Below, one piece after another: positions 1 to 64,000 of a stretch of DNA of 64,000 bases. How positions within the stretch are numbered: position 1 is the stretch's first letter; each line of letters begins with the position of its first letter. The notes below the pieces were generated by a model that was given only the letters and a program-made list of their open reading frames with translations, did not search any database and was not told the DNA's origin. Source of the stretch: Devosia sp. (GTDB lineage: Bacteria > Pseudomonadota > Alphaproteobacteria > Rhizobiales > Devosiaceae). The stretch covers positions 1-64,000 of the forward strand of contig NZ_JAQGJV010000010.1 in the NCBI RefSeq assembly GCF_028290435.1. Reading direction: 5' to 3'. The position numbers and the translations under genes are program-made.

Positions 1-149
1 TTGGCTATTTGTGAAAATGGCCGGCAGGGTTGCAATCCCGTCCTCCCGTGTTCCCGCTCTTTGCAAGAATTCTTTGACGCCTTTCCAGGCTTCAAAGGGG
101 CTCCGCGCCAATGTTTGCGAGTTGTAACTCTGGAATAGAAAGGCGCTTC

Positions 150-557
150 ATGGCCCTCTATGAACATATCTTTCTGGCGCGGCAGGATGTTTCCGCCCAG
201 CAGGTCGAGGAATTGACCAACCAGCTGACCGAGATGCTCGTCAACGGCGGCGGCAAGGTTACCAAGAATGAATACTGGGGCGTCAAGACGCTCGCTTACC
301 GCATTCGCAAGAACCGCAAGGCGCATTATTCGCTGCTGAACATCGACGCTCCGCATTCGGCCGTGGCCGAAATGGAACGCCTGATGCGCATCAATGAAGA
401 CATCCTGCGCTTCATGACCGTGCGCGTGGACGAGCTGGAAGAAGGCCCGTCGGCAATGATGCAGAAGCGCGATCGCGACGACCGCGATGGCGGTGGCCGT
501 CCCGATCGTGGTGGCGACCGTTTTGGCGGCGGCGAACGCCGTCCGCGCCGTTTCTAA
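150..557 (+). CDS. rpsF: 30S ribosomal protein S6
   Basis: Small-subunit ribosomal protein that binds 16S rRNA as a heterodimer with S18. The start at [13 protein letters not shown] is chosen because it matches the family N-terminus and follows an AAAGG-type ribosome site; an in-frame ATG at 111 would add 13 residues with no family match. The 135 aa product has the S6 fold (about residues 1-95), then an Arg/Gly/Asp-rich tail ([16 protein letters not shown]) of the kind common in alphaproteobacterial S6. It is 17 bp upstream of rpsR, the usual operon partner. Confidence 0.97.
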
Positions 558-574
558 GATAAGGACCCAAAGCT

Positions 575-829
575 ATGGCAATTCGTGACCTAACTACCGC
601 CCAGGCCCGCCGTCCGTTCCAGCGCCGGCGCAAGACCTGCCCGTTCTCGGGCGAAGGCGCACCAAAGATCGACTACAAGGACGTGCGCCTGCTGAGCCGC
701 TACGTCTCCGAGCGCGGCAAGATTGTGCCAAGCCGCATCACTGCCGTTTCGGCGCTGAAGCAGCGTGAACTGGCTCGCGCGATCAAGCGTGCCCGCTTCA
801 TCGGCATCATGCCGTATGCCATCCAGTAA
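575..829 (+). CDS. rpsR: 30S ribosomal protein S18
   Basis: 84 aa small-subunit protein with the S18 signatures: an N-terminal basic stretch ([15 protein letters not shown]), the core [20 protein letters not shown] and the C-terminal [11 protein letters not shown]. It partners S6 on the platform of the 30S subunit. An AAGGACCC ribosome site lies just upstream, and the gene forms one operon with rpsF. Unlike several Hyphomicrobiales I know of, no DUF2232-type membrane protein gene sits between rpsR and rplI; a 233 bp structured spacer is there instead. Confidence 0.97.
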
Positions 830-900
830 GTTCGCTGGGCTGGCGATCTAGCGGCGGTTCGCTGCGCTTCCGGTGCTCACGTACTTCAGTAAGCTCCGCT

Positions 901-976
901 CCGGTTCTCGCGAACCAGCACTATCTTATCCAGCCCAACGACTTTCTGTTCGGCCTACTGCCCCACGGCAGTGGCC
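901..976 (+). promoter_or_regulatory. structured spacer between rpsR and rplI
   Basis: The 233 bp between S18 and L9 holds no credible gene but has clear inverted repeats. GGTTC-TCGC-GAACC lies at about 903-916. A longer hairpin lies at 952-976, GGCC-t-ACTGCC-CCAC-GGCAGT-GGCC, ten pairs with one bulge. Two near-identical 17-nt direct repeats (GCGCTTCCGGTGCTCACG and CGCTCCGGTTCTCGCG) lie at about 867-915. A role as leader, processing site or attenuator for rplI is inference. Confidence 0.45.
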
Positions 977-1062
977 AGTGCTCTCAGGGGCACATCGTTG
1001 GGGTTTCGGATGGTCCGAGGCCCCTAACCACCCGAGGGTGGGACAGCCAAAGGAATATTGCT

Positions 1063-1635
1063 ATGAAAGTTATTCTGCTCGAGCGCATCGCGCGCACCGG
1101 TTCGATCGGCGACGAAGTCACCGTCAAGGACGGCTTTGCCCGTAACTTCCTCTTGCCCCAGGGCAAGGCACTCCGCGCTACGGAAGGCAATCGCGCCAAG
1201 TTTGCCGTCGAACGCGTCAATATCGAAAAGCGCAACGACGAACGCCGCAACGCAGCCGCCGGCATTGCCGAAGGCCTCAACGGCAAGACCGTCGTCATCA
1301 TCCGCCAGGCCGGCGAAACCGGCCAGCTCTACGGTTCGGTCGCATCGCGCGATATCGTGGAAGCACTGCAGGCTGATGGCTTCACGATCCAGCGTTCGCA
1401 GGTCGACCTCGCAGACCCGATCAAGTCGGTCGGCGTGCACACAGTGTCGCTGAACCTGCACTCGGAAGTGGCCGTGACCATCAAGGTCAACGTTGCCCGT
1501 TCCACCGACGAAGCATCGCGCCAGGATGCCGGCGAAGACATCACCGTGATCCAGTACGAACAAGACGAAGCCAGCGATTTCGCCGCCGGCCAGAAGGACG
1601 CCCAGCAGGACGACCGCTTCGACGACGAAGTCTGA
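1063..1635 (+). CDS. rplI: 50S ribosomal protein L9
   Basis: 190 aa large-subunit protein at the base of the L1 stalk. The N-terminal RNA-binding domain MKVILLERIARTGSIGDEVTVKDGFARNFLLPQGKA is diagnostic, followed by the long connecting helix (about 45-75) and the C-terminal domain (about 80-150). An acidic tail of about 40 residues (DEASDFAAGQKDAQQDDRFDDE) extends beyond the E. coli length, as is common in this order. An AAAGGAA ribosome site precedes the ATG. A strong terminator follows within 25 bp, closing the ribosomal operon. Confidence 0.97.
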   Translation: MKVILLERIARTGSIGDEVTVKDGFARNFLLPQGKALRATEGNRAKFAVERVNIEKRNDERRNAAAGIAEGLNGKTVVIIRQAGETGQLYGSVASRDIVEALQADGFTIQRSQVDLADPIKSVGVHTVSLNLHSEVAVTIKVNVARSTDEASRQDAGEDITVIQYEQDEASDFAAGQKDAQQDDRFDDEV

Positions 1636-1659
1636 TTTTTTGGGACTTATCGACTGAGA

Positions 1660-1684
1660 GGCCGGGCGCAAGCCCGGCCCTTTT
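1660..1684 (+). terminator. Rho-independent terminator of rpsF-rpsR-rplI
   Basis: Perfect hairpin GGCCGGGC-GCAA-GCCCGGCC with a GNRA tetraloop, followed by C and TTTT. It starts about 25 bp after the rplI stop. The convergent epoxide hydrolase gene ends at 1700, so the stem may serve both directions. Confidence 0.9.
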
Positions 1685-1699
1685 CGTTTGTGCCAGGCC

Positions 1700-2842
1700 T
1701 TAGAGGCCGGCAAAGAATTCGCGCACTTCACCAATCCAGATGCCGGGCACTTCCAGCACGGCATAATGGCCGCCTTCGTCCAGTTCGGTCCAGCGCACGA
1801 TGGTGTTGGACTGTTCGCCAAAGCGACGGATCGGCACTTCGTCATAGCCGAACACGGCCACGCCGGTGGGAACACCCGAATTCGCCTTGGGGCTCCAGGC
1901 CTCGGGATCATGGGCATTTTCGTAGTAGAGCCGCATCGAGGAAGCCGCCGTTCCGGTGAACCAGTAAACCAGCGCATTGGTAAGGAAGGCGTCGGCATCA
2001 ACCGCATTGGGCCGATCGCCAAAGCTAGTGAACAGGTCGCTGATCCAGGCCAAAAGGCCGATAGGCGAGTCGGAGACGGCATAGGCCAGGGACTGTGGAC
2101 GACTGGACTGGACGGCGTTGAAGCCGAAATGCTCGGCCATGAAGCGTTGCAGCCGCTGCACGCGGGCCAGTTCGCGCTCGTTGAACGTGGCGATGACCTC
2201 CGGTTCGATTGGCCCCATCGGGATGAAGCCCATGGTCGCGGCGTTCAGCTGGATGCCGATCACCTTTTCGGGCGCGATGCGGCCGATTTCAGGGCCGATG
2301 ATGGCCCCGGCGTCGCCGCCCTGCACGCCGAAGCGGGCGTAATCCAGACGGCTCATCAGCTCGATCAGCGCGCGAGCGATGCGGCCATTGTTCCAGCCGG
2401 CTTCCTTGGTGGGGCCGGAAAAACCAAAGCCAGGCAAGGATGGGATTACGACGTCGAAGGCATTCTCGGCTTTGCCGCCATGGGAGACAGGATCGGTCAA
2501 TGGGCCGATGACGCCGAGGAATTCGACGAACGAGCCCGGCCAGCCATGGATCAGCAGCAGCGGGGTAGCATTCGCCTCGGCCGATTTGACGTGGATGAAA
2601 TGCAGGTTCTGGCCATCGATGGTGGTGGTGAATTGGGGGTGCCGATTGATCGCGGCTTCCTGGGCGCGCCAATCGAACCCGGTGCGCAGGCGTGCGAGCA
2701 TGGTCTCGACATAGGAGAGCGCGGGCCCCTGCTCCCACCCATCGGTGGTGACGGAGGGAAGAACCGTCTGGGCCAAACGCGCCTTGAGATCATCGAGGGC
2801 AGCATCCGCGACGGCAATTTTGAACGGGGTAATGGTGGACAT
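1700..2842 (-). CDS. epoxide hydrolase (EHN-type alpha/beta hydrolase)
   Basis: 380 aa protein of the microsomal-type epoxide hydrolase family, which opens epoxides to diols. It has the N-terminal EHN domain (about residues 5-110) and an alpha/beta-hydrolase fold with the oxyanion motif HGWPGS (99-104). The nucleophile elbow GGDAGA places the nucleophilic Asp at 177, and the C-terminal catalytic His lies in GGHYAVLE. No signal peptide is seen, so it is probably cytoplasmic. An AraC-type gene lies 97 bp upstream on the same strand and is a candidate regulator. The natural substrate cannot be told from sequence. Confidence 0.88.
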   Translation of the reverse strand: MSTITPFKIAVADAALDDLKARLAQTVLPSVTTDGWEQGPALSYVETMLARLRTGFDWRAQEAAINRHPQFTTTIDGQNLHFIHVKSAEANATPLLLIHGWPGSFVEFLGVIGPLTDPVSHGGKAENAFDVVIPSLPGFGFSGPTKEAGWNNGRIARALIELMSRLDYARFGVQGGDAGAIIGPEIGRIAPEKVIGIQLNAATMGFIPMGPIEPEVIATFNERELARVQRLQRFMAEHFGFNAVQSSRPQSLAYAVSDSPIGLLAWISDLFTSFGDRPNAVDADAFLTNALVYWFTGTAASSMRLYYENAHDPEAWSPKANSGVPTGVAVFGYDEVPIRRFGEQSNTIVRWTELDEGGHYAVLEVPGIWIGEVREFFAGL

Positions 2843-2939
2843 TCTCGTTCTCCTGATTGGGTTTAGGTGAGATCGAGCTCACCGGGCCCCCTTGTTCTAG
2901 CCAGCGCGGCCGGATCAGGATTGAAGAAATCCGACAGTT

Positions 2940-3614
2940 TCAGGGTGGCGCGCCCGTGGCGATGGCGCGCGGAGTCTGGCCCATGAAGGCCTTGAGCGAG
3001 CGGATCATGTGGGGCTGGTCGGAATAGCCGAGCGCGAAAGCGACATCGGCGGCGAGGCCGCCAGCCTGCAGCAGAGACATGGCCTTGCGGGCGCGCTCGA
3101 TCTGGGTGAAGCCCTTGTAGGTCAGGCCGGTGGTGCGCAGGAAATGACGCTGCAAGGTCCGCTCCGACATGGCCATCGGCTTGCCTTGCACGACCGACGA
3201 GACCGCCGCATTGGTTTCGACGATCTCGGCGCGGGCCAGCCGCTGGATAAAGCCATCCACATTGGCGAAATTGGGAATTTCCACCACGTCGGTGCCGATC
3301 CAGAAGCGGTCCTGGCCGATCATTGGCATCAGCACGCCCTCGTCGCGCATCCGCTCCCCCGGCATCAAAGGCATGAAACTATCCGGGTTGAAGGAGATGG
3401 AGAGAATTTCATCGCCAGGGTCGGCGATATAGGTCACTGGCCTGGTGGTCATCCCCGTGCGGAGGACCATGAGCCGATCGCGGCGTTTGAGGACCGCAAT
3501 GTCCCAGCAGCCGTCGGGCAGGATCGCCATCTGGCTGGCTTCGGTAAAGGTGGTGAGGCTGACGTCGCGAACCAGGGGCGACACGAGGCCTGTGGCATGC
3601 GTTACAATGGGCAT
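2940..3614 (-). CDS. AraC-family transcriptional regulator
   Basis: 224 aa. The C-terminal part (about 120-218) is an AraC double helix-turn-helix: SERTLQRHFLRTTGLTYKGFTQIERARKAMSLL, then ADVAFALGYSDQPHMIRSLKAFMGQTPR. The N-terminal half is a short beta-rich region without a recognisable effector motif; it resembles the DUF6597-like domain of small AraC proteins, a weak assignment. It lies immediately upstream of and co-directional with the epoxide hydrolase and divergent from dnaB. Control of the hydrolase is inferred from position only. Confidence 0.85.
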   Translation of the reverse strand: MPIVTHATGLVSPLVRDVSLTTFTEASQMAILPDGCWDIAVLKRRDRLMVLRTGMTTRPVTYIADPGDEILSISFNPDSFMPLMPGERMRDEGVLMPMIGQDRFWIGTDVVEIPNFANVDGFIQRLARAEIVETNAAVSSVVQGKPMAMSERTLQRHFLRTTGLTYKGFTQIERARKAMSLLQAGGLAADVAFALGYSDQPHMIRSLKAFMGQTPRAIATGAPP

Positions 3615-3777
3615 GGTCGGCGCGCTATCCCAGTTGCGGGCGCCACATCATCGGCGTTCGGCGGTCGCCTGTCCACCGCCCCGCGGGAAAGGCGCCCTGC
3701 CCGGTCTTGGGAAACAGGCGCGACTCGGTCATTTTGCTGCCTTGAGCATATGCAAAACAAAATGCGAACATTCCCCG

Positions 3778-3873
3778 TTGTCCACACAGTTCACAGGGGC
3801 CATTCGCACAACGTTAACCGTGCGGCAGGTAGGTCGAGACTCGTGATCAACCCCCGTGGTTAAGAAACGTTAA
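3778..3873 (+). promoter_or_regulatory. candidate DnaA box and paired TTAA sites upstream of dnaB
   Basis: Within the 276 bp ahead of dnaB, TTGTCCACA at 3778-3786 differs at one base from the DnaA box TTATCCACA. GTTAAC occurs at about 3813-3818. TTAA-GAAACG-TTAA lies at 3860-3873, 18 bp before the start codon; it resembles a CtrA site (TTAA-N7-TTAA) but with a 6 bp spacer. The sequences are seen; factor binding is inference. Confidence 0.4.
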
Positions 3874-3890
3874 CTTTCACCCCGAGGCAC

Positions 3891-5378
3891 ATGATGGCTG
3901 AAATCGCACGGCTTCATCCCGCGGAGGACAAGTCCTTCCGCCTCGCTCCGCACAACGTTGAGGCTGAGCAGGCGCTGCTGGGCGCCGTTCTCGTCAATAA
4001 CGAAGCGTTTTACCGGGTCTCAGATTTTCTCGAACCCATCCATTTCTACGAGCCGATTCACCGTGAAATCTATGAGGTGATCGGCAAGTTCGTGCGCGCC
4101 GGCAAATCGGCCGATCCGATTACCATCAAGACGCACCTGCCCGAAAACCTGCTCGCCGACATGACCATGGCGCAGTATCTGGCGCGCCTGGCGGCTGAGG
4201 CCACGACGGTTCTGAACGCCGCCGACTATGGCCGCATGATCCACGACCTGGCGCTGCGGCGCTCGCTGATTCTGATCGGCGAGGAGATGGTGTCGACGGC
4301 ATACGAGTCCGAGGTCGACGTCACGCCGGAAAAGCAGATCGAGGAGGTCGAAGGCGCCCTGTTTCAACTAGCGGAAAAAGGGCGTTACGACGGCGGCTTC
4401 CAGCCGTTCAATGCCGCGCTGAAAGATGCGATCCAGATGGCCGGCGAAGCCTATGGGCGCGACGGCTCGCTCTCGGGAACCTCAACCGGGTTGACCGATC
4501 TCGACCGGTTGATGGGCGGCTTGCAGCGCAGCGATTTGATCATTCTGGCGGCACGCCCTGCAATGGGCAAGACGGCGCTCGTGACCAATATCGCCTTCCA
4601 TGTCGCCAAGGCGTGGAAGGGCGACGTGACGCCGGATGGGCATCGCAAGACCGTTGATGGCGGGATCGTTGGCTTCTTCAGCCTGGAAATGAGTTCCGAA
4701 CAGCTCGCCACGCGTATTCTGGCCGAGCAGGCGCAGATTTCATCGTCCGACATTCGGCGCGGCAATATCCACGAAAGCCAGTTCGCCAAGCTGGTGGACA
4801 CGTCCAACCTGATGGCGCAAATGCCGCTCTATATCGACGACACCGGCGGTATCAGCGTGGCGCAGCTCGCGGCGCGGGCGCGGCGGCTGAAGCGGCAGAA
4901 GGGGCTGGACCTGCTGGTGGTAGACTATCTGCAATTGCTGTCGGGGTCGTCCAAAGCCTCCAGCCAGAACCGCGTTCAGGAACTGACCGAAATCACCACC
5001 ACGCTCAAGGCATTGGCCAAGGAGCTGGAAGTGCCGATCATTGCGCTGAGCCAGCTCTCGCGTCAGGTCGAAAATCGCGACGACAAGCATCCACAACTGG
5101 CGGATCTGCGCGAATCGGGCTCTATCGAGCAGGACGCCGACGTGGTGATGTTTGTTTACCGGGAAGAGTATTATCTCAAGAACAAGGAGCCCAAGGAGGG
5201 CTCGCCCGAACATTTGACGTGGCAAGGGGAAATGGACAAGGTGCACGGCAAGGCCGAAGTGATCATCGGCAAACAGCGCCACGGTCCTACCGGTACGGTG
5301 CAGCTATCGTTCGAGGCGCAATTCACGCGCTTCGGCAATCTGGCACGCACCGACTATCTGCCTGAGCGCATGGAGTAA
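3891..5378 (+). CDS. dnaB: replicative DNA helicase
   Basis: 495 aa hexameric 5'-3' helicase that unwinds DNA ahead of the replisome. The N-terminal DnaB domain (about 20-125, starting LAPHNVEAEQALLGAVL) is followed by the RecA-like C-terminal domain with Walker A ARPAMGKTA (221-229). Walker B LLVVDYLQLL lies at 341-350, the H4-type region at LRESGSIEQDADVVMFVYR, and the C-terminal arginine region at IIGKQRHGPTGTVQLSFEAQFTRF. No intein is present. ATG-ATG gives two possible starts one codon apart. It is 1 bp from alr, so the two are probably co-transcribed. Confidence 0.97.
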   Translation: MMAEIARLHPAEDKSFRLAPHNVEAEQALLGAVLVNNEAFYRVSDFLEPIHFYEPIHREIYEVIGKFVRAGKSADPITIKTHLPENLLADMTMAQYLARLAAEATTVLNAADYGRMIHDLALRRSLILIGEEMVSTAYESEVDVTPEKQIEEVEGALFQLAEKGRYDGGFQPFNAALKDAIQMAGEAYGRDGSLSGTSTGLTDLDRLMGGLQRSDLIILAARPAMGKTALVTNIAFHVAKAWKGDVTPDGHRKTVDGGIVGFFSLEMSSEQLATRILAEQAQISSSDIRRGNIHESQFAKLVDTSNLMAQMPLYIDDTGGISVAQLAARARRLKRQKGLDLLVVDYLQLLSGSSKASSQNRVQELTEITTTLKALAKELEVPIIALSQLSRQVENRDDKHPQLADLRESGSIEQDADVVMFVYREEYYLKNKEPKEGSPEHLTWQGEMDKVHGKAEVIIGKQRHGPTGTVQLSFEAQFTRFGNLARTDYLPERME

Positions 5379-5379
5379 T

Positions 5380-6504
5380 ATGAGCGTCACGTCTGGCCTG
5401 GGGGGCCTGCTCAGCATCGATCTGGGGGCATTGGCCCGCAATTGGCGTGCGCTCGACAAGGTCAGCGCAGGCGCGCTCACGGGCGCGGTGGTCAAGGCCG
5501 ACGCCTATGGCACCGGCATCGCGCCGTCGAGTAAGGCGCTCTATGCGGCGGGGGCGCGGTTTTTCTTTGTCGCCACGCCGGACGAGGCCATCGCGGTGCG
5601 CAGTGCCCTGCCCGACGCGCATATTTTCGTGCTGGGCGGGCTCTATCCCGGCGCGGCCAACCTCTATGTGCGGCAGAATCTGATGCCCGTCATCGGCTCG
5701 ATGCCGATGCTGGAGGAATGGCTGGCCAAGTGCCTCGAACGCAACGAGGCCTATGCGTCCGCCTTCCATTTCGACACCGGCATGAACCGGCTGGGTTTCC
5801 GCCTCAACGAGGCGAGTCTGGTCAAACAGCGCATCGAAACGCTGGGCTATGCGCCGCAGATGATCATGAGCCACCTGGCGTGTGCGGATCAGCCCAATCA
5901 CGAAAAGAACCGCACGCAATTGGCGCTGTTCGGCTCAGTGATGGCGCAGTTTCCCGGCATTCCGGCCTCGCTGGCCAATTCGGCTGGACTGATGACCGGG
6001 CGCGATTATCATTTCCAGATGGTGCGGCCGGGTATCGCACTTTATGGCGGCCGCGCGGTCGTCGGACGCAAGAACCCAATGGCGCCGGTTGTGACGCTGC
6101 ATGTGCCGATCCTGCAGGTCAAGGAAGCGCGCACCGGTGAAACCGTAGGTTACGGCGCCAACTATACGCTGGCGCGCGATAGCCGGCTGGCCATCATTGC
6201 CTATGGTTATGCCGACGGTTTCCTGCGGTCGGCCTCGGGCTCCAATACTCGGCCGGGCGCTAAAGTGGTGGTCAACGGGCGGCTTTGCCCGGTGCTGGGG
6301 CGGATATCGATGGATACCAGCATCGTTGACGTGACCGAACTGGGCGACAACCTGCCCAAGCCCGGCGAGGGCGTCGAAGTGCTGGGCCCCACGCTCGGCG
6401 TGGACGACCAGGCCGATTCGGCGGGTACCATCGGCTACGAAATCCTGACCTCGCTCAAAGGGCGGTACACCCGCAATTATGTCGGCGACGGCAATCTCGG
6501 CTAG
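5380..6504 (+). CDS. alr: alanine racemase
   Basis: 374 aa PLP enzyme interconverting L- and D-alanine for peptidoglycan. The PLP lysine is K39 in AVVKADAYGTG, and the N-terminal TIM barrel spans about residues 10-230. The second catalytic residue is a Tyr (about Y258) in ETVGYGANY, and the C-terminal beta domain carries RISMDTSIVDV. Start and dnaB stop are separated by one base (TAATATG). Immediately after its stop a LexA-type box and promoter for radA begin, so transcription of radA can restart there. Confidence 0.95.
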   Translation: MSVTSGLGGLLSIDLGALARNWRALDKVSAGALTGAVVKADAYGTGIAPSSKALYAAGARFFFVATPDEAIAVRSALPDAHIFVLGGLYPGAANLYVRQNLMPVIGSMPMLEEWLAKCLERNEAYASAFHFDTGMNRLGFRLNEASLVKQRIETLGYAPQMIMSHLACADQPNHEKNRTQLALFGSVMAQFPGIPASLANSAGLMTGRDYHFQMVRPGIALYGGRAVVGRKNPMAPVVTLHVPILQVKEARTGETVGYGANYTLARDSRLAIIAYGYADGFLRSASGSNTRPGAKVVVNGRLCPVLGRISMDTSIVDVTELGDNLPKPGEGVEVLGPTLGVDDQADSAGTIGYEILTSLKGRYTRNYVGDGNLG

Positions 6505-6505
6505 T

Positions 6506-6548
6506 GTTCGCTATTTGTTCTTGATACGCCGAACGCTATGTGCATAAT
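6506..6548 (+). promoter_or_regulatory. SOS-type promoter: LexA box plus sigma70-like promoter for radA
   Basis: GTTC-GCTATTT-GTTC at 6506-6520 is an exact match to the alphaproteobacterial LexA box GTTC-N7-GTTC. It abuts a -35 TTGATA (6521-6526), followed by a 16 bp spacer and a -10 CATAAT (6543-6548). The predicted start is near 6555, giving a leader of about 115 nt before radA. The box is seen directly; LexA binding is inferred from the known consensus. Confidence 0.7.
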
Positions 6549-6557
6549 CGCTGCTGT

Positions 6558-6625
6558 CATTCCCGCATAGGCGGACATCCACTCGCGGCGCCAGCGGTGG
6601 ACGGATTTCAGCCTTTGCGGGAATG
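6558..6625 (+). repeat. inverted repeat in the radA leader
   Basis: CATTCCCGCA (6558-6567) and TGCGGGAATG (6616-6625) are perfect 10 bp inverted arms around a 48 bp middle. The TCATTCCCGC wording is that of a dispersed intergenic repeat seen in many proteobacteria. It lies between the SOS-type promoter and the radA start codon, so it would fold in the mRNA leader. Confidence 0.6.
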
Positions 6626-6669
6626 GCACCAGCACCCGCGCCTTCTCGCTGCATGCGTCAGGAAGACAA

Positions 6670-8073
6670 TTGGCCAAATCCCGCTCGTCCTTCATCTGCC
6701 AGGCCTGCGGCGCCGTCACGTCGCGCTGGCAGGGCCGTTGCGATGCGTGCGGGGACTGGAACACCATTGTCGAGGAACTGACCGATAGCGGGGTCGGCGC
6801 GGGTCCGAAATCGGCCAAGGCGGGTGGCAAGGCGGCCAATCTGGTGCCGCTGTCGGGGGAAACCGAGAGCGCGGCGCGGGTAGTCAGCGGCATTGCCGAG
6901 CTGGACCGGGTGACCGGTGGTGGCTTCGTGATGGGGTCGGCGCTGCTCTTTGCGGGCGATCCGGGCATCGGCAAATCGACGCTGCTTCTTCAGGCTGCGG
7001 CGGCTTTGGCCAATCGCGGCAAGCGCGTGGTCTATGTGTCGGGCGAAGAGGCCGTCGCGCAGGTACGGCTGCGAGCCCAGCGGCTGGGGCTAAGTGAAGC
7101 CGAAGTGCTGCTGGCTGCCGAGACCAATGTGGAGATCATTCTGGCGACGCTGGAGAACGGCGCGCCGCCGGACCTCGTGATCATCGATTCGATCCAGACG
7201 CTGTGGACTGACAGGGTGGACAGCGCGCCGGGGACGGTGACGCAGGTGCGCACTTCGGCGCAGGCCCTGACGCGGTTCGCCAAAAAGAGCGGCGCGGCAG
7301 TGGTGCTGGTCGGGCATGTGACCAAGGACGGGCAGATCGCCGGGCCCCGCGTCGTCGAGCACATGGTGGATGCGGTGCTGTATTTCGAGGGCGATTCGAG
7401 CCACACGTTCCGGATTTTACGCGGTGTCAAAAATCGCTATGGCGCTACGGACGAGATCGGCGTGTTCGAAATGACGGCTTTGGGCCTGGCCCAGGTCGCC
7501 AATCCATCGGCGCTGTTCCTCGACCAGCGCGACGAAGGCGCGGCCGGCTCGGCGGTGTTTGCCGGCATGGAGGGTACGCGGCCCCTGCTGATCGAAATCC
7601 AGGCGCTGGTGGCGCCCTCCCCGCTCGGCACGCCGCGACGAGCTGTCGTGGGCTGGGATTCTTCGCGGCTTTCGATGGTGCTGGCGGTGCTGGAGACGCG
7701 CTGCGGTGTGCGTATCGGCGCCAATGACATCTACCTCAATGTCGCTGGCGGCTTGAAGATCAATGAGCCCGCGGCGGACCTGGCAGTGGCGGCGGCGTTG
7801 ATTTCCTCGCTGACCGGTTCGCCCCTGCCGTCGGAGTCGGTGTATTTCGGCGAGATCTCGCTGGCGGGCGGCATTCGCCCGGTGGTGCATGGGTCATTGC
7901 GGCTACGCGAGGCGCATAAGCTGGGGTTCAAATCGGTGTCGACCGGACGGCTCAGCGCGGCGGACCGTAATAGCGGGCTGGAGGTGTCGGAGTTCACCAA
8001 CCTGGCGGACCTGGTGGGCCGGATCGCCGCCAAGGGGCAGAAGCCGGCGGCGAAGGTGGACGAATGGGCCTGA
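6670..8073 (+). CDS. radA: DNA repair protein RadA
   Basis: 467 aa RecA-like ATPase/helicase that promotes branch migration and processing of recombination intermediates. In order: a C4 zinc finger (C10-x2-C13, C24-x2-C27), Walker A GDPGIGKST (96-104), Walker B VIIDSIQTLW (about 171-180), the RadA motif KNRYG (255-259; KNRFG in most homologues) and a Lon-protease-like C-terminal domain (about 290-455). The start is a TTG behind GGAAG. A LexA box and promoter upstream point to damage induction. It heads the radA-cvpA-purF run. Confidence 0.95.
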   Translation: MAKSRSSFICQACGAVTSRWQGRCDACGDWNTIVEELTDSGVGAGPKSAKAGGKAANLVPLSGETESAARVVSGIAELDRVTGGGFVMGSALLFAGDPGIGKSTLLLQAAAALANRGKRVVYVSGEEAVAQVRLRAQRLGLSEAEVLLAAETNVEIILATLENGAPPDLVIIDSIQTLWTDRVDSAPGTVTQVRTSAQALTRFAKKSGAAVVLVGHVTKDGQIAGPRVVEHMVDAVLYFEGDSSHTFRILRGVKNRYGATDEIGVFEMTALGLAQVANPSALFLDQRDEGAAGSAVFAGMEGTRPLLIEIQALVAPSPLGTPRRAVVGWDSSRLSMVLAVLETRCGVRIGANDIYLNVAGGLKINEPAADLAVAAALISSLTGSPLPSESVYFGEISLAGGIRPVVHGSLRLREAHKLGFKSVSTGRLSAADRNSGLEVSEFTNLADLVGRIAAKGQKPAAKVDEWA

Positions 8074-8206
8074 GCGTAACTCCTCAGCATGCTTTCTGGG
8101 AACATTGGCCGTGCAGGGCCCGCGCGCCCTTGGCAGCGGCGGCTAAAGCGGCTAAACGAAGCGCCATATGGGGCTCTGGGCCTCTTCTGGAGCTGGCGAA
8201 ACCATC

Positions 8207-8854
8207 ATGCTGACTGCGTTCGACGTTGGTATCGGAGTGCTTGTGCTGATCTCGGCGATCCTCGCCACGGCGCGGGGACTGACGCGCGAAGTGCTCTCGC
8301 TGGTAACATGGGCAGGCTCGGCCGCCATCGCCATCTATATGTGGAAGTACCATCCGGAGATCGCGCAGGGCTACATTGCCGATCCGACCGTTGCCGATAT
8401 CGCCACCGTGGTGGTCAGCTTCATCGTCGCGCTGATTGTGCTGCATCTGCTGACCATGCGGATCGCCGATTTCGTGGTGGACAGCAAGATCGGCCCGATC
8501 GACCGCACGCTGGGCTTCGTATTCGGCGTGTTGCGCGGCCTGCTGATCGCCATCGTCGTCACTATTTTCGGCACCTGGCTGCTGGGTTCGAACCTGCCCC
8601 CGTGGGCGAAGGAATCGCAGTCGCTGCCGCACCTGACCCAGATGGGCAATTCGCTAATCGCCATGCTGCCGCCGGACCTGGAGAAGCAGGTTACGGAAAT
8701 CCTCAAGGGTGGCACGGGGCTGACCGAGGATCCAACTGATCCCACCGGCGCGGCTGCCGAAGGCACCGACGAAACCGAAGATTCCAGCGTTCCCGAGGCC
8801 GGTACCACCGTTCCCGCTCCGGCAGCGCCAGTCGCACCGGCGACCAATCTTTGA
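8207..8854 (+). CDS. cvpA: CvpA family membrane protein
   Basis: About 215 aa protein with four predicted membrane segments in the first 145 residues (for example DVGIGVLVLISAILATARG and GFVFGVLRGLLIAIVVTIFGTW), the CvpA/colicin V production family layout. A soluble tail rich in Thr, Glu, Pro and Ala follows. The start at MLTAFDVGIG is preferred because the family begins there; an in-frame ATG at 8168 would add 13 unlike residues. cvpA next to purF is a widely conserved pairing. The molecular role remains poorly defined; envelope homeostasis is the usual suggestion. Confidence 0.9.
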   Translation: MLTAFDVGIGVLVLISAILATARGLTREVLSLVTWAGSAAIAIYMWKYHPEIAQGYIADPTVADIATVVVSFIVALIVLHLLTMRIADFVVDSKIGPIDRTLGFVFGVLRGLLIAIVVTIFGTWLLGSNLPPWAKESQSLPHLTQMGNSLIAMLPPDLEKQVTEILKGGTGLTEDPTDPTGAAAEGTDETEDSSVPEAGTTVPAPAAPVAPATNL

Positions 8855-9010
8855 TCATATTGCGGTGAGTGTGCGTCACTCGCCACACGATGAACCAGAA
8901 GCCCACTATGATGGGCTTGACGATTAGGCGACCCAGCAATGCATGGGGATGCCTGATCATGGCGCCGCCGCTGGCGGCGCGCCAGTTTCTGCGGTTGAGG
9001 CAGCATTGGA

Positions 9011-10513
9011 ATGGAGAGCCCGGTGAACCATCCGAGCGACGACACTTTCGATATCGATGGCGACACGCTGCATGAAGAGTGCGGCGTGTTTGGCATTTTG
9101 GGGCATAGCGACGCCTCGACGCTGACGGCGCTGGGCCTGCATGCGCTGCAGCATCGCGGCCAGGAAGCGGCCGGCATCGTCAGTTTTGACGGCCGACAGT
9201 TTTATACCGAAAAGCGCATGGGGCTGGTCGGCGACCACTATACCGACCCGGCCCTGCTGGCCAAGCTGCCTGGCACCATGGCCATCGGCCATACGCGCTA
9301 TTCCACCACCGGCGAAGTGGCGCTGCGCAATGTGCAGCCGCTGTTCGCGGAACTGGAAGCGGGCGGTATTGCCATCGCGCATAATGGCAATTTCACCAAT
9401 GGCCTGACGCTGCGCCGGCAGATCATCGCCACGGGCGCCATCTGCCAATCGACCTCTGATACCGAGGTGGTGCTGCACCTGATCGCGCGCTCGCGGCACA
9501 CCTCGACCACGGATCGCTTCATCGACGCGCTGCGGCAGATGGAAGGCGGCTACGCCATGCTGGCAGTGACCCGCACCAAGCTGATTGCCGCACGCGACCC
9601 GATCGGCATCAGGCCGCTGGTGATGGGCGAACTCGATGGCAAGCCGATTTTCTGTTCGGAGACCTGCGCGCTGGACATTATCGGCGCCAAATATGTGCGG
9701 GACGTCGAGAACGGCGAGGTCGTGATCTGCGAGTTGCAGCCTGATGGCTCGATCACCATCGAAGCCCGCAAGCCGGTGCGGCCCGAGCCGGAACGGCCAT
9801 GCCTGTTTGAATATGTGTATTTCGCGCGCCCCGATTCGGTGGTGGCCGGCCGCAGCGTCTATACGGCACGCAAGCGCATGGGCATTAATCTGGCCAAGGA
9901 AGCGCCGGTCGAGGCCGACGTGGTGGTGCCAGTGCCCGATGGTGGCACGCCGGCAGCTATCGGCTATGCGCAGGCCAGCGGCATTCCGTTCGAACTGGGC
10001 ATCATCCGCAACCATTATGTAGGGCGCACCTTCATCGAGCCGACGCAGTCCATTCGCGCGTTTGGGGTGAAGCTCAAGCATTCGGCCAATCGTGCCGAAA
10101 TCGATGGCAAGCGGGTCGTGCTGATCGACGATTCGATCGTACGCGGGACGACGTCGGTCAAGATCGTGCAGATGATGCGCGACGCGGGCGCTACCGAGGT
10201 GCATATCCGCGTCGCCAGCCCGATGATCCGGTATTCGGATTATTACGGCATCGATACGCCCGATCCAGAGAAGCTGCTGGCCAATCAATACAAGGACCTG
10301 GAAGCGATGTGCCGCTTTATCGGCGCCGACTCGCTGGCCTTCCTGTCCATCGACGGGCTCTACGACGCCGTTGGCGGCGAGCCGCGCAATAACCTCGCGC
10401 CGCAGTTCACCGATCATTATTTCACCGGCGACTATCCGACGCAGTTGACCGATCTCAACGGTCGGGCCAAGAACGAGCCGAAACAAATTTCCCTGCTTCG
10501 AGAGGCCGGTTAG
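9011..10513 (+). CDS. purF: amidophosphoribosyltransferase
   Basis: 500 aa enzyme of the first committed step of purine synthesis (PRPP + glutamine to phosphoribosylamine). The class II glutamine amidotransferase domain has its catalytic Cys in EECGVFGI (C24), exposed after propeptide removal. The PRTase domain carries the PRPP motif VVLIDDSIVRGTTS. Two starts are possible: ATG 9011, or GTG 9023, which has a better-placed GGAGAG ribosome site. The stop overlaps the following SDR start by one base (TAGTG), suggesting coupling. Confidence 0.96.
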   Translation: MESPVNHPSDDTFDIDGDTLHEECGVFGILGHSDASTLTALGLHALQHRGQEAAGIVSFDGRQFYTEKRMGLVGDHYTDPALLAKLPGTMAIGHTRYSTTGEVALRNVQPLFAELEAGGIAIAHNGNFTNGLTLRRQIIATGAICQSTSDTEVVLHLIARSRHTSTTDRFIDALRQMEGGYAMLAVTRTKLIAARDPIGIRPLVMGELDGKPIFCSETCALDIIGAKYVRDVENGEVVICELQPDGSITIEARKPVRPEPERPCLFEYVYFARPDSVVAGRSVYTARKRMGINLAKEAPVEADVVVPVPDGGTPAAIGYAQASGIPFELGIIRNHYVGRTFIEPTQSIRAFGVKLKHSANRAEIDGKRVVLIDDSIVRGTTSVKIVQMMRDAGATEVHIRVASPMIRYSDYYGIDTPDPEKLLANQYKDLEAMCRFIGADSLAFLSIDGLYDAVGGEPRNNLAPQFTDHYFTGDYPTQLTDLNGRAKNEPKQISLLREAG

Positions 10514-11247
10514 TGGCTGATACGCAAGATCTTGCCGGCAAAGTCGTCCTCGTCACCGGCGCCTCGCGCGGAATTGGCTATGCCAGCGCCAGGGAGGCCG
10601 CGCGTCGCGGGGCCCATGTGGTGGCGGTCGCACGCACGGTCGGGGGCCTTGAGGAACTCGACGACGAAATCCAGGACCTGGGCTCGTCGGCGACGCTGGT
10701 GCCGCTCGACCTGCGCGATGGCGACGCTATCGACCGGCTGGGTGCGGCAATCTTCGAGCGCTGGGGCGCGCTCGACGGGTTGATTGCCAATGCGGGCATG
10801 CTGGGCACGCTGTCGCCCCTGCCCCATGTTGCGCCGGAAGAGTTCGAGAAGGTCATGGCGGTCAATGTGACGGCTAATTATCGCCTGTTGCGTTCGACCG
10901 ACCTGCTGTTGCGTCAGGCCGATGCCGGGCGCGCGGTATTCGTGTCGTCGTCTTCGGCCAAGTCGGCGCGGCCTTATTGGGGTCTTTATGCCGCCAGCAA
11001 GGCGGCGGTGGACGCCATGGTCAAGGCCTATGCGGGCGAAGTCGAGCAGACCAGCGTGCGGGCCAATGTGTTCTATCCGGGCGCCGTGCGCACGGCGATG
11101 CGGGCCAAGGCGATGCCGGGGGAAAATCCCGATACGCTGCCACAACCGCGCGAAATTGCCGGTGCGCTGGTGGATATGGTCTCGCCGAACCTGACGCAGA
11201 ACGGGCAGATTTACGACGTGGCGCAAAAGGGCTTCGTGGCGCTTTGA
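10513..11247 (+). CDS. SDR family NAD(P)-dependent oxidoreductase
   Basis: 244 aa classical short-chain dehydrogenase. The cofactor motif TGASRGIG is at 15-22, NAG at 93-95, the catalytic Ser in VSSSSAK (about 147) and the YxxxK pair at Y159/K163. The GTG start overlaps the purF stop, and this purF-SDR arrangement is common in Hyphomicrobiales. The substrate is unknown; the family there is often labelled as a YciK-like or 3-oxoacyl reductase-like enzyme, which the sequence cannot confirm. Confidence 0.9.
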   Translation: MADTQDLAGKVVLVTGASRGIGYASAREAARRGAHVVAVARTVGGLEELDDEIQDLGSSATLVPLDLRDGDAIDRLGAAIFERWGALDGLIANAGMLGTLSPLPHVAPEEFEKVMAVNVTANYRLLRSTDLLLRQADAGRAVFVSSSSAKSARPYWGLYAASKAAVDAMVKAYAGEVEQTSVRANVFYPGAVRTAMRAKAMPGENPDTLPQPREIAGALVDMVSPNLTQNGQIYDVAQKGFVAL

Positions 11248-11266
11248 GTCGTTGCGGAGATATTGA

Positions 11267-11881
11267 ATGAGCCTGGTTCGTCCATTTGCCACGGCTGACC
11301 TCGACAGCCTTTATGCAATTTCGCTGGCCACCGGCGATGCCGGCCGCGATGCGTCGCCCCTGCATCAGGACGGGCGGTTGATCGGGCATATCTATTCGGC
11401 ACCCTATGCGATGCTAGCGCCGGACCTGGCATTCGTGGCCGAGGACGACGCGGGTTTGGCCGGCTATGTGGTCGGCGTGGCGGATACGCGGGCGTTCGAC
11501 CGGCAGCTCGAACGGGACTGGTGGCCGGCGCTACGCGGGCAATATGCCGATCCATCGGGCTCGACGCCGGAAAGCTGGAATGCCGACCAGAAGCGCAGTT
11601 TCGCCATTCATCACCCCGGCAAGACACCTGATGAGGTCGTCGGCCCCTTCCCCGCGCATATGCATATGAACCTGCTGCCCCGGCTGCAGGGGACCGGTAT
11701 GGGGCGCAAGCTGTTCGAGCGCTGGATGGCGAAGGCGCGGGTACTGGGCGTTCCCGGCGTGCATGTCGGCGTCAGCCCCACCAATGCGCGCGGTATGGGC
11801 TTTTGGCAGGCGATGGGCTTTGAACGGATCACCCTGCCGGGCAAGGCGATATGGCTGGGCCAAAAGATCAACCCAGCCTAA
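11267..11881 (+). CDS. GNAT family N-acetyltransferase
   Basis: 204 aa. The GNAT acetyl-CoA signature lies late in the protein (about 145-165), PRLQGTGMGRKLFERWM, a Q/R-x-x-G-x-G/A type motif. It is followed by VHVGVSPTNARGMGFWQAMGFERI, the typical beta5-alpha4 end. The middle part (residues 75-130) is an insertion seen in the subgroup similar to fungal/bacterial hyaluronidase-associated acetyltransferases, a weak resemblance. It lies 19 bp after the SDR and is probably the last gene of that operon. The acceptor substrate is unknown. Confidence 0.85.
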   Translation: MSLVRPFATADLDSLYAISLATGDAGRDASPLHQDGRLIGHIYSAPYAMLAPDLAFVAEDDAGLAGYVVGVADTRAFDRQLERDWWPALRGQYADPSGSTPESWNADQKRSFAIHHPGKTPDEVVGPFPAHMHMNLLPRLQGTGMGRKLFERWMAKARVLGVPGVHVGVSPTNARGMGFWQAMGFERITLPGKAIWLGQKINPA

Positions 11882-11884
11882 CTC

Positions 11885-13162
11885 TTATTCGATCCGCGTC
11901 ATCATCATCTTGTCGATACGGCGACCGTCGAGGTCGACGACTTCGAATTTCCAACCGCCATGTTCGAAGGTTTCGCCTTCGGCGGGCAGACGGTTGATGA
12001 TGGACAACACATAGCCGGCAACGGTTTCGAACTTGGCGTCCTTGGGGATGGCGACGCCGAGACGGTCGGCGAATTCGTCGACGGGCATCCAACCGGCGAC
12101 GAGATAGGAGCCATCTTCACGGCGAACTACGGCCGGATCGTCGCCGGTCTCTTCCTGAAACACGCCGGTGATGACTTCGAGGATATCGCCCGAGGTGACG
12201 ATACCTTCGAAGTGGCCATATTCATCCACCACCAGCGCCATGTGGACGGTGGAATTGCGGATGGCGCGGACGACGTCGAGCGCGTCGGCGTGGTCCATCA
12301 CGACGGGAACCGGGCGCACGAATTTGCGGATTTCCAACGGCTGGCCATTGGCGAAAGTAGAGATCAAGTCGGTGATGGCAACGACGCCAATGATGGAGTC
12401 GGCATCGCCATCCTGCACCAGCAGGCGCGAGCGATGGGTGCCGACGATGGTGCGGCGGATTTCATCGGGAGCGTCGGCGAGGTCGATCACCTCGACATCG
12501 AGACGCGGGGTCATCAGACCGCGAGCGGAGCGGTCGGCCAGGCGCATGACGCCGGAAATCATCGAATGCTCATCGCTTTCGATGACGCCGGCGGTGGTGG
12601 CCTCGGCGATGATGGTCTTGACCTCTTCTTCGGTCACCGTCTCCTCGCTTTCGCCGCGCTGGCCCAGAATGGTCAGCACGGCCTTGCCGGAAATATCGAG
12701 GACCCAGACGATGGGCGAGCCGACCTGGGCCAGCAATTGCATTGCGGGCGCGACGCGCGCGGCGACGCGCTCTGGATCGCGCAGGGCGATCTGCTTGGGC
12801 ACCAGTTCGCCCAGGATCAGCGACAGATAGGTGATGATGACGACAACGACGACAACGCCCAGCACGTCCGCGACATTGGGGGCGACACCGACGGTTTCGA
12901 GCCAATCGGTGAGCCGGAGGCCCAGCGTGGCGCCGGAGAAGGCGCCCGAGAGCACGCCGACCAGCGTGATGCCGATCTGCACGGACGAGAGGAACTTGCC
13001 GGGGTCTTCGGCGAGACGGATGGCGATGGCGGCGCCCTTATTGCCTTGATCGGCAAAGACGCGCAGGCGCGCGGGGCGGGCAGACACGACCGCCAATTCG
13101 GACATCGACAACGCACCGTTGATGATGGTCAGAACGACGACAATCAGGATTTCTACGAACAA
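11885..13162 (-). CDS. HlyC/CorC family (CNNM-CBS) membrane protein
   Basis: 425 aa. It has an N-terminal CNNM/DUF21 membrane domain (about 1-165; first segment FVEILIVVVLTIINGALSMSE, with the conserved LGELVPKQIAL), a pair of CBS domains (about 210-330; LMTPRLDVEVIDL, GIVTSGDILEVI) and a C-terminal CorC_HlyC domain (about 345-425). The family is linked to magnesium/cobalt efflux or homeostasis. The start is TTG with a weak ribosome site, and no better in-frame start exists before an upstream stop. It converges with the GNAT gene, the two stops lying 3 bp apart. Confidence 0.88.
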   Translation of the reverse strand: MFVEILIVVVLTIINGALSMSELAVVSARPARLRVFADQGNKGAAIAIRLAEDPGKFLSSVQIGITLVGVLSGAFSGATLGLRLTDWLETVGVAPNVADVLGVVVVVVIITYLSLILGELVPKQIALRDPERVAARVAPAMQLLAQVGSPIVWVLDISGKAVLTILGQRGESEETVTEEEVKTIIAEATTAGVIESDEHSMISGVMRLADRSARGLMTPRLDVEVIDLADAPDEIRRTIVGTHRSRLLVQDGDADSIIGVVAITDLISTFANGQPLEIRKFVRPVPVVMDHADALDVVRAIRNSTVHMALVVDEYGHFEGIVTSGDILEVITGVFQEETGDDPAVVRREDGSYLVAGWMPVDEFADRLGVAIPKDAKFETVAGYVLSIINRLPAEGETFEHGGWKFEVVDLDGRRIDKMMMTRIE

Positions 13163-13359
13163 GGTGTTTTCACGATATGCGGCCCCGCACTCAGCATCGG
13201 GTCGCTTAGGACGCTGTAGTTATAGGGGCAAATCGGGCGATTGCACTATAGCGGGGAGAAAAATGTCGGGGACGGTGGGGGTTGAAAGGTGAAGCCCCTG
13301 CTTGGCGCATCTTGTTTGCGGCGCCGGCCCCCTCACCCGCCTCCGCTTCGCTCGGTCAC

Positions 13360-13440
13360 CCTCTCCCCGATGGGGAGAGGAATTCTGATAGCTCAGCGCC
13401 CTCTTATACTTCTCCCAGTCGGGGAGAAGTATAAGAGGGC
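13360..13440. repeat. two consecutive perfect hairpins between der and the CorC-family gene
   Basis: First stem CCTCTCCCC-GAT-GGGGAGAGG (13360-13380). Second stem has 19 bp arms, 13398-13416 and 13422-13440, around the 5 nt loop AGTCG. The preceding CCCTCACCCGCCTCCGCTTCG wording is that of a dispersed Hyphomicrobiales intergenic repeat. The 301 bp interval (13163-13463) holds no gene. The stems lie just past the der stop and probably end or stabilise that transcript. Confidence 0.75.
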
Positions 13441-13463
13441 CGGAAGGCATAGCAGAGCGGACG

Positions 13464-14915
13464 TTAGCCCAGCTTGCGCTTGGAGACGTCGTCGTAGGGG
13501 TTTTTGCTGCCGGCGCGGACCCAGAGGCGGATGGGGGCGCCCTGGATGTCGAAGGCTTCGCGCAGGCCATTGGTGAGATAGCGCAGGTAAGCCGTCGGCA
13601 GGGCGTCGGGACGCGAGGCGAACAGGATGAAGCTGGGTGGCCGCGTCTTGGCCTGGGTCATGTAGCGGATCTTGAGGCGACGCCCCGAGACGGCCGGAGG
13701 CGGATGCCCCTCGACCATGCCGGCGAGCCAGCGATTGAGCCGCGCGGTCGAGACGTGGGAGTTCCACGAACGCTCGATCTTGAAGATCGCGTCCATCAGC
13801 TTGTCGATATTCTTGCCGGTGAGGCCGGACAACGTGACCAGCGGGACGCCGCGGATCTGTGGCAGCAGCCGCGTGCAGGCTTCCTTGAGGGCGGCCAAGG
13901 CGGCGTTCTTGTCCTCGATCAGGTCCCATTTATTGACGGCGATGACGAGCGCCCTGCCCTCGCGTTCGACCAGATCCGCCAGCGCCAAATCCTGCTTCTC
14001 GAACGGGATGGTGGCATCGAGCATCAGCACGACGACTTCGGCATATTGAATAGAGCGCAGGCTATCGCCGACGGCGAGCTTTTCCAGCTTTTCCTGGACG
14101 CGCGCGCGGCGGCGGATGCCGGCGGTGTCGACCAGGTTGATGACGCGGCCTTCCCATTCCCACGGCACCAGAATGCTGTCGCGGGTGATGCCGGCTTCGG
14201 GGCCGACCAGCACGCGGTCTTCGCCGACCATGCGATTGATCAGGGTGGACTTCCCGGCATTAGGACGGCCGACGATGGCGACGTTGAGGTAGCGCTTGGG
14301 ATTCCAGCGTAAAGTTGCCTCGTCGCCCTCACCTTCCAGCATGTCCTCGGTGATGTCGACATCGGTCTCGGGCATGTCCTCAAGATCGGCAATGGCCTTG
14401 GCATCCTGCACCAGGGCGGCGGCGTCGATGGCCTGGGATACGATGGAATAGAGCTCGGACATGCCCAGGCCGTGTTCGGCCGACAGGGCGATGGGCTCGC
14501 CAAAGCCAAGCTTGAAGGCTTCGACCAGGCCCGATTCGGCGGCCTTGCTTTCGGACTTGTTGCCGACGAGGTGCACGACCTTGCCGGCCTTGCGCAGCAC
14601 CTGGGCGAAGCGCTGATCGAGCGGCACCACGCCGGCGCGGGCATCGATCATGAACAGGATGACGTCGGCTTCCTTGATGGCCAGCTCGGTCTGCTGGCGC
14701 ATGCGGTCTTCGAGGCTGCCGTCGGTGACGTCCTCATAGCCCGCAGTATCGAGAATGCGGAAGGTCAGGTCGGCAATGTGGCCCTCGGCCTCGCGGCGGT
14801 CACGGGTGACGCCGGGGGTGTCATCCACCAGGGCGATCTTGCGGCCGACGAGGCGATTGAACAGCGTGGACTTGCCGACATTGGGGCGACCGACAATAGC
14901 AACGGTGACGGTCAT
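13464..14915 (-). CDS. der: ribosome biogenesis GTPase Der (EngA)
   Basis: 483 aa double GTPase needed for 50S subunit maturation. First G domain: GRPNVGKST (9-17), DTPG, DTAGYED (56-62) and NKSE (119-122; NKxD in most). Second G domain: GRPNAGKST (216-224), DTAGIRRR and NKWD. The C-terminal KH-like domain occupies about 385-483. A variable acidic linker (170-205) joins the two domains. It lies directly downstream of the TPR protein gene on the same strand (36 bp). Confidence 0.96.
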   Translation of the reverse strand: MTVTVAIVGRPNVGKSTLFNRLVGRKIALVDDTPGVTRDRREAEGHIADLTFRILDTAGYEDVTDGSLEDRMRQQTELAIKEADVILFMIDARAGVVPLDQRFAQVLRKAGKVVHLVGNKSESKAAESGLVEAFKLGFGEPIALSAEHGLGMSELYSIVSQAIDAAALVQDAKAIADLEDMPETDVDITEDMLEGEGDEATLRWNPKRYLNVAIVGRPNAGKSTLINRMVGEDRVLVGPEAGITRDSILVPWEWEGRVINLVDTAGIRRRARVQEKLEKLAVGDSLRSIQYAEVVVLMLDATIPFEKQDLALADLVEREGRALVIAVNKWDLIEDKNAALAALKEACTRLLPQIRGVPLVTLSGLTGKNIDKLMDAIFKIERSWNSHVSTARLNRWLAGMVEGHPPPAVSGRRLKIRYMTQAKTRPPSFILFASRPDALPTAYLRYLTNGLREAFDIQGAPIRLWVRAGSKNPYDDVSKRKLG

Positions 14916-14951
14916 GGCAGAGATATCCGATCAGAGGGAAGGCGGCCGGCC

Positions 14952-15908
14952 CTATTCGAGGGTCGGCTCAGCCTCCGCAGGGGCAGCAGGCTTGGTGGCG
15001 TCGGCGGCAGGCGCAGACGGAGTGGCAGGCGCCGGCGTGGCGGCGGGAGCAGCCGGCGCCGATGCCGAAGGATCGATAGACGGCGCCGCAGGAACGGGCG
15101 CGGGTGCAACTGGCGCGGGCACGGCGGGAGCCGGGGTCACAGCAGGTTCGGGAGCGGGTGCCGGCGCCGGGGTGACGGTGATGTCATCGCCGACGATATT
15201 CTGGACGGCAGCGGCAGCGTCCTTGGCAGCCTGATCGACCGGCGCTGGAGCGATATCGCCGGCCGAGGTGAGGGCCGCGATATAGTAGCCCACGCGGTTG
15301 CGCACGGTGCTCTGGCTCATCGGATCATCGATGACGGCCTGGAAGCTGGCCTGGGCATCGGTGAACTTGCCGGCCTTGTATTGGGCGAGGCCCATCGCTT
15401 CGCGGGCGGCGTTGCGCAGCGGATTGCCTTCGGTGGCGATGGTTTCGACGCGCTGCTGCACATCGGCCAGGGTGCCGGCGTCGACCATCAGCGTGCCGCC
15501 GAGAACAAGAGCGAGTTCGCGCAGGCGCTGATTGGAGAGGCTGACGGCCAGTGCGTCATAGGCGGCGACCGCGTCGGTGACCTTGCCATCCTTGGCGAGC
15601 AGGCCGGCCTGCTTGAACTGGGCCAGCATCGGATAACTGCCCGAGCCATCGGCGATCAGGGTATCGAGCTGGGTCTGCGCCGCGGCGATATCGCCGCCAT
15701 CGGCCAGGTCGAACGCAGCATAAAGCTCGTCCGACGACTTGGCGGCATTGTTGGCGTGATACCAGGTCCAGCCTTCATTGGCGGCGACGCCGACCACGAC
15801 CAGGACCGCGGCCCCAATGATATAGGGCGCGAACCGACGCCAGAAATTGCGCATCCGGTCGGAGCGCAGTTCCTCGTCGACTTCGCGAAAAATATTATCC
15901 TGAGACAT
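14952..15908 (-). CDS. YfgM-like tetratricopeptide repeat membrane protein
   Basis: 318 aa starting at MSQDNIFREVDEELRSDR, chosen because this is the family N-terminus; the open frame continues upstream to 16010 without similarity. One membrane segment (about 25-45, FAPYIIGAAVLVVVGVAANE) precedes a TPR_21/YfgM-type region (about 50-220). A low-complexity Pro/Ala tail of about 85 residues follows. The family is linked to envelope assembly alongside BamB and Der. Here der follows directly, without a bamB between, which differs from the order I expect in relatives. Confidence 0.85.
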   Translation of the reverse strand: MSQDNIFREVDEELRSDRMRNFWRRFAPYIIGAAVLVVVGVAANEGWTWYHANNAAKSSDELYAAFDLADGGDIAAAQTQLDTLIADGSGSYPMLAQFKQAGLLAKDGKVTDAVAAYDALAVSLSNQRLRELALVLGGTLMVDAGTLADVQQRVETIATEGNPLRNAAREAMGLAQYKAGKFTDAQASFQAVIDDPMSQSTVRNRVGYYIAALTSAGDIAPAPVDQAAKDAAAAVQNIVGDDITVTPAPAPAPEPAVTPAPAVPAPVAPAPVPAAPSIDPSASAPAAPAATPAPATPSAPAADATKPAAPAEAEPTLE

Positions 15909-16045
15909 GGCGTGCCTGATGGTCTTGAGCCGAATTGCGCGCACGTTTAGCACGTGGCTTCCATATTGCAAATGCAGCGGTTCCCGGTGTTTGCAGAGTT
16001 GGGGCGGCATACACGCTAAAGCGCGCTGTTCGAGCCATGGTGGAG

Positions 16046-16708
16046 TCAGAACAGCAGGCGGGTTGTGCCCGGCCGGTCAGGGTCGAGCGCGGCTTGTGTG
16101 CCTCGGAGGAGCCATTCGCCGCGCACTTTGTGGCGCCCTGTCCCGTGAATGCTGTGGATCAGGCAGAACCGGCCGACGCGCCAACCGAATGGCTGCGGCA
16201 GATGCTGCTCGGGCAGAACCGCGCCACCGTAGAATAGCGTCATGTGCGGGGTGCCGGGCGCCTCTTCGGCGGGAAGGCCGCTTTGCATCATGGCTGTGCA
16301 AATCGCCGTGTAAAGCGCGGTCAGTTCCGCCTCGCCGGTGCTGCAGCGCACTACGGTGGCCCGCTTGGGGCCGTTGTTCCAAGTCAGGAAGCGATCGAAG
16401 ACGACGTCGAACGGCGCAAAGTCGACGGCGGCGGCGGCGGTGATTGCACGATCAACAATATCGGCTGGGACAGTCGTGTACGCGCCGACGCCGTTCAGTG
16501 AGACATGCAGGTTATCGGCTCGTATCGGAACGCCGCCGTGTTGTGATGCCATCGTCGCGGCGAGCTGCGATATGGCAAGCGCCTCATCGGCGCGTGGCTG
16601 GAAAGCGAAGAAGAATTTGTGCGGCAACTGGCGCGCCTTTTCCCGCAGGCGCACCGGCATGCTGGCCGGAGCGCCGAAGAGACAGAGCTGGCGCGGGTCA
16701 TGTCGCAC
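16046..16708 (-). CDS. thpR: RNA 2',3'-cyclic phosphodiesterase (LigT/ThpR, 2H family)
   Basis: 220 aa two-histidine phosphoesterase. The two catalytic motifs are HVSL (68-71) and HMTL (155-158), with the usual spacing; the family acts on 2',3'-cyclic phosphate RNA ends and 2'-5' linkages. The start is GTG. A promoter with a LexA-type box overlaps the predicted transcription start just upstream, so expression is probably damage-inducible. It lies between the TPR protein gene and guaA, all on the minus strand, but has its own promoter. Confidence 0.88.
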   Translation of the reverse strand: MRHDPRQLCLFGAPASMPVRLREKARQLPHKFFFAFQPRADEALAISQLAATMASQHGGVPIRADNLHVSLNGVGAYTTVPADIVDRAITAAAAVDFAPFDVVFDRFLTWNNGPKRATVVRCSTGEAELTALYTAICTAMMQSGLPAEEAPGTPHMTLFYGGAVLPEQHLPQPFGWRVGRFCLIHSIHGTGRHKVRGEWLLRGTQAALDPDRPGTTRLLF

Positions 16709-16716
16709 TGGTCTTC

Positions 16717-16763
16717 GTTCCCTATTTGTTCTATGAACATAGCGAACGAAACCAGTGAGTCAA
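16717..16763 (-). promoter_or_regulatory. SOS-type promoter of the RNA 2',3'-cyclic phosphodiesterase gene
   Basis: Read on the minus strand: -35 TTGACT (16763-16758), a 16 bp spacer, -10 TATGTT (16741-16736), then GAACAAATAGGGAAC (16731-16717). The last element is the exact reverse of GTTC-N7-GTTC. Its core GTTC-CCTATTT-GTTC differs from the radA box by one base. The box sits over the expected start site, where LexA would block initiation. Binding is inferred from consensus. Confidence 0.7.
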
Positions 16764-16855
16764 CATGTGTCGAGTGCTGTTTATAGGGCTGGGTTGGGGG
16801 GCCCGAGCCACAGACCGGAGATCGCCCATTCGACGTTCTCCGGTCAAGTTGATCC

Positions 16856-18433
16856 TTATTCCCACTCGATGGTGCCGGGGGGCTTGCTGGTGACGTCGTA
16901 GACGACACGGTTGATACCCCGGACTTCGTTGATGATGCGGGTAGCGGTTTTGCCGAGGAAGTTCATGTCAAACTGGTAGAAATCGGCGGTCATGCCATCC
17001 ACGGACGTGACGGCGCGCAGGGCACAGACGAATTCGTAGGTGCGGCCATCGCCCATGACGCCGACGGTCTGGACCGGCAACAGCACGGCGAAGGCCTGCC
17101 AGATTTTGTCATATTGGCCGGACTTGCGGATTTCGTCGAGATAGATGGCATCGGCGCGGCGCAGGATATCGAGCTTTTCCGGGGTGATGCCGCCGGGGCA
17201 GCGGATGGCGAGACCGGGACCCGGGAACGGGTGGCGGCCGATGAAGCTTTCAGGCAGGCCCAGTTCGCGGCCGAGGGCACGCACTTCGTCCTTGAACAGC
17301 TCGCGCAGCGGCTCGACCAGTTGCATATTCATGCGTTCGGGAAGTCCGCCGACATTGTGGTGCGACTTGATGGTGACCGAGGGGCCGCCGGTGAAGGAGA
17401 CGCTCTCGATCACGTCGGGATAGAGCGTGCCCTGGGCGAGGAACTTGGCGCCGCCGAGCTTTTTGGCTTCGGCCTCGAAAGTCTCGATGAACAGGCGGCC
17501 AATGATCTTGCGCTTGGTTTCGGGGTCGGCCTGGCCGTCGAGCTCGCGCAGGAAGACCTCGGATGCGTCCACGTGGACCAGCGGGATATTGTACTGGTCG
17601 CGGAACATGGTGACGACCTGTTCGCTCTCGTTCAGACGCATCAGGCCGTGGTCGACATAAATGCAGGTGAGCTGGGAGCCGATGGCTTCGTGGATCAGCA
17701 CAGCCGCGACGGAGGAATCGACGCCGCCGGAGAGGCCGCAGATGACGCGTTCGGAGCCGACCTGGTCGCGGATTTTCTCGACCATTTTCTGGCGATAGGC
17801 GGCCATGTTCCAGTCGGCTTCGAGGCCGACGATGTTGTGCACGAAATTGGCCAATAGCCGACCGCCATCGGGAGTGTGCACCACCTCGGGGTGGAACATG
17901 GTGGTGTAGCGCTTGCGCGCTTCGTCGGTGGCGATGGCAAAAGGGGCGTTGGGCGAGGTGGCGGCGACCTTGAAGCCTTCGGGAAGCTCGGTGACGCGGT
18001 CGCCGTGGCTCATCCAGACGGGGTATTTGCCACCGACCTCCCAGATGCCCTCGTAAAGCGCGCTGGGTTCGAGGATCTCGATATCGGCGCGGCCGAATTC
18101 GCGGTGGTGGCCGCCCTCGACCTTACCGCCGAGCTGGAGGCAGAAGGTCTGCTGGCCGTAGCAGATAGCGAGGATCGGCAGGCCGGAATCGATGATTTCC
18201 TGCGGGGCGCGCGGGCTGCCAGGCTCAGTGACCGAGGCGGGGCCGCCGGAGAAGATGACGCCCTTGGGACGCATGGAGGCAAAGGCCTCGCTGGCCTTGT
18301 TGAACGGGTGGATTTCGCAATAGACGCCCGTCTCGCGGACGCGCCGGGCGATGAGCTGGGTGACCTGGGAACCGAAATCGACGATCAGGATGCTATCGGG
18401 GGCCGCGTGGGCAGATTCGTCATGTGCTGTCAT
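16856..18433 (-). CDS. guaA: GMP synthase (glutamine-hydrolysing)
   Basis: 525 aa, converting XMP to GMP with glutamine and ATP. The class I amidotransferase domain has its nucleophile in LAICYGQQ (C91) and HPE at 181-183. The ATP pyrophosphatase P-loop is SGGVDSS (235-241). The C-terminal dimerisation domain ends in the family signature [16 protein letters not shown]. It lies on the same strand as guaB, about 5 kb away with the methyltransferase gene between, an order conserved in related bacteria. A divergent acyltransferase begins 120 bp upstream. Confidence 0.97.
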
Positions 18434-18553
18434 GGCGAGGCTTTAGCGCTGGAGGCGTTTTTGCGCAAGCGCTGCGGTGCATTGCGGGGTTGCGGCATTT
18501 GACTTTGTCGCCCGTTCGCCTAGCGTCGCGCGCGCTGATCCGAAGGAAGCCAT

Positions 18554-19792
18554 ATGGACGTCGACCGCCGTTTGCTGGGTGCCGATTTCGTGCGGGCGTG
18601 CGCGTGCCTGGTGGTGGTGTTTCATCACTTGGTGCAGCGCATGGGGTTTTCGGCCGACTTCACCTATCTCGGATGGATGCGGATTTTCGGCGTCATCGGC
18701 GGGCTGGGAGTGGCGATGTTTTTCGTCCTTTCAGGGTTCCTGCTGGCGCGGCCGTTCTGGCAGGCCCTGGAGCGGGGCGAGCCGATGCCGTCGCTGAAGG
18801 TGTATGCGCTGCGCCGGGGAGCGAGGATTATTCCGGGGTTTTGGCTGGCGCTGACGGTGACGTTCGTGCTGAGCTTCGCCGTGTTCGGGTTTCCCCTCGA
18901 TGGCTGGCTGTGGCTGCGTTATGGCGCCGGGCTGCTGCTGGTGAGCGACTGGCATTGGACGACGCTGTTTCCGGTGGAGCTCAATGGGCCGCTTTGGTCG
19001 ATAGGGTTCGAGGTAACGGCCTATGTGCTGATGCCGCTGGGATTTTGGTTGGTGTTTCGCGCAGCGCGCCGGGTCCGTAATGGCTTGGTGCAACTGGCCC
19101 TTTGGCTTGGGGTAATCGGGCTGGCGCTGGGAGCGCATTGGCTGTTCGCCAACTTGGTGCAGGTGGATCAAGTCGATGCCGGCTGGGACCATGGCATGCA
19201 GGGCGGCGCCAAGGCTTGGATGCCGCGGATCAATCCGTTCTCGATGTTTGCCATTTTTGCAATTGGGGCGCTGGCGGGCGGGCTGCAGGTGCGGCTGGGA
19301 CAGTATCGGCATGGATTGTTTGACGCTCTATCGGCGTTAGCGCTGCTGGCGACTGGCTGCACGATCTGGCAGGTGTTTCTAAGTGGAAGCGTCGAGAGCT
19401 TTGCCTTTCTCGATGTGCCCTACGCCTTTCCATGGTTGCCGCTTGCGCTGGGGGTTGTACTGGCAGTGACGCCATCGACGCTGTGGCTGGGACGCCTGCT
19501 CGACAACCGGATTGTGCAGTATCTGGCACAGATTTCGTTCGGGATTTACGTCTGGCATTATCTGGTGATCGAGCTGATCGCGAAGTTCTGGTTTCCTCAA
19601 CTGGCGCAGGGCGCCCATGGGCTGCAGTTGTTCATCCCCGGAGGGTTGGCAGTTATCGCCATCGCTATCCTCATCGCCGACCAATCCTACCGCAGGCTGG
19701 AGCGGCCGGTGATAAACTGGGCAAGAGGGCTGGAGCAAGAAGCCCCTTCACCCGGCGCTAAGCGCCGAAGTCTCTCCGGAGGGGCGGGGTGA
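18554..19792 (+). CDS. acyltransferase family 3 membrane protein
   Basis: 412 aa integral membrane acyltransferase of the OafA/YrhL type, which typically O-acylates cell-surface glycans. About ten membrane segments are visible. The N-terminal RACACLVVVFHHLVQR contains the conserved His pair (HH) of the active site, and the C-terminal LAQISFGIYVWHYLVIELIAKFW is the usual late motif. The ribosome site is AAGGAAG. No C-terminal SGNH domain is present. The gene stands alone between guaA and TspO, so the acyl acceptor cannot be inferred. Confidence 0.88.
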   Translation: MDVDRRLLGADFVRACACLVVVFHHLVQRMGFSADFTYLGWMRIFGVIGGLGVAMFFVLSGFLLARPFWQALERGEPMPSLKVYALRRGARIIPGFWLALTVTFVLSFAVFGFPLDGWLWLRYGAGLLLVSDWHWTTLFPVELNGPLWSIGFEVTAYVLMPLGFWLVFRAARRVRNGLVQLALWLGVIGLALGAHWLFANLVQVDQVDAGWDHGMQGGAKAWMPRINPFSMFAIFAIGALAGGLQVRLGQYRHGLFDALSALALLATGCTIWQVFLSGSVESFAFLDVPYAFPWLPLALGVVLAVTPSTLWLGRLLDNRIVQYLAQISFGIYVWHYLVIELIAKFWFPQLAQGAHGLQLFIPGGLAVIAIAILIADQSYRRLERPVINWARGLEQEAPSPGAKRRSLSGGAG

Positions 19793-19798
19793 GAAAGG

Positions 19799-20284
19799 CT
19801 AGTTCAGCAAGCCAATCGACAGGTTGAGCATGCTGGCGAAGGTGACCCAGAGCAGGTAGGGCGCGAATAGCCAGGCGGCGGGTTTGTCGAGCCTGGGGGC
19901 GGTCAGCATGAAGGCGATAATCAGCAGCCAGATGGCCATGATCAGGGCGTAAGCGGGCCAAATCTGGTGCGCGGTGAACCAGACCGGCGACCAGGCAAAA
20001 TTCAGCACCATCTGCGCATACCAGAGCTTCATGGCGGTGCTGCGCGCGTCGATCATGAAAATGCGCCAGCCGGCGATGGCGATCAGCACGTAGAGCGTGA
20101 ACCAGGCTGGGCCGAAGACCCAGTTGGGCGGATTGAACGGCGGCTTGTTCAGCCCCTCGTACCAGGTGCCAGGCAGCGACTGAGTGCCGATCACTCCGCC
20201 GACGCCGACGACGACGATGATGAAAGCGACCAGGATAAGCCACGGACGGGGCGTCCTGTAGTCGGCGAGGGAAGCGAGAGACAT
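19799..20284 (-). CDS. TspO/MBR family protein
   Basis: 161 aa five-helix membrane protein. Family marks are GTQSLPGTWYEGLNKPPFNPPNWVFGPAW near the N-terminus, WSPVWFTAHQIWPAY in the middle and APYLLWVTFASMLN at the end. TspO binds porphyrins and acts in tetrapyrrole and stress responses; in Rhodobacter it is an oxygen-dependent regulator of photosynthesis genes. The ATG at 20284 is preferred to a GTG at 20290. The gene converges with the acyltransferase, 6 bp apart. Confidence 0.92.
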   Translation of the reverse strand: MSLASLADYRTPRPWLILVAFIIVVVGVGGVIGTQSLPGTWYEGLNKPPFNPPNWVFGPAWFTLYVLIAIAGWRIFMIDARSTAMKLWYAQMVLNFAWSPVWFTAHQIWPAYALIMAIWLLIIAFMLTAPRLDKPAAWLFAPYLLWVTFASMLNLSIGLLN

Positions 20285-20360
20285 GATCACGGCCTGCGTT
20301 CAGAGGATTGCCCCGATTGAACGCAGGATGGGTCGCCTCGGTTCACATTATTGCGCAGCT

Positions 20361-21653
20361 TTAAGCACTGCGGGATAACGCGTTGAAATAGAATCCATCC
20401 GTGCCGGTCAGGCGCGGGGTCAGGGCGATGCCGGAGCCAGCCGTGGCGAGGTCCTCGGGGAGCTCTTTGCCAAAGGCTGTTTGCCAGAGGGCTTCGGGCG
20501 ATAGAGGCGAAAACTCGGGGTGAGCGGCGAGGAAGGCGGCGATGCGGTCGTCGTTTTCCTCGGGCAGGATTGAGCAGGTGATGTAGACCAGCACGCCGCC
20601 GGGCTTGAGGAAACGCGCGCCCTCTTCGAGGATGGCGGACTGTTCGGCCGTGCGGGTGGCCAGCAGTTCGGGGGTCAGCTTCCACTTGGTATCGGGACGG
20701 CGGCGCCAGGTGCCGGTGCCGGTGCAGGGGGCGTCGATGAGGACACGATCCATTTTTCCGACCAGATCGTCCAGCGCGCCGGGCGCGGGAGCGCGGGTCT
20801 GGACATTGCGGGCGCCGTTGCGCTTGAGGCGATCGTAGATTGGCGCGAGGCGATTGCGGTCGCTGTCATAGGCGAAAATCTGGCCCTTGTTGGCCATGGC
20901 GGCGGCGAGGGCGAGGGTCTTGCCCCCTGCCCCGGCGCACAGATCGAGCACCTGTTCGCCCGGTTTAGCGCCGGCCAAAGCGGCGACGATCTGGCTGCCC
21001 TGGTCCTGCACTTCGAACCAGCCCTTGAGATAGCCCTCGTCGGTGGTGACATTGGGGGTGCGGGCATCGCCGGGACCGGCTTGCATGGTGACGCCATTAG
21101 GGGCAATGGCGGTGACCCGCGGGGTGAAACGGGCGAGGGATTTGAGGACGCGCTCGGGCTGAGATTTGAGCGTGTTGACGCGCAGATCGAGCGATGGACG
21201 GCCGGTCATGGCTTGGCCCTCGGCGATCCAGTTGTCGCCAAAGGCGCGCTCCAGTGAGGGCGCAAGCCATTCGGGGATATCGGCCAGGATATGGCCGGGC
21301 GTGTCGTCGTCGAGCTGGCCGGTGACGCGGGCGATTTCCTCGTCGGTCATCGGCGTCGGCCCGTGGGCATCGGCGGTGAAGCTGGCATTGAGGGCCACGG
21401 TGTCTTCGTCCCAATCGCGGACGGCGACCGCCAGGATCAGCGCGCGCGGCGTGTCTTCGCCCATCAGCGCGGCATGGGAGGCGCGGCGGCGCAGCGCGTC
21501 ATAGACCAGATTGCCGATGGCGGCGCGGTCGCCGGCCCCGGCGAAGCGATTAGCCAGGCCCCAGGACTTGAGGGCTTCGGAGACGGGGCGCTTGCGGGTT
21601 TCGACTTCGGTGAGAACATCGATTGCGGCGGAGAGACGACCGGGCAGACGCAT
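20361..21653 (-). CDS. RsmB/NOP family RNA (cytosine-C5) methyltransferase
   Basis: 430 aa SAM-dependent methyltransferase of the Fmu/Sun/NOP2 group. An N-terminal NusB-like helical part (about 1-135) precedes the Rossmann domain with SAM motif DLCAGAGGKTLALAAAMANK. The two catalytic cysteines are in DAPCTGTGTWRRRP and VYITCSILPEEN. It probably makes m5C in 16S rRNA, but the exact site (C967 or another) is not fixed by sequence. Its start overlaps the upstream VOC stop by one base (TAATG). A position between guaB and guaA is typical of the order. Confidence 0.92.
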   Translation of the reverse strand: MRLPGRLSAAIDVLTEVETRKRPVSEALKSWGLANRFAGAGDRAAIGNLVYDALRRRASHAALMGEDTPRALILAVAVRDWDEDTVALNASFTADAHGPTPMTDEEIARVTGQLDDDTPGHILADIPEWLAPSLERAFGDNWIAEGQAMTGRPSLDLRVNTLKSQPERVLKSLARFTPRVTAIAPNGVTMQAGPGDARTPNVTTDEGYLKGWFEVQDQGSQIVAALAGAKPGEQVLDLCAGAGGKTLALAAAMANKGQIFAYDSDRNRLAPIYDRLKRNGARNVQTRAPAPGALDDLVGKMDRVLIDAPCTGTGTWRRRPDTKWKLTPELLATRTAEQSAILEEGARFLKPGGVLVYITCSILPEENDDRIAAFLAAHPEFSPLSPEALWQTAFGKELPEDLATAGSGIALTPRLTGTDGFYFNALSRSA

Positions 21654-22021
21654 TATTCGCCTCCGGCGAAATGACAGATATTGACGCGGTTGCCGCTGAA
21701 ATCGACGAAATCGAACCAGCGCATGCCTTCCTCGTCAGTAATCGGGGTGACTTCAGCGCTCTCGGCGAGCAGGCGGTCGCGCAGGGCCTCGGGGTCCTGG
21801 GTGTAAAAGTTGAAGGCGGCGTGGGGCAAGGGCTCGATGCGCTCGACCGGGTTCAGCGTCAGGGCGGTGCTGTTACGCGGTGCGCCAGCGACACGCAGGC
21901 CGATGTGCCGGCCGGAGCGGAAGACTTCGACCATGTCGAAAACGCGGGCATACCAGGCGGCGGCTGCGGCGGTATCGATGGCGGGGACGAAAATGGTGTC
22001 GATACGCAGGATCGGCTTCAT
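21653..22021 (-). CDS. VOC (glyoxalase/bleomycin resistance) family protein
   Basis: 122 aa from MKPILRIDTIFVPAID, chosen because the preceding 27 residues of open frame show no family similarity. It is a single vicinal-oxygen-chelate unit with paired beta-alpha-beta-beta-beta modules (VPAIDTAAAAAWYARVFDMVEVFRSG, then GMRWFDFVDFSGNRVNI). It is co-translated with the RNA methyltransferase gene through a one-base overlap. The substrate is unknown. Confidence 0.8.
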   Translation of the reverse strand: MKPILRIDTIFVPAIDTAAAAAWYARVFDMVEVFRSGRHIGLRVAGAPRNSTALTLNPVERIEPLPHAAFNFYTQDPEALRDRLLAESAEVTPITDEEGMRWFDFVDFSGNRVNICHFAGGE

Positions 22022-22055
22022 GGTCGGGGCACCGGGGAAAAGATTTGCGCTAGCC

Positions 22056-22484
22056 TTACGGCAAAAGCAGCACGCGGCCAACGACCCAAACCCAGAAGAC
22101 ACAGAGAACCACCATGCCGGCGGTATAGGCGGAAAAGCGCGGGAGCAAGCTGTTGCTGGTGGTGTGGATCACGGCGTGGACATAGCGCAGGATAACGAAG
22201 AGCCAGGCCAGGATGACCTCGACCCAGCCAATGCTGCCGGACCAAAGCGCGAGGAGCGCGACGACGTAGAACAGGACGGGGAGCTGGAACTGGTTGTCGA
22301 AATTGTTAGAGAGCAGCCGGGCGCGCAGCGGATAGGCGGAGCGGTCGACGGCGATGTCCTGCCAGCTGATTTCGCCGGACATGACGCGGGGGACACGCTC
22401 GCGGCCCATCAGGAGCAGGATGCCGATGGTCAGGAGGACCTGGGCGGCGATGGATAGGATCAGGAGCTTGGCGGTCAGCGGCAT
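22056..22484 (-). CDS. MAPEG family membrane protein
   Basis: 142 aa with four predicted membrane helices and the MAPEG-like core LSNNFDNQFQLPVLFYVV, which carries the conserved N-F-x-NQFQxPVLFY motif of bacterial family members. Eukaryotic relatives are membrane glutathione transferases or leukotriene synthases, but the bacterial role is undefined. It sits 34 bp upstream of the VOC gene and is likely in the same transcript. Downstream on this strand are VOC and the RNA methyltransferase. Confidence 0.85.
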   Translation of the reverse strand: MPLTAKLLILSIAAQVLLTIGILLLMGRERVPRVMSGEISWQDIAVDRSAYPLRARLLSNNFDNQFQLPVLFYVVALLALWSGSIGWVEVILAWLFVILRYVHAVIHTTSNSLLPRFSAYTAGMVVLCVFWVWVVGRVLLLP

Positions 22485-22569
22485 GGTGAAGCTCCGGCAG
22501 AGAGTCGGGATATGGGGCTAAGGCATTGGAACGGAATCAGTTCCGGCGAGCACGCGGCCTGCCGCAGAT

Positions 22570-23631
22570 TCAGTTGTGGCTATGCCGGTGATGCAGGTCG
22601 GGATAGTGCGGATGTGTGTGGCGCATCGGCTCGTGGCGATGCCAATGGGAATGGGGTTCGCTGACCGGCCCGTCATGGTCATGCCGATGGTGATCGTCGT
22701 GGGTATGGACATGGTCGTGTTCCATGGCGTCGTGGACGTGCTCATGATCATGCCGCTCCGACAGATGTAGCCAAAGGCCGAGGCCCATCAGCAGGCCGGC
22801 GAGCAAAAGCTGGACCGTGATGGCGTCCCGGAAGATGACCACGGCCAGCACGGCGCCAATGAACGGCGCGAGCGAGAAATAGGCGCCTGTCCGCGCCGCT
22901 CCCAGATGCCGCAGGCCCAGCATGAACATCACGAGGCTTACGCCGATCCCCAGGAAGCCGACTGTGGCCCCAGCACCGATCATGCCCAGGCCTGGCAGCG
23001 TGGCGCCAAGGGATAGAGCCAATACGACGTTGGTGCATCCGGCCACGAGGCCCTTGATCATGGCAATCTGCACGGGATCGGCAGATGACAGCTTACGCGT
23101 CAGATTATTGTCGATGCCCCAGCACATGCAGGCGGCGGCGATGAACAGACCGCCGGTATCAAGCCGCAGGGCTTGCCCATTCCAGGACAGCAATATCGCT
23201 CCGGCGAGGATGGCTGCTGCGCCGATCAGCAAGCGCCTGTCGACGTTCTCCCGGAAAATGGTCCAGGCGATGGCCATGGTTGCTAACCCTTCCAGGTTCA
23301 GCAACAGCGAGCCTGATGCGGCAGTCGTCCGAGACAGGCCGAGCATGAGGAACAACGGTCCCAGCATGCCGCCGAAGACGATCACGGCCGCAAGCCACGG
23401 CAGGTCTTTGCGCTGCAACTGCGCCTCGACCTTTGGCAGCCCGATCAGCGGCCGTCCCCAGTGCACGATGGCGAGGCCGGCGCCTGCACCGAGGTAGAGA
23501 ATGCCCGCCAACAGCCATGGATCGATAGAACCGATCAGCAGCTTGGACAGGGGCGCCGATACACCGAACAGGATCGCCGAGCCGAGTGCGAGCGGGACAC
23601 CAGGCCAAAGATGAGAATGATTATTGGACAT
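22570..23631 (-). CDS. EamA/DMT-family transporter with histidine-rich tail
   Basis: 353 aa from MSNNHSHLWPGVPLALGSAIL. It has ten predicted membrane segments in two EamA repeats (about 8-140 and 150-290; first ends GSLLLNLEGLATMAIAWTIF, second GAYFSLAPFIGAVLAVVIF). About 60 cytoplasm-facing residues follow, with 23 histidines spaced as HDHEHVHD, HDDHHRHDHD and PHSHWHRHEP. Such a tail suggests a metal link (Zn, Ni or Co), which is inference; the family itself carries many small molecules. The start is uncertain: a frame-internal start at 23673 would add 14 residues. Confidence 0.85.
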   Translation of the reverse strand: MSNNHSHLWPGVPLALGSAILFGVSAPLSKLLIGSIDPWLLAGILYLGAGAGLAIVHWGRPLIGLPKVEAQLQRKDLPWLAAVIVFGGMLGPLFLMLGLSRTTAASGSLLLNLEGLATMAIAWTIFRENVDRRLLIGAAAILAGAILLSWNGQALRLDTGGLFIAAACMCWGIDNNLTRKLSSADPVQIAMIKGLVAGCTNVVLALSLGATLPGLGMIGAGATVGFLGIGVSLVMFMLGLRHLGAARTGAYFSLAPFIGAVLAVVIFRDAITVQLLLAGLLMGLGLWLHLSERHDHEHVHDAMEHDHVHTHDDHHRHDHDGPVSEPHSHWHRHEPMRHTHPHYPDLHHRHSHN

Positions 23632-23729
23632 TGAGGCAGAATAGCACGTCCGCCGCGTCGAGCTACGGGGCAATCATTCCCCTCGGAGGCCCGATTTCAA
23701 ATGGGGGCTAAACATCCCCCACCCTTGAT

Positions 23730-23750
23730 CCCTCCCCGCAAGGGGGAGGG
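23730..23750. terminator. G/C hairpin downstream of guaB
   Basis: CCCTCCCC-GCAAG-GGGGAGGG, 30 bp past the guaB stop. It is preceded by CCCCCACCCTTGATCC, wording shared with the repeat between the CUT1 binding-protein and permease genes at 46.0 kb. It has no T-run in either direction, so it may act by RNA stabilisation rather than as a classic terminator. Confidence 0.5.
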
Positions 23751-23780
23751 TGTCGACTGAATCATGGTGGCAGAGTCCGC

Positions 23781-25283
<1,503 letters not shown>

Positions 25284-25560
25284 GGCCAGACCCTTCCGTG
25301 CCTTCTGTCAGAAACAGAAATGTTGGATGCAAGAACCGGGCGGAGGACGCATCGCCGGGTTCAGGTTGGCGAGGGTCATTAGCACCGCGACCCGGCTTTG
25401 CATAGCCGTCGCGCAGTTGCGCCAGCGCGTAGCTGGGTTGCACGGCGAAAAACGGCCAAAACTGCTTCCACCACACGGAAAATCTACCATACAAGCCGCC
25501 TTTCCGGGTTTGCAGCCGCGATAGTTAGGTTCATAGTCTTTTTGGTTTTCCCCTCAGCCA

Positions 25561-27000
25561 TTGTCTCGATTCCCCGGTATTTTCGTGATCCGCGTTACTC
25601 CCCTCATTTTGGCGGTCGCTCTGTTCATGGAGCAGATGGACTCCACGGTCATTGCCACGTCCCTGCCGGCCATAGCGCGGGACATCGGCACCGAGCCGAT
25701 TTCGCTGAAACTGGCACTGACGTCCTATTTCGTGTCGCTGGCGATCTTTATCCCGCTCAGCGGCTGGATGGCGGACCGTTTCGGCTCCAAGAACATTTTC
25801 CGGCTGGCCATCTTCGTGTTCATGCTCGGCTCGCTGGCCTGCTCATTCTCCTATTCGCTGGAAACGTTCGTATTCTCCCGGTTCTTCCAGGGGCTGGGCG
25901 CCTCCATGATGACGCCGGTCGGCCGACTGCTGCTGGTGCGCTCGACCCCGCGCAACGAACTGGTCAATGCGATGGCCTGGCTCACCGTACCTGCCCTGCT
26001 GGGGCCGGTCTCGGGCCCACTGCTGGGCGGGTTCCTCACCACCTATCTGAGCTGGCACTGGATTTTCTGGATCAATATCCCGATCGGCATTCTCGGCATC
26101 ATCATGGCGAGCATTTTCCTCAAGGTCGTGGACGTTCGCAATCCGCGCCCCATCGACGTGGTCGGCTTCATCCTGGCCAGCATCGCCTTTGCGGGCGTGG
26201 TGTTCGGCCTGTCGGTGGTGAGCCTGCCGGCATTGCCGCTGATCTATGGCTATCTGACCCTGGCGGTGGGGGTAACGTCGGCAATCCTCTATTATCTGCA
26301 CGCAGTGCGTACCGAGCATCCCTTGCTCGATCCGTCCTTGCTGCGCCACCGGCTGTTCCGGTCATCGATTACCGGCGGATCGCTGTTCCGTATCGGCGTG
26401 GGCGCGGTGCCGTTTTTGCTGCCGCTGATGCTACAATTGGGGTTTGGGCTGACGCCGCTGCAATCGGGCGGGATCACCTTCGTATCGGCGATCGGCGCCA
26501 TCGCTTCCAAATTCATTTCGCAGTTTCTCTATGGCCGGATCGGTTTTCCGCGTGTCCTGGGCTTTGCGGCCATTTTCGGCGGACTGCTGATCGGCGTGCA
26601 GGGTCTGTTCACTGCGCAAACTTCGATCCCGGTGATGATGACGGTGCTGCTGCTCGGCGGCATCTTGCGTTCGGTCTTTTTCACTGGCTCCAACGCGCTG
26701 GGCTATGCCGATGTCGACAATGACGAGGCCAGCCAGGCGACCGCGATCGTGGCGGTGGCCCAGCAGATCAGCATCGCGCTGGGCGTGGCGATCGCTGGTG
26801 CCATTCTGGAAATCAGCGGCCTGACTCATGGCGGCAACTTGGCGCTGATCGATTTCCAGGTGGCGTTCTTTGTGGTCGGCGGATTGAGCGCTTGCGCCGG
26901 CATCCTCTATCTGCTGCTGCCGGCCGACGCGGGCAGCAATGTTTCGGGCCACAAAGCCATCGTAACGCCAAGCGCAGTCGTCGTGCCGAAGGAGCCGTGA
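25561..27000 (+). CDS. MFS transporter, DHA2 (14-TM drug:H+ antiporter) type, copy 1
   Basis: 479 aa with about 14 hydrophobic segments. It has the N-terminal FMEQMDSTVIATSLPAIARDIG motif of DHA2 exporters, motif A-like GWMADRFGSKNIFR and the motif C-like stretch LGPVSGPLLGGFLTTYLSWHWIFWINIPIG. It is probably an exporter of a toxic or amphiphilic compound; the substrate is unknown. The start is TTG. The next gene is a close paralogue 4 bp downstream, so the pair is co-transcribed. The 277 bp upstream, shared with guaB, hold no other gene. Confidence 0.88.
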   Translation: MSRFPGIFVIRVTPLILAVALFMEQMDSTVIATSLPAIARDIGTEPISLKLALTSYFVSLAIFIPLSGWMADRFGSKNIFRLAIFVFMLGSLACSFSYSLETFVFSRFFQGLGASMMTPVGRLLLVRSTPRNELVNAMAWLTVPALLGPVSGPLLGGFLTTYLSWHWIFWINIPIGILGIIMASIFLKVVDVRNPRPIDVVGFILASIAFAGVVFGLSVVSLPALPLIYGYLTLAVGVTSAILYYLHAVRTEHPLLDPSLLRHRLFRSSITGGSLFRIGVGAVPFLLPLMLQLGFGLTPLQSGGITFVSAIGAIASKFISQFLYGRIGFPRVLGFAAIFGGLLIGVQGLFTAQTSIPVMMTVLLLGGILRSVFFTGSNALGYADVDNDEASQATAIVAVAQQISIALGVAIAGAILEISGLTHGGNLALIDFQVAFFVVGGLSACAGILYLLLPADAGSNVSGHKAIVTPSAVVVPKEP

Positions 27001-27004
27001 AGTC

Positions 27005-28456
27005 ATGTCCATCACCACGCCAGAGCTGGCAGAGGGCACAAATGACGGGACGGCCAAGCGCCCCTCTAGGCTCGCTCTACGGCTGACGCCGCTGATCCTC
27101 GCCACAGCCCTATTCATGGAAAACATGGATTCGACGGTGATCGCCACATCGCTCAATGCCATCGCCAAGGACATCCATACCGATCCGATTTCGCTGAAAC
27201 TGGCGCTGACGGCGTATCTGGTGGCGCTGGCAATCTTCATCCCGATCAGCTCGTGGATGGCCGACCGCTTCGGATCGCGCAATGTGTTCCGGGTGGCGAT
27301 GATCGTCTTCGTGCTGGGCTCGCTGGCCTGCGCCTTTTCCAACTCGCTATTTGCGTTTGTGGGCGCCCGGTTCCTGCAGGGCATGGGCGGTGCGATGATG
27401 ACGCCGGTGGCTCGCCTGGTGCTCGTGCGGGCAACGCCCCGGCACGACTTGGTCAATGCCATGGCGTGGCTGACCATTCCCGGCCTGATCGGGCCAATCG
27501 TCGGGCCCCCATTCGGCGGATTCCTGACGACATATCTCAGCTGGCACTGGATTTTTCTCATCAACGTGCCGATCGGCGTTTTGGGCGTAGTGCTGGTCAG
27601 CAAGTTCCTGCCCGAGACCATTCGCAATGCGCCGCGCAAAATCGACATGAAGGGATTTTTGCTCGCCGGGACGGCGTTCGCCTTGTTCGCCTTCGGCACC
27701 TCGGTGATCAGCCTGCCGGCCCTGCCCCCGCTGGTCGGCGTGGTGGCAACGGCAATCGGCATCGGCGCGGGCTACTTTTATGCGCGCCATGCGCTGTCGA
27801 CGGAATATCCACTGTTCGACCTGCGGCTGCTGCGGTTTCCGTTCTTTCGCAGCTCGATCGTGGCGGGCAGCTTTTTCCGGCTGGGCCAGGGCGCGGTCCC
27901 GTTTCTGTTTCCGCTGATGCTGCAACTGACGTTCGGGCTGAGCCCGTTTCAATCGGGCATGGTGACTTTTGCCGGCGCGGTGGGCGCGATCGTCGCCAAG
28001 TTCGTGGCCAACCGGCTGTTCATCAAGTGGGGCTTTCGCAATGCGCTAGTCGTTTCGACCGCCATTTCGGCCCTTGGGCTGGTGGCGATGGGGCTGTACG
28101 ATCCATCCACGCCAGTGCCGCTGATCATTTCGATCCTGGTTTTCGTTGGCTTCTGGCAGTCCATTTTCTGGACCGGCAGCAATGCTTTCGTGTTCGCCGA
28201 TATCGACGACAAGGATGCCGGCCAGGCCAATGTCATGAGCCAAGTGAGCGCGCAGCTGACGATCGCGCTGGGCGTTGCGCTGGGTGGCGGCATTCTGGAA
28301 GCGAGCAACGCCATCCGCGGCGGCGAACTGGTACTGGCGGATTTCCACTTGGCGTTCTTCGTGGTTGCGGCGCTAACCGCGATTTCGACCGTGATGTTTG
28401 CGCGGCTACCCAAGAATGCGGGATATCAATTGACGTCGGGGCCGCACGGGCATTGA
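27005..28456 (+). CDS. MFS transporter, DHA2 (14-TM drug:H+ antiporter) type, copy 2
   Basis: 483 aa, aligning along its full length with the preceding gene. Shared stretches include FMENMDSTVIATSLNAIAKDI, SWMADRFGSRNVFR and FGGFLTTYLSWHWIFLINVPIG. Differences are concentrated in the extra-membrane loops and the ends. The pair is a tandem duplication that has since diverged. It could form a heteromeric or dual-specificity exporter, but MFS proteins usually work as monomers. Confidence 0.88.
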   Translation: MSITTPELAEGTNDGTAKRPSRLALRLTPLILATALFMENMDSTVIATSLNAIAKDIHTDPISLKLALTAYLVALAIFIPISSWMADRFGSRNVFRVAMIVFVLGSLACAFSNSLFAFVGARFLQGMGGAMMTPVARLVLVRATPRHDLVNAMAWLTIPGLIGPIVGPPFGGFLTTYLSWHWIFLINVPIGVLGVVLVSKFLPETIRNAPRKIDMKGFLLAGTAFALFAFGTSVISLPALPPLVGVVATAIGIGAGYFYARHALSTEYPLFDLRLLRFPFFRSSIVAGSFFRLGQGAVPFLFPLMLQLTFGLSPFQSGMVTFAGAVGAIVAKFVANRLFIKWGFRNALVVSTAISALGLVAMGLYDPSTPVPLIISILVFVGFWQSIFWTGSNAFVFADIDDKDAGQANVMSQVSAQLTIALGVALGGGILEASNAIRGGELVLADFHLAFFVVAALTAISTVMFARLPKNAGYQLTSGPHGH

Positions 28457-28505
28457 GGCGACTTGCCTGGAAGGGCCGGCCGGATCGTAGAACACCCCCT
28501 CCCAG

Positions 28506-28526
28506 CCTCCCCCATCAAAGGGGAGG
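28506..28526. terminator. hairpin between convergent MFS and rlmE genes
   Basis: CCTCCCC-CATCAAA-GGGGAGG within a 166 bp spacer. Flanking CCCCTCCC (about 28496) and GGAGGTAGGAGGGGG (about 28583-28597) form an outer imperfect inverted repeat. It resembles dispersed intergenic repeats and could stop transcription from both sides. Confidence 0.5.
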
Positions 28527-28622
28527 TGTCTGCCGGTGGGTGGGGCGCAATCCAGTTTAACGAGTGGAGACAAACCTCCCTGGAGGTAGGAGGGGGCGAC
28601 GCTCCGTTCTTGGCGCGGCGCC

Positions 28623-29360
28623 CTATTCCTCGTCCTCCGCCGCCTCTTCCCGATCCACATTCCCTCTGAAACCCTTGGCAATCAGATAGGCCTCGGCGGA
28701 GTCCTGGCGGCTGGATTTGGGCTTAGCGTGGACGGTGGTGCGGAAATGACGCTTGAGCATGTGCAGCAGCTCATGCTCGGTGCCGCCTTGGAACACTTTT
28801 GCGACGAACATGCCATTTTCGGCCAGCACGTCGATGGCGAATTCGGCGGCGATCTCGATCAGATGGACAATGCGCAAATGGTCGGTGGGGCGATGGCCAG
28901 TGGTGGGCCAGGCCATGTCGGACATGACCAGATCGACTTTCTTGCCGCCCATAGCGTCAATCAGAACCTGCGGCGCGTCGGGATCGGTGAAATCCTTTTG
29001 TAGCAGGATGACGCCGGGAATCGGATCGACGAATAGGTAATCGATGGCGACGATCAGCGGATTGGCTTCGGTCGAGCCGATGGCCTTGGCGGCGACCTGC
29101 GACCAGCCGCCGGGCGCCGCGCCCAGATCGACGATGCGCATGCCCTTGCGGAACAGGTGGTGCTTTTCATCCATTTCGCGGATTTTGAACGCCGCGCGCG
29201 AGCGCAGGCCTTCCGCGCGAGCGCGAGCCACGTAGGGATCGTTGAGCTGGCGCTCCAGCCACATGGTGGACGACACCTTGCGGCCCTTGGCCGATTTGAC
29301 GCGGATCTTGAGGTCTTTGTCGGACTTGCGTCCACCAGTCCCGAGGGATTTTTCAGCCAT
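28623..29360 (-). CDS. rlmE: 23S rRNA (uridine(2552)-2'-O)-methyltransferase
   Basis: 245 aa FtsJ/RrmJ-type enzyme modifying U2552 of 23S rRNA during 50S assembly. The start at MAEKSLGTGG has a GGAG site. The N-terminal 30 residues are basic. The SAM site DLGAAPGGW is at 78-86, and the catalytic K-D-K-E set is recognisable as K59, D148 (SDMAWPTTGHR), K188 (FVAKVFQGG) and E223 (SAEAYLIA). The acidic tail is short. It overlaps the stop of the upstream Ppx/GppA gene by 8 bp, so the two are translationally coupled, an order common in Hyphomicrobiales. Confidence 0.94.
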   Translation of the reverse strand: MAEKSLGTGGRKSDKDLKIRVKSAKGRKVSSTMWLERQLNDPYVARARAEGLRSRAAFKIREMDEKHHLFRKGMRIVDLGAAPGGWSQVAAKAIGSTEANPLIVAIDYLFVDPIPGVILLQKDFTDPDAPQVLIDAMGGKKVDLVMSDMAWPTTGHRPTDHLRIVHLIEIAAEFAIDVLAENGMFVAKVFQGGTEHELLHMLKRHFRTTVHAKPKSSRQDSAEAYLIAKGFRGNVDREEAAEDEE

Positions 29361-30546
29361 TGGCGCTTCTCCGCAGCGGGTAGCGTGTCGACCGGCTCTG
29401 GACACGGTCGGCGTCCATCAGCGATATCAGAATGCCCTCGCGCAGGCCCCGGTCGGCAACGCGGACGCGATCGGTAGGCCATTCGCGGCGGATGGCCTCG
29501 AAAATGGCACAGCCGGGCAGCACCAGATCGGCCCGGTCGCGACCGATGCAGGGATGAGCGACACGGCGATCGAAGGGCATGGCGAGCAGGATCTTCATGG
29601 TCTCATCGACCTCGGCGCGCTTCATCCACAGGCCATCGACCTTCTGGCGTTCATAGCGTTCGAGGCCCAGATGCAGGCCCGCCAGCGTCGTCACCGTGCC
29701 CGAGGTGCCGATCAGGTGCACCGGATGGCTGGCGATCATCTGGCGCAGCTTTTCGCGACCGCGGAACTGACGCAGATGGTCCGACACATGGGCGACCATG
29801 GCCTCGAACACCTGCGGCGTGACATCGATGCCGCCGAATTTTTCGGCAATAGAGACAACGCCGACCGGCAGGGATTGCCAGGAGCGGATCGAAGCAGGCA
29901 TACGACCCTGGCTTTTGGGTCGGCCGCCGCGAAAATCGAGCCAGGCCAGTTCAGACGATCCGCCGCCGATATCGAACATCAGGGCGCCCGCGGCGTTGGC
30001 ATCGATAAGATCGGCACAGCCGGTCACTGCCAGCTCGGCCTCGGTGCGCCGATCGACGATCTCCAGATCCAGCCCGATTTCGGTGCTGACGCGCTGCAGA
30101 AACGCCGGACCGTTCTCGGCGGCGCGACAGGCTTCGGTGGCGATCAGGCGCATGCGGGCTGGCTGGTGCTCGCGCAGCTTGTTTCGGCACTGACGCAGGG
30201 CTTCCATGGTGCGTTCCATGGCGGCCTCGCCCAGGCGGCCGCTGGTGGAGACGCCCTCCCCCAGCCGCACGATACGGGTAAAACCATCGAGCACACGAAA
30301 GCCGTGATCGTGCGGGCGCGCGATCAGCAGGCGACAATTGTTGGTTCCAAGATCGAGCGCCGCGTAAACGGGGCCGCGATGCTTGCGGTGGGGATGGGGC
30401 GCTGGTGGCGTCCGCTGTTCCGGCGATGGACTTGGGGCGTCGATTGCCCCAGACCCTCGCCCAGGCTGGCTCTCGCCATCCCGGGACGGAAATGCCGCAT
30501 CGTTCGCAGACGATGGCGCGGCAGCGGACCGATCTGAATCGGTCAC
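29353..30546 (-). CDS. Ppx/GppA family phosphatase
   Basis: About 397 aa. The GTG start at 30546 is chosen for its AGGAG site (CGCAGGAGACTATC upstream). A disordered Pro/Ser-rich lead (about 1-55) precedes the ASKHA core, with the first phosphate loop ALDLGTNNCRLLIA and the second MFDIGGGSSELAWL. The family hydrolyses polyphosphate ends or pppGpp; which activity applies is not resolved by sequence. The lack of the C-terminal HD-like domain (usual total about 500 aa) fits the short GppA-like forms of alphaproteobacteria. It is coupled with rlmE. Confidence 0.9.
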   Translation of the reverse strand: MTDSDRSAAAPSSANDAAFPSRDGESQPGRGSGAIDAPSPSPEQRTPPAPHPHRKHRGPVYAALDLGTNNCRLLIARPHDHGFRVLDGFTRIVRLGEGVSTSGRLGEAAMERTMEALRQCRNKLREHQPARMRLIATEACRAAENGPAFLQRVSTEIGLDLEIVDRRTEAELAVTGCADLIDANAAGALMFDIGGGSSELAWLDFRGGRPKSQGRMPASIRSWQSLPVGVVSIAEKFGGIDVTPQVFEAMVAHVSDHLRQFRGREKLRQMIASHPVHLIGTSGTVTTLAGLHLGLERYERQKVDGLWMKRAEVDETMKILLAMPFDRRVAHPCIGRDRADLVLPGCAIFEAIRREWPTDRVRVADRGLREGILISLMDADRVQSRSTRYPLRRSANG

Positions 30547-30856
30547 GATAGTCTCCTGCGTGCACGGTCGCCGACCGATAAGGCGGCCGCGCCCGACGCA
30601 CATTTATTGCGTGTCAGGATCGACGGTAAAGCAAGGGGCCGTTTTGCGCAATCGCTGGCTTTGCAGGGGGTGGATGCGGGTTTGCGGTGGAATGGGCATT
30701 CGCCGGATTTGCCATGACGAAATAGTTGGGCAATGCGTCCTGAGCCCTTGAACAGAGCGCCGAATGTGCTAAAAGCCGCTCCGAAGCAACTGGGCCGGCA
30801 CACCGACCGCCCGCGAAAGCACCGCTTTCGCCCGCTTCCCAAGCGCCCTGCGCTTT

Positions 30857-30930
30857 TGGGGAATAGTTCAACGGTAGAACAGCGGACTCTGACTCCGTCG
30901 ATCTTGGTTCGAATCCAGGTTCCCCAGCCA
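30857..30930 (+). tRNA. tRNA-Gln (anticodon CTG)
   Basis: 74 nt cloverleaf with encoded CCA. The acceptor stem TGGGGAA pairs with TTCCCCA. The anticodon loop CTCTGAC gives anticodon CTG, which reads CAG. The T-arm loop TTCGAAT is canonical. It is followed by a gene-poor region and the accessory gene clusters, so it is a candidate integration site. Confidence 0.95.
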
Positions 30931-31628
30931 TCTAATTGTGAAATGAAATTAGAGACTTAGCGTTCTTCAGCACCTCGTGAGCGAGTGGACATGTCGCAGA
31001 TGTCACATACAGCTAAGTCATTGTAAGGACATGCAAGTCCATCTGCGCACCGCCATGCCACGCGACATAAACGCGACATTGTATTGCCCTGGAAGCAGGG
31101 GCTTCTTGAGCAGTCGATGTCTACTCCTATCAAGCCTGTACAAGGTTCGTCGGAGTAGGCGGTGTCGGCAATCTTGCTGACGATTGAGCCCGGACAGCTC
31201 GCCATTCGCACCGCGACGTCAGTAAGCTGGGCCGATGTTTTTCGCCGTAGCGCCGCCGGCCGAGCAGCACAGCGACCGAAGAGCGCTGACCCCGCTGCTG
31301 CTGGCGTATTCGTGCGACAGAAAACTTGAAACTAGCTGGTACCTGCCCGACCCAAATGCCGACTGCGCCTCCGGTTGCACTAGCTGGCTTGCTCGATGGC
31401 ACCGCAGATTTCGAGCGGACGCCGCCGCCTAACTACGAACGCGGCCCTGGGCCAGAATAATTTAAGCAGCCTATCTCCGCGGGCTCTTTCTCATCCACCG
31501 GGCGGCAGGCCGCCCGTTCACTTAGACCAGCGCAAGCTGGTCCGTCCCAGAAGAGGCCCGTCGGCCGAGCGCCCGGCTTCGCTGGGTGCAAAATAGGAGC
31601 ACTATGGTAGGGCAAAAAGATAAGTGGA
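30931..31628. other. gene-poor interval next to tRNA-Gln
   Basis: About 700 bp with only short, unlike open frames in all six readings. No credible gene, tRNA or complete mobile element is visible. Base composition is more even and less codon-structured than its surroundings. It is followed directly by a broken enolase-superfamily fragment, so I read this as decayed or recombined DNA between the core and the accessory region. Confidence 0.6.
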
Positions 31629-31914
31629 TCGGCAGCTTGCAGCTTGGCTGACCGAGCAGCTTGCCCTTGAGGTCCCAGAGCGCGATATCGAGCGCCGCAA
31701 GCGCAGCGGTGGTTGCCCCTTCCGGCCCCAGCTTAATGCATGTGTGATAGAGCGTATCCAGCAATACGGCGTGGTCCAATATGTCCTTACCGATGAGGAG
31801 CGGGGCCATATCGGCGGCAATGATGACGAGGGAAGCACGCCCACCCTGCATCGGGGACGCTTCCCCCATGCCGAACTGGCCATCCTCGGTTTCGATCCGC
31901 ACAAAAGCGGAGCG
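31629..31914 (-). pseudogene. mandelate racemase/muconate-lactonizing enzyme fragment
   Basis: A stretch of about 90 codons reads RIETEDGQFGMGEASPM, then LLIGKDILDHAVLLDTLYHT and EGATTAALAALDIALWDLKG. This is the N-terminal capping-domain to barrel junction of the enolase superfamily, normally about residues 40-130 of a 370-400 aa enzyme. A TAA cuts the frame just upstream (31915-31917), and family wording ends after KLLGQP near 31640. Both the start and the catalytic barrel are missing, so it is a relic. The original substrate was probably a sugar acid, in keeping with the neighbours. Confidence 0.75.
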
Positions 31915-32002
31915 TTATTCGGCTTGGTTTCGTCAAAAACTAACTGAATGTCTCAACCTTAGTAATCTTCACTGCACGTCCTTCTCCGCGCCGGGATGCT
32001 GG

Positions 32003-33478
32003 CTACCAGCTCACGGCGATATATTTTGTTTCACAGAATTCCATGATCCCATGATGGGCGCCCTCCCGTCCCAGCCCGCTTTGCTTGACCCCACCGAACG
32101 GGGCCGCGGGATCGGACACGAGGCCTCGATTGACACCGATCATGCCGCTTTCGAGGCGTTCGGAGACGCGCATGCCGCGTCCCACGTCGCAGGTATAGAC
32201 GTAGGCGATGAGCCCATATTCGGTGTCGTTGGCGGCCGCGACCGCTTCGTCCTCGCTGGCGAAGCTGGTGATGGCGGCTACCGGCCCGAAGATTTCCTCG
32301 CGGCTGATGCTGGCCGTGCCCGGCACGTTGCTGATCACGGTGGGCGGAAAGTAAAAGCCGTCGCCGCCTGAAGCCTTGCCCCCGGTCAGCACGGTCGCGC
32401 CCTGCCCCACGGCATCATCGACCAGCCCGCCGATACGATCTACAGCATCCTGGTTGATCAGCGGCCCACACTGGGTTTGGGCGTCATAACCGGCACCCAC
32501 CTTGAGCGCCGCCATGCGCTGTACCAGCCCGGCGGAGAAGGCCTCGAGAATACCGTTCTGCACGTAAAAGCGATTGGCGGCCGTGCACGCCTCGCCGCCA
32601 TTGCGCATCTTGGCGATCATGGCGCCGTCGAGCGCTGCATCGAGGTCCGCGTCATCGAAGACGATGAACGGGGCATTGCCGCCCAGTTCCATCGAGCAGG
32701 AAATCACCGTGTCGGCGGCTTCGCGCAGCAGCTTGCGCCCGACTTCGGTCGAGCCGGTGAAGGACAGCTTGCGCACGCGGCTATCATGCAGCATGGCACT
32801 GACAGTGGCACCCGCATGCGAGGTGGTCAGCACGTTGACGACGCCCGCCGGAACGCCGGCTTCGGCATAGATTTGGGCTAGCACATAGGCCGTCAGCGGC
32901 GTTTCCGTCGCAGGCTTGAGCACCACGGTGCAGCCGGCCGCCAGCGCCGGGGCGATCTTGCGGGTGGCCATGGCTGCGGGAAAATTCCACGGCGTGATCA
33001 ACACCGAGACGCCGATGGGCTGATGCTCGACCACGATCTTGTTAGCGCCGCTGGGCGCCGTATAGATATCGCCATTGAGACGAACGGCCTCTTCGGAGAA
33101 CCAGCGGAAAAACTCCGCCGCATAGGTGACCTCGCCTCTGGCGTCGCTCAGCGATTTGCCGTTTTCGAGGCTGATCAATTCGGCCAGCATGTCGCGGCGG
33201 GCGATCATCAGCTCGAAACAGCGGCGCAGGATTTCGCCACGCTGGCGCGGTGCAGTGGCGGCCCAGTTGGGGCCGGCTTTATGAGCGGCGGTCACCGCCG
33301 CCATCGCGTCGTCGATGCTGGCATCTGCGATAGAGGTGATGGTCTTGCCGGTCGAGGGATCGAGGACATCGATCCGGGCCTTGGTGGAGCCGGGCCGCCA
33401 CTGCCCGTCGATCCACAAGTCCGATGGCAGCGTGGTAGGATCGAAACTCAGTCCGTTGAATGATGGGTGCGTGTTCAT
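32003..33478 (-). CDS. NAD(P)-dependent aldehyde dehydrogenase (succinate-semialdehyde dehydrogenase-like)
   Basis: 491 aa from [18 protein letters not shown]. It is an ALDH superfamily enzyme closest in wording to GabD-type enzymes: [31 protein letters not shown] (240-250), catalytic E264 in MELGGNAPF and nucleophile C298 in [11 protein letters not shown]. The C-terminal [30 protein letters not shown] is typical of that group. Its start overlaps the upstream alcohol dehydrogenase stop by 4 bp (ATGA). Together they could turn an alcohol into an aldehyde and then an acid; the actual substrate is unknown. Confidence 0.9.
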
Positions 33479-34722
33479 GAGAGTTCCCTGACTGTGCCGC
33501 GCAGCGCGGTGCGATCGCCGGTGAAGGCGGCATTGACGAGTTGCGTGATCGACGCGGTGTCGAGCGGACGCGGGTTGTTCTTGACGAGACGCACCGCACC
33601 CAGCGCGGCCTCGACGGTCCAATCCAGCTTGTCTTCGCCGAGGCCGAGGTCTTTCAAAGTTCTGGGTATGCCCACTGCGGCAAACAGGTCGGCCACCGCA
33701 TCGATCGCTGCGGAAGCCTTGGCGGCCTGGTCCATGCCCGTGCTCACGACGCCCATGGCATCGGCGATCTCGGCCATCTCCGCCTCGGCGTGGGAGCGGT
33801 TGAACTCCATGACATAGGGCATCATGACCGCTACGCCCGCCCCATGCGGCGTATGGGTCAGCGCCCCGACCGGATATTGAACGGCATGAGCGGCGGCGGT
33901 GCCGGCCGTCCCAAAGGCGAGACCGGCCATGGTCGCGCCCATCATCAGCCGCTCACGGGCGCCATAGTCTGCCCCGTTATCGTAAGCGGCCTTGAGGCTT
34001 CCCGAGATGAGCCGGATCGCCTGCAGCGCATACTGATCGGAGAACGCATTTTTGCCGACAAAGACGTGCTCGTGGACGGTCTGGGCATCTGCGGCGCGGC
34101 GCAACGTGGTGAACGCCTCGATGGCATGGGTCAACGCATCGGCACCGGACACCGCAGTCAGTCCGGGGGGACACGTGTAGGTCAGTTCCGGATCGCAGAT
34201 CGCCGTATGTGAAATGAGATGAGGGCTGGCGATCCCCACTTTGACGGCGCGCTCCGGATCGGAGATGACCGCGACAGGGGTGACTTCCGATCCCGTGCCT
34301 GCCGTTGTCGGCACCGCCACCAATGGCAGGATTGGTCCCGGAACCTTGAACTCGCCGTAGTAATCGGACGGTTGTCCGCCATGACTGAGCAGCAGGGCAA
34401 TCATCTTGGCGGCGTCCAGGCAACTGCCCCCGCCAATGCCCACGATGACATCGGCACCAAAGCCCTTGCCCTGCTCGAGACCGTCGGCAATGCAGGAAGC
34501 CGGCAGCTCTGCGACCGTGCGGTCATAAACATCCACGGCAATACCCGCCTGGCGCAACTGATCGACCATGGTGCTGAACTCGACCGCGCCGGCAAACCGC
34601 TCGTCGGTTACCAGCAGTGCACGCTTGCCGAGCGGCGCCACATAACCGGCCAATGCGGCGCGCTGGCCGGCGCCGAACACGAGATTGCGCGGCAAGCGCG
34701 ATGCGGCAAAAATGGGGGTCAT
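33475..34722 (-). CDS. iron-containing alcohol dehydrogenase
   Basis: 415 aa from MTPIFAASRLPRNLVFGAGQ. It is a group III dehydrogenase: NAD-binding GIGGGSCLDAAKMIALLL, metal ligands Asp and His in VSGADALTHAIEAF, and two more His in HAVQYPVGALTHTPHGAGVAV. The length is close to the family norm. The open frame continues upstream, but that part is the other-frame shadow of the truncated dehydrogenase. It is linked by 4 bp overlaps on both sides (Ldh_2 fragment and aldehyde dehydrogenase). The substrate alcohol or keto compound is not identifiable. Confidence 0.9.
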   Translation of the reverse strand: MTPIFAASRLPRNLVFGAGQRAALAGYVAPLGKRALLVTDERFAGAVEFSTMVDQLRQAGIAVDVYDRTVAELPASCIADGLEQGKGFGADVIVGIGGGSCLDAAKMIALLLSHGGQPSDYYGEFKVPGPILPLVAVPTTAGTGSEVTPVAVISDPERAVKVGIASPHLISHTAICDPELTYTCPPGLTAVSGADALTHAIEAFTTLRRAADAQTVHEHVFVGKNAFSDQYALQAIRLISGSLKAAYDNGADYGARERLMMGATMAGLAFGTAGTAAAHAVQYPVGALTHTPHGAGVAVMMPYVMEFNRSHAEAEMAEIADAMGVVSTGMDQAAKASAAIDAVADLFAAVGIPRTLKDLGLGEDKLDWTVEAALGAVRLVKNNPRPLDTASITQLVNAAFTGDRTALRGTVRELS

Positions 34723-35201
34723 GATCGCACGTACTGCTGTTGTTGAATGGGGCTGTCGGCGAGGTGCTGGAGCCGCGCCCTGGTCGATAGCACGATGGCC
34801 GCCTGGCCCTCGCGCGCTACCCGCTCTGCATACCAGGCGAGCATGCCGATATGCTGCGCATTGGCGACCGCCGCTATGGCGATGCCCGAATGGCGCGCCC
34901 GTTCCTGAATCTGAGCCAGCGCCGCATTGGCGACGATCGGGCCCAGGCCATTCTGGCCCTCGACCGTCAGATAGCTGCTGCCCTGCCAAGTGTGGATACC
35001 CGTGGCGTGCGGGTCCGCCAGTCCGGCCTCGATCCGCTGCACGATACGTTCGAGCCGCAGCAGGCCATGCGAGGGCACGCCGCGCAGTTCCGCGTCGAGC
35101 CAGAGATCAACCTGGACCGCTGCGCTGGGCGCAGGCACGCCCGCCATGACCAGGGCGCATTCGGCGGTTTGACGAATTTTGGCGGCGGCAAGAACCGGCA
35201 A
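34719..35201 (-). CDS. truncated malate/L-lactate dehydrogenase (Ldh_2) family protein
   Basis: 160 aa from a TTG start. The first about 140 residues match the Ldh_2/AllD/YlbC family N-terminal half (ALVMAGVPAPSAAVQVDLWLDAELRGVPSHGLLRLERIV; the conserved SHG is present; then NAQHIGMLAWYAERVAREG and IVLST). After IVLST the family wording stops and about 20 unrelated residues (RARLQHLADSPIQQQQ) lead to a stop. Normal members have 330-350 aa, so about 190 residues, including most of the NAD site, are missing. It still overlaps the next start by ATGA. Probably inactive. Confidence 0.75.
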   Translation of the reverse strand: MPVLAAAKIRQTAECALVMAGVPAPSAAVQVDLWLDAELRGVPSHGLLRLERIVQRIEAGLADPHATGIHTWQGSSYLTVEGQNGLGPIVANAALAQIQERARHSGIAIAAVANAQHIGMLAWYAERVAREGQAAIVLSTRARLQHLADSPIQQQQYVRS

Positions 35202-35209
35202 GATATAAA

Positions 35210-35221
35210 ATCCGATCGGAT
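35210..35221. promoter_or_regulatory. candidate GntR operator (12 bp perfect palindrome)
   Basis: ATCCGATCGGAT lies in the 76 bp spacer between the divergent Ldh_2 fragment operon and the GntR gene. FadR-subfamily GntR proteins bind short palindromes of this sort, so it is a natural operator for both directions. Assignment is by position and symmetry only. Confidence 0.5.
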
Positions 35222-35277
35222 ATCTGATTGAACCGGGCGGACTATGGTGCTATCGCAAAGACACGTCAATAGCTGGT

Positions 35278-35982
35278 ATGGAAGAAGCGATCTTGGTCAT
35301 CAGTGAGAAGCGAATGGTGCCGTCGACGCAGCTCAAGCGTCCCACGCGACTTGGCGATGAAGTCTACAACGCGATATATTCGCAATTGATGTCGCGCCAG
35401 ATTGCGCCCGGTGGCCGCATTTCAGTGGACCGCTTGGTTCGTGAACTCGGCGTTTCGCAGACTCCCATACGGGAGGCTCTGTCGCGGCTTGAGGCCCAGG
35501 GCCTGGTGGTCAAGGCCCACCTCATCGGCTACAGCGCCGCGGATCAATTGGACAGCGCGCGGCTGCATCAGCTCTACGAACTGCGCCTGCTGTTGGAACC
35601 GTTCGCGGCGGGCCGGGCGGCCATGAGCATGACCGAAGAGACGCACGGCGCCCTGATCAAGCTCGCCGCCGAAATGCAAGCCGGGGAAGCGGCACCACAG
35701 GTGGAGGCCTATAGCCGCTTTGCGCAACTCGATAGCGAGTTCCACGACCTGATCGCCCGCGCGAGTGGCAATGAACTTGTGCAGGAGACGCTGACAAACC
35801 TGCACACCCACGTCCACCTGTTCAGGCTGTTCTATCACGCTCGGGTCACCGCCGATGCTATTCAGGAACACCAGCAGATCATCGAGGCCCTGACACTTCG
35901 CGACCCGCAAGCTGCCGAAACCGCGATGCGTCATCACATCGAGCGGTCGCGCGGCCGCTTCGCCAACGCCTTCGCACGCTGA
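35278..35982 (+). CDS. GntR-family (FadR/FCD subfamily) transcriptional regulator
   Basis: 234 aa. The winged helix-turn-helix at about 20-90 contains RLGDEVYNAIYSQLMSRQIAPGGRISVDRLVRELGVSQTPIREALSRLEAQGLV, the GntR signature. The FCD ligand-binding domain is all-helical (about 100-225), with acid/His positions ELRLLLEP, FHDLIARASGN and EHQQIIEAL that bind a metal and a carboxylate ligand in this subfamily. It is divergent from the dehydrogenase operon and probably senses a sugar-acid-like intermediate and represses that operon. Confidence 0.9.
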   Translation: MEEAILVISEKRMVPSTQLKRPTRLGDEVYNAIYSQLMSRQIAPGGRISVDRLVRELGVSQTPIREALSRLEAQGLVVKAHLIGYSAADQLDSARLHQLYELRLLLEPFAAGRAAMSMTEETHGALIKLAAEMQAGEAAPQVEAYSRFAQLDSEFHDLIARASGNELVQETLTNLHTHVHLFRLFYHARVTADAIQEHQQIIEALTLRDPQAAETAMRHHIERSRGRFANAFAR

Positions 35983-36062
35983 TCTCCGACTTACCAACTC
36001 GCGTCGCGCACAGGCTCCACAGCAACGCTGCGCGCAGGGAATGGCCTTTTCCCTTCTGCCGG

Positions 36063-37514
36063 TTAGAAGCCTGCATTGAAGGCACGAAGGCTTTCGTAGA
36101 GTTCCACGTATTTGCCGAAGCGATCCTGGTAGGAACTGGACTTGCTGGTGTCGGGCTCGAACTCGCGATCAAAACGGACGAGACGGCGGACAACATCGGC
36201 AAGGGGCGACGCCGCGTCCTGCGACTGGCCGGCAAGGATGGCCGCGCCGAGCGCCGCTGATTCTGGAGCGGCGCAACGGCGAAGGGGCTTGCCGAGGATA
36301 TCGGCCCGGACCTGGCACCAGAAGTCGGAAGTGGCACCGCCGCCGCCAATATTGATGATCGCCGGATTGACCGACGCCGAAGCCCTGAGCGCGTCAAAGG
36401 CCAGCCGAACGGAGAATGCCACGCCTTCGAGAACCGCTAGGGCCATTTCGGCGGCGCCTGCACTTGGATCGAGCCGGGCGAACACCCCGCGCGAGGCGCT
36501 ATCCCATAGCGGCGCGCGCTCGCCCTGCAGATGCGGCAGGAAGAATGGGACGCTGCCCTGCGCCGTGGATGCCAAGGCGGCGGTTTCGCCCGGCGTGCGG
36601 CCCAACACCTGGGCGAACCAGCCCAGGGCCGCGCCCCCGGTCTGGGTTGGCGCGGCATGCATGGTGATGCCCTCATAGGCGGGAAACAGGATGACGCCCG
36701 GCGTCGGCACGATGGTGGACGAGACGATGCCGGCGATTTCGCTGGTGCCGCTCTGATACATGGCATCGCCATTCGCCACGACGCCAACGCCGAACATGCC
36801 GCCCCAGGCATCCATGGCGCCGACCACCACCGGGGTCCCGGCGCAAGGCAGGCCCGGCTTGATGCGGCCGGCCACCGTGGTAAAGCTGGCCAACGGCGGC
36901 AGCACATCGGCAGCGCGCGACACTAATGCCAAAAGATCGGCGACATAGCCGGTCGCGTCCACTAGTCCCACCGCCGAGATCGGATCGCTCACGACGGCGC
37001 CGGTCAATTGCAGCACGCAATAATCCTTGGGCAGCAGGACGTGGGCCGTGCGCGCATAAAGGTCGGGATGAACACGCCGGACATAGGCCATGCGGGACAT
37101 GGCGTGGCTGGCATCGATCGGGATCGGGGCGCCAAACCAGGCGGTTTTCTGCGCAGCATTTGTCTGTGCCTCAAGCGCAGCGGCATCCGGCGCGGAGCGG
37201 CTGTCCTGCCAGATGATGGCGGGCAACAGCGGGGCTCCCGCGGCGTCGACGAAGACGTGGGTATTGACCTGGCTGCAGATGCCGATCGCCTGCAGGCCGC
37301 TCAGATCGTGGCTCGCGGCAAAGGTCTGCAAGGCGCCCAGCACGCCCCTCATCCAGTCATCGGGATTCTGCTCGGCGTGACCAGCCTGTGGCCGCTGGGT
37401 CGGATGAGGCAGCGCAAATCCAGCCAGGCGTGCACCCTGCTCGTCGATCAGCACGGCCTTGGTCGCGGTGGTGCCCACGTCGATGCCGATCAGGGTGATT
37501 TTTGCCACGCCCAT
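36063..37514 (-). CDS. FGGY-family carbohydrate kinase (xylulokinase-like)
   Basis: 483 aa from MGVAKITLIGIDVGTTATKAVLID; the open frame extends far upstream, but only this part has family wording. FGGY_N has the phosphate loop GIDVGTTATKAVL and ICSQVNTHVFVD. FGGY_C begins near residue 250 with VVVGAMDAWGGMFGVGV and includes NIGGGGATSDFWCQVRADILG and AAPESAALGAAILAG. It phosphorylates a pentulose or related polyol; the exact sugar is unknown. It is divergent from a ribose-type ABC importer, a common kinase-transporter layout. Confidence 0.9.
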   Translation of the reverse strand: MGVAKITLIGIDVGTTATKAVLIDEQGARLAGFALPHPTQRPQAGHAEQNPDDWMRGVLGALQTFAASHDLSGLQAIGICSQVNTHVFVDAAGAPLLPAIIWQDSRSAPDAAALEAQTNAAQKTAWFGAPIPIDASHAMSRMAYVRRVHPDLYARTAHVLLPKDYCVLQLTGAVVSDPISAVGLVDATGYVADLLALVSRAADVLPPLASFTTVAGRIKPGLPCAGTPVVVGAMDAWGGMFGVGVVANGDAMYQSGTSEIAGIVSSTIVPTPGVILFPAYEGITMHAAPTQTGGAALGWFAQVLGRTPGETAALASTAQGSVPFFLPHLQGERAPLWDSASRGVFARLDPSAGAAEMALAVLEGVAFSVRLAFDALRASASVNPAIINIGGGGATSDFWCQVRADILGKPLRRCAAPESAALGAAILAGQSQDAASPLADVVRRLVRFDREFEPDTSKSSSYQDRFGKYVELYESLRAFNAGF

Positions 37515-37622
37515 GCTCCCAAAATCTCTGGTCGTCCCCTGACCACTCCCATATGGTGCCAAGCGGAAAAAGAAAACCAGTGGCAGGCTTTGCACCGCGC
37601 CGCTCGCAGGGGACAGCACCAA

Positions 37623-38561
37623 ATGACGCTTCACAACCGGGCCATTCGCGCCCTTCTCGCTGGCACCACCTTGGCTGCCCTCGCGCTGACCGCTTCTAGC
37701 GCCATGGCGGCGTCCAAGATTGCCGTGATCACGCCCTATCTGGCGCAGCCGGGGACGCAGTTTTACGTCGAGGCCTTCCAGGCCGCGGCGAAGGGCAAGG
37801 ATTGGGACGTCAACGTCATCGACACCGCCGGCGACGTCGCCGCCGTGATCAGCCGTATCGAAGACATGGTCAACCAGAACGTCGACGCCATCGTCATCAA
37901 TGTCGATCCGACCCAGGTCACCGCCGGCCTGCAAGCCGCCAAGGATGCCGGTATTCCGGTGATCGGCATGGATGCCGGCGCCGATCCGCTGCTGGTCACC
38001 AACGTCACCTCAAACGGCTATGCCATGGCCGCCGAAACCGCGACCTATGTGGCAGACCGCATCCATGGCGCCGGCAATGTGGTGATGTTCGTGTTCGAGG
38101 CCTTCCCGCCGGTGCAGGTTCGTGGCGTGGTGGCCGATGCCGTGTTCGGCAATTTCCCCGACATCAAGATACTCGATCACGTGACTCCCGACGTTTCGGA
38201 CGGCGGCATTGCCGACTCGCGCGCCAAGATGGAAGCCATCCTCGCCGCCAATCCGGAGCCCGGCAGCATCAAGGCCGTATGGGCCGCCTGGGACCAGCCG
38301 GCGCTAGGCGCGTTGCAGGCCATCGAAGCGGCGGGGCGCCAGAATGAAGGCATCGTCATCACCGGCATCGACGCCAATCCGCAGGCCCGCGAAGCCATCG
38401 CCACCGGCGGCAATTTCGAGGCCACCGTGGCGCAGGATTTCAAGGGTATCGGCACCACCACTGCCGACGTGGTCACGCGCGTTCTGGCCGCCGAAGACAT
38501 CAAGCAGGGTTCGATCTATGTGCCGACCCAGTTGATCACCGCCTCCAACGCGGCTGAATAA
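37623..38561 (+). CDS. sugar ABC transporter substrate-binding protein (CUT2/RbsB type)
   Basis: 312 aa from MTLHNRAIRALLAGTT. A Sec signal peptide ends near AMA-ASK (about residue 27-28). The mature Peripla_BP_4 fold starts KIAVITPYLAQPGTQFYVEAF and has the usual second-lobe pattern AVWAAWDQPALGALQAIEAAG and IVITGIDANPQAREAIATGG. It captures a monosaccharide or small polyol for the ATPase and permease that follow. It is separated from the ATPase gene by 210 bp with two hairpins, which probably lets the binding protein be made in excess. Confidence 0.92.
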   Translation: MTLHNRAIRALLAGTTLAALALTASSAMAASKIAVITPYLAQPGTQFYVEAFQAAAKGKDWDVNVIDTAGDVAAVISRIEDMVNQNVDAIVINVDPTQVTAGLQAAKDAGIPVIGMDAGADPLLVTNVTSNGYAMAAETATYVADRIHGAGNVVMFVFEAFPPVQVRGVVADAVFGNFPDIKILDHVTPDVSDGGIADSRAKMEAILAANPEPGSIKAVWAAWDQPALGALQAIEAAGRQNEGIVITGIDANPQAREAIATGGNFEATVAQDFKGIGTTTADVVTRVLAAEDIKQGSIYVPTQLITASNAAE

Positions 38562-38600
38562 GGCCGGTTCGGCGCTGCTACCATCCCACACTCGGCGTCA

Positions 38601-38727
38601 CCCCGGCGAAGGCCGGGGCCCATCCCGAGATCGCTTCACACGCCGCCAGACCGCGCCGACAGCACGACCACCTTGCGGCCGCTCTCATATATCGGGATGT
38701 CATACCGGCCTTCGCCGGTATGACATC
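38601..38727 (+). repeat. two hairpins between the CUT2 binding-protein and ATPase genes
   Basis: First: CCCCGGC-GAAG-GCCGGGG (38601-38618), embedded in GTCACCCCGGCGAAGGCCGG wording typical of dispersed repeats. Second: a perfect 14 bp stem (38696-38709 and 38714-38727, GATGTCATACCGGC) with loop CTTC. Neither is followed by a long T-run, so partial termination or 3' end protection of the upstream message is more likely than full termination. Confidence 0.75.
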
Positions 38728-38771
38728 GCGTTTGGAAAGAGCCCCGCGCGTACTCGAATTTGCAAACAGCC

Positions 38772-40274
38772 ATGACCCTGCTTTCCCTCAAAGATGTGAC
38801 CAAGGCCTATGGCGGCGTGCCGGCGCTCAAGGGCGTCGATCTCTCCGTCGCGCCGGGGGAAATTCATGCACTGATGGGCGAGAACGGCGCCGGGAAATCC
38901 ACGCTGATCAAGATACTCGCGGGTGTGGTGGCGCCCGACCACGCCGATATCCAGCTCGATGGCCAGCCGGTGGAGATCGGCAGTCCGCGACAAGCCCATA
39001 GCCTCGGCTTCCGCTTCATCCACCAGGAATTCAACGTCGTCCCGGCGCTGTCGGTGGCCGAAAACATCTTCATGGGCCGCCAATATCCCAAGCGTGGCGG
39101 CCTATTCGTGGATTGGCGCAAGCTGAACCAGGCCGCGCGCGACACCCTGCAAAAGCTGGGCATTTCCCATATCGATCCAGCCCGCCCGCTGGGTAGCCTA
39201 TCGCTCGGCGATCAGATGTTGGTCCGGATTTCCAGCGCCTTCATCGGCGATGACGGTGCCCCAGCGCGGCTCTACGTGCTGGACGAGCCAACCGCCGCCC
39301 TCAGCCGTGGCGAGTCCGAACGCCTGTTCACCGTGCTGCGCGAATTGCGGGCCATCGGGGCTTCGGTGCTCTACGTGTCCCATCGGCTCGATGAGGTGAT
39401 GGCCATCTGCGACATGGCAACTGTGGTGCGCGATGGCCGCAGCATCGACACCGGCAAGATCGCGGACATTACCCATGACGACCTGGTGACCCTGATGATC
39501 GGTCGGCGCGTCGAGGAAGCCTATCCCCCGGCCATCGCCGCCCCTCGCGGCGAAACCGTGCTGGCGGCGCAAGAATTAGGCATTCGCGGCGGCCGCAACG
39601 TCTCGTTCCAGGTCCGCGCCGGCGAAGTGCTGGGCATTGCAGGCATCGCCAATGCCGGTCAGCGCAATCTGCTGCGCACGCTGTTTGGCGACCTGGCCGC
39701 CACAGGTGGCAGCATGGTGCTCGCCGGCCAGGCCTATCGCCCCCGTAGCCCGGCCGATGCCTGGCGCGCGGGCATTGGCTACATTCCGCGCGAGCGGCGC
39801 TCGGAGGGTCTAGTGCTGTCGCGGCCGATCTTCGAGAACACCACCCTGCCCCATCTCGCCGCGCAAAGCCGCTGGCGCATCTGGCTGACGCCCCGCCGCG
39901 AAAAGCGCGTGACCAGCCAACAGGGCGAACTGGTTCGCCTCAAGGCGTCCGGTCCCGGGCAGCGGGTGCGCGAACTCAGCGGCGGCAACCAGCAAAAGGT
40001 GGTGTTCGCCAAAGCCCTGCTGGGCAAGCCGCGTCTCTTGCTGCTGGACGAGCCCACTCGGGGGGTCGATGTCGGCGCCAAGTTCGATATCTATTCGATC
40101 ATCCGCGACATGGCGGCGGGCGGCATGGGCGTGGTGCTGGTGTCGTCCGACCTGCCCGAACTCATCGGCATGGCCGACCGCATCGCCGTGATGCGCGATG
40201 GCGCTATCACCGATATCGTCGCTGCGGCCGGACTCAACGAAGAACGCCTGCTCAACCTCTGCTACGGGCGCTGA
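38772..40274 (+). CDS. sugar ABC transporter ATP-binding protein (CUT2/RbsA type)
   Basis: 500 aa with two fused ATPase domains. The first has Walker A GENGAGKST and Walker B YVLDEPTAAL, with signature region LGSLSLGDQML. The second domain lacks a canonical Walker A (GIANAGQRN, as is usual in RbsA) but keeps the signature ELSGGNQQKVVFAKAL and Walker B LLLLDEPTRGVDVGA. The ATG at 38772 is preferred to a TTG at 38760. It powers the import of the sugar delivered by the upstream binding protein. Confidence 0.92.
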   Translation: MTLLSLKDVTKAYGGVPALKGVDLSVAPGEIHALMGENGAGKSTLIKILAGVVAPDHADIQLDGQPVEIGSPRQAHSLGFRFIHQEFNVVPALSVAENIFMGRQYPKRGGLFVDWRKLNQAARDTLQKLGISHIDPARPLGSLSLGDQMLVRISSAFIGDDGAPARLYVLDEPTAALSRGESERLFTVLRELRAIGASVLYVSHRLDEVMAICDMATVVRDGRSIDTGKIADITHDDLVTLMIGRRVEEAYPPAIAAPRGETVLAAQELGIRGGRNVSFQVRAGEVLGIAGIANAGQRNLLRTLFGDLAATGGSMVLAGQAYRPRSPADAWRAGIGYIPRERRSEGLVLSRPIFENTTLPHLAAQSRWRIWLTPRREKRVTSQQGELVRLKASGPGQRVRELSGGNQQKVVFAKALLGKPRLLLLDEPTRGVDVGAKFDIYSIIRDMAAGGMGVVLVSSDLPELIGMADRIAVMRDGAITDIVAAAGLNEERLLNLCYGR

Positions 40275-40285
40275 TAGGAAAACGA

Positions 40286-41248
40286 ATGCTGACGGTTTTG
40301 CGACGTTACGGCACCCTGATCGGCTTTGCCGCCATCCTGATCTTCTTCTGGATCAGCCTGCCCGACACGTTCATGACGGCCCGCAACTGGCTCAACATTT
40401 CCCAGCAGATGTCCATGCTGATCGTCGCCGCCGCCGGCATGACCATTGTCATGGTGATGGGCGATTTCGATCTCAGCATCGGCTCGATGGCAAGCCTGGC
40501 CGGCATCGTCGCGGCAATTCTCTTCAGCTTCGATTATCCGATCTGGGCCGCCGTCTCGATCGCGTTGATCGTCGGTTTGGCCGGGGGCGCGGTGAACGGG
40601 CTGCTGATCAGTTTCGTCGGCATCCTGCCCTTTGTCGCCACGCTGGCAACGCTCACCATGCTGTCCGGCGCCGCGTTCGTGGTCAGCGGCGGCAAGACAA
40701 TTTCGGGGCGCGTGATCCCCGAGGCTTTCGGCAACTTCGCCCGCGAAGGCATCTCGTTGGGCAATTGGGGTGGGGTCGCCGTCAGCCTGCCCAATCTCAC
40801 CATCGTGGCGTTGATCGTCGCCGTTCTGGTGTGGGTGCTACTGGAACAGACCACGTTTGGCCGCCGCCTTTACGCCATCGGCGGCAATAGCGAGGCGGCT
40901 CATCTGAGTGGCGTCGCCGTGCGCAAGCTCAAGCTGATCGCCTTCGCTCTAACCGGGGGAAGCGCCGCGCTGGCCGGCGTGATGTATGCCAGCCGCGTGG
41001 CATCAGCCAACCCGACCCAGGGGAGCGGGCTGATGCTCAATGCCATCGCCGCCGTGTTCCTTGGTTCTACGCTCAGCGAACACGGCGAACCGCGACTGCT
41101 TTACTCGATCGTTGGTGTGTTGGTGCTGGGCGTACTCGACAACGGCCTGACCCAGATGAGCGTCGACAGCAATGTTCGCCAAATCCTTGTGGGCGGCATC
41201 ATCATCCTTGCCGTGTCGACCAGTTCCTATACGCGGCGCCTGCGCTAG
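40286..41248 (+). CDS. sugar ABC transporter permease (CUT2/RbsC type)
   Basis: 320 aa integral membrane protein with about ten helices. The family pattern includes MIVAAAGMTIVMVMGDFDLSIGSMASLAGI-like wording early, TFGRRLYAIGGNSEAAHLSGV in the cytoplasmic coupling region and LNAIAAVFLGSTL late. It starts 11 bp after the ATPase stop, completing the importer. Its last 47 bp overlap the convergent SGNH hydrolase gene. Confidence 0.92.
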   Translation: MLTVLRRYGTLIGFAAILIFFWISLPDTFMTARNWLNISQQMSMLIVAAAGMTIVMVMGDFDLSIGSMASLAGIVAAILFSFDYPIWAAVSIALIVGLAGGAVNGLLISFVGILPFVATLATLTMLSGAAFVVSGGKTISGRVIPEAFGNFAREGISLGNWGGVAVSLPNLTIVALIVAVLVWVLLEQTTFGRRLYAIGGNSEAAHLSGVAVRKLKLIAFALTGGSAALAGVMYASRVASANPTQGSGLMLNAIAAVFLGSTLSEHGEPRLLYSIVGVLVLGVLDNGLTQMSVDSNVRQILVGGIIILAVSTSSYTRRLR

Positions 41249-41906
41249 GGACCGCGGCAGACACAAACGCCCCCGCTATGACCCAGTGACCCTCATCGTT
41301 GGGATGCGTGACATCGTCTGAGCTGAGCGCACCGTCCGGGTAGCGGGACATCGCCTCGTAGACGGGCGCGTAATGGACTGAAAATTCACTGGCCAGCGCC
41401 ATCACGATTTCAACATAGAGTTCAAACCCTGCCCTCGTTTGCCCAGCAAAACCTGGGCTGCCGATGGCGAAGCCGCGATCGGAGGGAAACGGCGGACTGC
41501 CGATGGCGATCAGATTGGGTTCGAAGCCACCCTCCAGCAGCCCGTCAAGCATGAGGGCATAGTCACGCCGAAAGCGCTCAGCATTGAGGCTCTCGGGAGC
41601 GCCGACATACCGGGCATCGTTATAGCCATAAAGGATAGCCAGCGCGTCGGCCCGATCGGGCCCGAGCAGTGCCTCGCGATAGCGGCCAATGCCGTTGTCA
41701 GGCCGGTGCAGACCGTCGGCCATCATGCCGCCTTGCAGGATCGTGCCGGAAACGGCGCGGTTGCGCACAACCTCAACATTCGTGGCGTCCGCCAGTTGCA
41801 GCGGCCAGGCCTTCTGCGGCGCCGAAGCGTTCAGGCCAACCGTTATGCTGTCTCCGAACACCGCCAGAGACTGAACTCCGGCTCCCCGCAGTGCTTCCGC
41901 AAACAT
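41202..41906 (-). CDS. SGNH/GDSL hydrolase family protein
   Basis: 234 aa. Block I is SLAVFGDSITVGL (catalytic Ser in GDS), block III is LYGYNDARYVG (GxND, with Tyr in place of the second Gly/Ser) and block V is SSDDVTHPNDEGHWVIA (DxxH, the catalytic Asp/His). No signal peptide is evident, so it is cytoplasmic. It probably removes acyl groups such as acetyl from sugars brought in by the neighbouring importers; that use is inference. It is divergent from lacI with the double operator between, so likely controlled by it. Confidence 0.85.
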   Translation of the reverse strand: MFAEALRGAGVQSLAVFGDSITVGLNASAPQKAWPLQLADATNVEVVRNRAVSGTILQGGMMADGLHRPDNGIGRYREALLGPDRADALAILYGYNDARYVGAPESLNAERFRRDYALMLDGLLEGGFEPNLIAIGSPPFPSDRGFAIGSPGFAGQTRAGFELYVEIVMALASEFSVHYAPVYEAMSRYPDGALSSDDVTHPNDEGHWVIAGAFVSAAVPSAGAAYRNWSTRQG

Positions 41907-41955
41907 CAAAATCCTACCTCCGAATCCAGCTTGACAGCCAGAGCCTCAATCCTGT

Positions 41956-41986
41956 TAATACGCATTAGCTGCTAATACGCATTAGC
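41956..41986. promoter_or_regulatory. double LacI-type operator
   Basis: TAATACGCATTAGC occurs twice as a direct repeat (41956-41969 and 41973-41986), 17 bp centre to centre. Each copy is itself near-palindromic around a central CG, as LacI-family operators are; the second extends to CTGCTAATACGCATTAGCAG with one mismatched pair. It lies 28 bp before the lacI start and about 50 bp before the divergent SGNH hydrolase gene. Autoregulation and control of both units are inferred. Confidence 0.75.
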
Positions 41987-42013
41987 AGTCAAGACCCGAT
42001 CCGGGAGACTGTT

Positions 42014-43057
42014 TTGGCCGCGACCAAACGCCTGACCCAGCGCGACATTGCCCGCCTTGCCGGCGTCAGCCAGGCAACGGTTTCGCTCGTGCTCAATGGT
42101 GCGGTCAGCGCCGAGGGCCGCATCCCCCAGGAAACCCGCGAACGGGTGAACAAGGCGATCCGCGAAACCGGCTATGTCGCCGATCCCGTCGCCCGCCGCA
42201 TGGCCAAGGGCCTCAACCGCATTCTGGGCGTCTTCACCTACGAGCCCGCCTTCCCCTCCGCCCAAGCCGACTTTTTCACGCCATTCCTGCTCGGTATCGA
42301 GGAGGCTGCTCAGGAACTCGGCTATGACCTGCTGCTGCTGACCGGTGCCGCCGCTGGCGCCCAGCGCAAAATTTTTGGCAACAATACCCGCCTGCGCCTC
42401 GCCGATGGTTGCCTCGTCCTCGGCCGGCAATTCGATCGCGATGAACTCACGCGACTGGTGGCCGGGGACTACCCGTTTGTCGCCGTCGGCCGCCGCGATG
42501 ACGCTGGTGGGCCCGTGCCCTATGTGGGTGGCGACTACGCCTCGGGCACTGCCGCCCTGGTCGACCGCGTCCGCGCCTTAGGCCATACGCGCATCGCCTA
42601 TGTCGGCCCCGCCAGCGGCGCCGAATCCACCTTTGACCGCTGGGCTGGCTTCTCCGGCGCCATTGCGGGCCTGCACCTCGTCGCGCACATGCCCGACGTT
42701 GCGCAACCCGCCAACGAAACCCTCGACGGCCTTGTCGCTAGCGGCGCCACCGCCGTGTTCTTCATCGAACTGGCCGATGCCATCCAGGTGGAGACCTTGG
42801 CCCGCCAGCGCGGCATTGCGGTGCCAGAACAGCTCTCCATCGTCGTGCTCGGCAACCACATTCGCGCCGAACAGACCGGCCGCCGCTTCACCTCGTTCTC
42901 GATCCCGCGCGAGGCCATGGCCCGCGCCGCCACGCAAATGCTGGTGCGCCGTGTCGAGCACGATGAACCCATCCAGCAGATCCTGCTGCCTTGCGAACCG
43001 CTCGAGGGCGACACCCTCGGCCCTGCCCCTTTGACCAAGCCTAAGACCGGACCATGA
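42014..43057 (+). CDS. LacI-family transcriptional regulator
   Basis: 347 aa from a TTG start. The N-terminal helix-turn-helix TQRDIARLAGVSQATVSLVLNG and hinge (VADPVARRMAKGL) are classic LacI. The ligand domain begins ILGVFTYEPAFPSAQADFFTPFLLGIEEAAQELGYDLLLLT and resembles a periplasmic sugar-binding fold. The stop overlaps the following FAD oxidoreductase start by 4 bp (ATGA), so regulator and catabolic genes are one operon. Its likely operator is the doubled site just upstream. Confidence 0.92.
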   Translation: MAATKRLTQRDIARLAGVSQATVSLVLNGAVSAEGRIPQETRERVNKAIRETGYVADPVARRMAKGLNRILGVFTYEPAFPSAQADFFTPFLLGIEEAAQELGYDLLLLTGAAAGAQRKIFGNNTRLRLADGCLVLGRQFDRDELTRLVAGDYPFVAVGRRDDAGGPVPYVGGDYASGTAALVDRVRALGHTRIAYVGPASGAESTFDRWAGFSGAIAGLHLVAHMPDVAQPANETLDGLVASGATAVFFIELADAIQVETLARQRGIAVPEQLSIVVLGNHIRAEQTGRRFTSFSIPREAMARAATQMLVRRVEHDEPIQQILLPCEPLEGDTLGPAPLTKPKTGP

Positions 43058-44670
43058 CCATAAAAGAACTCAGCGCAGATATTCTCGTCGTCGGTGGCGG
43101 CCTCGGCGGCGTCGCCGCAGCCCTTGGCGCCCTGCGCAACGGCCGCAGCGTCATCATGAGCGAGGAATTCGACTGGCTCGGCGGCCAGCTCACCAGCCAG
43201 GCCGTACCGCCCGATGAGCACTCCTGGGTCGAGCAGTTCGGCGTCACCCGCTCCTATCGCCAACTCCGCAATGGCATCCGCCAATATTACCGCGACCATT
43301 ATCCGCTGACCGCCGCCAGCCGCGCCTGGGGCGATCTCAATCCGGGCGCCGGCTTTGTCAGCCGCCTCTGCGCCGAGCCGCGCGTCGGCGTCGCCGTCAT
43401 CAACGCCATGCTGATGCCCTATATCGGCGGCGGCAAGCTGCGCCTGCTCCAGCCTTACCGCCCTGTCGCGGCCGACGTGGCCGGCGACACCGTCCGCTCG
43501 ATCACCCTGCGCCATCGCGACACCGGCGCCGAAGTCACCGTCTCCGCGCCCTACATCATCGACGCCACCGAACTCGGCGACCTGCTGCCGATGACCGGCA
43601 CCGAATATGTCACCGGCTTCGAAAGCCGCCACGATACCGGCGAGCCCAGCGCGCCCGACGTGGCACAGCCCGATAACGTCCAGGCTGTCTCGGTGTGCTT
43701 TGCCATCGATCACGTCGATGGTGACCAGACCATCGACAAGCCGGCCAACTATGATTTCTGGCGCAAGTATCAGCCCAGCTTCTGGGGCGGTCCGTTGCTC
43801 GGCTTCAAGGCGCCGCATCCGCGTACGCTCGAAATCACCGAGCGCTCCTTCACGCCCAATCCCAATGACGATCCGCTGCTGGTCGATGCCGACCAACGTC
43901 GTAATCCCGGCGACGGTAATCTGTGGACTTTCCGCCGCATCGCAGCGCAGCGCAATTTCGTGCCCGGCGCCTATGGCTCGGACATCTGCCTCGTGAACTG
44001 GCCGATGATCGACTACATGGAAGCCTCGATCATCGACGTTTCCGAGGACGAAAAGGCCCGCCACCTCAAGGCCGCCGCCGACCTGTCCTATTCGGTGTTC
44101 TACTGGCTGCAGACCGAGGCCCCCCGCGTGGATGGCGGCCAGGGTTTCCGCGGCCTGCGCCTGCGTGGTGATGTCACCGGCACCGATCATGGCCTGGCCA
44201 TGGCGCCCTATATCCGCGAAAGCCGCCGCATCAAGGCGATAACGACCATCGTCGAGCAGGATGTGTCGATGGCCATCCACGGCAATGCGCTGTCCAAACA
44301 GTATCGCGACAGCATCGGCGTCGGCATGTATCGCATCGACCTGCATCCCTCGACCGGCGGCGACAACTATGTCGACGTGGAGTCCGCCCCGTTCGAAATT
44401 CCGCTCGGCGCGCTCTTGCCGCAGCGGGTGAAAAACCTGCTGCCGGCCGGCAAGAACATCGGCACCACCCACATCACCAATGGCTGCTACCGGCTGCATC
44501 CGGTGGAGTGGAATGTCGGCGAAGTCGCCGGCCTGCTCGCCGCGCATTGTCTCAATAATGGGCTCACACCGCATCAGGTGCAGGAAAACGACGCCCAACT
44601 TTCCGACTTCCAGACCCGGCTGCATGGCGAGGGGATCGAAATCCGCTGGCCGGACGTGCGCGGCTATTAA
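43054..44670 (+). CDS. FAD-dependent oxidoreductase (FAD_oxidored family)
   Basis: 538 aa. The N-terminal dinucleotide-binding motif is DILVVGGGLGGVAAALGALRNG (about 9-30), then WLGGQLTSQAVPPDEH and a second FAD-contact region YIIDATELGDLLP. The late part has LLPAGKNIGTTHITNGCYRLHPVEWNVGEVAG, typical of the PF12831 family found in glycan-use loci. No signal peptide is seen, so it is cytoplasmic. It probably oxidises or dehydrates a sugar brought in by the CUT1 importer encoded downstream. The chemistry is not established for this family, so the substrate is open. Confidence 0.85.
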   Translation: MTIKELSADILVVGGGLGGVAAALGALRNGRSVIMSEEFDWLGGQLTSQAVPPDEHSWVEQFGVTRSYRQLRNGIRQYYRDHYPLTAASRAWGDLNPGAGFVSRLCAEPRVGVAVINAMLMPYIGGGKLRLLQPYRPVAADVAGDTVRSITLRHRDTGAEVTVSAPYIIDATELGDLLPMTGTEYVTGFESRHDTGEPSAPDVAQPDNVQAVSVCFAIDHVDGDQTIDKPANYDFWRKYQPSFWGGPLLGFKAPHPRTLEITERSFTPNPNDDPLLVDADQRRNPGDGNLWTFRRIAAQRNFVPGAYGSDICLVNWPMIDYMEASIIDVSEDEKARHLKAAADLSYSVFYWLQTEAPRVDGGQGFRGLRLRGDVTGTDHGLAMAPYIRESRRIKAITTIVEQDVSMAIHGNALSKQYRDSIGVGMYRIDLHPSTGGDNYVDVESAPFEIPLGALLPQRVKNLLPAGKNIGTTHITNGCYRLHPVEWNVGEVAGLLAAHCLNNGLTPHQVQENDAQLSDFQTRLHGEGIEIRWPDVRGY

Positions 44671-44700
44671 TCGACCAAGAAAAGACAACAGGAGGAATAA

Positions 44701-45972
44701 TTGTCAAAGCTAACGTCACTCAAATCCGCCGCCGCCATGGCCGGCATTCTCGTGCCGCTCGCCTGGAGCGGCACCACCTGGGCGCAGGACGCGATCAACC
44801 TGCGCATGACCACCTGGAGCGCCAATGAGGCGCATCTGGCCATGCTCAACGAGATCGCCGCCGGCTTCAAGGAAACCCATCCCAACGTCACCGTGACCTT
44901 CGAGCCGCTGCCGTTCGAAAGCTACACCACGACGTTGACCACGCAGATCGCCGGTGGCAATCCGCCGGACCTGGCCTGGATTCTGGAAGCCACCGCCGCC
45001 GATTTCGTCAATTCGGGCGCCCTGGCGCCGCTGACCGATGCCTTCACCAAGACCGAAGGCTATGACATGGCCGACGTCACTCAGCAGGCGACTGCGCTGT
45101 GGACCAAGGATGGCCAGCTTTACGCCTATCCCTTCTCCACCTCGCCCTTTGCGCTCTTCGTCAACAACGACGTCATCAAGGCCGCTGGCGCCAAGACCCC
45201 GGCCGAGCTGATCGCCGCCGATCAGTGGACCTGGGACAATGCCTTCACAACCGCGTCGACGGTCGGAAAATCGGGCAAGACCGGCCTCGTGCTGCGCGAT
45301 TTCAAATATCAGGTCTGGCAGAACATGGCCTCGATCTGGGACGCGTGGGGCGCGACGCCCTGGAGCGCCGATGGCAAGACCTGCACCTTCGCCGATCCCG
45401 CCATGGTCGACGCCATGACCGCCATCCACAAGGCCATCTTCACCGACAAGGCCATGCCTGGCCCGGGCGAGGACATCGACTTCTTCGCCGGCGACACCGC
45501 CATGACCATCACCCAGATTTCCCGCGCCTCCCTGCTGCCTAAGGAAAACGCGTTCGATTGGGACCTTGTGCCGCTGCCCAAGGGCCCGGCCGGTGATTAT
45601 GCCGTGGTCGGCCAGGCTGGCGTTGGCGCCTTTGCCGCCGGCAAGAATGCCGAAACCGCCGTCGCCTTCCTCGCCTACATGACCAACCCGGCCAACAGCC
45701 AGAAGCTCGCCCAGTTCTTCCCGCCCGCCCGCGCGAGCCTCCTGAACTCGACGACCCTGGCCGCCACCAATAAGCTGCTCTCGGCCGACCAGATCGAAAA
45801 CGTCGTCATCAAGGGCATAGCCACCGGCAAGGTTCTCCCCGGCCACACCAACTTCGCCCAGATCCAGCAGACGGTTCGCGCCGGGCTTGACGCGCTGTGG
45901 GTGCCGGATGCGGATGTGCCGGCGGTGCTGAAGTCGGTGTGCGACAGCGTCACGCCGATGTTGGCGATGTAA
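44701..45972 (+). CDS. sugar ABC transporter substrate-binding protein (CUT1, SBP_bac_1)
   Basis: 423 aa from a TTG with a strong AGGAGG site 5 bp upstream. The signal peptide (KSAAAMAGILVPLAWSGTTWAQ) is probably cut near TWA-QD. The mature part has the extracellular solute-binding family 1 pattern (INLRMTTWSANEAHLAMLNEIAAGFKETHPNVTVTFEPL; TTQIAGGNPPDLAWI). It delivers an oligosaccharide or glycoside to the two permeases downstream. The next gene is separated by 131 bp containing a long inverted repeat. Confidence 0.92.
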   Translation: MSKLTSLKSAAAMAGILVPLAWSGTTWAQDAINLRMTTWSANEAHLAMLNEIAAGFKETHPNVTVTFEPLPFESYTTTLTTQIAGGNPPDLAWILEATAADFVNSGALAPLTDAFTKTEGYDMADVTQQATALWTKDGQLYAYPFSTSPFALFVNNDVIKAAGAKTPAELIAADQWTWDNAFTTASTVGKSGKTGLVLRDFKYQVWQNMASIWDAWGATPWSADGKTCTFADPAMVDAMTAIHKAIFTDKAMPGPGEDIDFFAGDTAMTITQISRASLLPKENAFDWDLVPLPKGPAGDYAVVGQAGVGAFAAGKNAETAVAFLAYMTNPANSQKLAQFFPPARASLLNSTTLAATNKLLSADQIENVVIKGIATGKVLPGHTNFAQIQQTVRAGLDALWVPDADVPAVLKSVCDSVTPMLAM

Positions 45973-45998
45973 TCTGCGGCCTGAACTAACAGTCGTCG

Positions 45999-46090
45999 CC
46001 CTCCCCCTTGTGGGGAGGATCAAGGGTGGGGGTCCTTCGGCTTCGTCGCCAAGAACACCCCCACCCCGGCCCTCCCCACAAGGGGGAGGG
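45999..46090 (+). repeat. 20 bp perfect inverted repeat between CUT1 binding-protein and permease genes
   Basis: The 20 bp left arm at 45999-46018 (CCCTCCCCCTTGTGGGGAGG) and its exact complement at 46071-46090 flank 52 bp. The inner ATCAAGGGTGGGGGT (reverse ACCCCCACCCTTGAT) also occurs near 23715-23729. It is a dispersed intergenic repeat that would fold in the mRNA and could raise the level of the binding-protein message over the permeases. Confidence 0.8.
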
Positions 46091-46103
46091 AGAAGGAAGA
46101 GTA

Positions 46104-47012
46104 ATGACAACCCCACCGCGACCTCATCCGTTCTGGACCATCGAACGCCGCGATGCCGTGGCGGGCTACACGTTCATCGCCCCGCAGCTCATCGGCACCA
46201 TCGTCTTCGTCCTCATCCCGCTTGGCCTCGTGTTCTGGTATTCGCTCCACGAGTGGAACGTCCTCGCCAATACCTTCACCTTCAAGGGCGCCGCCAACTA
46301 CCAGCACCTGCTGAACGATCCTGCCCTGCCCCAGGTCCTCGTCGCTTCAGCCATTTTCTCGGCCTGCCTCGTCGTGCTCAACATGACGCTGGCGATCCTA
46401 CTCGCCGTGCTGCTGGATCAAAAACTGCGCGGCATCACCGTGTTCCGCACGCTGTTCTTCTCGCCTGTCGTGGTTTCGCTGGTCGCCTGGACCATCGTCT
46501 GGGGCTTCCTGTTGCAGAACAATGGCGGCATCAACGGCTTCCTCCAGATGTTCGGCATTACCGGCCCCAACTGGCTGCGCAACTCGACCACCGCGATGAT
46601 TTCCGTGGTCGTCGTCCAGGTGTTCAAGAATGTCGGGCTCAACATGATCCTGTTCCTCGCCGCGCTGCAGGGCGTGCCCAAGGAGCTCTATGAGGCCGCC
46701 CGCGTCGACGGCGCCTCGCCGTTCAAGCAGTTCCGCCGCATCACGCTGCCGATGATTTCGCCGACGATCCTGCTCACCTCGATCATCACCATTGTCGGCT
46801 CGCTGCAGGTCTTCGCGCAGATCGCCGTGCTGACCCAGGGCGGCCCCGGCTTCTCTACGACCGTGCTGGTCTACTACCTCTACCAGCAGGCCTTCCAGTT
46901 CCACTTCTTCGGGTATGGCTCGACCCTGTCGATCCTGCTGTTCGTCATTGTGGCCATTCTCACCTTTGCCCAGTGGCAGTTGCGCAAGCGGATCGTGTTC
47001 TATGAAAACTGA
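46104..47012 (+). CDS. sugar ABC transporter permease, CUT1 (UgpA/MalF type)
   Basis: 302 aa from MTTPPRPHPFWTIERRDAVAG, chosen because upstream in-frame codons fall in the repeat; GAAGGAAGA serves as ribosome site. It has six membrane helices, and the EAA-type coupling loop is PKELYEAARVDGASPFKQFRRITLPMISPTI. It forms a heterodimeric channel with the following permease, whose start lies inside its last codons (11 bp overlap). Confidence 0.92.
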   Translation: MTTPPRPHPFWTIERRDAVAGYTFIAPQLIGTIVFVLIPLGLVFWYSLHEWNVLANTFTFKGAANYQHLLNDPALPQVLVASAIFSACLVVLNMTLAILLAVLLDQKLRGITVFRTLFFSPVVVSLVAWTIVWGFLLQNNGGINGFLQMFGITGPNWLRNSTTAMISVVVVQVFKNVGLNMILFLAALQGVPKELYEAARVDGASPFKQFRRITLPMISPTILLTSIITIVGSLQVFAQIAVLTQGGPGFSTTVLVYYLYQQAFQFHFFGYGSTLSILLFVIVAILTFAQWQLRKRIVFYEN

Positions 47013-47844
47013 TCTCTCGCCCACCATCAAAACCGCGCTCTATGGGCTGATGTGCGTGCTGCTCATCCCGTTCGTGTTCCCGACATGGTGGATGATCACC
47101 TCGTCGGTGAAGCCTATCAGCGACATCTTCGCCTTCCCGCCGGACCTGTGGCCGCGCCGCTTCGATTTCACCACCTATGGCAAGGTGTTCGAGCTGCAGC
47201 CCTTCGCGCAGCAATACTGGAACTCGGCCTATATCGCCGCCATCGTCACCGTGGGCACCATGGCGTTCTCGTCGATGGCCGGCTATGCCTTCGCCCGCAT
47301 CAAGTTCCCCGGCGCCGATTTCCTCTTCACCATCGTGCTGCTGGGGCTGCTGATCCCGTCCGAAGTCACCATCGTGCCCCTGTTCCAGATCTTCCTCAAA
47401 TGGGGGATGATCAACACGCATTGGCCGCTGATCCTGGTGCCCATCTTTGGCGCGCCCTCGGTGTTCGCCACCTTCGTCATGCGCCAGTTCTTCATCGCCC
47501 TGCCTGGCGAATTGGAGGAAGCCGCCCGCGTCGATGGCCTTGGTCGTTTCAAGATCTTCTGGATCATCGCGCTGCCGCTGGCCAAGCCCGCACTCGGCGC
47601 CGTGGCGATCTTCACGTTCCTGCATAGCTGGAACCTCTATCTCGAACCCATCGTCTTCATCTCGGCGAAAAACATGTTCACCCTGCCCCAGGCGCTGACC
47701 CAGTTCACCGACGCGTACGGCGGCGCCATGTGGAACATCCAGATGGCCGCCGCAACCATGACCGCGCTGCCGGTGCTGCTGGTCTTCATAGTCGCCCAGA
47801 AGCAGTTCGTCGAAGGCCTCGCCCATACCGGCCTCAAAGGCTAA
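47002..47844 (+). CDS. sugar ABC transporter permease, CUT1 (UgpE/MalG type)
   Basis: 280 aa from MKTDLSPTIKTALYGLM; an open frame starting at 46915 belongs to the previous gene. It has six membrane helices, with the coupling loop LPGELEEAARVDGLGRFKIFWIIALPLAKPAL. It is the second half of the transmembrane pair and is translationally coupled to the first by an 11 bp overlap. Confidence 0.92.
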   Translation: MKTDLSPTIKTALYGLMCVLLIPFVFPTWWMITSSVKPISDIFAFPPDLWPRRFDFTTYGKVFELQPFAQQYWNSAYIAAIVTVGTMAFSSMAGYAFARIKFPGADFLFTIVLLGLLIPSEVTIVPLFQIFLKWGMINTHWPLILVPIFGAPSVFATFVMRQFFIALPGELEEAARVDGLGRFKIFWIIALPLAKPALGAVAIFTFLHSWNLYLEPIVFISAKNMFTLPQALTQFTDAYGGAMWNIQMAAATMTALPVLLVFIVAQKQFVEGLAHTGLKG

Positions 47845-47854
47845 GGACTAAAAA

Positions 47855-48898
47855 ATGGCTCCCGTTACCCTCCGCGCCGTCAAGAAAAGCTATGGCGATG
47901 CCCCCGTCATCCACGGCGTCGATATCGACATTGCCGATGGCGAATTCGTCGTTCTGGTCGGCCCATCCGGCTGCGGCAAGTCCACTTTGCTCCGCATGGT
48001 CGCTGGCCTCGAAACCATCACCGATGGTGAGGTCTCCATCGGGCCTCGCGTGGTCAACGACCTCGATCCCAAGGACCGGGACATCGCCATGGTGTTCCAG
48101 AATTATGCGCTCTACCCGCATATGACTGTCGAAACCAATATGGGCTTTTCGCTCGAACACCGCGGCGCCAGCAAAGCCGAAATCGCCGAGCGCGTGAACT
48201 GGGCAGCCGATATCCTCGGCCTCGTGCCCCTGCTCAAGCGCTACCCGCGCCAGCTCTCCGGCGGCCAGCGCCAGCGCGTCGCCATGGGCCGTGCCATCGT
48301 GCGCAATCCACAGGTCTTCCTGTTCGACGAGCCGCTCAGCAACCTCGATGCTAAGTTGCGCGTCGTCATGCGGGGCGAGATCAAGAGCTTGCACCAGCGG
48401 CTGGGCGTTACCACTATCTACGTCACGCATGATCAGGTCGAAGCTATGACGATGGCCGACAAGATCGTGGTGCTCAATGCCGGCAAGGTCGAGCAGATCG
48501 GCGCGCCGCTCGATCTCTACGACCGCCCAGTCAACCAGTTCGTCGCCGGCTTCATCGGCTCCCCCTCGATGAATTTCATCGGTGGCAAGATCACCGCGGA
48601 TGGCTTCGCTGCCGCCGGCATTGTTTTGCCCCTGCCGCCTGGCCTCGCAATCGGCGACGCCGTCTACGGCATCCGCCCCGAACATTTCGAACTCTCGCCC
48701 GCCGGGGTCGCCGCCACGGTCCTGCTGGTCGAGCCGATGGGCTCGGAAACCCAGGTCACCATGACGTTGGGCGAACACCAAGTCATCGGCGTGTTCCGCG
48801 AGCGCGTCAAAGCCAAGCCCGGAGAAACCATCATGGTCCGTCCCGATCCGGCCAGTGTCCACCTGTTCGACGCCACCACCGGCGCGCGGATCAACTGA
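47855..48898 (+). CDS. sugar ABC transporter ATP-binding protein, CUT1 (UgpC/MalK type)
   Basis: 347 aa. Walker [11 protein letters not shown]-loop [12 protein letters not shown], signature [17 protein letters not shown], Walker [17 protein letters not shown] and switch His in [16 protein letters not shown]-terminal OB-fold regulatory domain (about 235-347) is typical of the MalK group. It powers the CUT1 importer. Its stop overlaps the next start by one base (TGATG), tying the unknown TIM-barrel gene to the transporter operon. Confidence 0.93.
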
Positions 48899-49584
48899 TG
48901 CCCACCTATCTCGAAACCCCGCTCTACCGCGCCATTACAACGGGCCAGTTTCCGGTGATCGTATCGCTACCGCGCCACGACCTCGCTTTGGCGCAGGCCG
49001 CACTCGACGGCGGCGCTACCGCCATAAAGGTCCACCTCAACGCCTATCATCGCGCCTCCGGAACTACCTTCGGCAGCTTCACGGAGGAACGGCCGTTCCT
49101 CGAATCCCTCGCCAAGCTCGGCGCGCCGATGCTGGTGATGGCAGGCCAGGAAACGGTGCCGACCCTTGCCGAAATGGACGCCCTTGCCGATCTCGGCTTC
49201 GAAGGGTTCAACGTCTACATCGATCACTTGAAACCGCACCTGCTGCAGTCGCGGTTACGCCCAATGCCGGCCCTTTCCGCCACCAGCACCGATGCTGACA
49301 TCGCCCGCCTTGCCGCCATTCCCGGTGCGATGATCGAAGCCTCCATCATGGACTTCGCCGGCTACGGCACGCCGCTGACCGCGGCCGATCTGGCTCGCTA
49401 TGCCCACATCACGGCGCTTGCCGGCGTGCCGGTCATCGCCCCAAGCCAGAAGAAATTCACCCCCACCGACATGCCCGCCCTCCGCGCCGCCGGGATCGCC
49501 GCGCCGCTGCTTGGCGTCATCGTCACCGGGGCGACGCCTGCGAGTATGCGAGCATCCGTCGCCGCCATAACAGCCGCTCGGTAG
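48898..49584 (+). CDS. uncharacterised TIM-barrel protein
   Basis: 228 aa; I do not recognise a named family. The sequence has an alternating beta-alpha pattern: FPVIVSLPRHDLALAQAALDGGATAIKVHLNAYHRA, then PMLVMAGQE, FEGFNVYIDH, GAMIEASIMDF and GVPVIAPSQKKFT, ending in GVIVTGATP. This looks like a small phosphate-binding TIM barrel of the NanE/ThiG/KDPG aldolase sort, with candidate active residues K44, H46, H110, E147 and K185/K186. It is translationally coupled to the CUT1 ATPase gene. A role as aldolase or epimerase for the product of the FAD oxidoreductase is a guess. Confidence 0.6.
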   Translation: MPTYLETPLYRAITTGQFPVIVSLPRHDLALAQAALDGGATAIKVHLNAYHRASGTTFGSFTEERPFLESLAKLGAPMLVMAGQETVPTLAEMDALADLGFEGFNVYIDHLKPHLLQSRLRPMPALSATSTDADIARLAAIPGAMIEASIMDFAGYGTPLTAADLARYAHITALAGVPVIAPSQKKFTPTDMPALRAAGIAAPLLGVIVTGATPASMRASVAAITAAR

Positions 49585-49600
49585 CAACGGCAGTCATCCC

Positions 49601-50605
49601 TCACAACGCGATCGACTTCGGGAGAGCGTCGGCGACCGGCCCGGCCGAGGCACGGATAACCAGGTGCCCCGAGAACAGCAGGCGCAGGGGGATTTCGGGG
49701 GACATGCGTTCATTGATGCGGTCATCCAGAACACGCACCAGGCCGGCGCCGATCTCGCGCCCCTGCACTTTAACCGTGGTCAGCTGGGGCGATATCTGGG
49801 TTGCGGCAGAGTAATCGCCAAATCCGATGACCGACGCATCCTCGGGGATTTTATACCCCAGCCGGAGCAGTTCGGAAACGACGGTCAGCGCCATGCCGTC
49901 GTGGGCGCAAAAGAAGGCCGTCGGGAAAAACCCGTCGGCATGGGCCGCTTGCAGATGCTCGGTGAAGCGCATCTCGGCCTGGAACTTCATCTCGCGAAAG
50001 CTGACATCATCGTATCGTTCGAACACCTCGCGCACACCGTAAAAGCGCTCGACACGACCGCGATAGCCGGGCGTGCCGTGGACGTAGGCGATGGTGCGGT
50101 GCCCCAGTTCGAGCAGGTAATTGGCGACGGCCGAGCCGCCCTCATGGTCAGTGCCGGAGACAATATCGAACGGATCGAAGGGATCCATCCAACCATTGCG
50201 CACGACGTGCACACCCAAATCGCGAATGCGCTGCATGGTCGACATAGGGTGCGGGCCAACCAGAGCGACGCCGGAGCAGCCGCGCGCGAATGCCTCGATT
50301 TCCTGCGGCAGATGCGTCCAGCACATGCGCACCTGATAGCCACAGCGCTGCGCTTGCGCCTGAAAGCCGCTCTGGATCAGCAGATGAAGTTCGGAATTGA
50401 TGAGGTCGGTATCGTGGAACACCACGCCAAGCACCGTCTCCTCAACCTCGACGACCGCGCGGGTGTATCCCAGCTCAGCGGCGACCTGTTGCACGCGAAG
50501 ACGCGTCTCGTCGCTGACGCCATCCTTGCCGGACAGGGATCTGGACACGGCGAACTTCGATAGGCCGGTCATTTCGGCGATTGTCGACAACGTGACGCGT
50601 GCCAT
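49601..50605 (-). CDS. LacI-family transcriptional regulator
   Basis: 334 aa from MARVTLSTIAEMTGLSKFAVSRSLSGKDGVS, with a GGGGAG site upstream. The helix-turn-helix and hinge (RLRVQQVAAELGY) are typical LacI, and the sensor domain has GVVFHDTDLINSELHLLIQSGF and GFFPTAFFCAHDGMALTVVSELLRLG. It is divergent from the Dpp-type importer and glycosidase operon, so that operon is its likely target. It ends 16 bp from the convergent TIM-barrel gene. Confidence 0.9.
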   Translation of the reverse strand: MARVTLSTIAEMTGLSKFAVSRSLSGKDGVSDETRLRVQQVAAELGYTRAVVEVEETVLGVVFHDTDLINSELHLLIQSGFQAQAQRCGYQVRMCWTHLPQEIEAFARGCSGVALVGPHPMSTMQRIRDLGVHVVRNGWMDPFDPFDIVSGTDHEGGSAVANYLLELGHRTIAYVHGTPGYRGRVERFYGVREVFERYDDVSFREMKFQAEMRFTEHLQAAHADGFFPTAFFCAHDGMALTVVSELLRLGYKIPEDASVIGFGDYSAATQISPQLTTVKVQGREIGAGLVRVLDDRINERMSPEIPLRLLFSGHLVIRASAGPVADALPKSIAL

Positions 50606-50770
50606 TGGAGCTCCCCACCGATACCCACCATTTCGGGCGACGTCCGGCAATAGCTCACTCTATCCCCAGAATGACATCAATTTCAACATAACGCTTTACC
50701 TAACAAAATTACGGCCGCAGGCTCACCATCGCTAACAACGTCCATAGGCGGTTAGCCAGGAGGAGATCAA

Positions 50771-52693
50771 ATGGTAAGCATCAGCCGTCGGGCTTTTATC
50801 GTCGCGAGTTCCGCTTTTGCCGGAGCATTGGCCGTACCAAGCTGGGTTCGGGCTCAGGAATCAGCTTTTCTAAAGGCCCAGGTCGATGCCGGCACATTGC
50901 CAGCGGTCGCCGAGCGCCTGCCCGCCAATCCACTGGTCATCACGCCGTTCGAACGGACCGGCCAGCAGGGTGGTGACTGGAACCATGCCCTGGTCGGTGG
51001 CGGTTCGCTGTCGATGCTGGTGCGCTACCAGGGCTATGAGCCTCTGGTCCGTTTCAACCCGGATTGGTCGGGCCTCGTCGAAAACACGGCCGAGTCATGG
51101 TTGGTCAATCCCGAGGCGACCGAATACACCTTTACCCTGCGCAAGGGCCACAAATGGTCGGACGGCGTGCCCTTCACCACCGCCGATATCCAGTTCTGGT
51201 ACGAGGCCTATTTCACTGACGCGGAAGCCAGCCTCGGTGGCAATTCCTGGTGGTCTGTCGATGGCGAGGTGGCCAAGCTCGAAGTGGTGGACGAGCAGAC
51301 CTTCAAGGTCATCTTCCCCGGCCCCAACGGCCTTTTCGTGCAGCAGCTCGCCTGGGCCCAGCAGGACCAGATGACGCGCACGCCCAAGCATTACCTCGAA
51401 CAATTCCACATCAAGTACAATCCGGACGCAGATACGCTGGCCAAAGCGCAGGGGCTGGAGAGCTGGATCGCCCTGTTCCAGCGCGAGATCGGCATGCTGG
51501 ACGACAATACGTTCTATCAGAACGGCAAGCGGCCGACGCTAAACGCCTGGGTGTTCACCGATGGCGCTCCCGGCGAAAATACCGAACGTGCTGTCGCCAC
51601 CCGCAATCCGTATTATTTCAAGGTCGACGACAAGGGCACGCAACTGCCCTACTTCGACCGCGTCGTCTATCAGATGGTCGCCGATCCCGAAGTGCTGCTG
51701 CTCAAGACGCTGCAGGGCGAAATCGACATCATGGACCAGTACATCTGCACCCCGGCCAACAAGCCGGTGCTGTTCGATGGGCAGGAAAGCGGCGGCTACG
51801 GTTTCTATACGCTCAAGGAAACCGCGGCCAATGTCATGGCCTTCCAGCTCAATCTCAACCATCTCGACCCGGTCAAGAACAAGCTGTTCAACACCATCGA
51901 ATTCCGCCAGGCACTGTCCCATGCGATCGACCGGCAGGCGCTGATCGACGCCGTGTTCGTCGGCCAGGGTGCCCCTGCCCAGCCTTCGATGCGCGAAGGC
52001 GATCCGCTCTACAACGAGCAGTTGGCTAAGCAGTTCATCGAGTTCGATGTGGCCAAGGCCAACGCACTTCTCGATGCGCTCATCCCCACCAAGGATGGCG
52101 AGGGCTATCGCCAGGATGAACAAGGCCGGCGCGTCTCGATCATTTTCGAGATCGACCAGACCCGCACGACCTTCCTCGACATGTTCGAGCTGGCTATTCC
52201 GATGTTCCAGGCGGTCGGCATTGATGCGCAGATGCGCACCATGGACCGCTCGCTCTGGGAAGAACGGGTGCGCCGTGGCCGCGAATACGATGCCACCGCA
52301 CACCAGTTCGGCGCCAATTCGGGCATTGCCGCAATGCTCGACGCCCGCTTTTACGTCCCGATCAACAATAACTGCTTCTACGCTCCAGGCTGGTCGCTCT
52401 ACTTCACCCAGCCCGACAATGAAGCGGCCGTTGAGCCACCCGCTGCGGTCAAGGCCCAGCAGGACCTGTATCGCACGCTGGTTGGCACAGCTGATCCGGT
52501 CAAGCAGACCGAATTGATGGCCCAGGTGCTGCAGGGCGCAGCCGATTTGTTCCTCACCTTTGGCGTCAGCCTGCCGGCCGATGGCTATGGGGTCGTCAAG
52601 AACGACGTCGTCAACCTGCTCGACAGCATGCCCAACTCGTTCGGCTGGCCCACGCCCGGGCCGGCGCGTCCGGAGCAGTTCTTCAAGGCCTAA
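50771..52693 (+). CDS. ABC transporter substrate-binding protein, family 5 (oligopeptide/oligosaccharide type)
   Basis: 640 aa. The N-terminus MVSISRRAFIVASSAFAGALAVPSWVRAQ carries a twin-arginine motif (S-R-R-A-F-I), so export is probably through Tat. The mature SBP_bac_5 fold includes YEPLVRFNPDWSGLVENTAESW and GHKWSDGVPFTTADIQFWYEAY. The family is best known for peptides, but many members in glycosidase loci bind oligosaccharides, which the neighbours suggest here. An AGGAGGAG ribosome site precedes the ATG. Confidence 0.9.
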   Translation: MVSISRRAFIVASSAFAGALAVPSWVRAQESAFLKAQVDAGTLPAVAERLPANPLVITPFERTGQQGGDWNHALVGGGSLSMLVRYQGYEPLVRFNPDWSGLVENTAESWLVNPEATEYTFTLRKGHKWSDGVPFTTADIQFWYEAYFTDAEASLGGNSWWSVDGEVAKLEVVDEQTFKVIFPGPNGLFVQQLAWAQQDQMTRTPKHYLEQFHIKYNPDADTLAKAQGLESWIALFQREIGMLDDNTFYQNGKRPTLNAWVFTDGAPGENTERAVATRNPYYFKVDDKGTQLPYFDRVVYQMVADPEVLLLKTLQGEIDIMDQYICTPANKPVLFDGQESGGYGFYTLKETAANVMAFQLNLNHLDPVKNKLFNTIEFRQALSHAIDRQALIDAVFVGQGAPAQPSMREGDPLYNEQLAKQFIEFDVAKANALLDALIPTKDGEGYRQDEQGRRVSIIFEIDQTRTTFLDMFELAIPMFQAVGIDAQMRTMDRSLWEERVRRGREYDATAHQFGANSGIAAMLDARFYVPINNNCFYAPGWSLYFTQPDNEAAVEPPAAVKAQQDLYRTLVGTADPVKQTELMAQVLQGAADLFLTFGVSLPADGYGVVKNDVVNLLDSMPNSFGWPTPGPARPEQFFKA

Positions 52694-52771
52694 GGCCCAC
52701 ACCGCAACAACTGACCTGCGCCGGTCCCTCGTGGACCGGCGACGGCACAATCATACCCAATGGAACCCGTG

Positions 52772-54880
52772 ATGCTCGACACCCAGGCAAAGACCACTGA
52801 TCATCTGCGCAAGCCCGACTGGTATCGGTCGGCGACGCGCTGGACCCAGCTCACCCTGGCCGAGGATGACCCGATCAAATACGATCCGGCCTTCTGGGTC
52901 GACGTGTTCAAGCGCACGCGCTCCAACGCCACCTGCCTTAGCGCCGGCGGCTATGTGGCCTACTACCCTTCCAAGGTGCCGCTGCATTACGTCTCCAAAT
53001 TCCTGGGCGACAGCGATCCGTTTGGCGACCTCGTCGCCGGTGCCCGCAAGCTGGGCATGCACGTCATGGCGCGCGTCGATCCGCATGCCATCCACCAGGA
53101 CGCGGCGGACGCCCATCCCGAATGGATCGCGGTGGACAAGGAAGGCAACAAGCGCCGCCACTGGGCTTTTCAGGAAGTATGGGTGACCTGCGCCTATTCG
53201 GACTACAACTTCAAGTTCATGCCCGAGGTGCTCAAGGAGATCACCACCAATTACGATATCGACGCCATCTTCGCCAACCGCTGGCAGGGTCATGGCGTGT
53301 GCTATTGCGACAGTTGCAAGACCAATTTCCGCGCCGCATCCGGCCACGAACTGCCGATGGACTCGAGCCTGGAAAACCCCGCATGGCTGGCCTGGACCGC
53401 CTGGCGCCGCAATGTGTTGAGCCGCCTCGTGGTCGAATGGGACGAGGTGATGAAGGCCATCAAGCCGCATACGAGCTTCATTCCCAATATGGGCTCCGTC
53501 TCGCTGACCGAGTTCGACCTCGACATCATCGAGAAATACTGCCCGTTCCTCTGCGTCGACGATCAGGGCCGCCGTGGCACCGAGCCGGTGTGGATGAGCG
53601 GCCGCAACGGCAAGCGCATGCGCGCCACGTTCCGGGATCGCCCGGCCATCCTCATCACCTCGATTGGGCCGGAAGAAGAATACCGCTGGAAAGACTCGGT
53701 CACCACCGGACCCGAAATTCAGGCCTGGATCGACGACGGCACCACCCAGGGGCTGTTGCCCTGGTTCACCAAGTTCAACGGCGTCGTGCCGGACACGCGC
53801 TGGGTCGAGCCGGTCGCCGACAGTTTTGGCCTGCACGCTGACCTCGAGCCAGTGGTCAGCACCATGACGCCGATTGCCGAGATCGCCATTCTCGATCCCG
53901 CGACGACATTGCGTCACCATGGCCAGGATACGCGCCGCGCGGCGGAGGCGGACGATCTGGGCTTCTACATGGCTCTGATCGAAGCCAAGCTGCCGTTCGA
54001 GATGGTGTCGGACCAGGCGATGACGCCCGAGACGCTCGACAAGTTCAAGGTCATCATCCTCGCCAACTCCACCTGCCTGTCCGACGCGCAGGTCAAGACG
54101 CTCGAAGACTACGTGGCGCGTGGCGGCTCGGTGGTCGCGGCCCATGAAAGCTCGACCCGGACCGAGAGCAACAAGCCGCGCAACGCCATCGCGCTGGGGC
54201 CTCTGCTGGGTGTCAGCCTGACCAAGGCCGCACGCGGTCCCGTCAAGAACACCTACGTCGCCATCAACGGCGACCATCCGATTTCCAAAGGCTTCGAGGG
54301 CGCCAATCGTATCATGGGCGGCACGAAGCTTCTGGCGGTCGACGCAGTCGCCGATGCCGAACGGCCCTTCCTCTACGTGCCCGACTTCCCCGATTTGCCG
54401 ATGGAAGAGGTCTATCCGCGCGAAGACCCCAAGGGCGCCGCGGTCGTCACCCGCGAACACGCCTCGGGCGGCCGCACGGTTTACATCCCCTGGAATATCG
54501 GCGGCATCCTCTGGGAAGTTATGGCGGGCGATCATTCGCGGCTGATCGGCAATGCCGTGCACTGGGCGCTCAACAAGCGGCCCGACGTGGAAATCAGCGG
54601 TCGCGCCGTGCTCGACCTATCGGTGCGCGAGGACCGCTCCGGCCTGGCGATCGTGCTCAACAACCTGTCCAACCCCATGATGATGAAGGGGCCGATCCGC
54701 GAGGTCTATCCGGCCGGCCGCATCGAAGTTTCCATCGCCATTCCATCCGGCAAGACGTTTGGCCGGGCCAAACTGCTGGTCGCGGGTGGTGATGTGGAGG
54801 CCACGCTCGCCGATGGCCGGGTCACCATCGCTGTGCCGTCCATCGACACCATCGAAGTCGTCCACGTGACCTGGGCCTGA
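52772..54880 (+). CDS. GHL6/beta-galactosidase-trimerisation domain glycosidase-like protein
   Basis: 702 aa from MLDTQAKTTDHLRKPDWYRS; ATG 52760 would add four residues. The first about 350 residues look like a TIM-barrel glycosidase of the hypothetical GHL6/alpha-L-fucosidase-like group (GARKLGMHVMARVDPHAIHQ; ANRWQGHGVCYCDSCKTNFRAASG). Residues about 370-600 read like the GH42 trimerisation domain (ILANSTCLSDAQVKTLEDYVARGGSVVAA; GGRTVYIPWNIGG). No signal peptide is seen, so it acts on imported glycosides. The catalytic acids and substrate are not assigned. Confidence 0.75.
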   Translation: MLDTQAKTTDHLRKPDWYRSATRWTQLTLAEDDPIKYDPAFWVDVFKRTRSNATCLSAGGYVAYYPSKVPLHYVSKFLGDSDPFGDLVAGARKLGMHVMARVDPHAIHQDAADAHPEWIAVDKEGNKRRHWAFQEVWVTCAYSDYNFKFMPEVLKEITTNYDIDAIFANRWQGHGVCYCDSCKTNFRAASGHELPMDSSLENPAWLAWTAWRRNVLSRLVVEWDEVMKAIKPHTSFIPNMGSVSLTEFDLDIIEKYCPFLCVDDQGRRGTEPVWMSGRNGKRMRATFRDRPAILITSIGPEEEYRWKDSVTTGPEIQAWIDDGTTQGLLPWFTKFNGVVPDTRWVEPVADSFGLHADLEPVVSTMTPIAEIAILDPATTLRHHGQDTRRAAEADDLGFYMALIEAKLPFEMVSDQAMTPETLDKFKVIILANSTCLSDAQVKTLEDYVARGGSVVAAHESSTRTESNKPRNAIALGPLLGVSLTKAARGPVKNTYVAINGDHPISKGFEGANRIMGGTKLLAVDAVADAERPFLYVPDFPDLPMEEVYPREDPKGAAVVTREHASGGRTVYIPWNIGGILWEVMAGDHSRLIGNAVHWALNKRPDVEISGRAVLDLSVREDRSGLAIVLNNLSNPMMMKGPIREVYPAGRIEVSIAIPSGKTFGRAKLLVAGGDVEATLADGRVTIAVPSIDTIEVVHVTWA

Positions 54881-54891
54881 GCGGAACCGCC

Positions 54892-55878
54892 ATGCTGAAC
54901 TATGTGATTAAGCGACTGGTCTACATGATCCCGACCCTCATCGGGATGTCGATCATCGCCTTCACGATCATCCAACTGCCGCCGGGCGACTACCTGACCT
55001 CGATGCTCGCCTCAATGGCGGACAGCGGCGCCAATGTGGACCCCGGCCAGATCGAGCGCTATCGCCAGATCTATGGCCTTGATGCGCCAATGTGGGAGCA
55101 ATACTGGAAGTGGATCAGCGGCATCCTGTTTCGGGGCGACTTCGGCTATTCGTTCGAATGGAACCGGCCGGTGGCGGACCTGATCTGGGAGCGTATGGGC
55201 TCGACCCTGGGCATCTCCCTGGCCTCGCTGCTCTTCGTCTGGGCGGTATCGCTGCCGATCGGCATTTACTCGGCGATGCGCCGCCATTCGGTCGGCGATT
55301 ATGCCTTCACCTTGCTCGGCTTCATCGGCCTCGCCGTGCCCAATTTCATCATGGCGCTGGTGCTGATGTACTTCAGCTACAAATATTTCGGTCAGAGCGT
55401 GGGCGGCCTGTTCTCGCCCGAATATGCAGAGGCCTCGTGGAGCTGGGGCAAGTTCGTCGATCTGCTGGCGCATCTGTGGATTCCGATCATCGTCATCGGC
55501 ACCAATGGGACGGCGGCCTTGATCCGCATCCTGCGCGCCAACCTCACCGATGAGCTCAACAAGCCCTATGTGGTGACGGCCAAGGCCAAGGGCCTGCCCG
55601 AATACAAGGCCGTGCTGAAATATCCGGTGCGCATCGCGCTCAACCCGTTCGTCTCAGCCATTGGCTGGGTGCTGCCGGAATTGATCTCGGGCGTCACCAT
55701 CACCGCCATCGTGCTCAATCTGCCCACCGCCGGCCCGCTGCTGCTGCGGGCGCTGATCAGCCAGGACATGTATCTGGCAGGCAGCTTCATCCTCCTGATG
55801 GGGGTGCTGACCCTTGTTGGCATGCTGATCTCGGACATCCTTCTTGCCCTTCTAGACCCACGGATCAGGTTCAACTGA
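54892..55878 (+). CDS. ABC transporter permease, DppB/OppB type
   Basis: 328 aa with six membrane helices. N-terminal MLNYVIKRLVYMIPTLIGMSIIAFTIIQLPPGDY is the DppB pattern; the coupling loop is LTDELNKPYVVTAKAKGLPEYKAVLKYPVRIALNPFV. It starts 11 bp after the glycosidase stop, and its own stop overlaps the second permease start by one base. Confidence 0.92.
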   Translation: MLNYVIKRLVYMIPTLIGMSIIAFTIIQLPPGDYLTSMLASMADSGANVDPGQIERYRQIYGLDAPMWEQYWKWISGILFRGDFGYSFEWNRPVADLIWERMGSTLGISLASLLFVWAVSLPIGIYSAMRRHSVGDYAFTLLGFIGLAVPNFIMALVLMYFSYKYFGQSVGGLFSPEYAEASWSWGKFVDLLAHLWIPIIVIGTNGTAALIRILRANLTDELNKPYVVTAKAKGLPEYKAVLKYPVRIALNPFVSAIGWVLPELISGVTITAIVLNLPTAGPLLLRALISQDMYLAGSFILLMGVLTLVGMLISDILLALLDPRIRFN

Positions 55879-57050
55879 TGATCGCTCATAGTTTCATCGA
55901 CGAGGCGCCTGAAACCGGCCCGGCCGTTTCTGCGCTCAAAGCCGGCAAGCCGGTGGAGACCGCCGCAGCCGGTCCATGGCGGCTGATGTGGGCCAAAATC
56001 GTGCGCAACAAGGTCGCGGTCGTGGCCGGCATCATTATCCTGATGCTGTACCTGATCGGCCTGTTCGCCGAGTTCCTGGCCCCTGCCCTGCCGGACACTT
56101 CGCGCCCGCAATTCACCAATGCACCGCCGCAGGAACTGCGCCTGTTCGCCACCCAGCCAGATGGCAGCCAGCAGTTCCTGCTGCACGTTACCGGCTATAC
56201 GATGAGCGTAGACCAGGCATCGCTGCGCCGCTCCTATGTCATCGACGAGAGCCAGGTCGTCCCGATTGGCCTGTTCGTCAAAGGCGCGCCCTACAAGATG
56301 TGGGGCCTGTTTCCCGCCGATGTCCACCTGATTGGACCGCTCAAGACCAGCGACACCATGTATCTGCTGGGCACCGACAAGCTGGGGCGCGACCTGCTCA
56401 GCCGGCTGATCCACGGCACCCGCATTTCCATGTCCATCGGCCTGATCGGTGTTAGCATCAGTCTACTGCTCGGCGTCGTTCTGGGCTCCATCTCGGGCTT
56501 TTACGGCGGGTGGGTGGATATGATCATCCAGCGCGTTATCGAGGTGATTTCCTCGATGCCCACCATCCCGCTCTGGCTGGGCCTCGCGGCGGCGATCCCG
56601 CTGACCTGGTCGCCGCTCACCGTCTATTTCGTCATTACCCTCATCGTCTCGCTGTTCGGCTGGACGGGATTGGCGCGCGAAGTGCGCGGCCGGTTCTTTG
56701 CCCTGCGCAGCGAAGACTTCGTTACCGCCGCGAGGCTGGACGGGTCGAGCGAGCGCCGGCTGATTTTCCGGCATATCCTCCCTTCGCTCACCAGTCACAT
56801 CCTCGCGGTGGTCACCCTGGCCCTGCCCACCATGATCGTCGCCGAAACCGCGCTAAGTTTTCTCGGCATCGGCCTCAAGGCGCCCGTCGTCAGTTGGGGC
56901 GTGCTGCTGCAGGACGCGCAGAACGTGCGCACCATCGCCAATGCCTCATGGCTGTTGATCTGGCCGGCCGGCGCCGTGGTGCTGACCGTGCTGGCCTATA
57001 ATTTCCTTGGCGATGGCATGCGCGACGCTGCCGATCCGTACGAAAGCTGA
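55878..57050 (+). CDS. ABC transporter permease, DppC/OppC type
   Basis: 390 aa, longer than the usual about 300 aa. A periplasmic insertion of about 90 residues lies between the first and second membrane helices (residues about 65-150, DTSRPQFTNAPPQELRLF to VHLIGPLKTSDTMYLL). The coupling loop is FVTAARLDGSSERRLIFRHILPSLTSHILAVVTLALP. A N-terminal amphipathic lead (about 1-30) precedes helix 1. It pairs with the preceding permease. Confidence 0.9.
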   Translation: MIAHSFIDEAPETGPAVSALKAGKPVETAAAGPWRLMWAKIVRNKVAVVAGIIILMLYLIGLFAEFLAPALPDTSRPQFTNAPPQELRLFATQPDGSQQFLLHVTGYTMSVDQASLRRSYVIDESQVVPIGLFVKGAPYKMWGLFPADVHLIGPLKTSDTMYLLGTDKLGRDLLSRLIHGTRISMSIGLIGVSISLLLGVVLGSISGFYGGWVDMIIQRVIEVISSMPTIPLWLGLAAAIPLTWSPLTVYFVITLIVSLFGWTGLAREVRGRFFALRSEDFVTAARLDGSSERRLIFRHILPSLTSHILAVVTLALPTMIVAETALSFLGIGLKAPVVSWGVLLQDAQNVRTIANASWLLIWPAGAVVLTVLAYNFLGDGMRDAADPYES

Positions 57051-57054
57051 CGCC

Positions 57055-58794
<1,740 letters not shown>

Positions 58795-58805
58795 AGGATC
58801 GTTCC

Positions 58806-59582
58806 GTGCCCAAATTCTCCGCGAATCTCTCGTTCCTCTACGCCGACCTGCCCTTTCTCGACCGCTTCGCGGCGGCGGCCAAAGATGGCTTCAAGGCCGT
58901 CGAATATGTCGGCCCCTACGCGTTCCCCGTCGAGGATGTCACCGCAGCACTCAAGGCTAACGGCCTGACGCAGGCGCTGTTCAATCTGCCGGCGGGCGAC
59001 TGGGACGGCGGCGAACGCGGCATTGGTTGCCATGCCGATCGCGTGGTGGAATTTCAGGCCGGGGTGATGACGGCCATTCGCTATGCCCAGGCGCTGGGTT
59101 GCGACAAGGTCAACTGCCTCGCGGGTATCGCCCCGGCCGGCGCCAGTGCCGAACAGCGCGACGCCGTGCTGATTGCCAACCTCAAATACGCCGCCCCGCG
59201 CCTCGCCGACGCCGGGATCAAGCTGCTGCTCGAGCCGATCAACCTGCGCGACATTCCCGGGTTTCACGTCTCGACCACGCACCATGCCGAGCGCCTGCTC
59301 GACGCTGTGGGGTCCGACAATCTTTTCATCCAGTACGACGTCTACCATACCCAGGTCATGCAGGGCGATCTGGTCCCCACCTATGCGCGCCTCAAGGACC
59401 GCATCGGCCACATCCAGATCGCCGACAATCCCGGCCGCAACGAGCCCAGCACCGGCGAAATCAATTACGGTTTCGTGCTCTCCGAGATCGACCGGCTTGG
59501 CTACGACGGCTGGGTCGGCTGCGAATACAAGCCAAAGGCCGGCACGAGTGCTGGCCTGGGCTGGATGAAACCCTATCTTTGA
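58806..59582 (+). CDS. hyi: hydroxypyruvate isomerase-like TIM-barrel protein
   Basis: 258 aa from a GTG start with an AAGGA site; a frame-extended TTG at 58791 is less likely. It is an AP-endonuclease-2-fold sugar isomerase of the Hyi group (PKFSANLSFLYADLPFLDRFAAAAKDGFKAVEYVGPY). Metal and catalytic acids are visible in LLLEPINLRDIPG, FIQYDVYHTQVMQGD, HIQIADNPGRNEPSTGEINY and GCEYKPKAGT. Hyi interconverts hydroxypyruvate and tartronate semialdehyde, and the next gene encodes the enzyme that reduces the latter. Isomerisation of a related keto-sugar is also possible. Confidence 0.85.
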   Translation: MPKFSANLSFLYADLPFLDRFAAAAKDGFKAVEYVGPYAFPVEDVTAALKANGLTQALFNLPAGDWDGGERGIGCHADRVVEFQAGVMTAIRYAQALGCDKVNCLAGIAPAGASAEQRDAVLIANLKYAAPRLADAGIKLLLEPINLRDIPGFHVSTTHHAERLLDAVGSDNLFIQYDVYHTQVMQGDLVPTYARLKDRIGHIQIADNPGRNEPSTGEINYGFVLSEIDRLGYDGWVGCEYKPKAGTSAGLGWMKPYL

Positions 59583-59591
59583 GGAGCGTCC

Positions 59592-60467
59592 ATGAATATC
59601 GGTTTTATCGGCCTCGGCGTCATGGGGCGCCCGATGGCGGAACATCTGATCGCCGCCGGTCACAGCGTTGCCCTGCATCGCGTCAAGGATGCGTCGCAGC
59701 GTCTCGTCGACAACGGTGGCAAGGCGCTGGAGTCCGCCAAGGCCGTCGCCCAAGCCAGCGACATCATCATCCTGATGCTGCCTGACACCCCCGATGTCGA
59801 GGCGGTGCTGTTCGGTGCCGACGGTGTCGCGGCAGGACTGTCAGCCGGCAAGCTCGTCATCGATATGAGCTCGATTTCCCCGGTCGCCACCAAGGACTTT
59901 GCCAAACGCATCGAGGCATTAGGGTGTGACTACCTCGACGCCCCCGTTTCGGGTGGCGAGGTCGGCGCCAAGAACGCCGCGCTCACCATCATGGTCGGTG
60001 GACCGCAGGCGGTATTCAACAAGGCGCTGCCGCTGTTCCAGACCATGGGCAAGAACATCACCCTCGTCGGCGGCAATGGCGATGGCCAGACCGCCAAGGT
60101 CGCCAACCAGATCATCGTCGGCCTCAATATCGCGGCCGTTGCCGAGGCCCTGCTGTTCGCCAAGCGTGCCGGCGCCGACCCCGCCAAAGTGCGCGAAGCG
60201 CTGATGGGCGGGTTTGCCGCCTCCCGCGTGCTCGAAGTGCATGGCGACCGCATGGTCAAGCGCACGTTCGACCCCGGCTTCCGCATCCGGCTGCACCGCA
60301 AGGATCTCTCGCTGGCCGTCGACGCCGCCAAAGCGCTGGACATTGCGTTACCCAACGCCGCGGCGACGCAGCAATTGATGAACGCAGCCATCGCCCGCGG
60401 CGATGGCGACAAAGACCATTCCGCGCTGATCCTGACCCTGGAGGCGCTGGCCGGCATCGACCGCTAA
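59592..60467 (+). CDS. garR: 2-hydroxy-3-oxopropionate reductase-like NAD(P)-dependent dehydrogenase
   Basis: 291 aa beta-hydroxyacid dehydrogenase. The N-terminal cofactor motif is GFIGLGVMGRPMAEHL, the substrate loop DAPVSGGEVGAKNAALTIMVGG (116-137) and the catalytic Lys K169 in TAKVANQIIVGLN. It reduces tartronate semialdehyde to glycerate in close relatives (GarR/GlxR). It follows the isomerase by 9 bp, supporting a route hydroxypyruvate - tartronate semialdehyde - glycerate. Other 3-hydroxyacid substrates cannot be excluded. Confidence 0.85.
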   Translation: MNIGFIGLGVMGRPMAEHLIAAGHSVALHRVKDASQRLVDNGGKALESAKAVAQASDIIILMLPDTPDVEAVLFGADGVAAGLSAGKLVIDMSSISPVATKDFAKRIEALGCDYLDAPVSGGEVGAKNAALTIMVGGPQAVFNKALPLFQTMGKNITLVGGNGDGQTAKVANQIIVGLNIAAVAEALLFAKRAGADPAKVREALMGGFAASRVLEVHGDRMVKRTFDPGFRIRLHRKDLSLAVDAAKALDIALPNAAATQQLMNAAIARGDGDKDHSALILTLEALAGIDR

Positions 60468-60543
60468 ACCAGCCCCTCTCTCATCCCATTTTTGCAACGG
60501 CGCCTTGGCGCCGCGCGCTATCCCATTGCTTAAGGAACGCAAA

Positions 60544-62649
60544 ATGCCAATCGACAAGCTCCCCCAAGTGCCGTTCGGCGCGGTCTATTTCCGCAAGTCC
60601 AATCCCCCCCGCGAGGATTGGGACCGCGACTACGGCGTCGCCGCCGAAGATGGGCTCAACGTCTTCCGCCACTGGTTCATGTGGGCCTCGATCGAGCGCA
60701 AGCCGGGCCTCTATGACTGGGAGGACTACGACCGCCAGATGGACCTTGCCGCCAAGAACGGCATGAAGACCATCATCGCCGAATTGACCCATACCGTCCC
60801 CGACTGGGCCTATCGCCAGTTCGGCCATGCCCGCCAGATCCGTGCCGACGGGCGGCCGATGACCTCAAACATGGGCGTCAGCTCCTCGACCGGCGGCTTT
60901 TCCAACAATGGTGGCGGCGCTGGCGCCCTCACCATGAATGCACCCGAGGTGAAGGAGGCGGTCGCCGCATTCCTCAAGGCCATGGCAACCCGCTATAAAG
61001 GCCATCCGGGTCTACTGGGCTATGACGTCTGGAACGAGGTCAACTACGCCGCCGACGTCGACTATTCCTCGTATATGAAGGCCGACTTCCGGGTTTGGCT
61101 GAAGGCGAAATATGGCGATCTCGAAACCCTCGCCAACGCCTGGTATCGCTATTCCTACGCTGAATGGGAGGATATCGAGCCCCCCGCCGAAGTTGCCGCC
61201 TACCCCGAAAACCTCGACTGGCTCGAGTTTAAGCGGCAGAATTACTACGGCCAGATGCAGTTCAAGATCGATACCATCCGGGCCGTGGATCAGGACTGCC
61301 TGATCGCCGCGCACGGTGTCGGTGGCGCCATTCCCAACATGGCCGCCAATGGCTCGGACGACTGGCTGGCCGCCTCCAAGGTCGAGCTTTATGGCCTCAC
61401 CTGGGTGCCCAGCCGGCGCGGTTTCAAGCCGTGGCAGAACTTCTTCGGCCCCGACCTGACCCGCGCCGCTGCGCGCGGCAAGCCATGGTGGCATGCCGAA
61501 CGTCCGGGCGGTCCGCTCTGGCTGCAGCCGCAGGTGCTCGGCCGCGACAAGGATGACGGTCGCGTCATGGACCCAGAGGACATTCGCACCCTGACCATGA
61601 CCTCGTTCGCCGCCGGCGCCACCGGCGTGCTGAACCTGCGCTATCGTCCTCTGCTCGATGGCCCGCTGTTCGGTGCCTTTGGGTCATACGGCATGGATGG
61701 CTCGCGCACCCCGCGCTCGGACATGGCCAGCGACATTGGCAAATGGGCCAATGCCCCCGAGCAGAAGCCGCTGTTCGCAGCCAAGCCCGTTAAGGGCGAC
61801 ATTGCCATCCTGGTCATTCCCGAGGCGCAGGCCTGGGACTACCTGCTCAACCATAACCACAAGCCCGAGACCTATCGCGAGGCGATGTGGGGCGCTTATC
61901 GCGGCTTCTTCGACAATGGTATCCAGGCCGATTGGGTCCACATCGACCACATTGCCGACTATGACACCATCTACGCGCCCTACCCCATCATGCTGACCGC
62001 CGAGCACGCCAAGGCACTGGCGAGCTGGGTCGAGAACGGCGGCACCCTGATTTCGGAGGCCACGCCCGGCTATTTCGGCGATCGCGGCAAGGTCGGCACG
62101 GTCCAACCCAATAACGGCCTCGACGCGGTGTTCGGCGCCCGCGAAGACGAGGTCGAGTTCATGCCCGATATCGGCGACCGCATTGCCTTCGATTTCGACG
62201 GCAAGCCGGTCAAAGGCGGTGGTTTCCTGCAATCGTACACGCCAACGACCGGAACGGTGCGCGGCAGCTTTGTTGATGGCAGGAAAGCGGTGGTCGAGAA
62301 CACCTTCGGTGAAGGCCGCACCCTGCTGGTCGGCACCAATCCCGGCATCGCCTATTTCAAGCAGAGCAACGCCGAAAACCTGGCCTTCTTCGCCGACGCA
62401 CTCGCCTGGACCGGCAGGACCCAACAGTTGAAACTGTCCAACTCGACATTGCAGGGACGCCTGCACGATGGCCCTGACGGTCGCGTGCTGTGGCTGCTCA
62501 ACCCGACCCGGGAAGCCCAGCAGACCACCATCGTGCTGGATAGCGGCCAAGCGACATTCGGCAAAACCTACTGGGGCAATCCCGACGCGTCGACTGCCGA
62601 TGGCGTCACCATTCCCCCGCGTGACGCCATTGTGGTTCAACTCACCTAA
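60544..62649 (+). CDS. beta-galactosidase, glycoside hydrolase family 42
   Basis: 701 aa from MPIDKLPQVPFGAVYF, with an AAGGAAC site. The A domain is a GH42 TIM barrel with acid/base in YDVWNEVNY (N164-E165) and nucleophile in PWWHAERPGG (E319). A trimerisation domain (about 410-620, LTAEHAKALASWVENGGTLISEATPGYFGDRG) and a small C-terminal beta domain follow. No signal peptide: it hydrolyses imported galactosides, or arabinosides as some members do, inside the cell. It is the last gene of the importer operon, ended by a strong hairpin. Confidence 0.9.
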   Translation: MPIDKLPQVPFGAVYFRKSNPPREDWDRDYGVAAEDGLNVFRHWFMWASIERKPGLYDWEDYDRQMDLAAKNGMKTIIAELTHTVPDWAYRQFGHARQIRADGRPMTSNMGVSSSTGGFSNNGGGAGALTMNAPEVKEAVAAFLKAMATRYKGHPGLLGYDVWNEVNYAADVDYSSYMKADFRVWLKAKYGDLETLANAWYRYSYAEWEDIEPPAEVAAYPENLDWLEFKRQNYYGQMQFKIDTIRAVDQDCLIAAHGVGGAIPNMAANGSDDWLAASKVELYGLTWVPSRRGFKPWQNFFGPDLTRAAARGKPWWHAERPGGPLWLQPQVLGRDKDDGRVMDPEDIRTLTMTSFAAGATGVLNLRYRPLLDGPLFGAFGSYGMDGSRTPRSDMASDIGKWANAPEQKPLFAAKPVKGDIAILVIPEAQAWDYLLNHNHKPETYREAMWGAYRGFFDNGIQADWVHIDHIADYDTIYAPYPIMLTAEHAKALASWVENGGTLISEATPGYFGDRGKVGTVQPNNGLDAVFGAREDEVEFMPDIGDRIAFDFDGKPVKGGGFLQSYTPTTGTVRGSFVDGRKAVVENTFGEGRTLLVGTNPGIAYFKQSNAENLAFFADALAWTGRTQQLKLSNSTLQGRLHDGPDGRVLWLLNPTREAQQTTIVLDSGQATFGKTYWGNPDASTADGVTIPPRDAIVVQLT

Positions 62650-62657
62650 CAAACGCA

Positions 62658-62691
62658 TCGCGCTGGCCACCCGAAGGGTGCGCCAGCGCGA
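62658..62691. terminator. bidirectional hairpin between convergent GH42 and SDR genes
   Basis: TCGCGCTGGC-CACCC-GAA-GGGTG-c-GCCAGCGCGA: 15 pairs with one bulged C, starting 9 bp past the GH42 stop and 29 bp from the stop of the convergent SDR gene. It has no long T-run; on the minus strand TTTGTT follows. Confidence 0.75.
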
Positions 62692-62719
62692 CAGGTTCAT
62701 ATCAGCACTGGCCGAGGCC

Positions 62720-63562
62720 TTATTGTGCCTGCGCCATCGCCGCGTCGTGGTCCCAACCGAGCAGGCGTTCCGCCTTGGCCGAGCTGAAGAAGCTGCGCAG
62801 GCCGGAGAGGTCCCCGGTGACGGGGATGTCGGGGAAGTAGCGCGCCGCGAGTTCCAGGCTCGGCACTTCCACGGTCGTCGTGGGAGAGACGATGTAGAAC
62901 ACTTCGTGGCCGGTAAACGTGCCATTCAGGCTGCGGAGGCACGCGTCGGCGGCAGCGTTGAGGTTGGTCCAGGCCCACAGGTGCTTGTCGACGTTCGGGC
63001 CATCGGCGGGATAGACCCGTGCGGCCATGGCACGCTCCGGCACCACGTAGTGGAACCGCATGCTGGCAATGGTCATGCCCTCATGGCGACGCGCGAAGCT
63101 GTCGGCCTGCTGCTCGCAGATCCATTTCGACAGGCTATAGGGGTCTTCGCTGTAGTTGGCGTGGGTCTCGTCAAGCGGGAAGAAGTCATAGCGCGGGTGG
63201 CGGCTATAGGCATGACCGATGGCATTGACGCTGGAGGCCTGGCAAATCCGCATGATGCCGTTTTCGGCGGCGGCGCGCAGGGCGTTATAGCTGCCGACGA
63301 CATTGTTGTTGTGCACGACATGGTCGGGATGCCGGCCGGGCGAGGGAATAGCCGCCATGTGGATCAGCGCGTCGCAGCCGTCGAAGGCCGCAACCAGGGC
63401 GTCATAATCATCCATTTCGCCCTGGATAAAGCTGACGGAATCCGCCAATTCCTCGTGCTTGGGGACGCGATCGATACCGACAATGCTGTGGCCCTGCGCC
63501 ACGGCAAGCGCGGCGATGCCGCGGCCGACCCGGCCGCTGGCTCCGGTCAACGCAATCTTCAT
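62720..63562 (-). CDS. NAD-dependent epimerase/dehydratase family protein (uronate dehydrogenase-like)
   Basis: 280 aa extended SDR. The cofactor motif is TGASGRVG (6-13), HMAAIPSP, the active-site Ser in CQASSVNAIGHA and YSLSK with Y142/K146. Wording such as PLDETHANYSEDPYSLSKWICEQ matches the uronate dehydrogenase and related sugar SDR group, which oxidises galacturonate or glucuronate to lactones. The start overlaps the mannonate dehydratase stop by 4 bp (ATGA), so both are co-transcribed on the minus strand. Confidence 0.85.
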   Translation of the reverse strand: MKIALTGASGRVGRGIAALAVAQGHSIVGIDRVPKHEELADSVSFIQGEMDDYDALVAAFDGCDALIHMAAIPSPGRHPDHVVHNNNVVGSYNALRAAAENGIMRICQASSVNAIGHAYSRHPRYDFFPLDETHANYSEDPYSLSKWICEQQADSFARRHEGMTIASMRFHYVVPERAMAARVYPADGPNVDKHLWAWTNLNAAADACLRSLNGTFTGHEVFYIVSPTTTVEVPSLELAARYFPDIPVTGDLSGLRSFFSSAKAERLLGWDHDAAMAQAQ

Positions 63563-64000
63563 TGCGCACTCCCGCTGTAAACCGCTTCCTGCAGGCCGCG
63601 GATGTAGCCGATGGCATAGAGCCGGCCGAATGCCGAATAACCGGCATTGGCATTGCTGTCGCCCTCGACGGTCGGCACGTGATCGGGGCGCAAAACGCCG
63701 TCGAATTCGATGTCCCTATAGGCCTTCATGCAGGCCAGCATGTCGGTCTTGCCGGCGTCGTGCCAGGTTTCCTCGAATTTGGTCGGCACGCCGCGCACGT
63801 CGCGGAAGTGGATGAACGAAATCTTCTTGCCGAACTTGCGAATTTCGCGCGGCAGATCGTCGGTCATCAGGGTGAAATTGCCCTGGCACAGCGTGATGGT
63901 GTTCATCGGGCTGGGGACCAGTTCAATCAGTCGCTGGTAGTTTTCGATCGAGCGCATAATGCGCCCCACCCCGCGGATCGGCGACAACGGGGGATCGTCC
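63559..64000 (-). CDS. uxuA: mannonate dehydratase, C-terminal part (cut by window end)
   Basis: The open frame runs from the window edge to a stop at 63559; about 147 codons are visible. Wording is that of UxuA: SPIRGVGRIMRSIENYQRLIELVPSPMNTITLCQGNF, then KKISFIHFRDVRGVPTKFEETWHDAGKTDMLACMKAYRDIEFDGVLRPDHVPTVEGD, with metal-binding His/Asp positions HFRDV and RPDH. UxuA dehydrates D-mannonate to 2-keto-3-deoxygluconate. The start and N-terminal half lie outside the window. Confidence 0.9.
   Translation of the reverse strand, partial: DDPPLSPIRGVGRIMRSIENYQRLIELVPSPMNTITLCQGNFTLMTDDLPREIRKFGKKISFIHFRDVRGVPTKFEETWHDAGKTDMLACMKAYRDIEFDGVLRPDHVPTVEGDSNANAGYSAFGRLYAIGYIRGLQEAVYSGSAQ

Follow-up and report, generated by a model that had tools for sequence, protein, structure and literature searches.

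Organization of the locus

The window, that is, the whole stretch of 64,000 nucleotides of Devosia sp. DNA that was analysed, contains at positions 42014–49584 seven genes that run in one direction: lacI, the gene of an FAD enzyme, the four genes of a CUT1 importer and the gene of a small TIM barrel. The LacI-family regulator, a predicted local repressor (42014–43057, + strand; PF00356 and PF13377), overlaps by 4 bases the gene of the FAD-dependent oxidoreductase, which is probably cytoplasmic (43054–44670, +). The importer is formed by a solute-binding protein of the SBP_bac family (44701–45972, +; PF13416/PF01547), two BPD permeases (46104–47012 and 47002–47844, both +; PF00528) and a UgpC/MalK-type ATPase with TOBE (47855–48898, +; NF008653, 499 bits against a cut-off of 432), and the TIM barrel gene (48898–49584, +) overlaps the stop of the ATPase gene by 1 base. 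The longest open reading frames of the permeases begin at 46008 and 46915, and the starts given here were chosen by comparison with a relative (L016). A long intergenic hairpin (45973–46103, +; dG −83.3 kcal/mol, z −6.95), with 19-base inverted repeats, separates the binding protein from the first permease. The closest solved relative of the binding protein in the PDB is GacH (E 2.4e-18), and its nearest named relatives include the oligosaccharide binders GacH and the arabino-oligosaccharide-binding protein.

A divergent gene encodes an SGNH (GDSL-type) hydrolase, a probable cytoplasmic acyl-esterase (41202–41909, −; PF13472, E 6e-17), for which an acyl substrate is presumed on the basis of its family and whose PDB comparison gives a weak match only, to acyl-CoA thioesterase I (E 0.0017). 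A previous reading, made from the sequence alone, had placed eight coupled genes at 42014–49584; seven co-directional genes do lie there, and the eighth, that of the SGNH hydrolase, falls outside this range. The same reading noted no kinase or known glycosidase, and the family profile search of the operon genes and the SGNH gene agrees, having found neither.

The FAD enzyme and the small TIM barrel

The FAD enzyme matches PF12831 (FAD_oxidored) over its whole length (residues 9–522, 339.6 bits, cut-off 27), and no signal peptide was seen by eye. Its current annotation is just “FAD-dependent oxidoreductase”. Comparison with Pfam, NCBIfam and PDB sequences yielded no close characterised homologue, the PDB matches being almost confined to the N-terminal dinucleotide-binding part. 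The AlphaFold2 model built from 20 close sequences (mean pLDDT 45.3) is too poor for a fold search, and for that reason does not make the geometry of the active site visible. The open-access literature that was searched assigns this enzyme no function, and mentions PF12831 only in a table of the Brucella flavoproteome, there as a stretch of sarcosine oxidase; the “FAD-dependent oxidoreductase” of a paper on a Rhodothermus GH3 enzyme stands, in the passages concerned, in an unrelated context. The claim of an unrecognised route therefore holds only to this extent.

The TIM barrel has no match among the Pfam and NCBIfam models, and nothing significant among PDB sequences (best E 0.19 and 0.7); as for the FAD enzyme, no close characterised homologue places it in a known pathway. 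Its AlphaFold2 model is confident (mean pLDDT 95.3), and the top Foldseek matches are RPE (1h1y, E 2.2e-7, TM 0.64), TrpA, HPS and KDPG aldolase (1vlw, TM 0.67/0.74; KDPG aldolases as a group, TM 0.63–0.67 by query). By significant structural match, the modelled protein is a ribulose-phosphate-type barrel; two matches at E ≤ 0.001 in a viral fold library are nameless. Barrels of this type bind phosphate at the loops of strands 7 and 8, and most TIM sequences conserve G206-VIVTG, with a four-residue helix at 207–210 in the model, which contains no ligand. Class I aldolases of this fold carry their lysine on strand 6. The alignment and the model place the sole invariant lysine, K44, on strand 2, and aldol cleavage, which had been proposed earlier, is not indicated by the sequence.

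Other family assignments gave little. The cut-off for Amidohydro_2 (PF04909, 26.4 bits) was not reached (best 20.8 bits), with weak matches in 16 of 35 TIM sequences, and AP_endonuc_2 was matched by one of the 35 (E 0.22), the best 50 fold matches being other barrels. No member of the TIM alignment passed the cut-off for NanE (PF04131), and one of the 35 reached E 0.16. A role as stand-in for NanE was considered and rejected: 33 of the 36 Devosiaceae genomes that bear the TIM barrel also carry NanE, and the Devosia genome itself has the barrel without NanE.

Recurrence and variation of the module

Among 27 loci fetched by the TIM barrel, 25 show the order lacI–FAD–SBP–TMD–TMD–(ATPase)–TIM, two of them (L036, L039) without the ATPase and one (L017) with the FAD gene in frame only in part, and the other two (L037, L040) lie at contig ends, where the TIM barrel alone of the set is visible. 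The barrel is present in 36 of 136 Devosiaceae genomes and all 36 also bear the FAD enzyme (Fisher 2.7e-19, ignoring shared descent). The two proteins, both of unassigned function, are linked by co-occurrence, and the pairing from which the sequence-only reading started does recur elsewhere. The FAD enzyme is found in 55 of the 136 genomes and in 19 of these without the barrel, which therefore is not the obligatory second step that had been supposed.

The partners of the FAD enzyme were tabulated at 88 distinct loci by our own comparison, each partner type being represented by a single query and other partners left uncounted, in a set that is biased, since many of the loci came from the TIM barrel search. 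LacI, the binding protein and both permeases lie on the same strand at 77 of the 88; D. aetherius (L121) was scored as lacking the core because its annotated LacI fell under the comparison threshold, and partial FAD genes (L017, and split or short copies in G340, G005, G360 and G384) were kept as fragments. At 25 loci, lacI, the FAD enzyme and the importer occur without TIM, AXE1, SIS, DHDPS, NanE or SGNH; among these, two have an AGE gene next to them and one has PfkB within reach. The module is built around the FAD enzyme, with the TIM barrel as an optional partner.

The accessory enzymes vary. At 22 of the 88 loci an SGNH relative is found no farther than 9.5 kb from the FAD gene (extractions L024 and L032, which contained a stop, were excluded from later use) and AXE1 at 5, never together with SGNH, and this recurrence of an acyl-esterase speaks for the earlier suggestion of a possibly acylated substrate. 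Isomerase or epimerase companions are NanE (6 loci), AGE (2) and SIS with PfkB (1; G325, with SIS named by eye). DHDPS-family lyases occur in two FAD operons (L059, L117), the pair of Gfo/Idh types of L059 is near 3 of the 88 FAD loci, and a third Gfo/Idh type is near L104, L120, L124 and L159. At L117 (genome G013), the FAD enzyme and the TIM barrel are kept together on a Dpp-type transporter, with the lyase and two Gfo/Idh enzymes.

A search of 72,556 plasmid records found relatives of the FAD enzyme (44–83% identity) in 37; these come from Alphaproteobacteria, Actinomycetota, Deinococcota, Bacteroidota and Bacillota. In a Parabacteroides record the FAD enzyme, whose N-terminus resembles that of a Tat lipoprotein by its motif, is the only enzyme adjoining SusC/SusD. 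In Deinococcus QL22 the TIM gene is divergent from that of the binding protein, with an operator-like site between them, and Deinococcus D7000 has a TIM fragment with no FAD gene nearby. Secreted-looking proteins, with weak family matches or none, adjoin the Streptomyces copies (L126, L129, L131, L132). A Rhodococcus relative has an MFS transporter and another FAD enzyme beside it, and no LacI or CUT1 genes were seen near more distant PF12831 relatives (46–47%) in two genomes of the order (G242 and G327; loci L063 and L064); the wider PF12831 family is therefore not confined to glycans.

A predicted local operator

The predicted palindromic operator, GCTAATACGYATTAGC, lies upstream of lacI in two copies: GTTAATACGCATTAGC (41954–41969), with one mismatch to the consensus, and GCTAATACGCATTAGC (41971–41986), a palindrome with a central CG. 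The lacI gene and such a site at the promoter suggest a LacI-regulated operon. The exact GCTAATACGYATTAGC was present in 94 of the 182 loci fetched at that stage. In the Devosia genome itself, sites with up to 2 mismatches are confined to the region upstream of lacI and matches with 3 mismatches show no excess over the control, which points to a single-site regulon, with the predicted operator local to lacI.

A site with at most one mismatch occurs in 57 of 62 FAD-bearing genomes, and among the sites listed each is on the lacI side of the FAD gene, at a distance of about 3 kb or less; distant regulon members were sought, and there are none among the matches listed. Of the five genomes without such a site, G091, G409, G412 and G850 hold sites with 2 mismatches at their loci, and G001, which has no lacI, has none below 5. 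Operator-like sites are also found in the regulatory region of the relatives in Nonomuraea, two of four Streptomyces copies and Deinococcus QL22, and were not clearly over background in Meiothermus, Thalassospira and the other two Streptomyces copies.

Proposed role of the module

With a little more doubt than confidence, we favor the explanation that the locus forms a sugar-catabolic module, self-contained and portable by horizontal transfer, in which the FAD enzyme is the first to attack an imported oligosaccharide or glycoside. The comparison supports a constant core, as predicted from the genes, of LacI, one local operator site, the CUT1 importer and one PF12831 enzyme, with an acyl-esterase (SGNH or AXE1) and the small TIM barrel as optional parts. 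LacI would bind the operator and be relieved by the imported sugar, and the esterase would strip acyl groups from this probably acylated sugar. The FAD enzyme would then attack the intact oligosaccharide or glycoside; most likely the flavin would take a hydride from a ring carbinol, and the resulting keto-glycoside would lose its glycosidic bond by elimination, possibly in a redox-neutral manner on the same enzyme. Where present, the TIM barrel would isomerise, epimerise or hydrate the released sugar, and general metabolism would take the rest, so that neither a dedicated kinase nor a dedicated glycosidase would be needed.

Since the set of regulator, enzyme and importer recurs in distant bacteria, one dedicated enzyme probably begins the breakdown of the imported sugar; the SusC/SusD neighbourhood of Parabacteroides counts for this first-step role, and the plasmid relatives and shared operator-like sites count for mobility. 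Oxidation of an imported sugar, as first proposed, remains the leading idea. Against the favored explanation counts the absence of an eliminase, a hydratase and a Gfo/Idh gene from the operon of the window, though known oxidise–eliminate–hydrate–reduce routes use them. So do the more distant PF12831 relatives in other settings, the lone TIM fragment of Deinococcus D7000 and the copies whose operator-like site is not clearly over background.

It is rather unlikely that the FAD enzyme simply dehydrogenates a free sugar or polyol, turning a hydroxyl into a ketone or lactone, and that no glycosidic bond is cut; the TIM barrel would then isomerise the product once a general kinase had phosphorylated it. 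CUT1 systems import polyols too, operons reduced to the core would need no further enzyme, the TIM fold resembles that of phosphate-binding enzymes and the PfkB and SIS variant would fit; however, the oligosaccharide binders among the nearest named relatives of the binding protein, the acyl-esterase companions and the pairing of SusC/SusD with the FAD enzyme only do not favor a free sugar.

A bolder form of the favored explanation, which we consider improbable, makes the FAD enzyme a redox-neutral flavin-dependent deglycosylase (oxidise, eliminate, re-reduce) that would use FAD in the way GH4-type enzymes use NAD, and that would also remove (unsaturated) glucuronyl groups in xanthan regions in place of GH88, the TIM barrel founding a new family of sugar isomerases or epimerases.

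The idea of an amino-sugar route (N-acetylmannosamine or nonulosonate-like), in which an amino-sugar glycoside would be the substrate of the FAD enzyme and the TIM barrel would be a divergent NanE, is very doubtful. Of 47 FAD-bearing Devosiaceae genomes, 5 have NanE no more than 10 kb from the FAD gene, against 0.31 expected under even placement (the 47 are drawn from the 55, omitting G017, G342, G351, G352, G356, G371, G375 and G384), and Mesobacillus unites the FAD enzyme with NanE, a ROK kinase and AXE1; but the five cases represent about three independent events, catabolic loci cluster anyway, and NanE, although widespread in the family (89 of 136 genomes), was not found in the Devosia genome itself, nor within reach at 82 of the 88 FAD loci. 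A weak sequence similarity between the TIM barrel and NanE counts for the idea; against it, hhalign with one NanE gives a probability of 2%. Oxidative ring opening with a subsequent aldol-type cleavage by the TIM barrel, the scheme of the sequence-only reading, has little chance of being correct: the KDPG aldolases among the fold matches and the DHDPS-family lyases of L059 and L117 recall it, but strand 6 lacks an invariant lysine, 19 of the 55 FAD-bearing genomes lack the barrel, and L117 holds lyase and barrel side by side in one operon, so that the barrel need not be the lyase.

Whatever its chemistry, the FAD enzyme would be a recurrent, mobile first step of sugar use. In three phyla this one family has its own importer, a regulator gene and a similar operator-like site. 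Given the operator and the predicted single-site regulon, a single small group of proteins should suffice to identify both inducer and substrate.

Comparison with known systems

Thu/Ugp/Mal-type CUT1 sugar operons have the same importer architecture and a local LacI gene; unlike them, the locus has a flavoenzyme and lacks a glycosidase, a phosphorylase and a kinase. NanE (N-acetylmannosamine-6-phosphate 2-epimerase) resembles the TIM barrel in size, in being a barrel and, by eye, in the pattern of strands 7 and 8, and adjoins FAD genes in one genus, one Devosia and Mesobacillus, but its model is passed by no TIM sequence aligned.

In GlycDH/OGE-type pathways the oxidoreductase acts at C3 of the intact glycoside, and the TIM eliminase is of the sugar-phosphate-isomerase type, AP_endonuc_2-like; neither such an eliminase nor a Gfo/Idh reductase was found in the operon of the window. 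The GlycDH/OGE/HYD/Gfo operon of A. tumefaciens, in the passages that describe it, likewise combines a flavoenzyme with one or more TIM-barrel partners, and there oxidation of intact glycosides, not hydrolysis, is the first attack, with hydration and reduction assigned on preliminary evidence (PMC10628242). Gfo/Idh enzymes like those of that operon join some variants of the module (e.g., L059 and L117). The flavoenzyme of the window, in contrast to that operon as described, is a PF12831 protein accompanied by a single barrel, which has no match at threshold to the sugar-phosphate-isomerase family and a ribulose-phosphate-type fold instead, and by no Gfo/Idh enzyme, and the core also occurs free of any barrel.

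The xanthan region of Paenarthrobacter ilicis 6C, read in reverse, has the order LacI–FAD-dependent oxidoreductase–SBP–permease–permease, which is the core order found here, a likeness in gene order (PMC12772297). In that strain, 13 of the 15 detected proteins of the region were over-abundant on xanthan at OD 1.0; the region lacks GH88, and the passages on its FAD protein (PAI8; GMCHHGAN_003843, CP173686) give it no role and leave open if it was among the induced ones (PMC12772297). Microbacterium XT11 also lacks GH88 and has no FAD counterpart in Table 2 of the same paper, and the passages on the searched terms in papers on planctomycete and Paenibacillus xanthan use mention no such FAD enzyme. 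The module may bear on a question that the P. ilicis paper states as open, namely how glucuronic acid is removed, and by which enzyme, where a xanthan region has no GH88 (PMC12772297); if the flavin deglycosylase described above were real, the FAD enzyme would fill this gap in lyase-type glycan regions, that of P. ilicis among them.

Organization of the operon and its flanks

On the forward strand, the operon comprises lacI (42014–43057), which codes for a LacI-family regulator, and the genes of the FAD enzyme (FAD_oxidored, PF12831; 43054–44670), a solute-binding protein (SBP; 44701–45972), two permeases (46104–47012 and 47002–47844), a UgpC-type ATPase (47855–48898) and a 228-residue TIM-barrel protein, TIM (48898–49584). 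The SGNH hydrolase gene (41202–41909, reverse strand) diverges from lacI. The gene overlaps and short gaps, apart from a 131-base gap 3' of the SBP gene, fit a single transcript. The operon noted by the sequence-only reading is thus present at 42014–49584, although this range holds seven of the eight genes counted and the eighth, the SGNH hydrolase, lies outside it; the operon was also said to lack a kinase or known glycosidase, and a family-model search of its genes found no match to either.

The gap (45973–46103) folds as a highly stable hairpin (dG −83.3, z −6.95), the arms of which are perfect inverted 19-base repeats (46000–46018 and 46071–46089). The element resembles those of the REP type and may set transporter stoichiometry. 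A third near-copy of the repeat is found at 23731–23749.

A ribose-type ABC importer (SBP, ATPase and permease, assigned by eye) occupies 37008–41248, where its end adjoins the opposite-strand SGNH gene, and a second, separate glycan operon occupies 49601–62649. The latter contains a LacI gene (49601–50650, reverse strand; Pfam) and a GHL6/ThuA-like protein (52760–54880; GHL6 by Pfam), together with components assigned by eye: a peptide-type SBP (50771–52693), permeases and an ATPase, genes that look like those of hydroxypyruvate isomerase and 3-hydroxyacid dehydrogenase, and a large protein resembling glycosidases (60505–62649).

Distribution of the FAD enzyme and TIM

Among 136 Devosiaceae genomes, the FAD enzyme occurs in 55 (E ≤ 1e-60) and TIM in 36 (E ≤ 1e-3), and all 36 TIM-positive genomes carry the FAD enzyme (Fisher 2.7e-19, ignoring descent). 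At the order level (297 genomes) the four genomes with TIM fall inside the 12 with the FAD enzyme, and in the family of genome G328 (199 genomes) the two with TIM fall inside the seven with the FAD enzyme (E ≤ 1e-200). At the class level the FAD enzyme (E ≤ 1e-100) is present in two of 385 genomes, the window's own among them. TIM appears in 8 of 72,556 plasmid records, and in that of Deinococcus QL22 it adjoins the importer and FAD genes; Deinococcus D7000 has a TIM fragment with no FAD gene nearby. In one genome (G013) a Dpp-type importer, accompanied by a lyase of the DHDPS family and a pair of Gfo/Idh enzymes, lies between the two genes, which are nonetheless kept together. This distribution indicates that the two uncharacterised enzymes belong together.

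The proposal of an undescribed sugar pathway, which had been staked on such co-occurrence, is therefore supported in part: the partnership recurs, with every TIM genome of the Devosiaceae, the order and the G328 family bearing the FAD enzyme, but TIM is missing from 19 of the 55 FAD-bearing Devosiaceae genomes. A survey of 92 FAD loci, reduced to 88 by the removal of four duplicates, is biased, many of its loci having been reached by way of TIM, and it counts a fixed set of partner types. LacI, SBP and both permeases, referred to as the core set, lie on the same strand as the FAD gene in 77 of these loci. TIM is present in 41 (plus one with the Deinococcus version), SGNH in 22, NanE in six, AXE1 acetyl-esterase in five, DHDPS in two and SIS with PfkB in one, and 25 loci have the core set with none of TIM, AXE1, SIS, DHDPS, NanE or SGNH. 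Two of these 25 (L060 and L061) adjoin an AGE epimerase, L060 also a GH38 mannosidase, and a third has a PfkB gene within reach. Because TIM is so often dispensed with, in Devosiaceae and in the core-only loci, gene content identifies the FAD enzyme, not TIM, as the centre of the module, which would need one enzyme alone.

By the thresholds used, the full core set is missing in 11 of the 88 loci. In one of them, from Parabacteroides, SusC and SusD alone precede the FAD enzyme, which has a Tat-lipoprotein-like N-terminus. A Rhodococcus copy, also without the full core set, has an MFS transporter and another FAD enzyme as neighbours, and two order-level genomes with FAD copies 46–47% identical have no LacI or CUT1 genes there. 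Some Devosia genomes (G005, G360, and G340 and locus L017, perhaps one genome) carry a split or shortened FAD gene, which may reflect decay of the module in places or assembly errors.

A predicted regulator–operator pair that travels with the module

A tandem palindrome, GCTAATACGYATTAGC, lies upstream of lacI (41954–41986) and is exact in 94 of 182 loci examined. Elsewhere in the genome that holds the window, no site comes within two mismatches, and at up to three the total for the whole genome is no higher than that of a reversed-pattern control (16 vs 16). An operator-like site with at most one mismatch is present in 57 of 62 FAD-bearing genomes and, among those listed, all such sites lie on the lacI side of the FAD gene, about 3 kb or less from it. 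Outside Alphaproteobacteria, Nonomuraea has two sites with two mismatches each, and the best matches in Streptomyces NBC_01591 and NBC_01237 have two and three; in all of these the best matches precede lacI or the importer. In Deinococcus QL22 the best match, with three mismatches, lies between TIM and the SBP gene. The best matches in Thalassospira, an alphaproteobacterium (four mismatches, with ties elsewhere), and in Meiothermus and two other Streptomyces (five) were not above background; none of the best four in D. aetherius lay in the gap or rose above background. The three tested copies without a lacI of the module type had no site near the gene below five mismatches, and no remote gene sharing the operator was seen. 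The recurrence of sites at FAD loci in several lineages suggests that the predicted regulator–operator pair travels with the FAD enzyme and importer. A mobile, single-enzyme, flavin-dependent sugar module is well supported.

Nature of TIM

No Pfam or NCBIfam model matched TIM, and 35 relatives gave weak, sub-threshold matches only: Amidohydro_2 in 16 (best 20.8 bits, cut-off 26.4) and NanE in one (E 0.16). The AlphaFold2 model (pLDDT 95.3, pTM 0.92) retrieved, among the best 50 Foldseek matches, ribulose-phosphate 3-epimerase, tryptophan synthase alpha, hexulose-phosphate synthase and KDPG aldolase (TM about 0.6–0.7, identity 9–18%), with NanE absent from those 50. Relatives 79–84% identical occur in Devosia naphthalenivorans and D. 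aurantiaca, and a Deinococcus relative with 35% identity keeps D28, K44, H46, H51, R52, E147-A-S, Q184 and G206-VIVTG, among others. The fold matches and kept residues point to a barrel of the sugar-phosphate type whose catalytic set is its own, a reading from which the reaction does not follow.

Partners and hints to the substrate

Acyl-esterases of two families (SGNH and AXE1) recur at FAD loci, never both at one locus of the 88. Isomerases or epimerases (NanE, AGE and SIS, the last by eye) are among the neighbouring or alternative partners, and TIM is perhaps another of this type. In five of the 47 genomes scored for proximity, where 0.31 would be expected, NanE and the FAD gene are no more than 10 kb apart, in about three independent events; in Mesobacillus NanE adjoins the FAD gene. 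In one genus, two loci have different NanE-kinase-CUT1 operons beside the FAD operon, on the same flank, one (L106) with GntR and a ROK-type kinase and the other (L107) with a BadF-type kinase (kinases by eye), and NanE also occupies that flank in L146 and L147.

The nearest solved relative of the SBP is GacH, an acarbose/maltose-binding protein. In a Streptomyces locus, a secreted-looking, Tat-like protein (L129:4633-6234) is divergent across an operator-like site; it has a weak propeller-repeat match, and towards its C-terminus it shows similarity to a xanthan-binding module (E 3.2e-5) and to a xanthan lyase domain (E 0.004). Two Streptomyces plasmids encode, divergently from lacI-FAD, proteins of about 800 residues with Tat-like starts (L126:5322-7697 and L131:4303-6708) that have no Pfam or NCBIfam match; the former matches PDB 5jvk (E 1e-6). 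The likeliest reading, held with somewhat less than even confidence, is that the FAD enzyme is the first to attack an imported glycoside, while this is still intact. An open-access literature search found no paper assigning a function to this enzyme.

Comparison with known systems

The gene order of the module recurs, reversed, as part of a region for xanthan utilisation in Paenarthrobacter ilicis 6C. In the available text of that study, 15 proteins of the region were detected and 13 of them were over-abundant at OD 1.0 on xanthan, with the FAD protein not singled out, and its authors state that GH88-type activity is missing and that some unidentified enzyme must take off glucuronic acid (PMC12772297). 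Microbacterium XT11, as described there, has neither GH88 nor a listed FAD counterpart, which argues against a general replacement of GH88 by the FAD enzyme (PMC12772297).

The closest working analogue is a glycoside system of Agrobacterium in which intact glycosides are oxidised at C3 by a flavoenzyme and the aglycone is then eliminated by a TIM-barrel enzyme, with hydration tentatively assigned to a second TIM-barrel enzyme and reduction to a Gfo enzyme (PMC10628242). The module does not belong to this system, since its barrel is different and the window has no reductase, and its PF12831 flavoenzyme is set apart from the Agrobacterium GlycDH by description rather than sequence; by analogy, the two may be alike in the first step.
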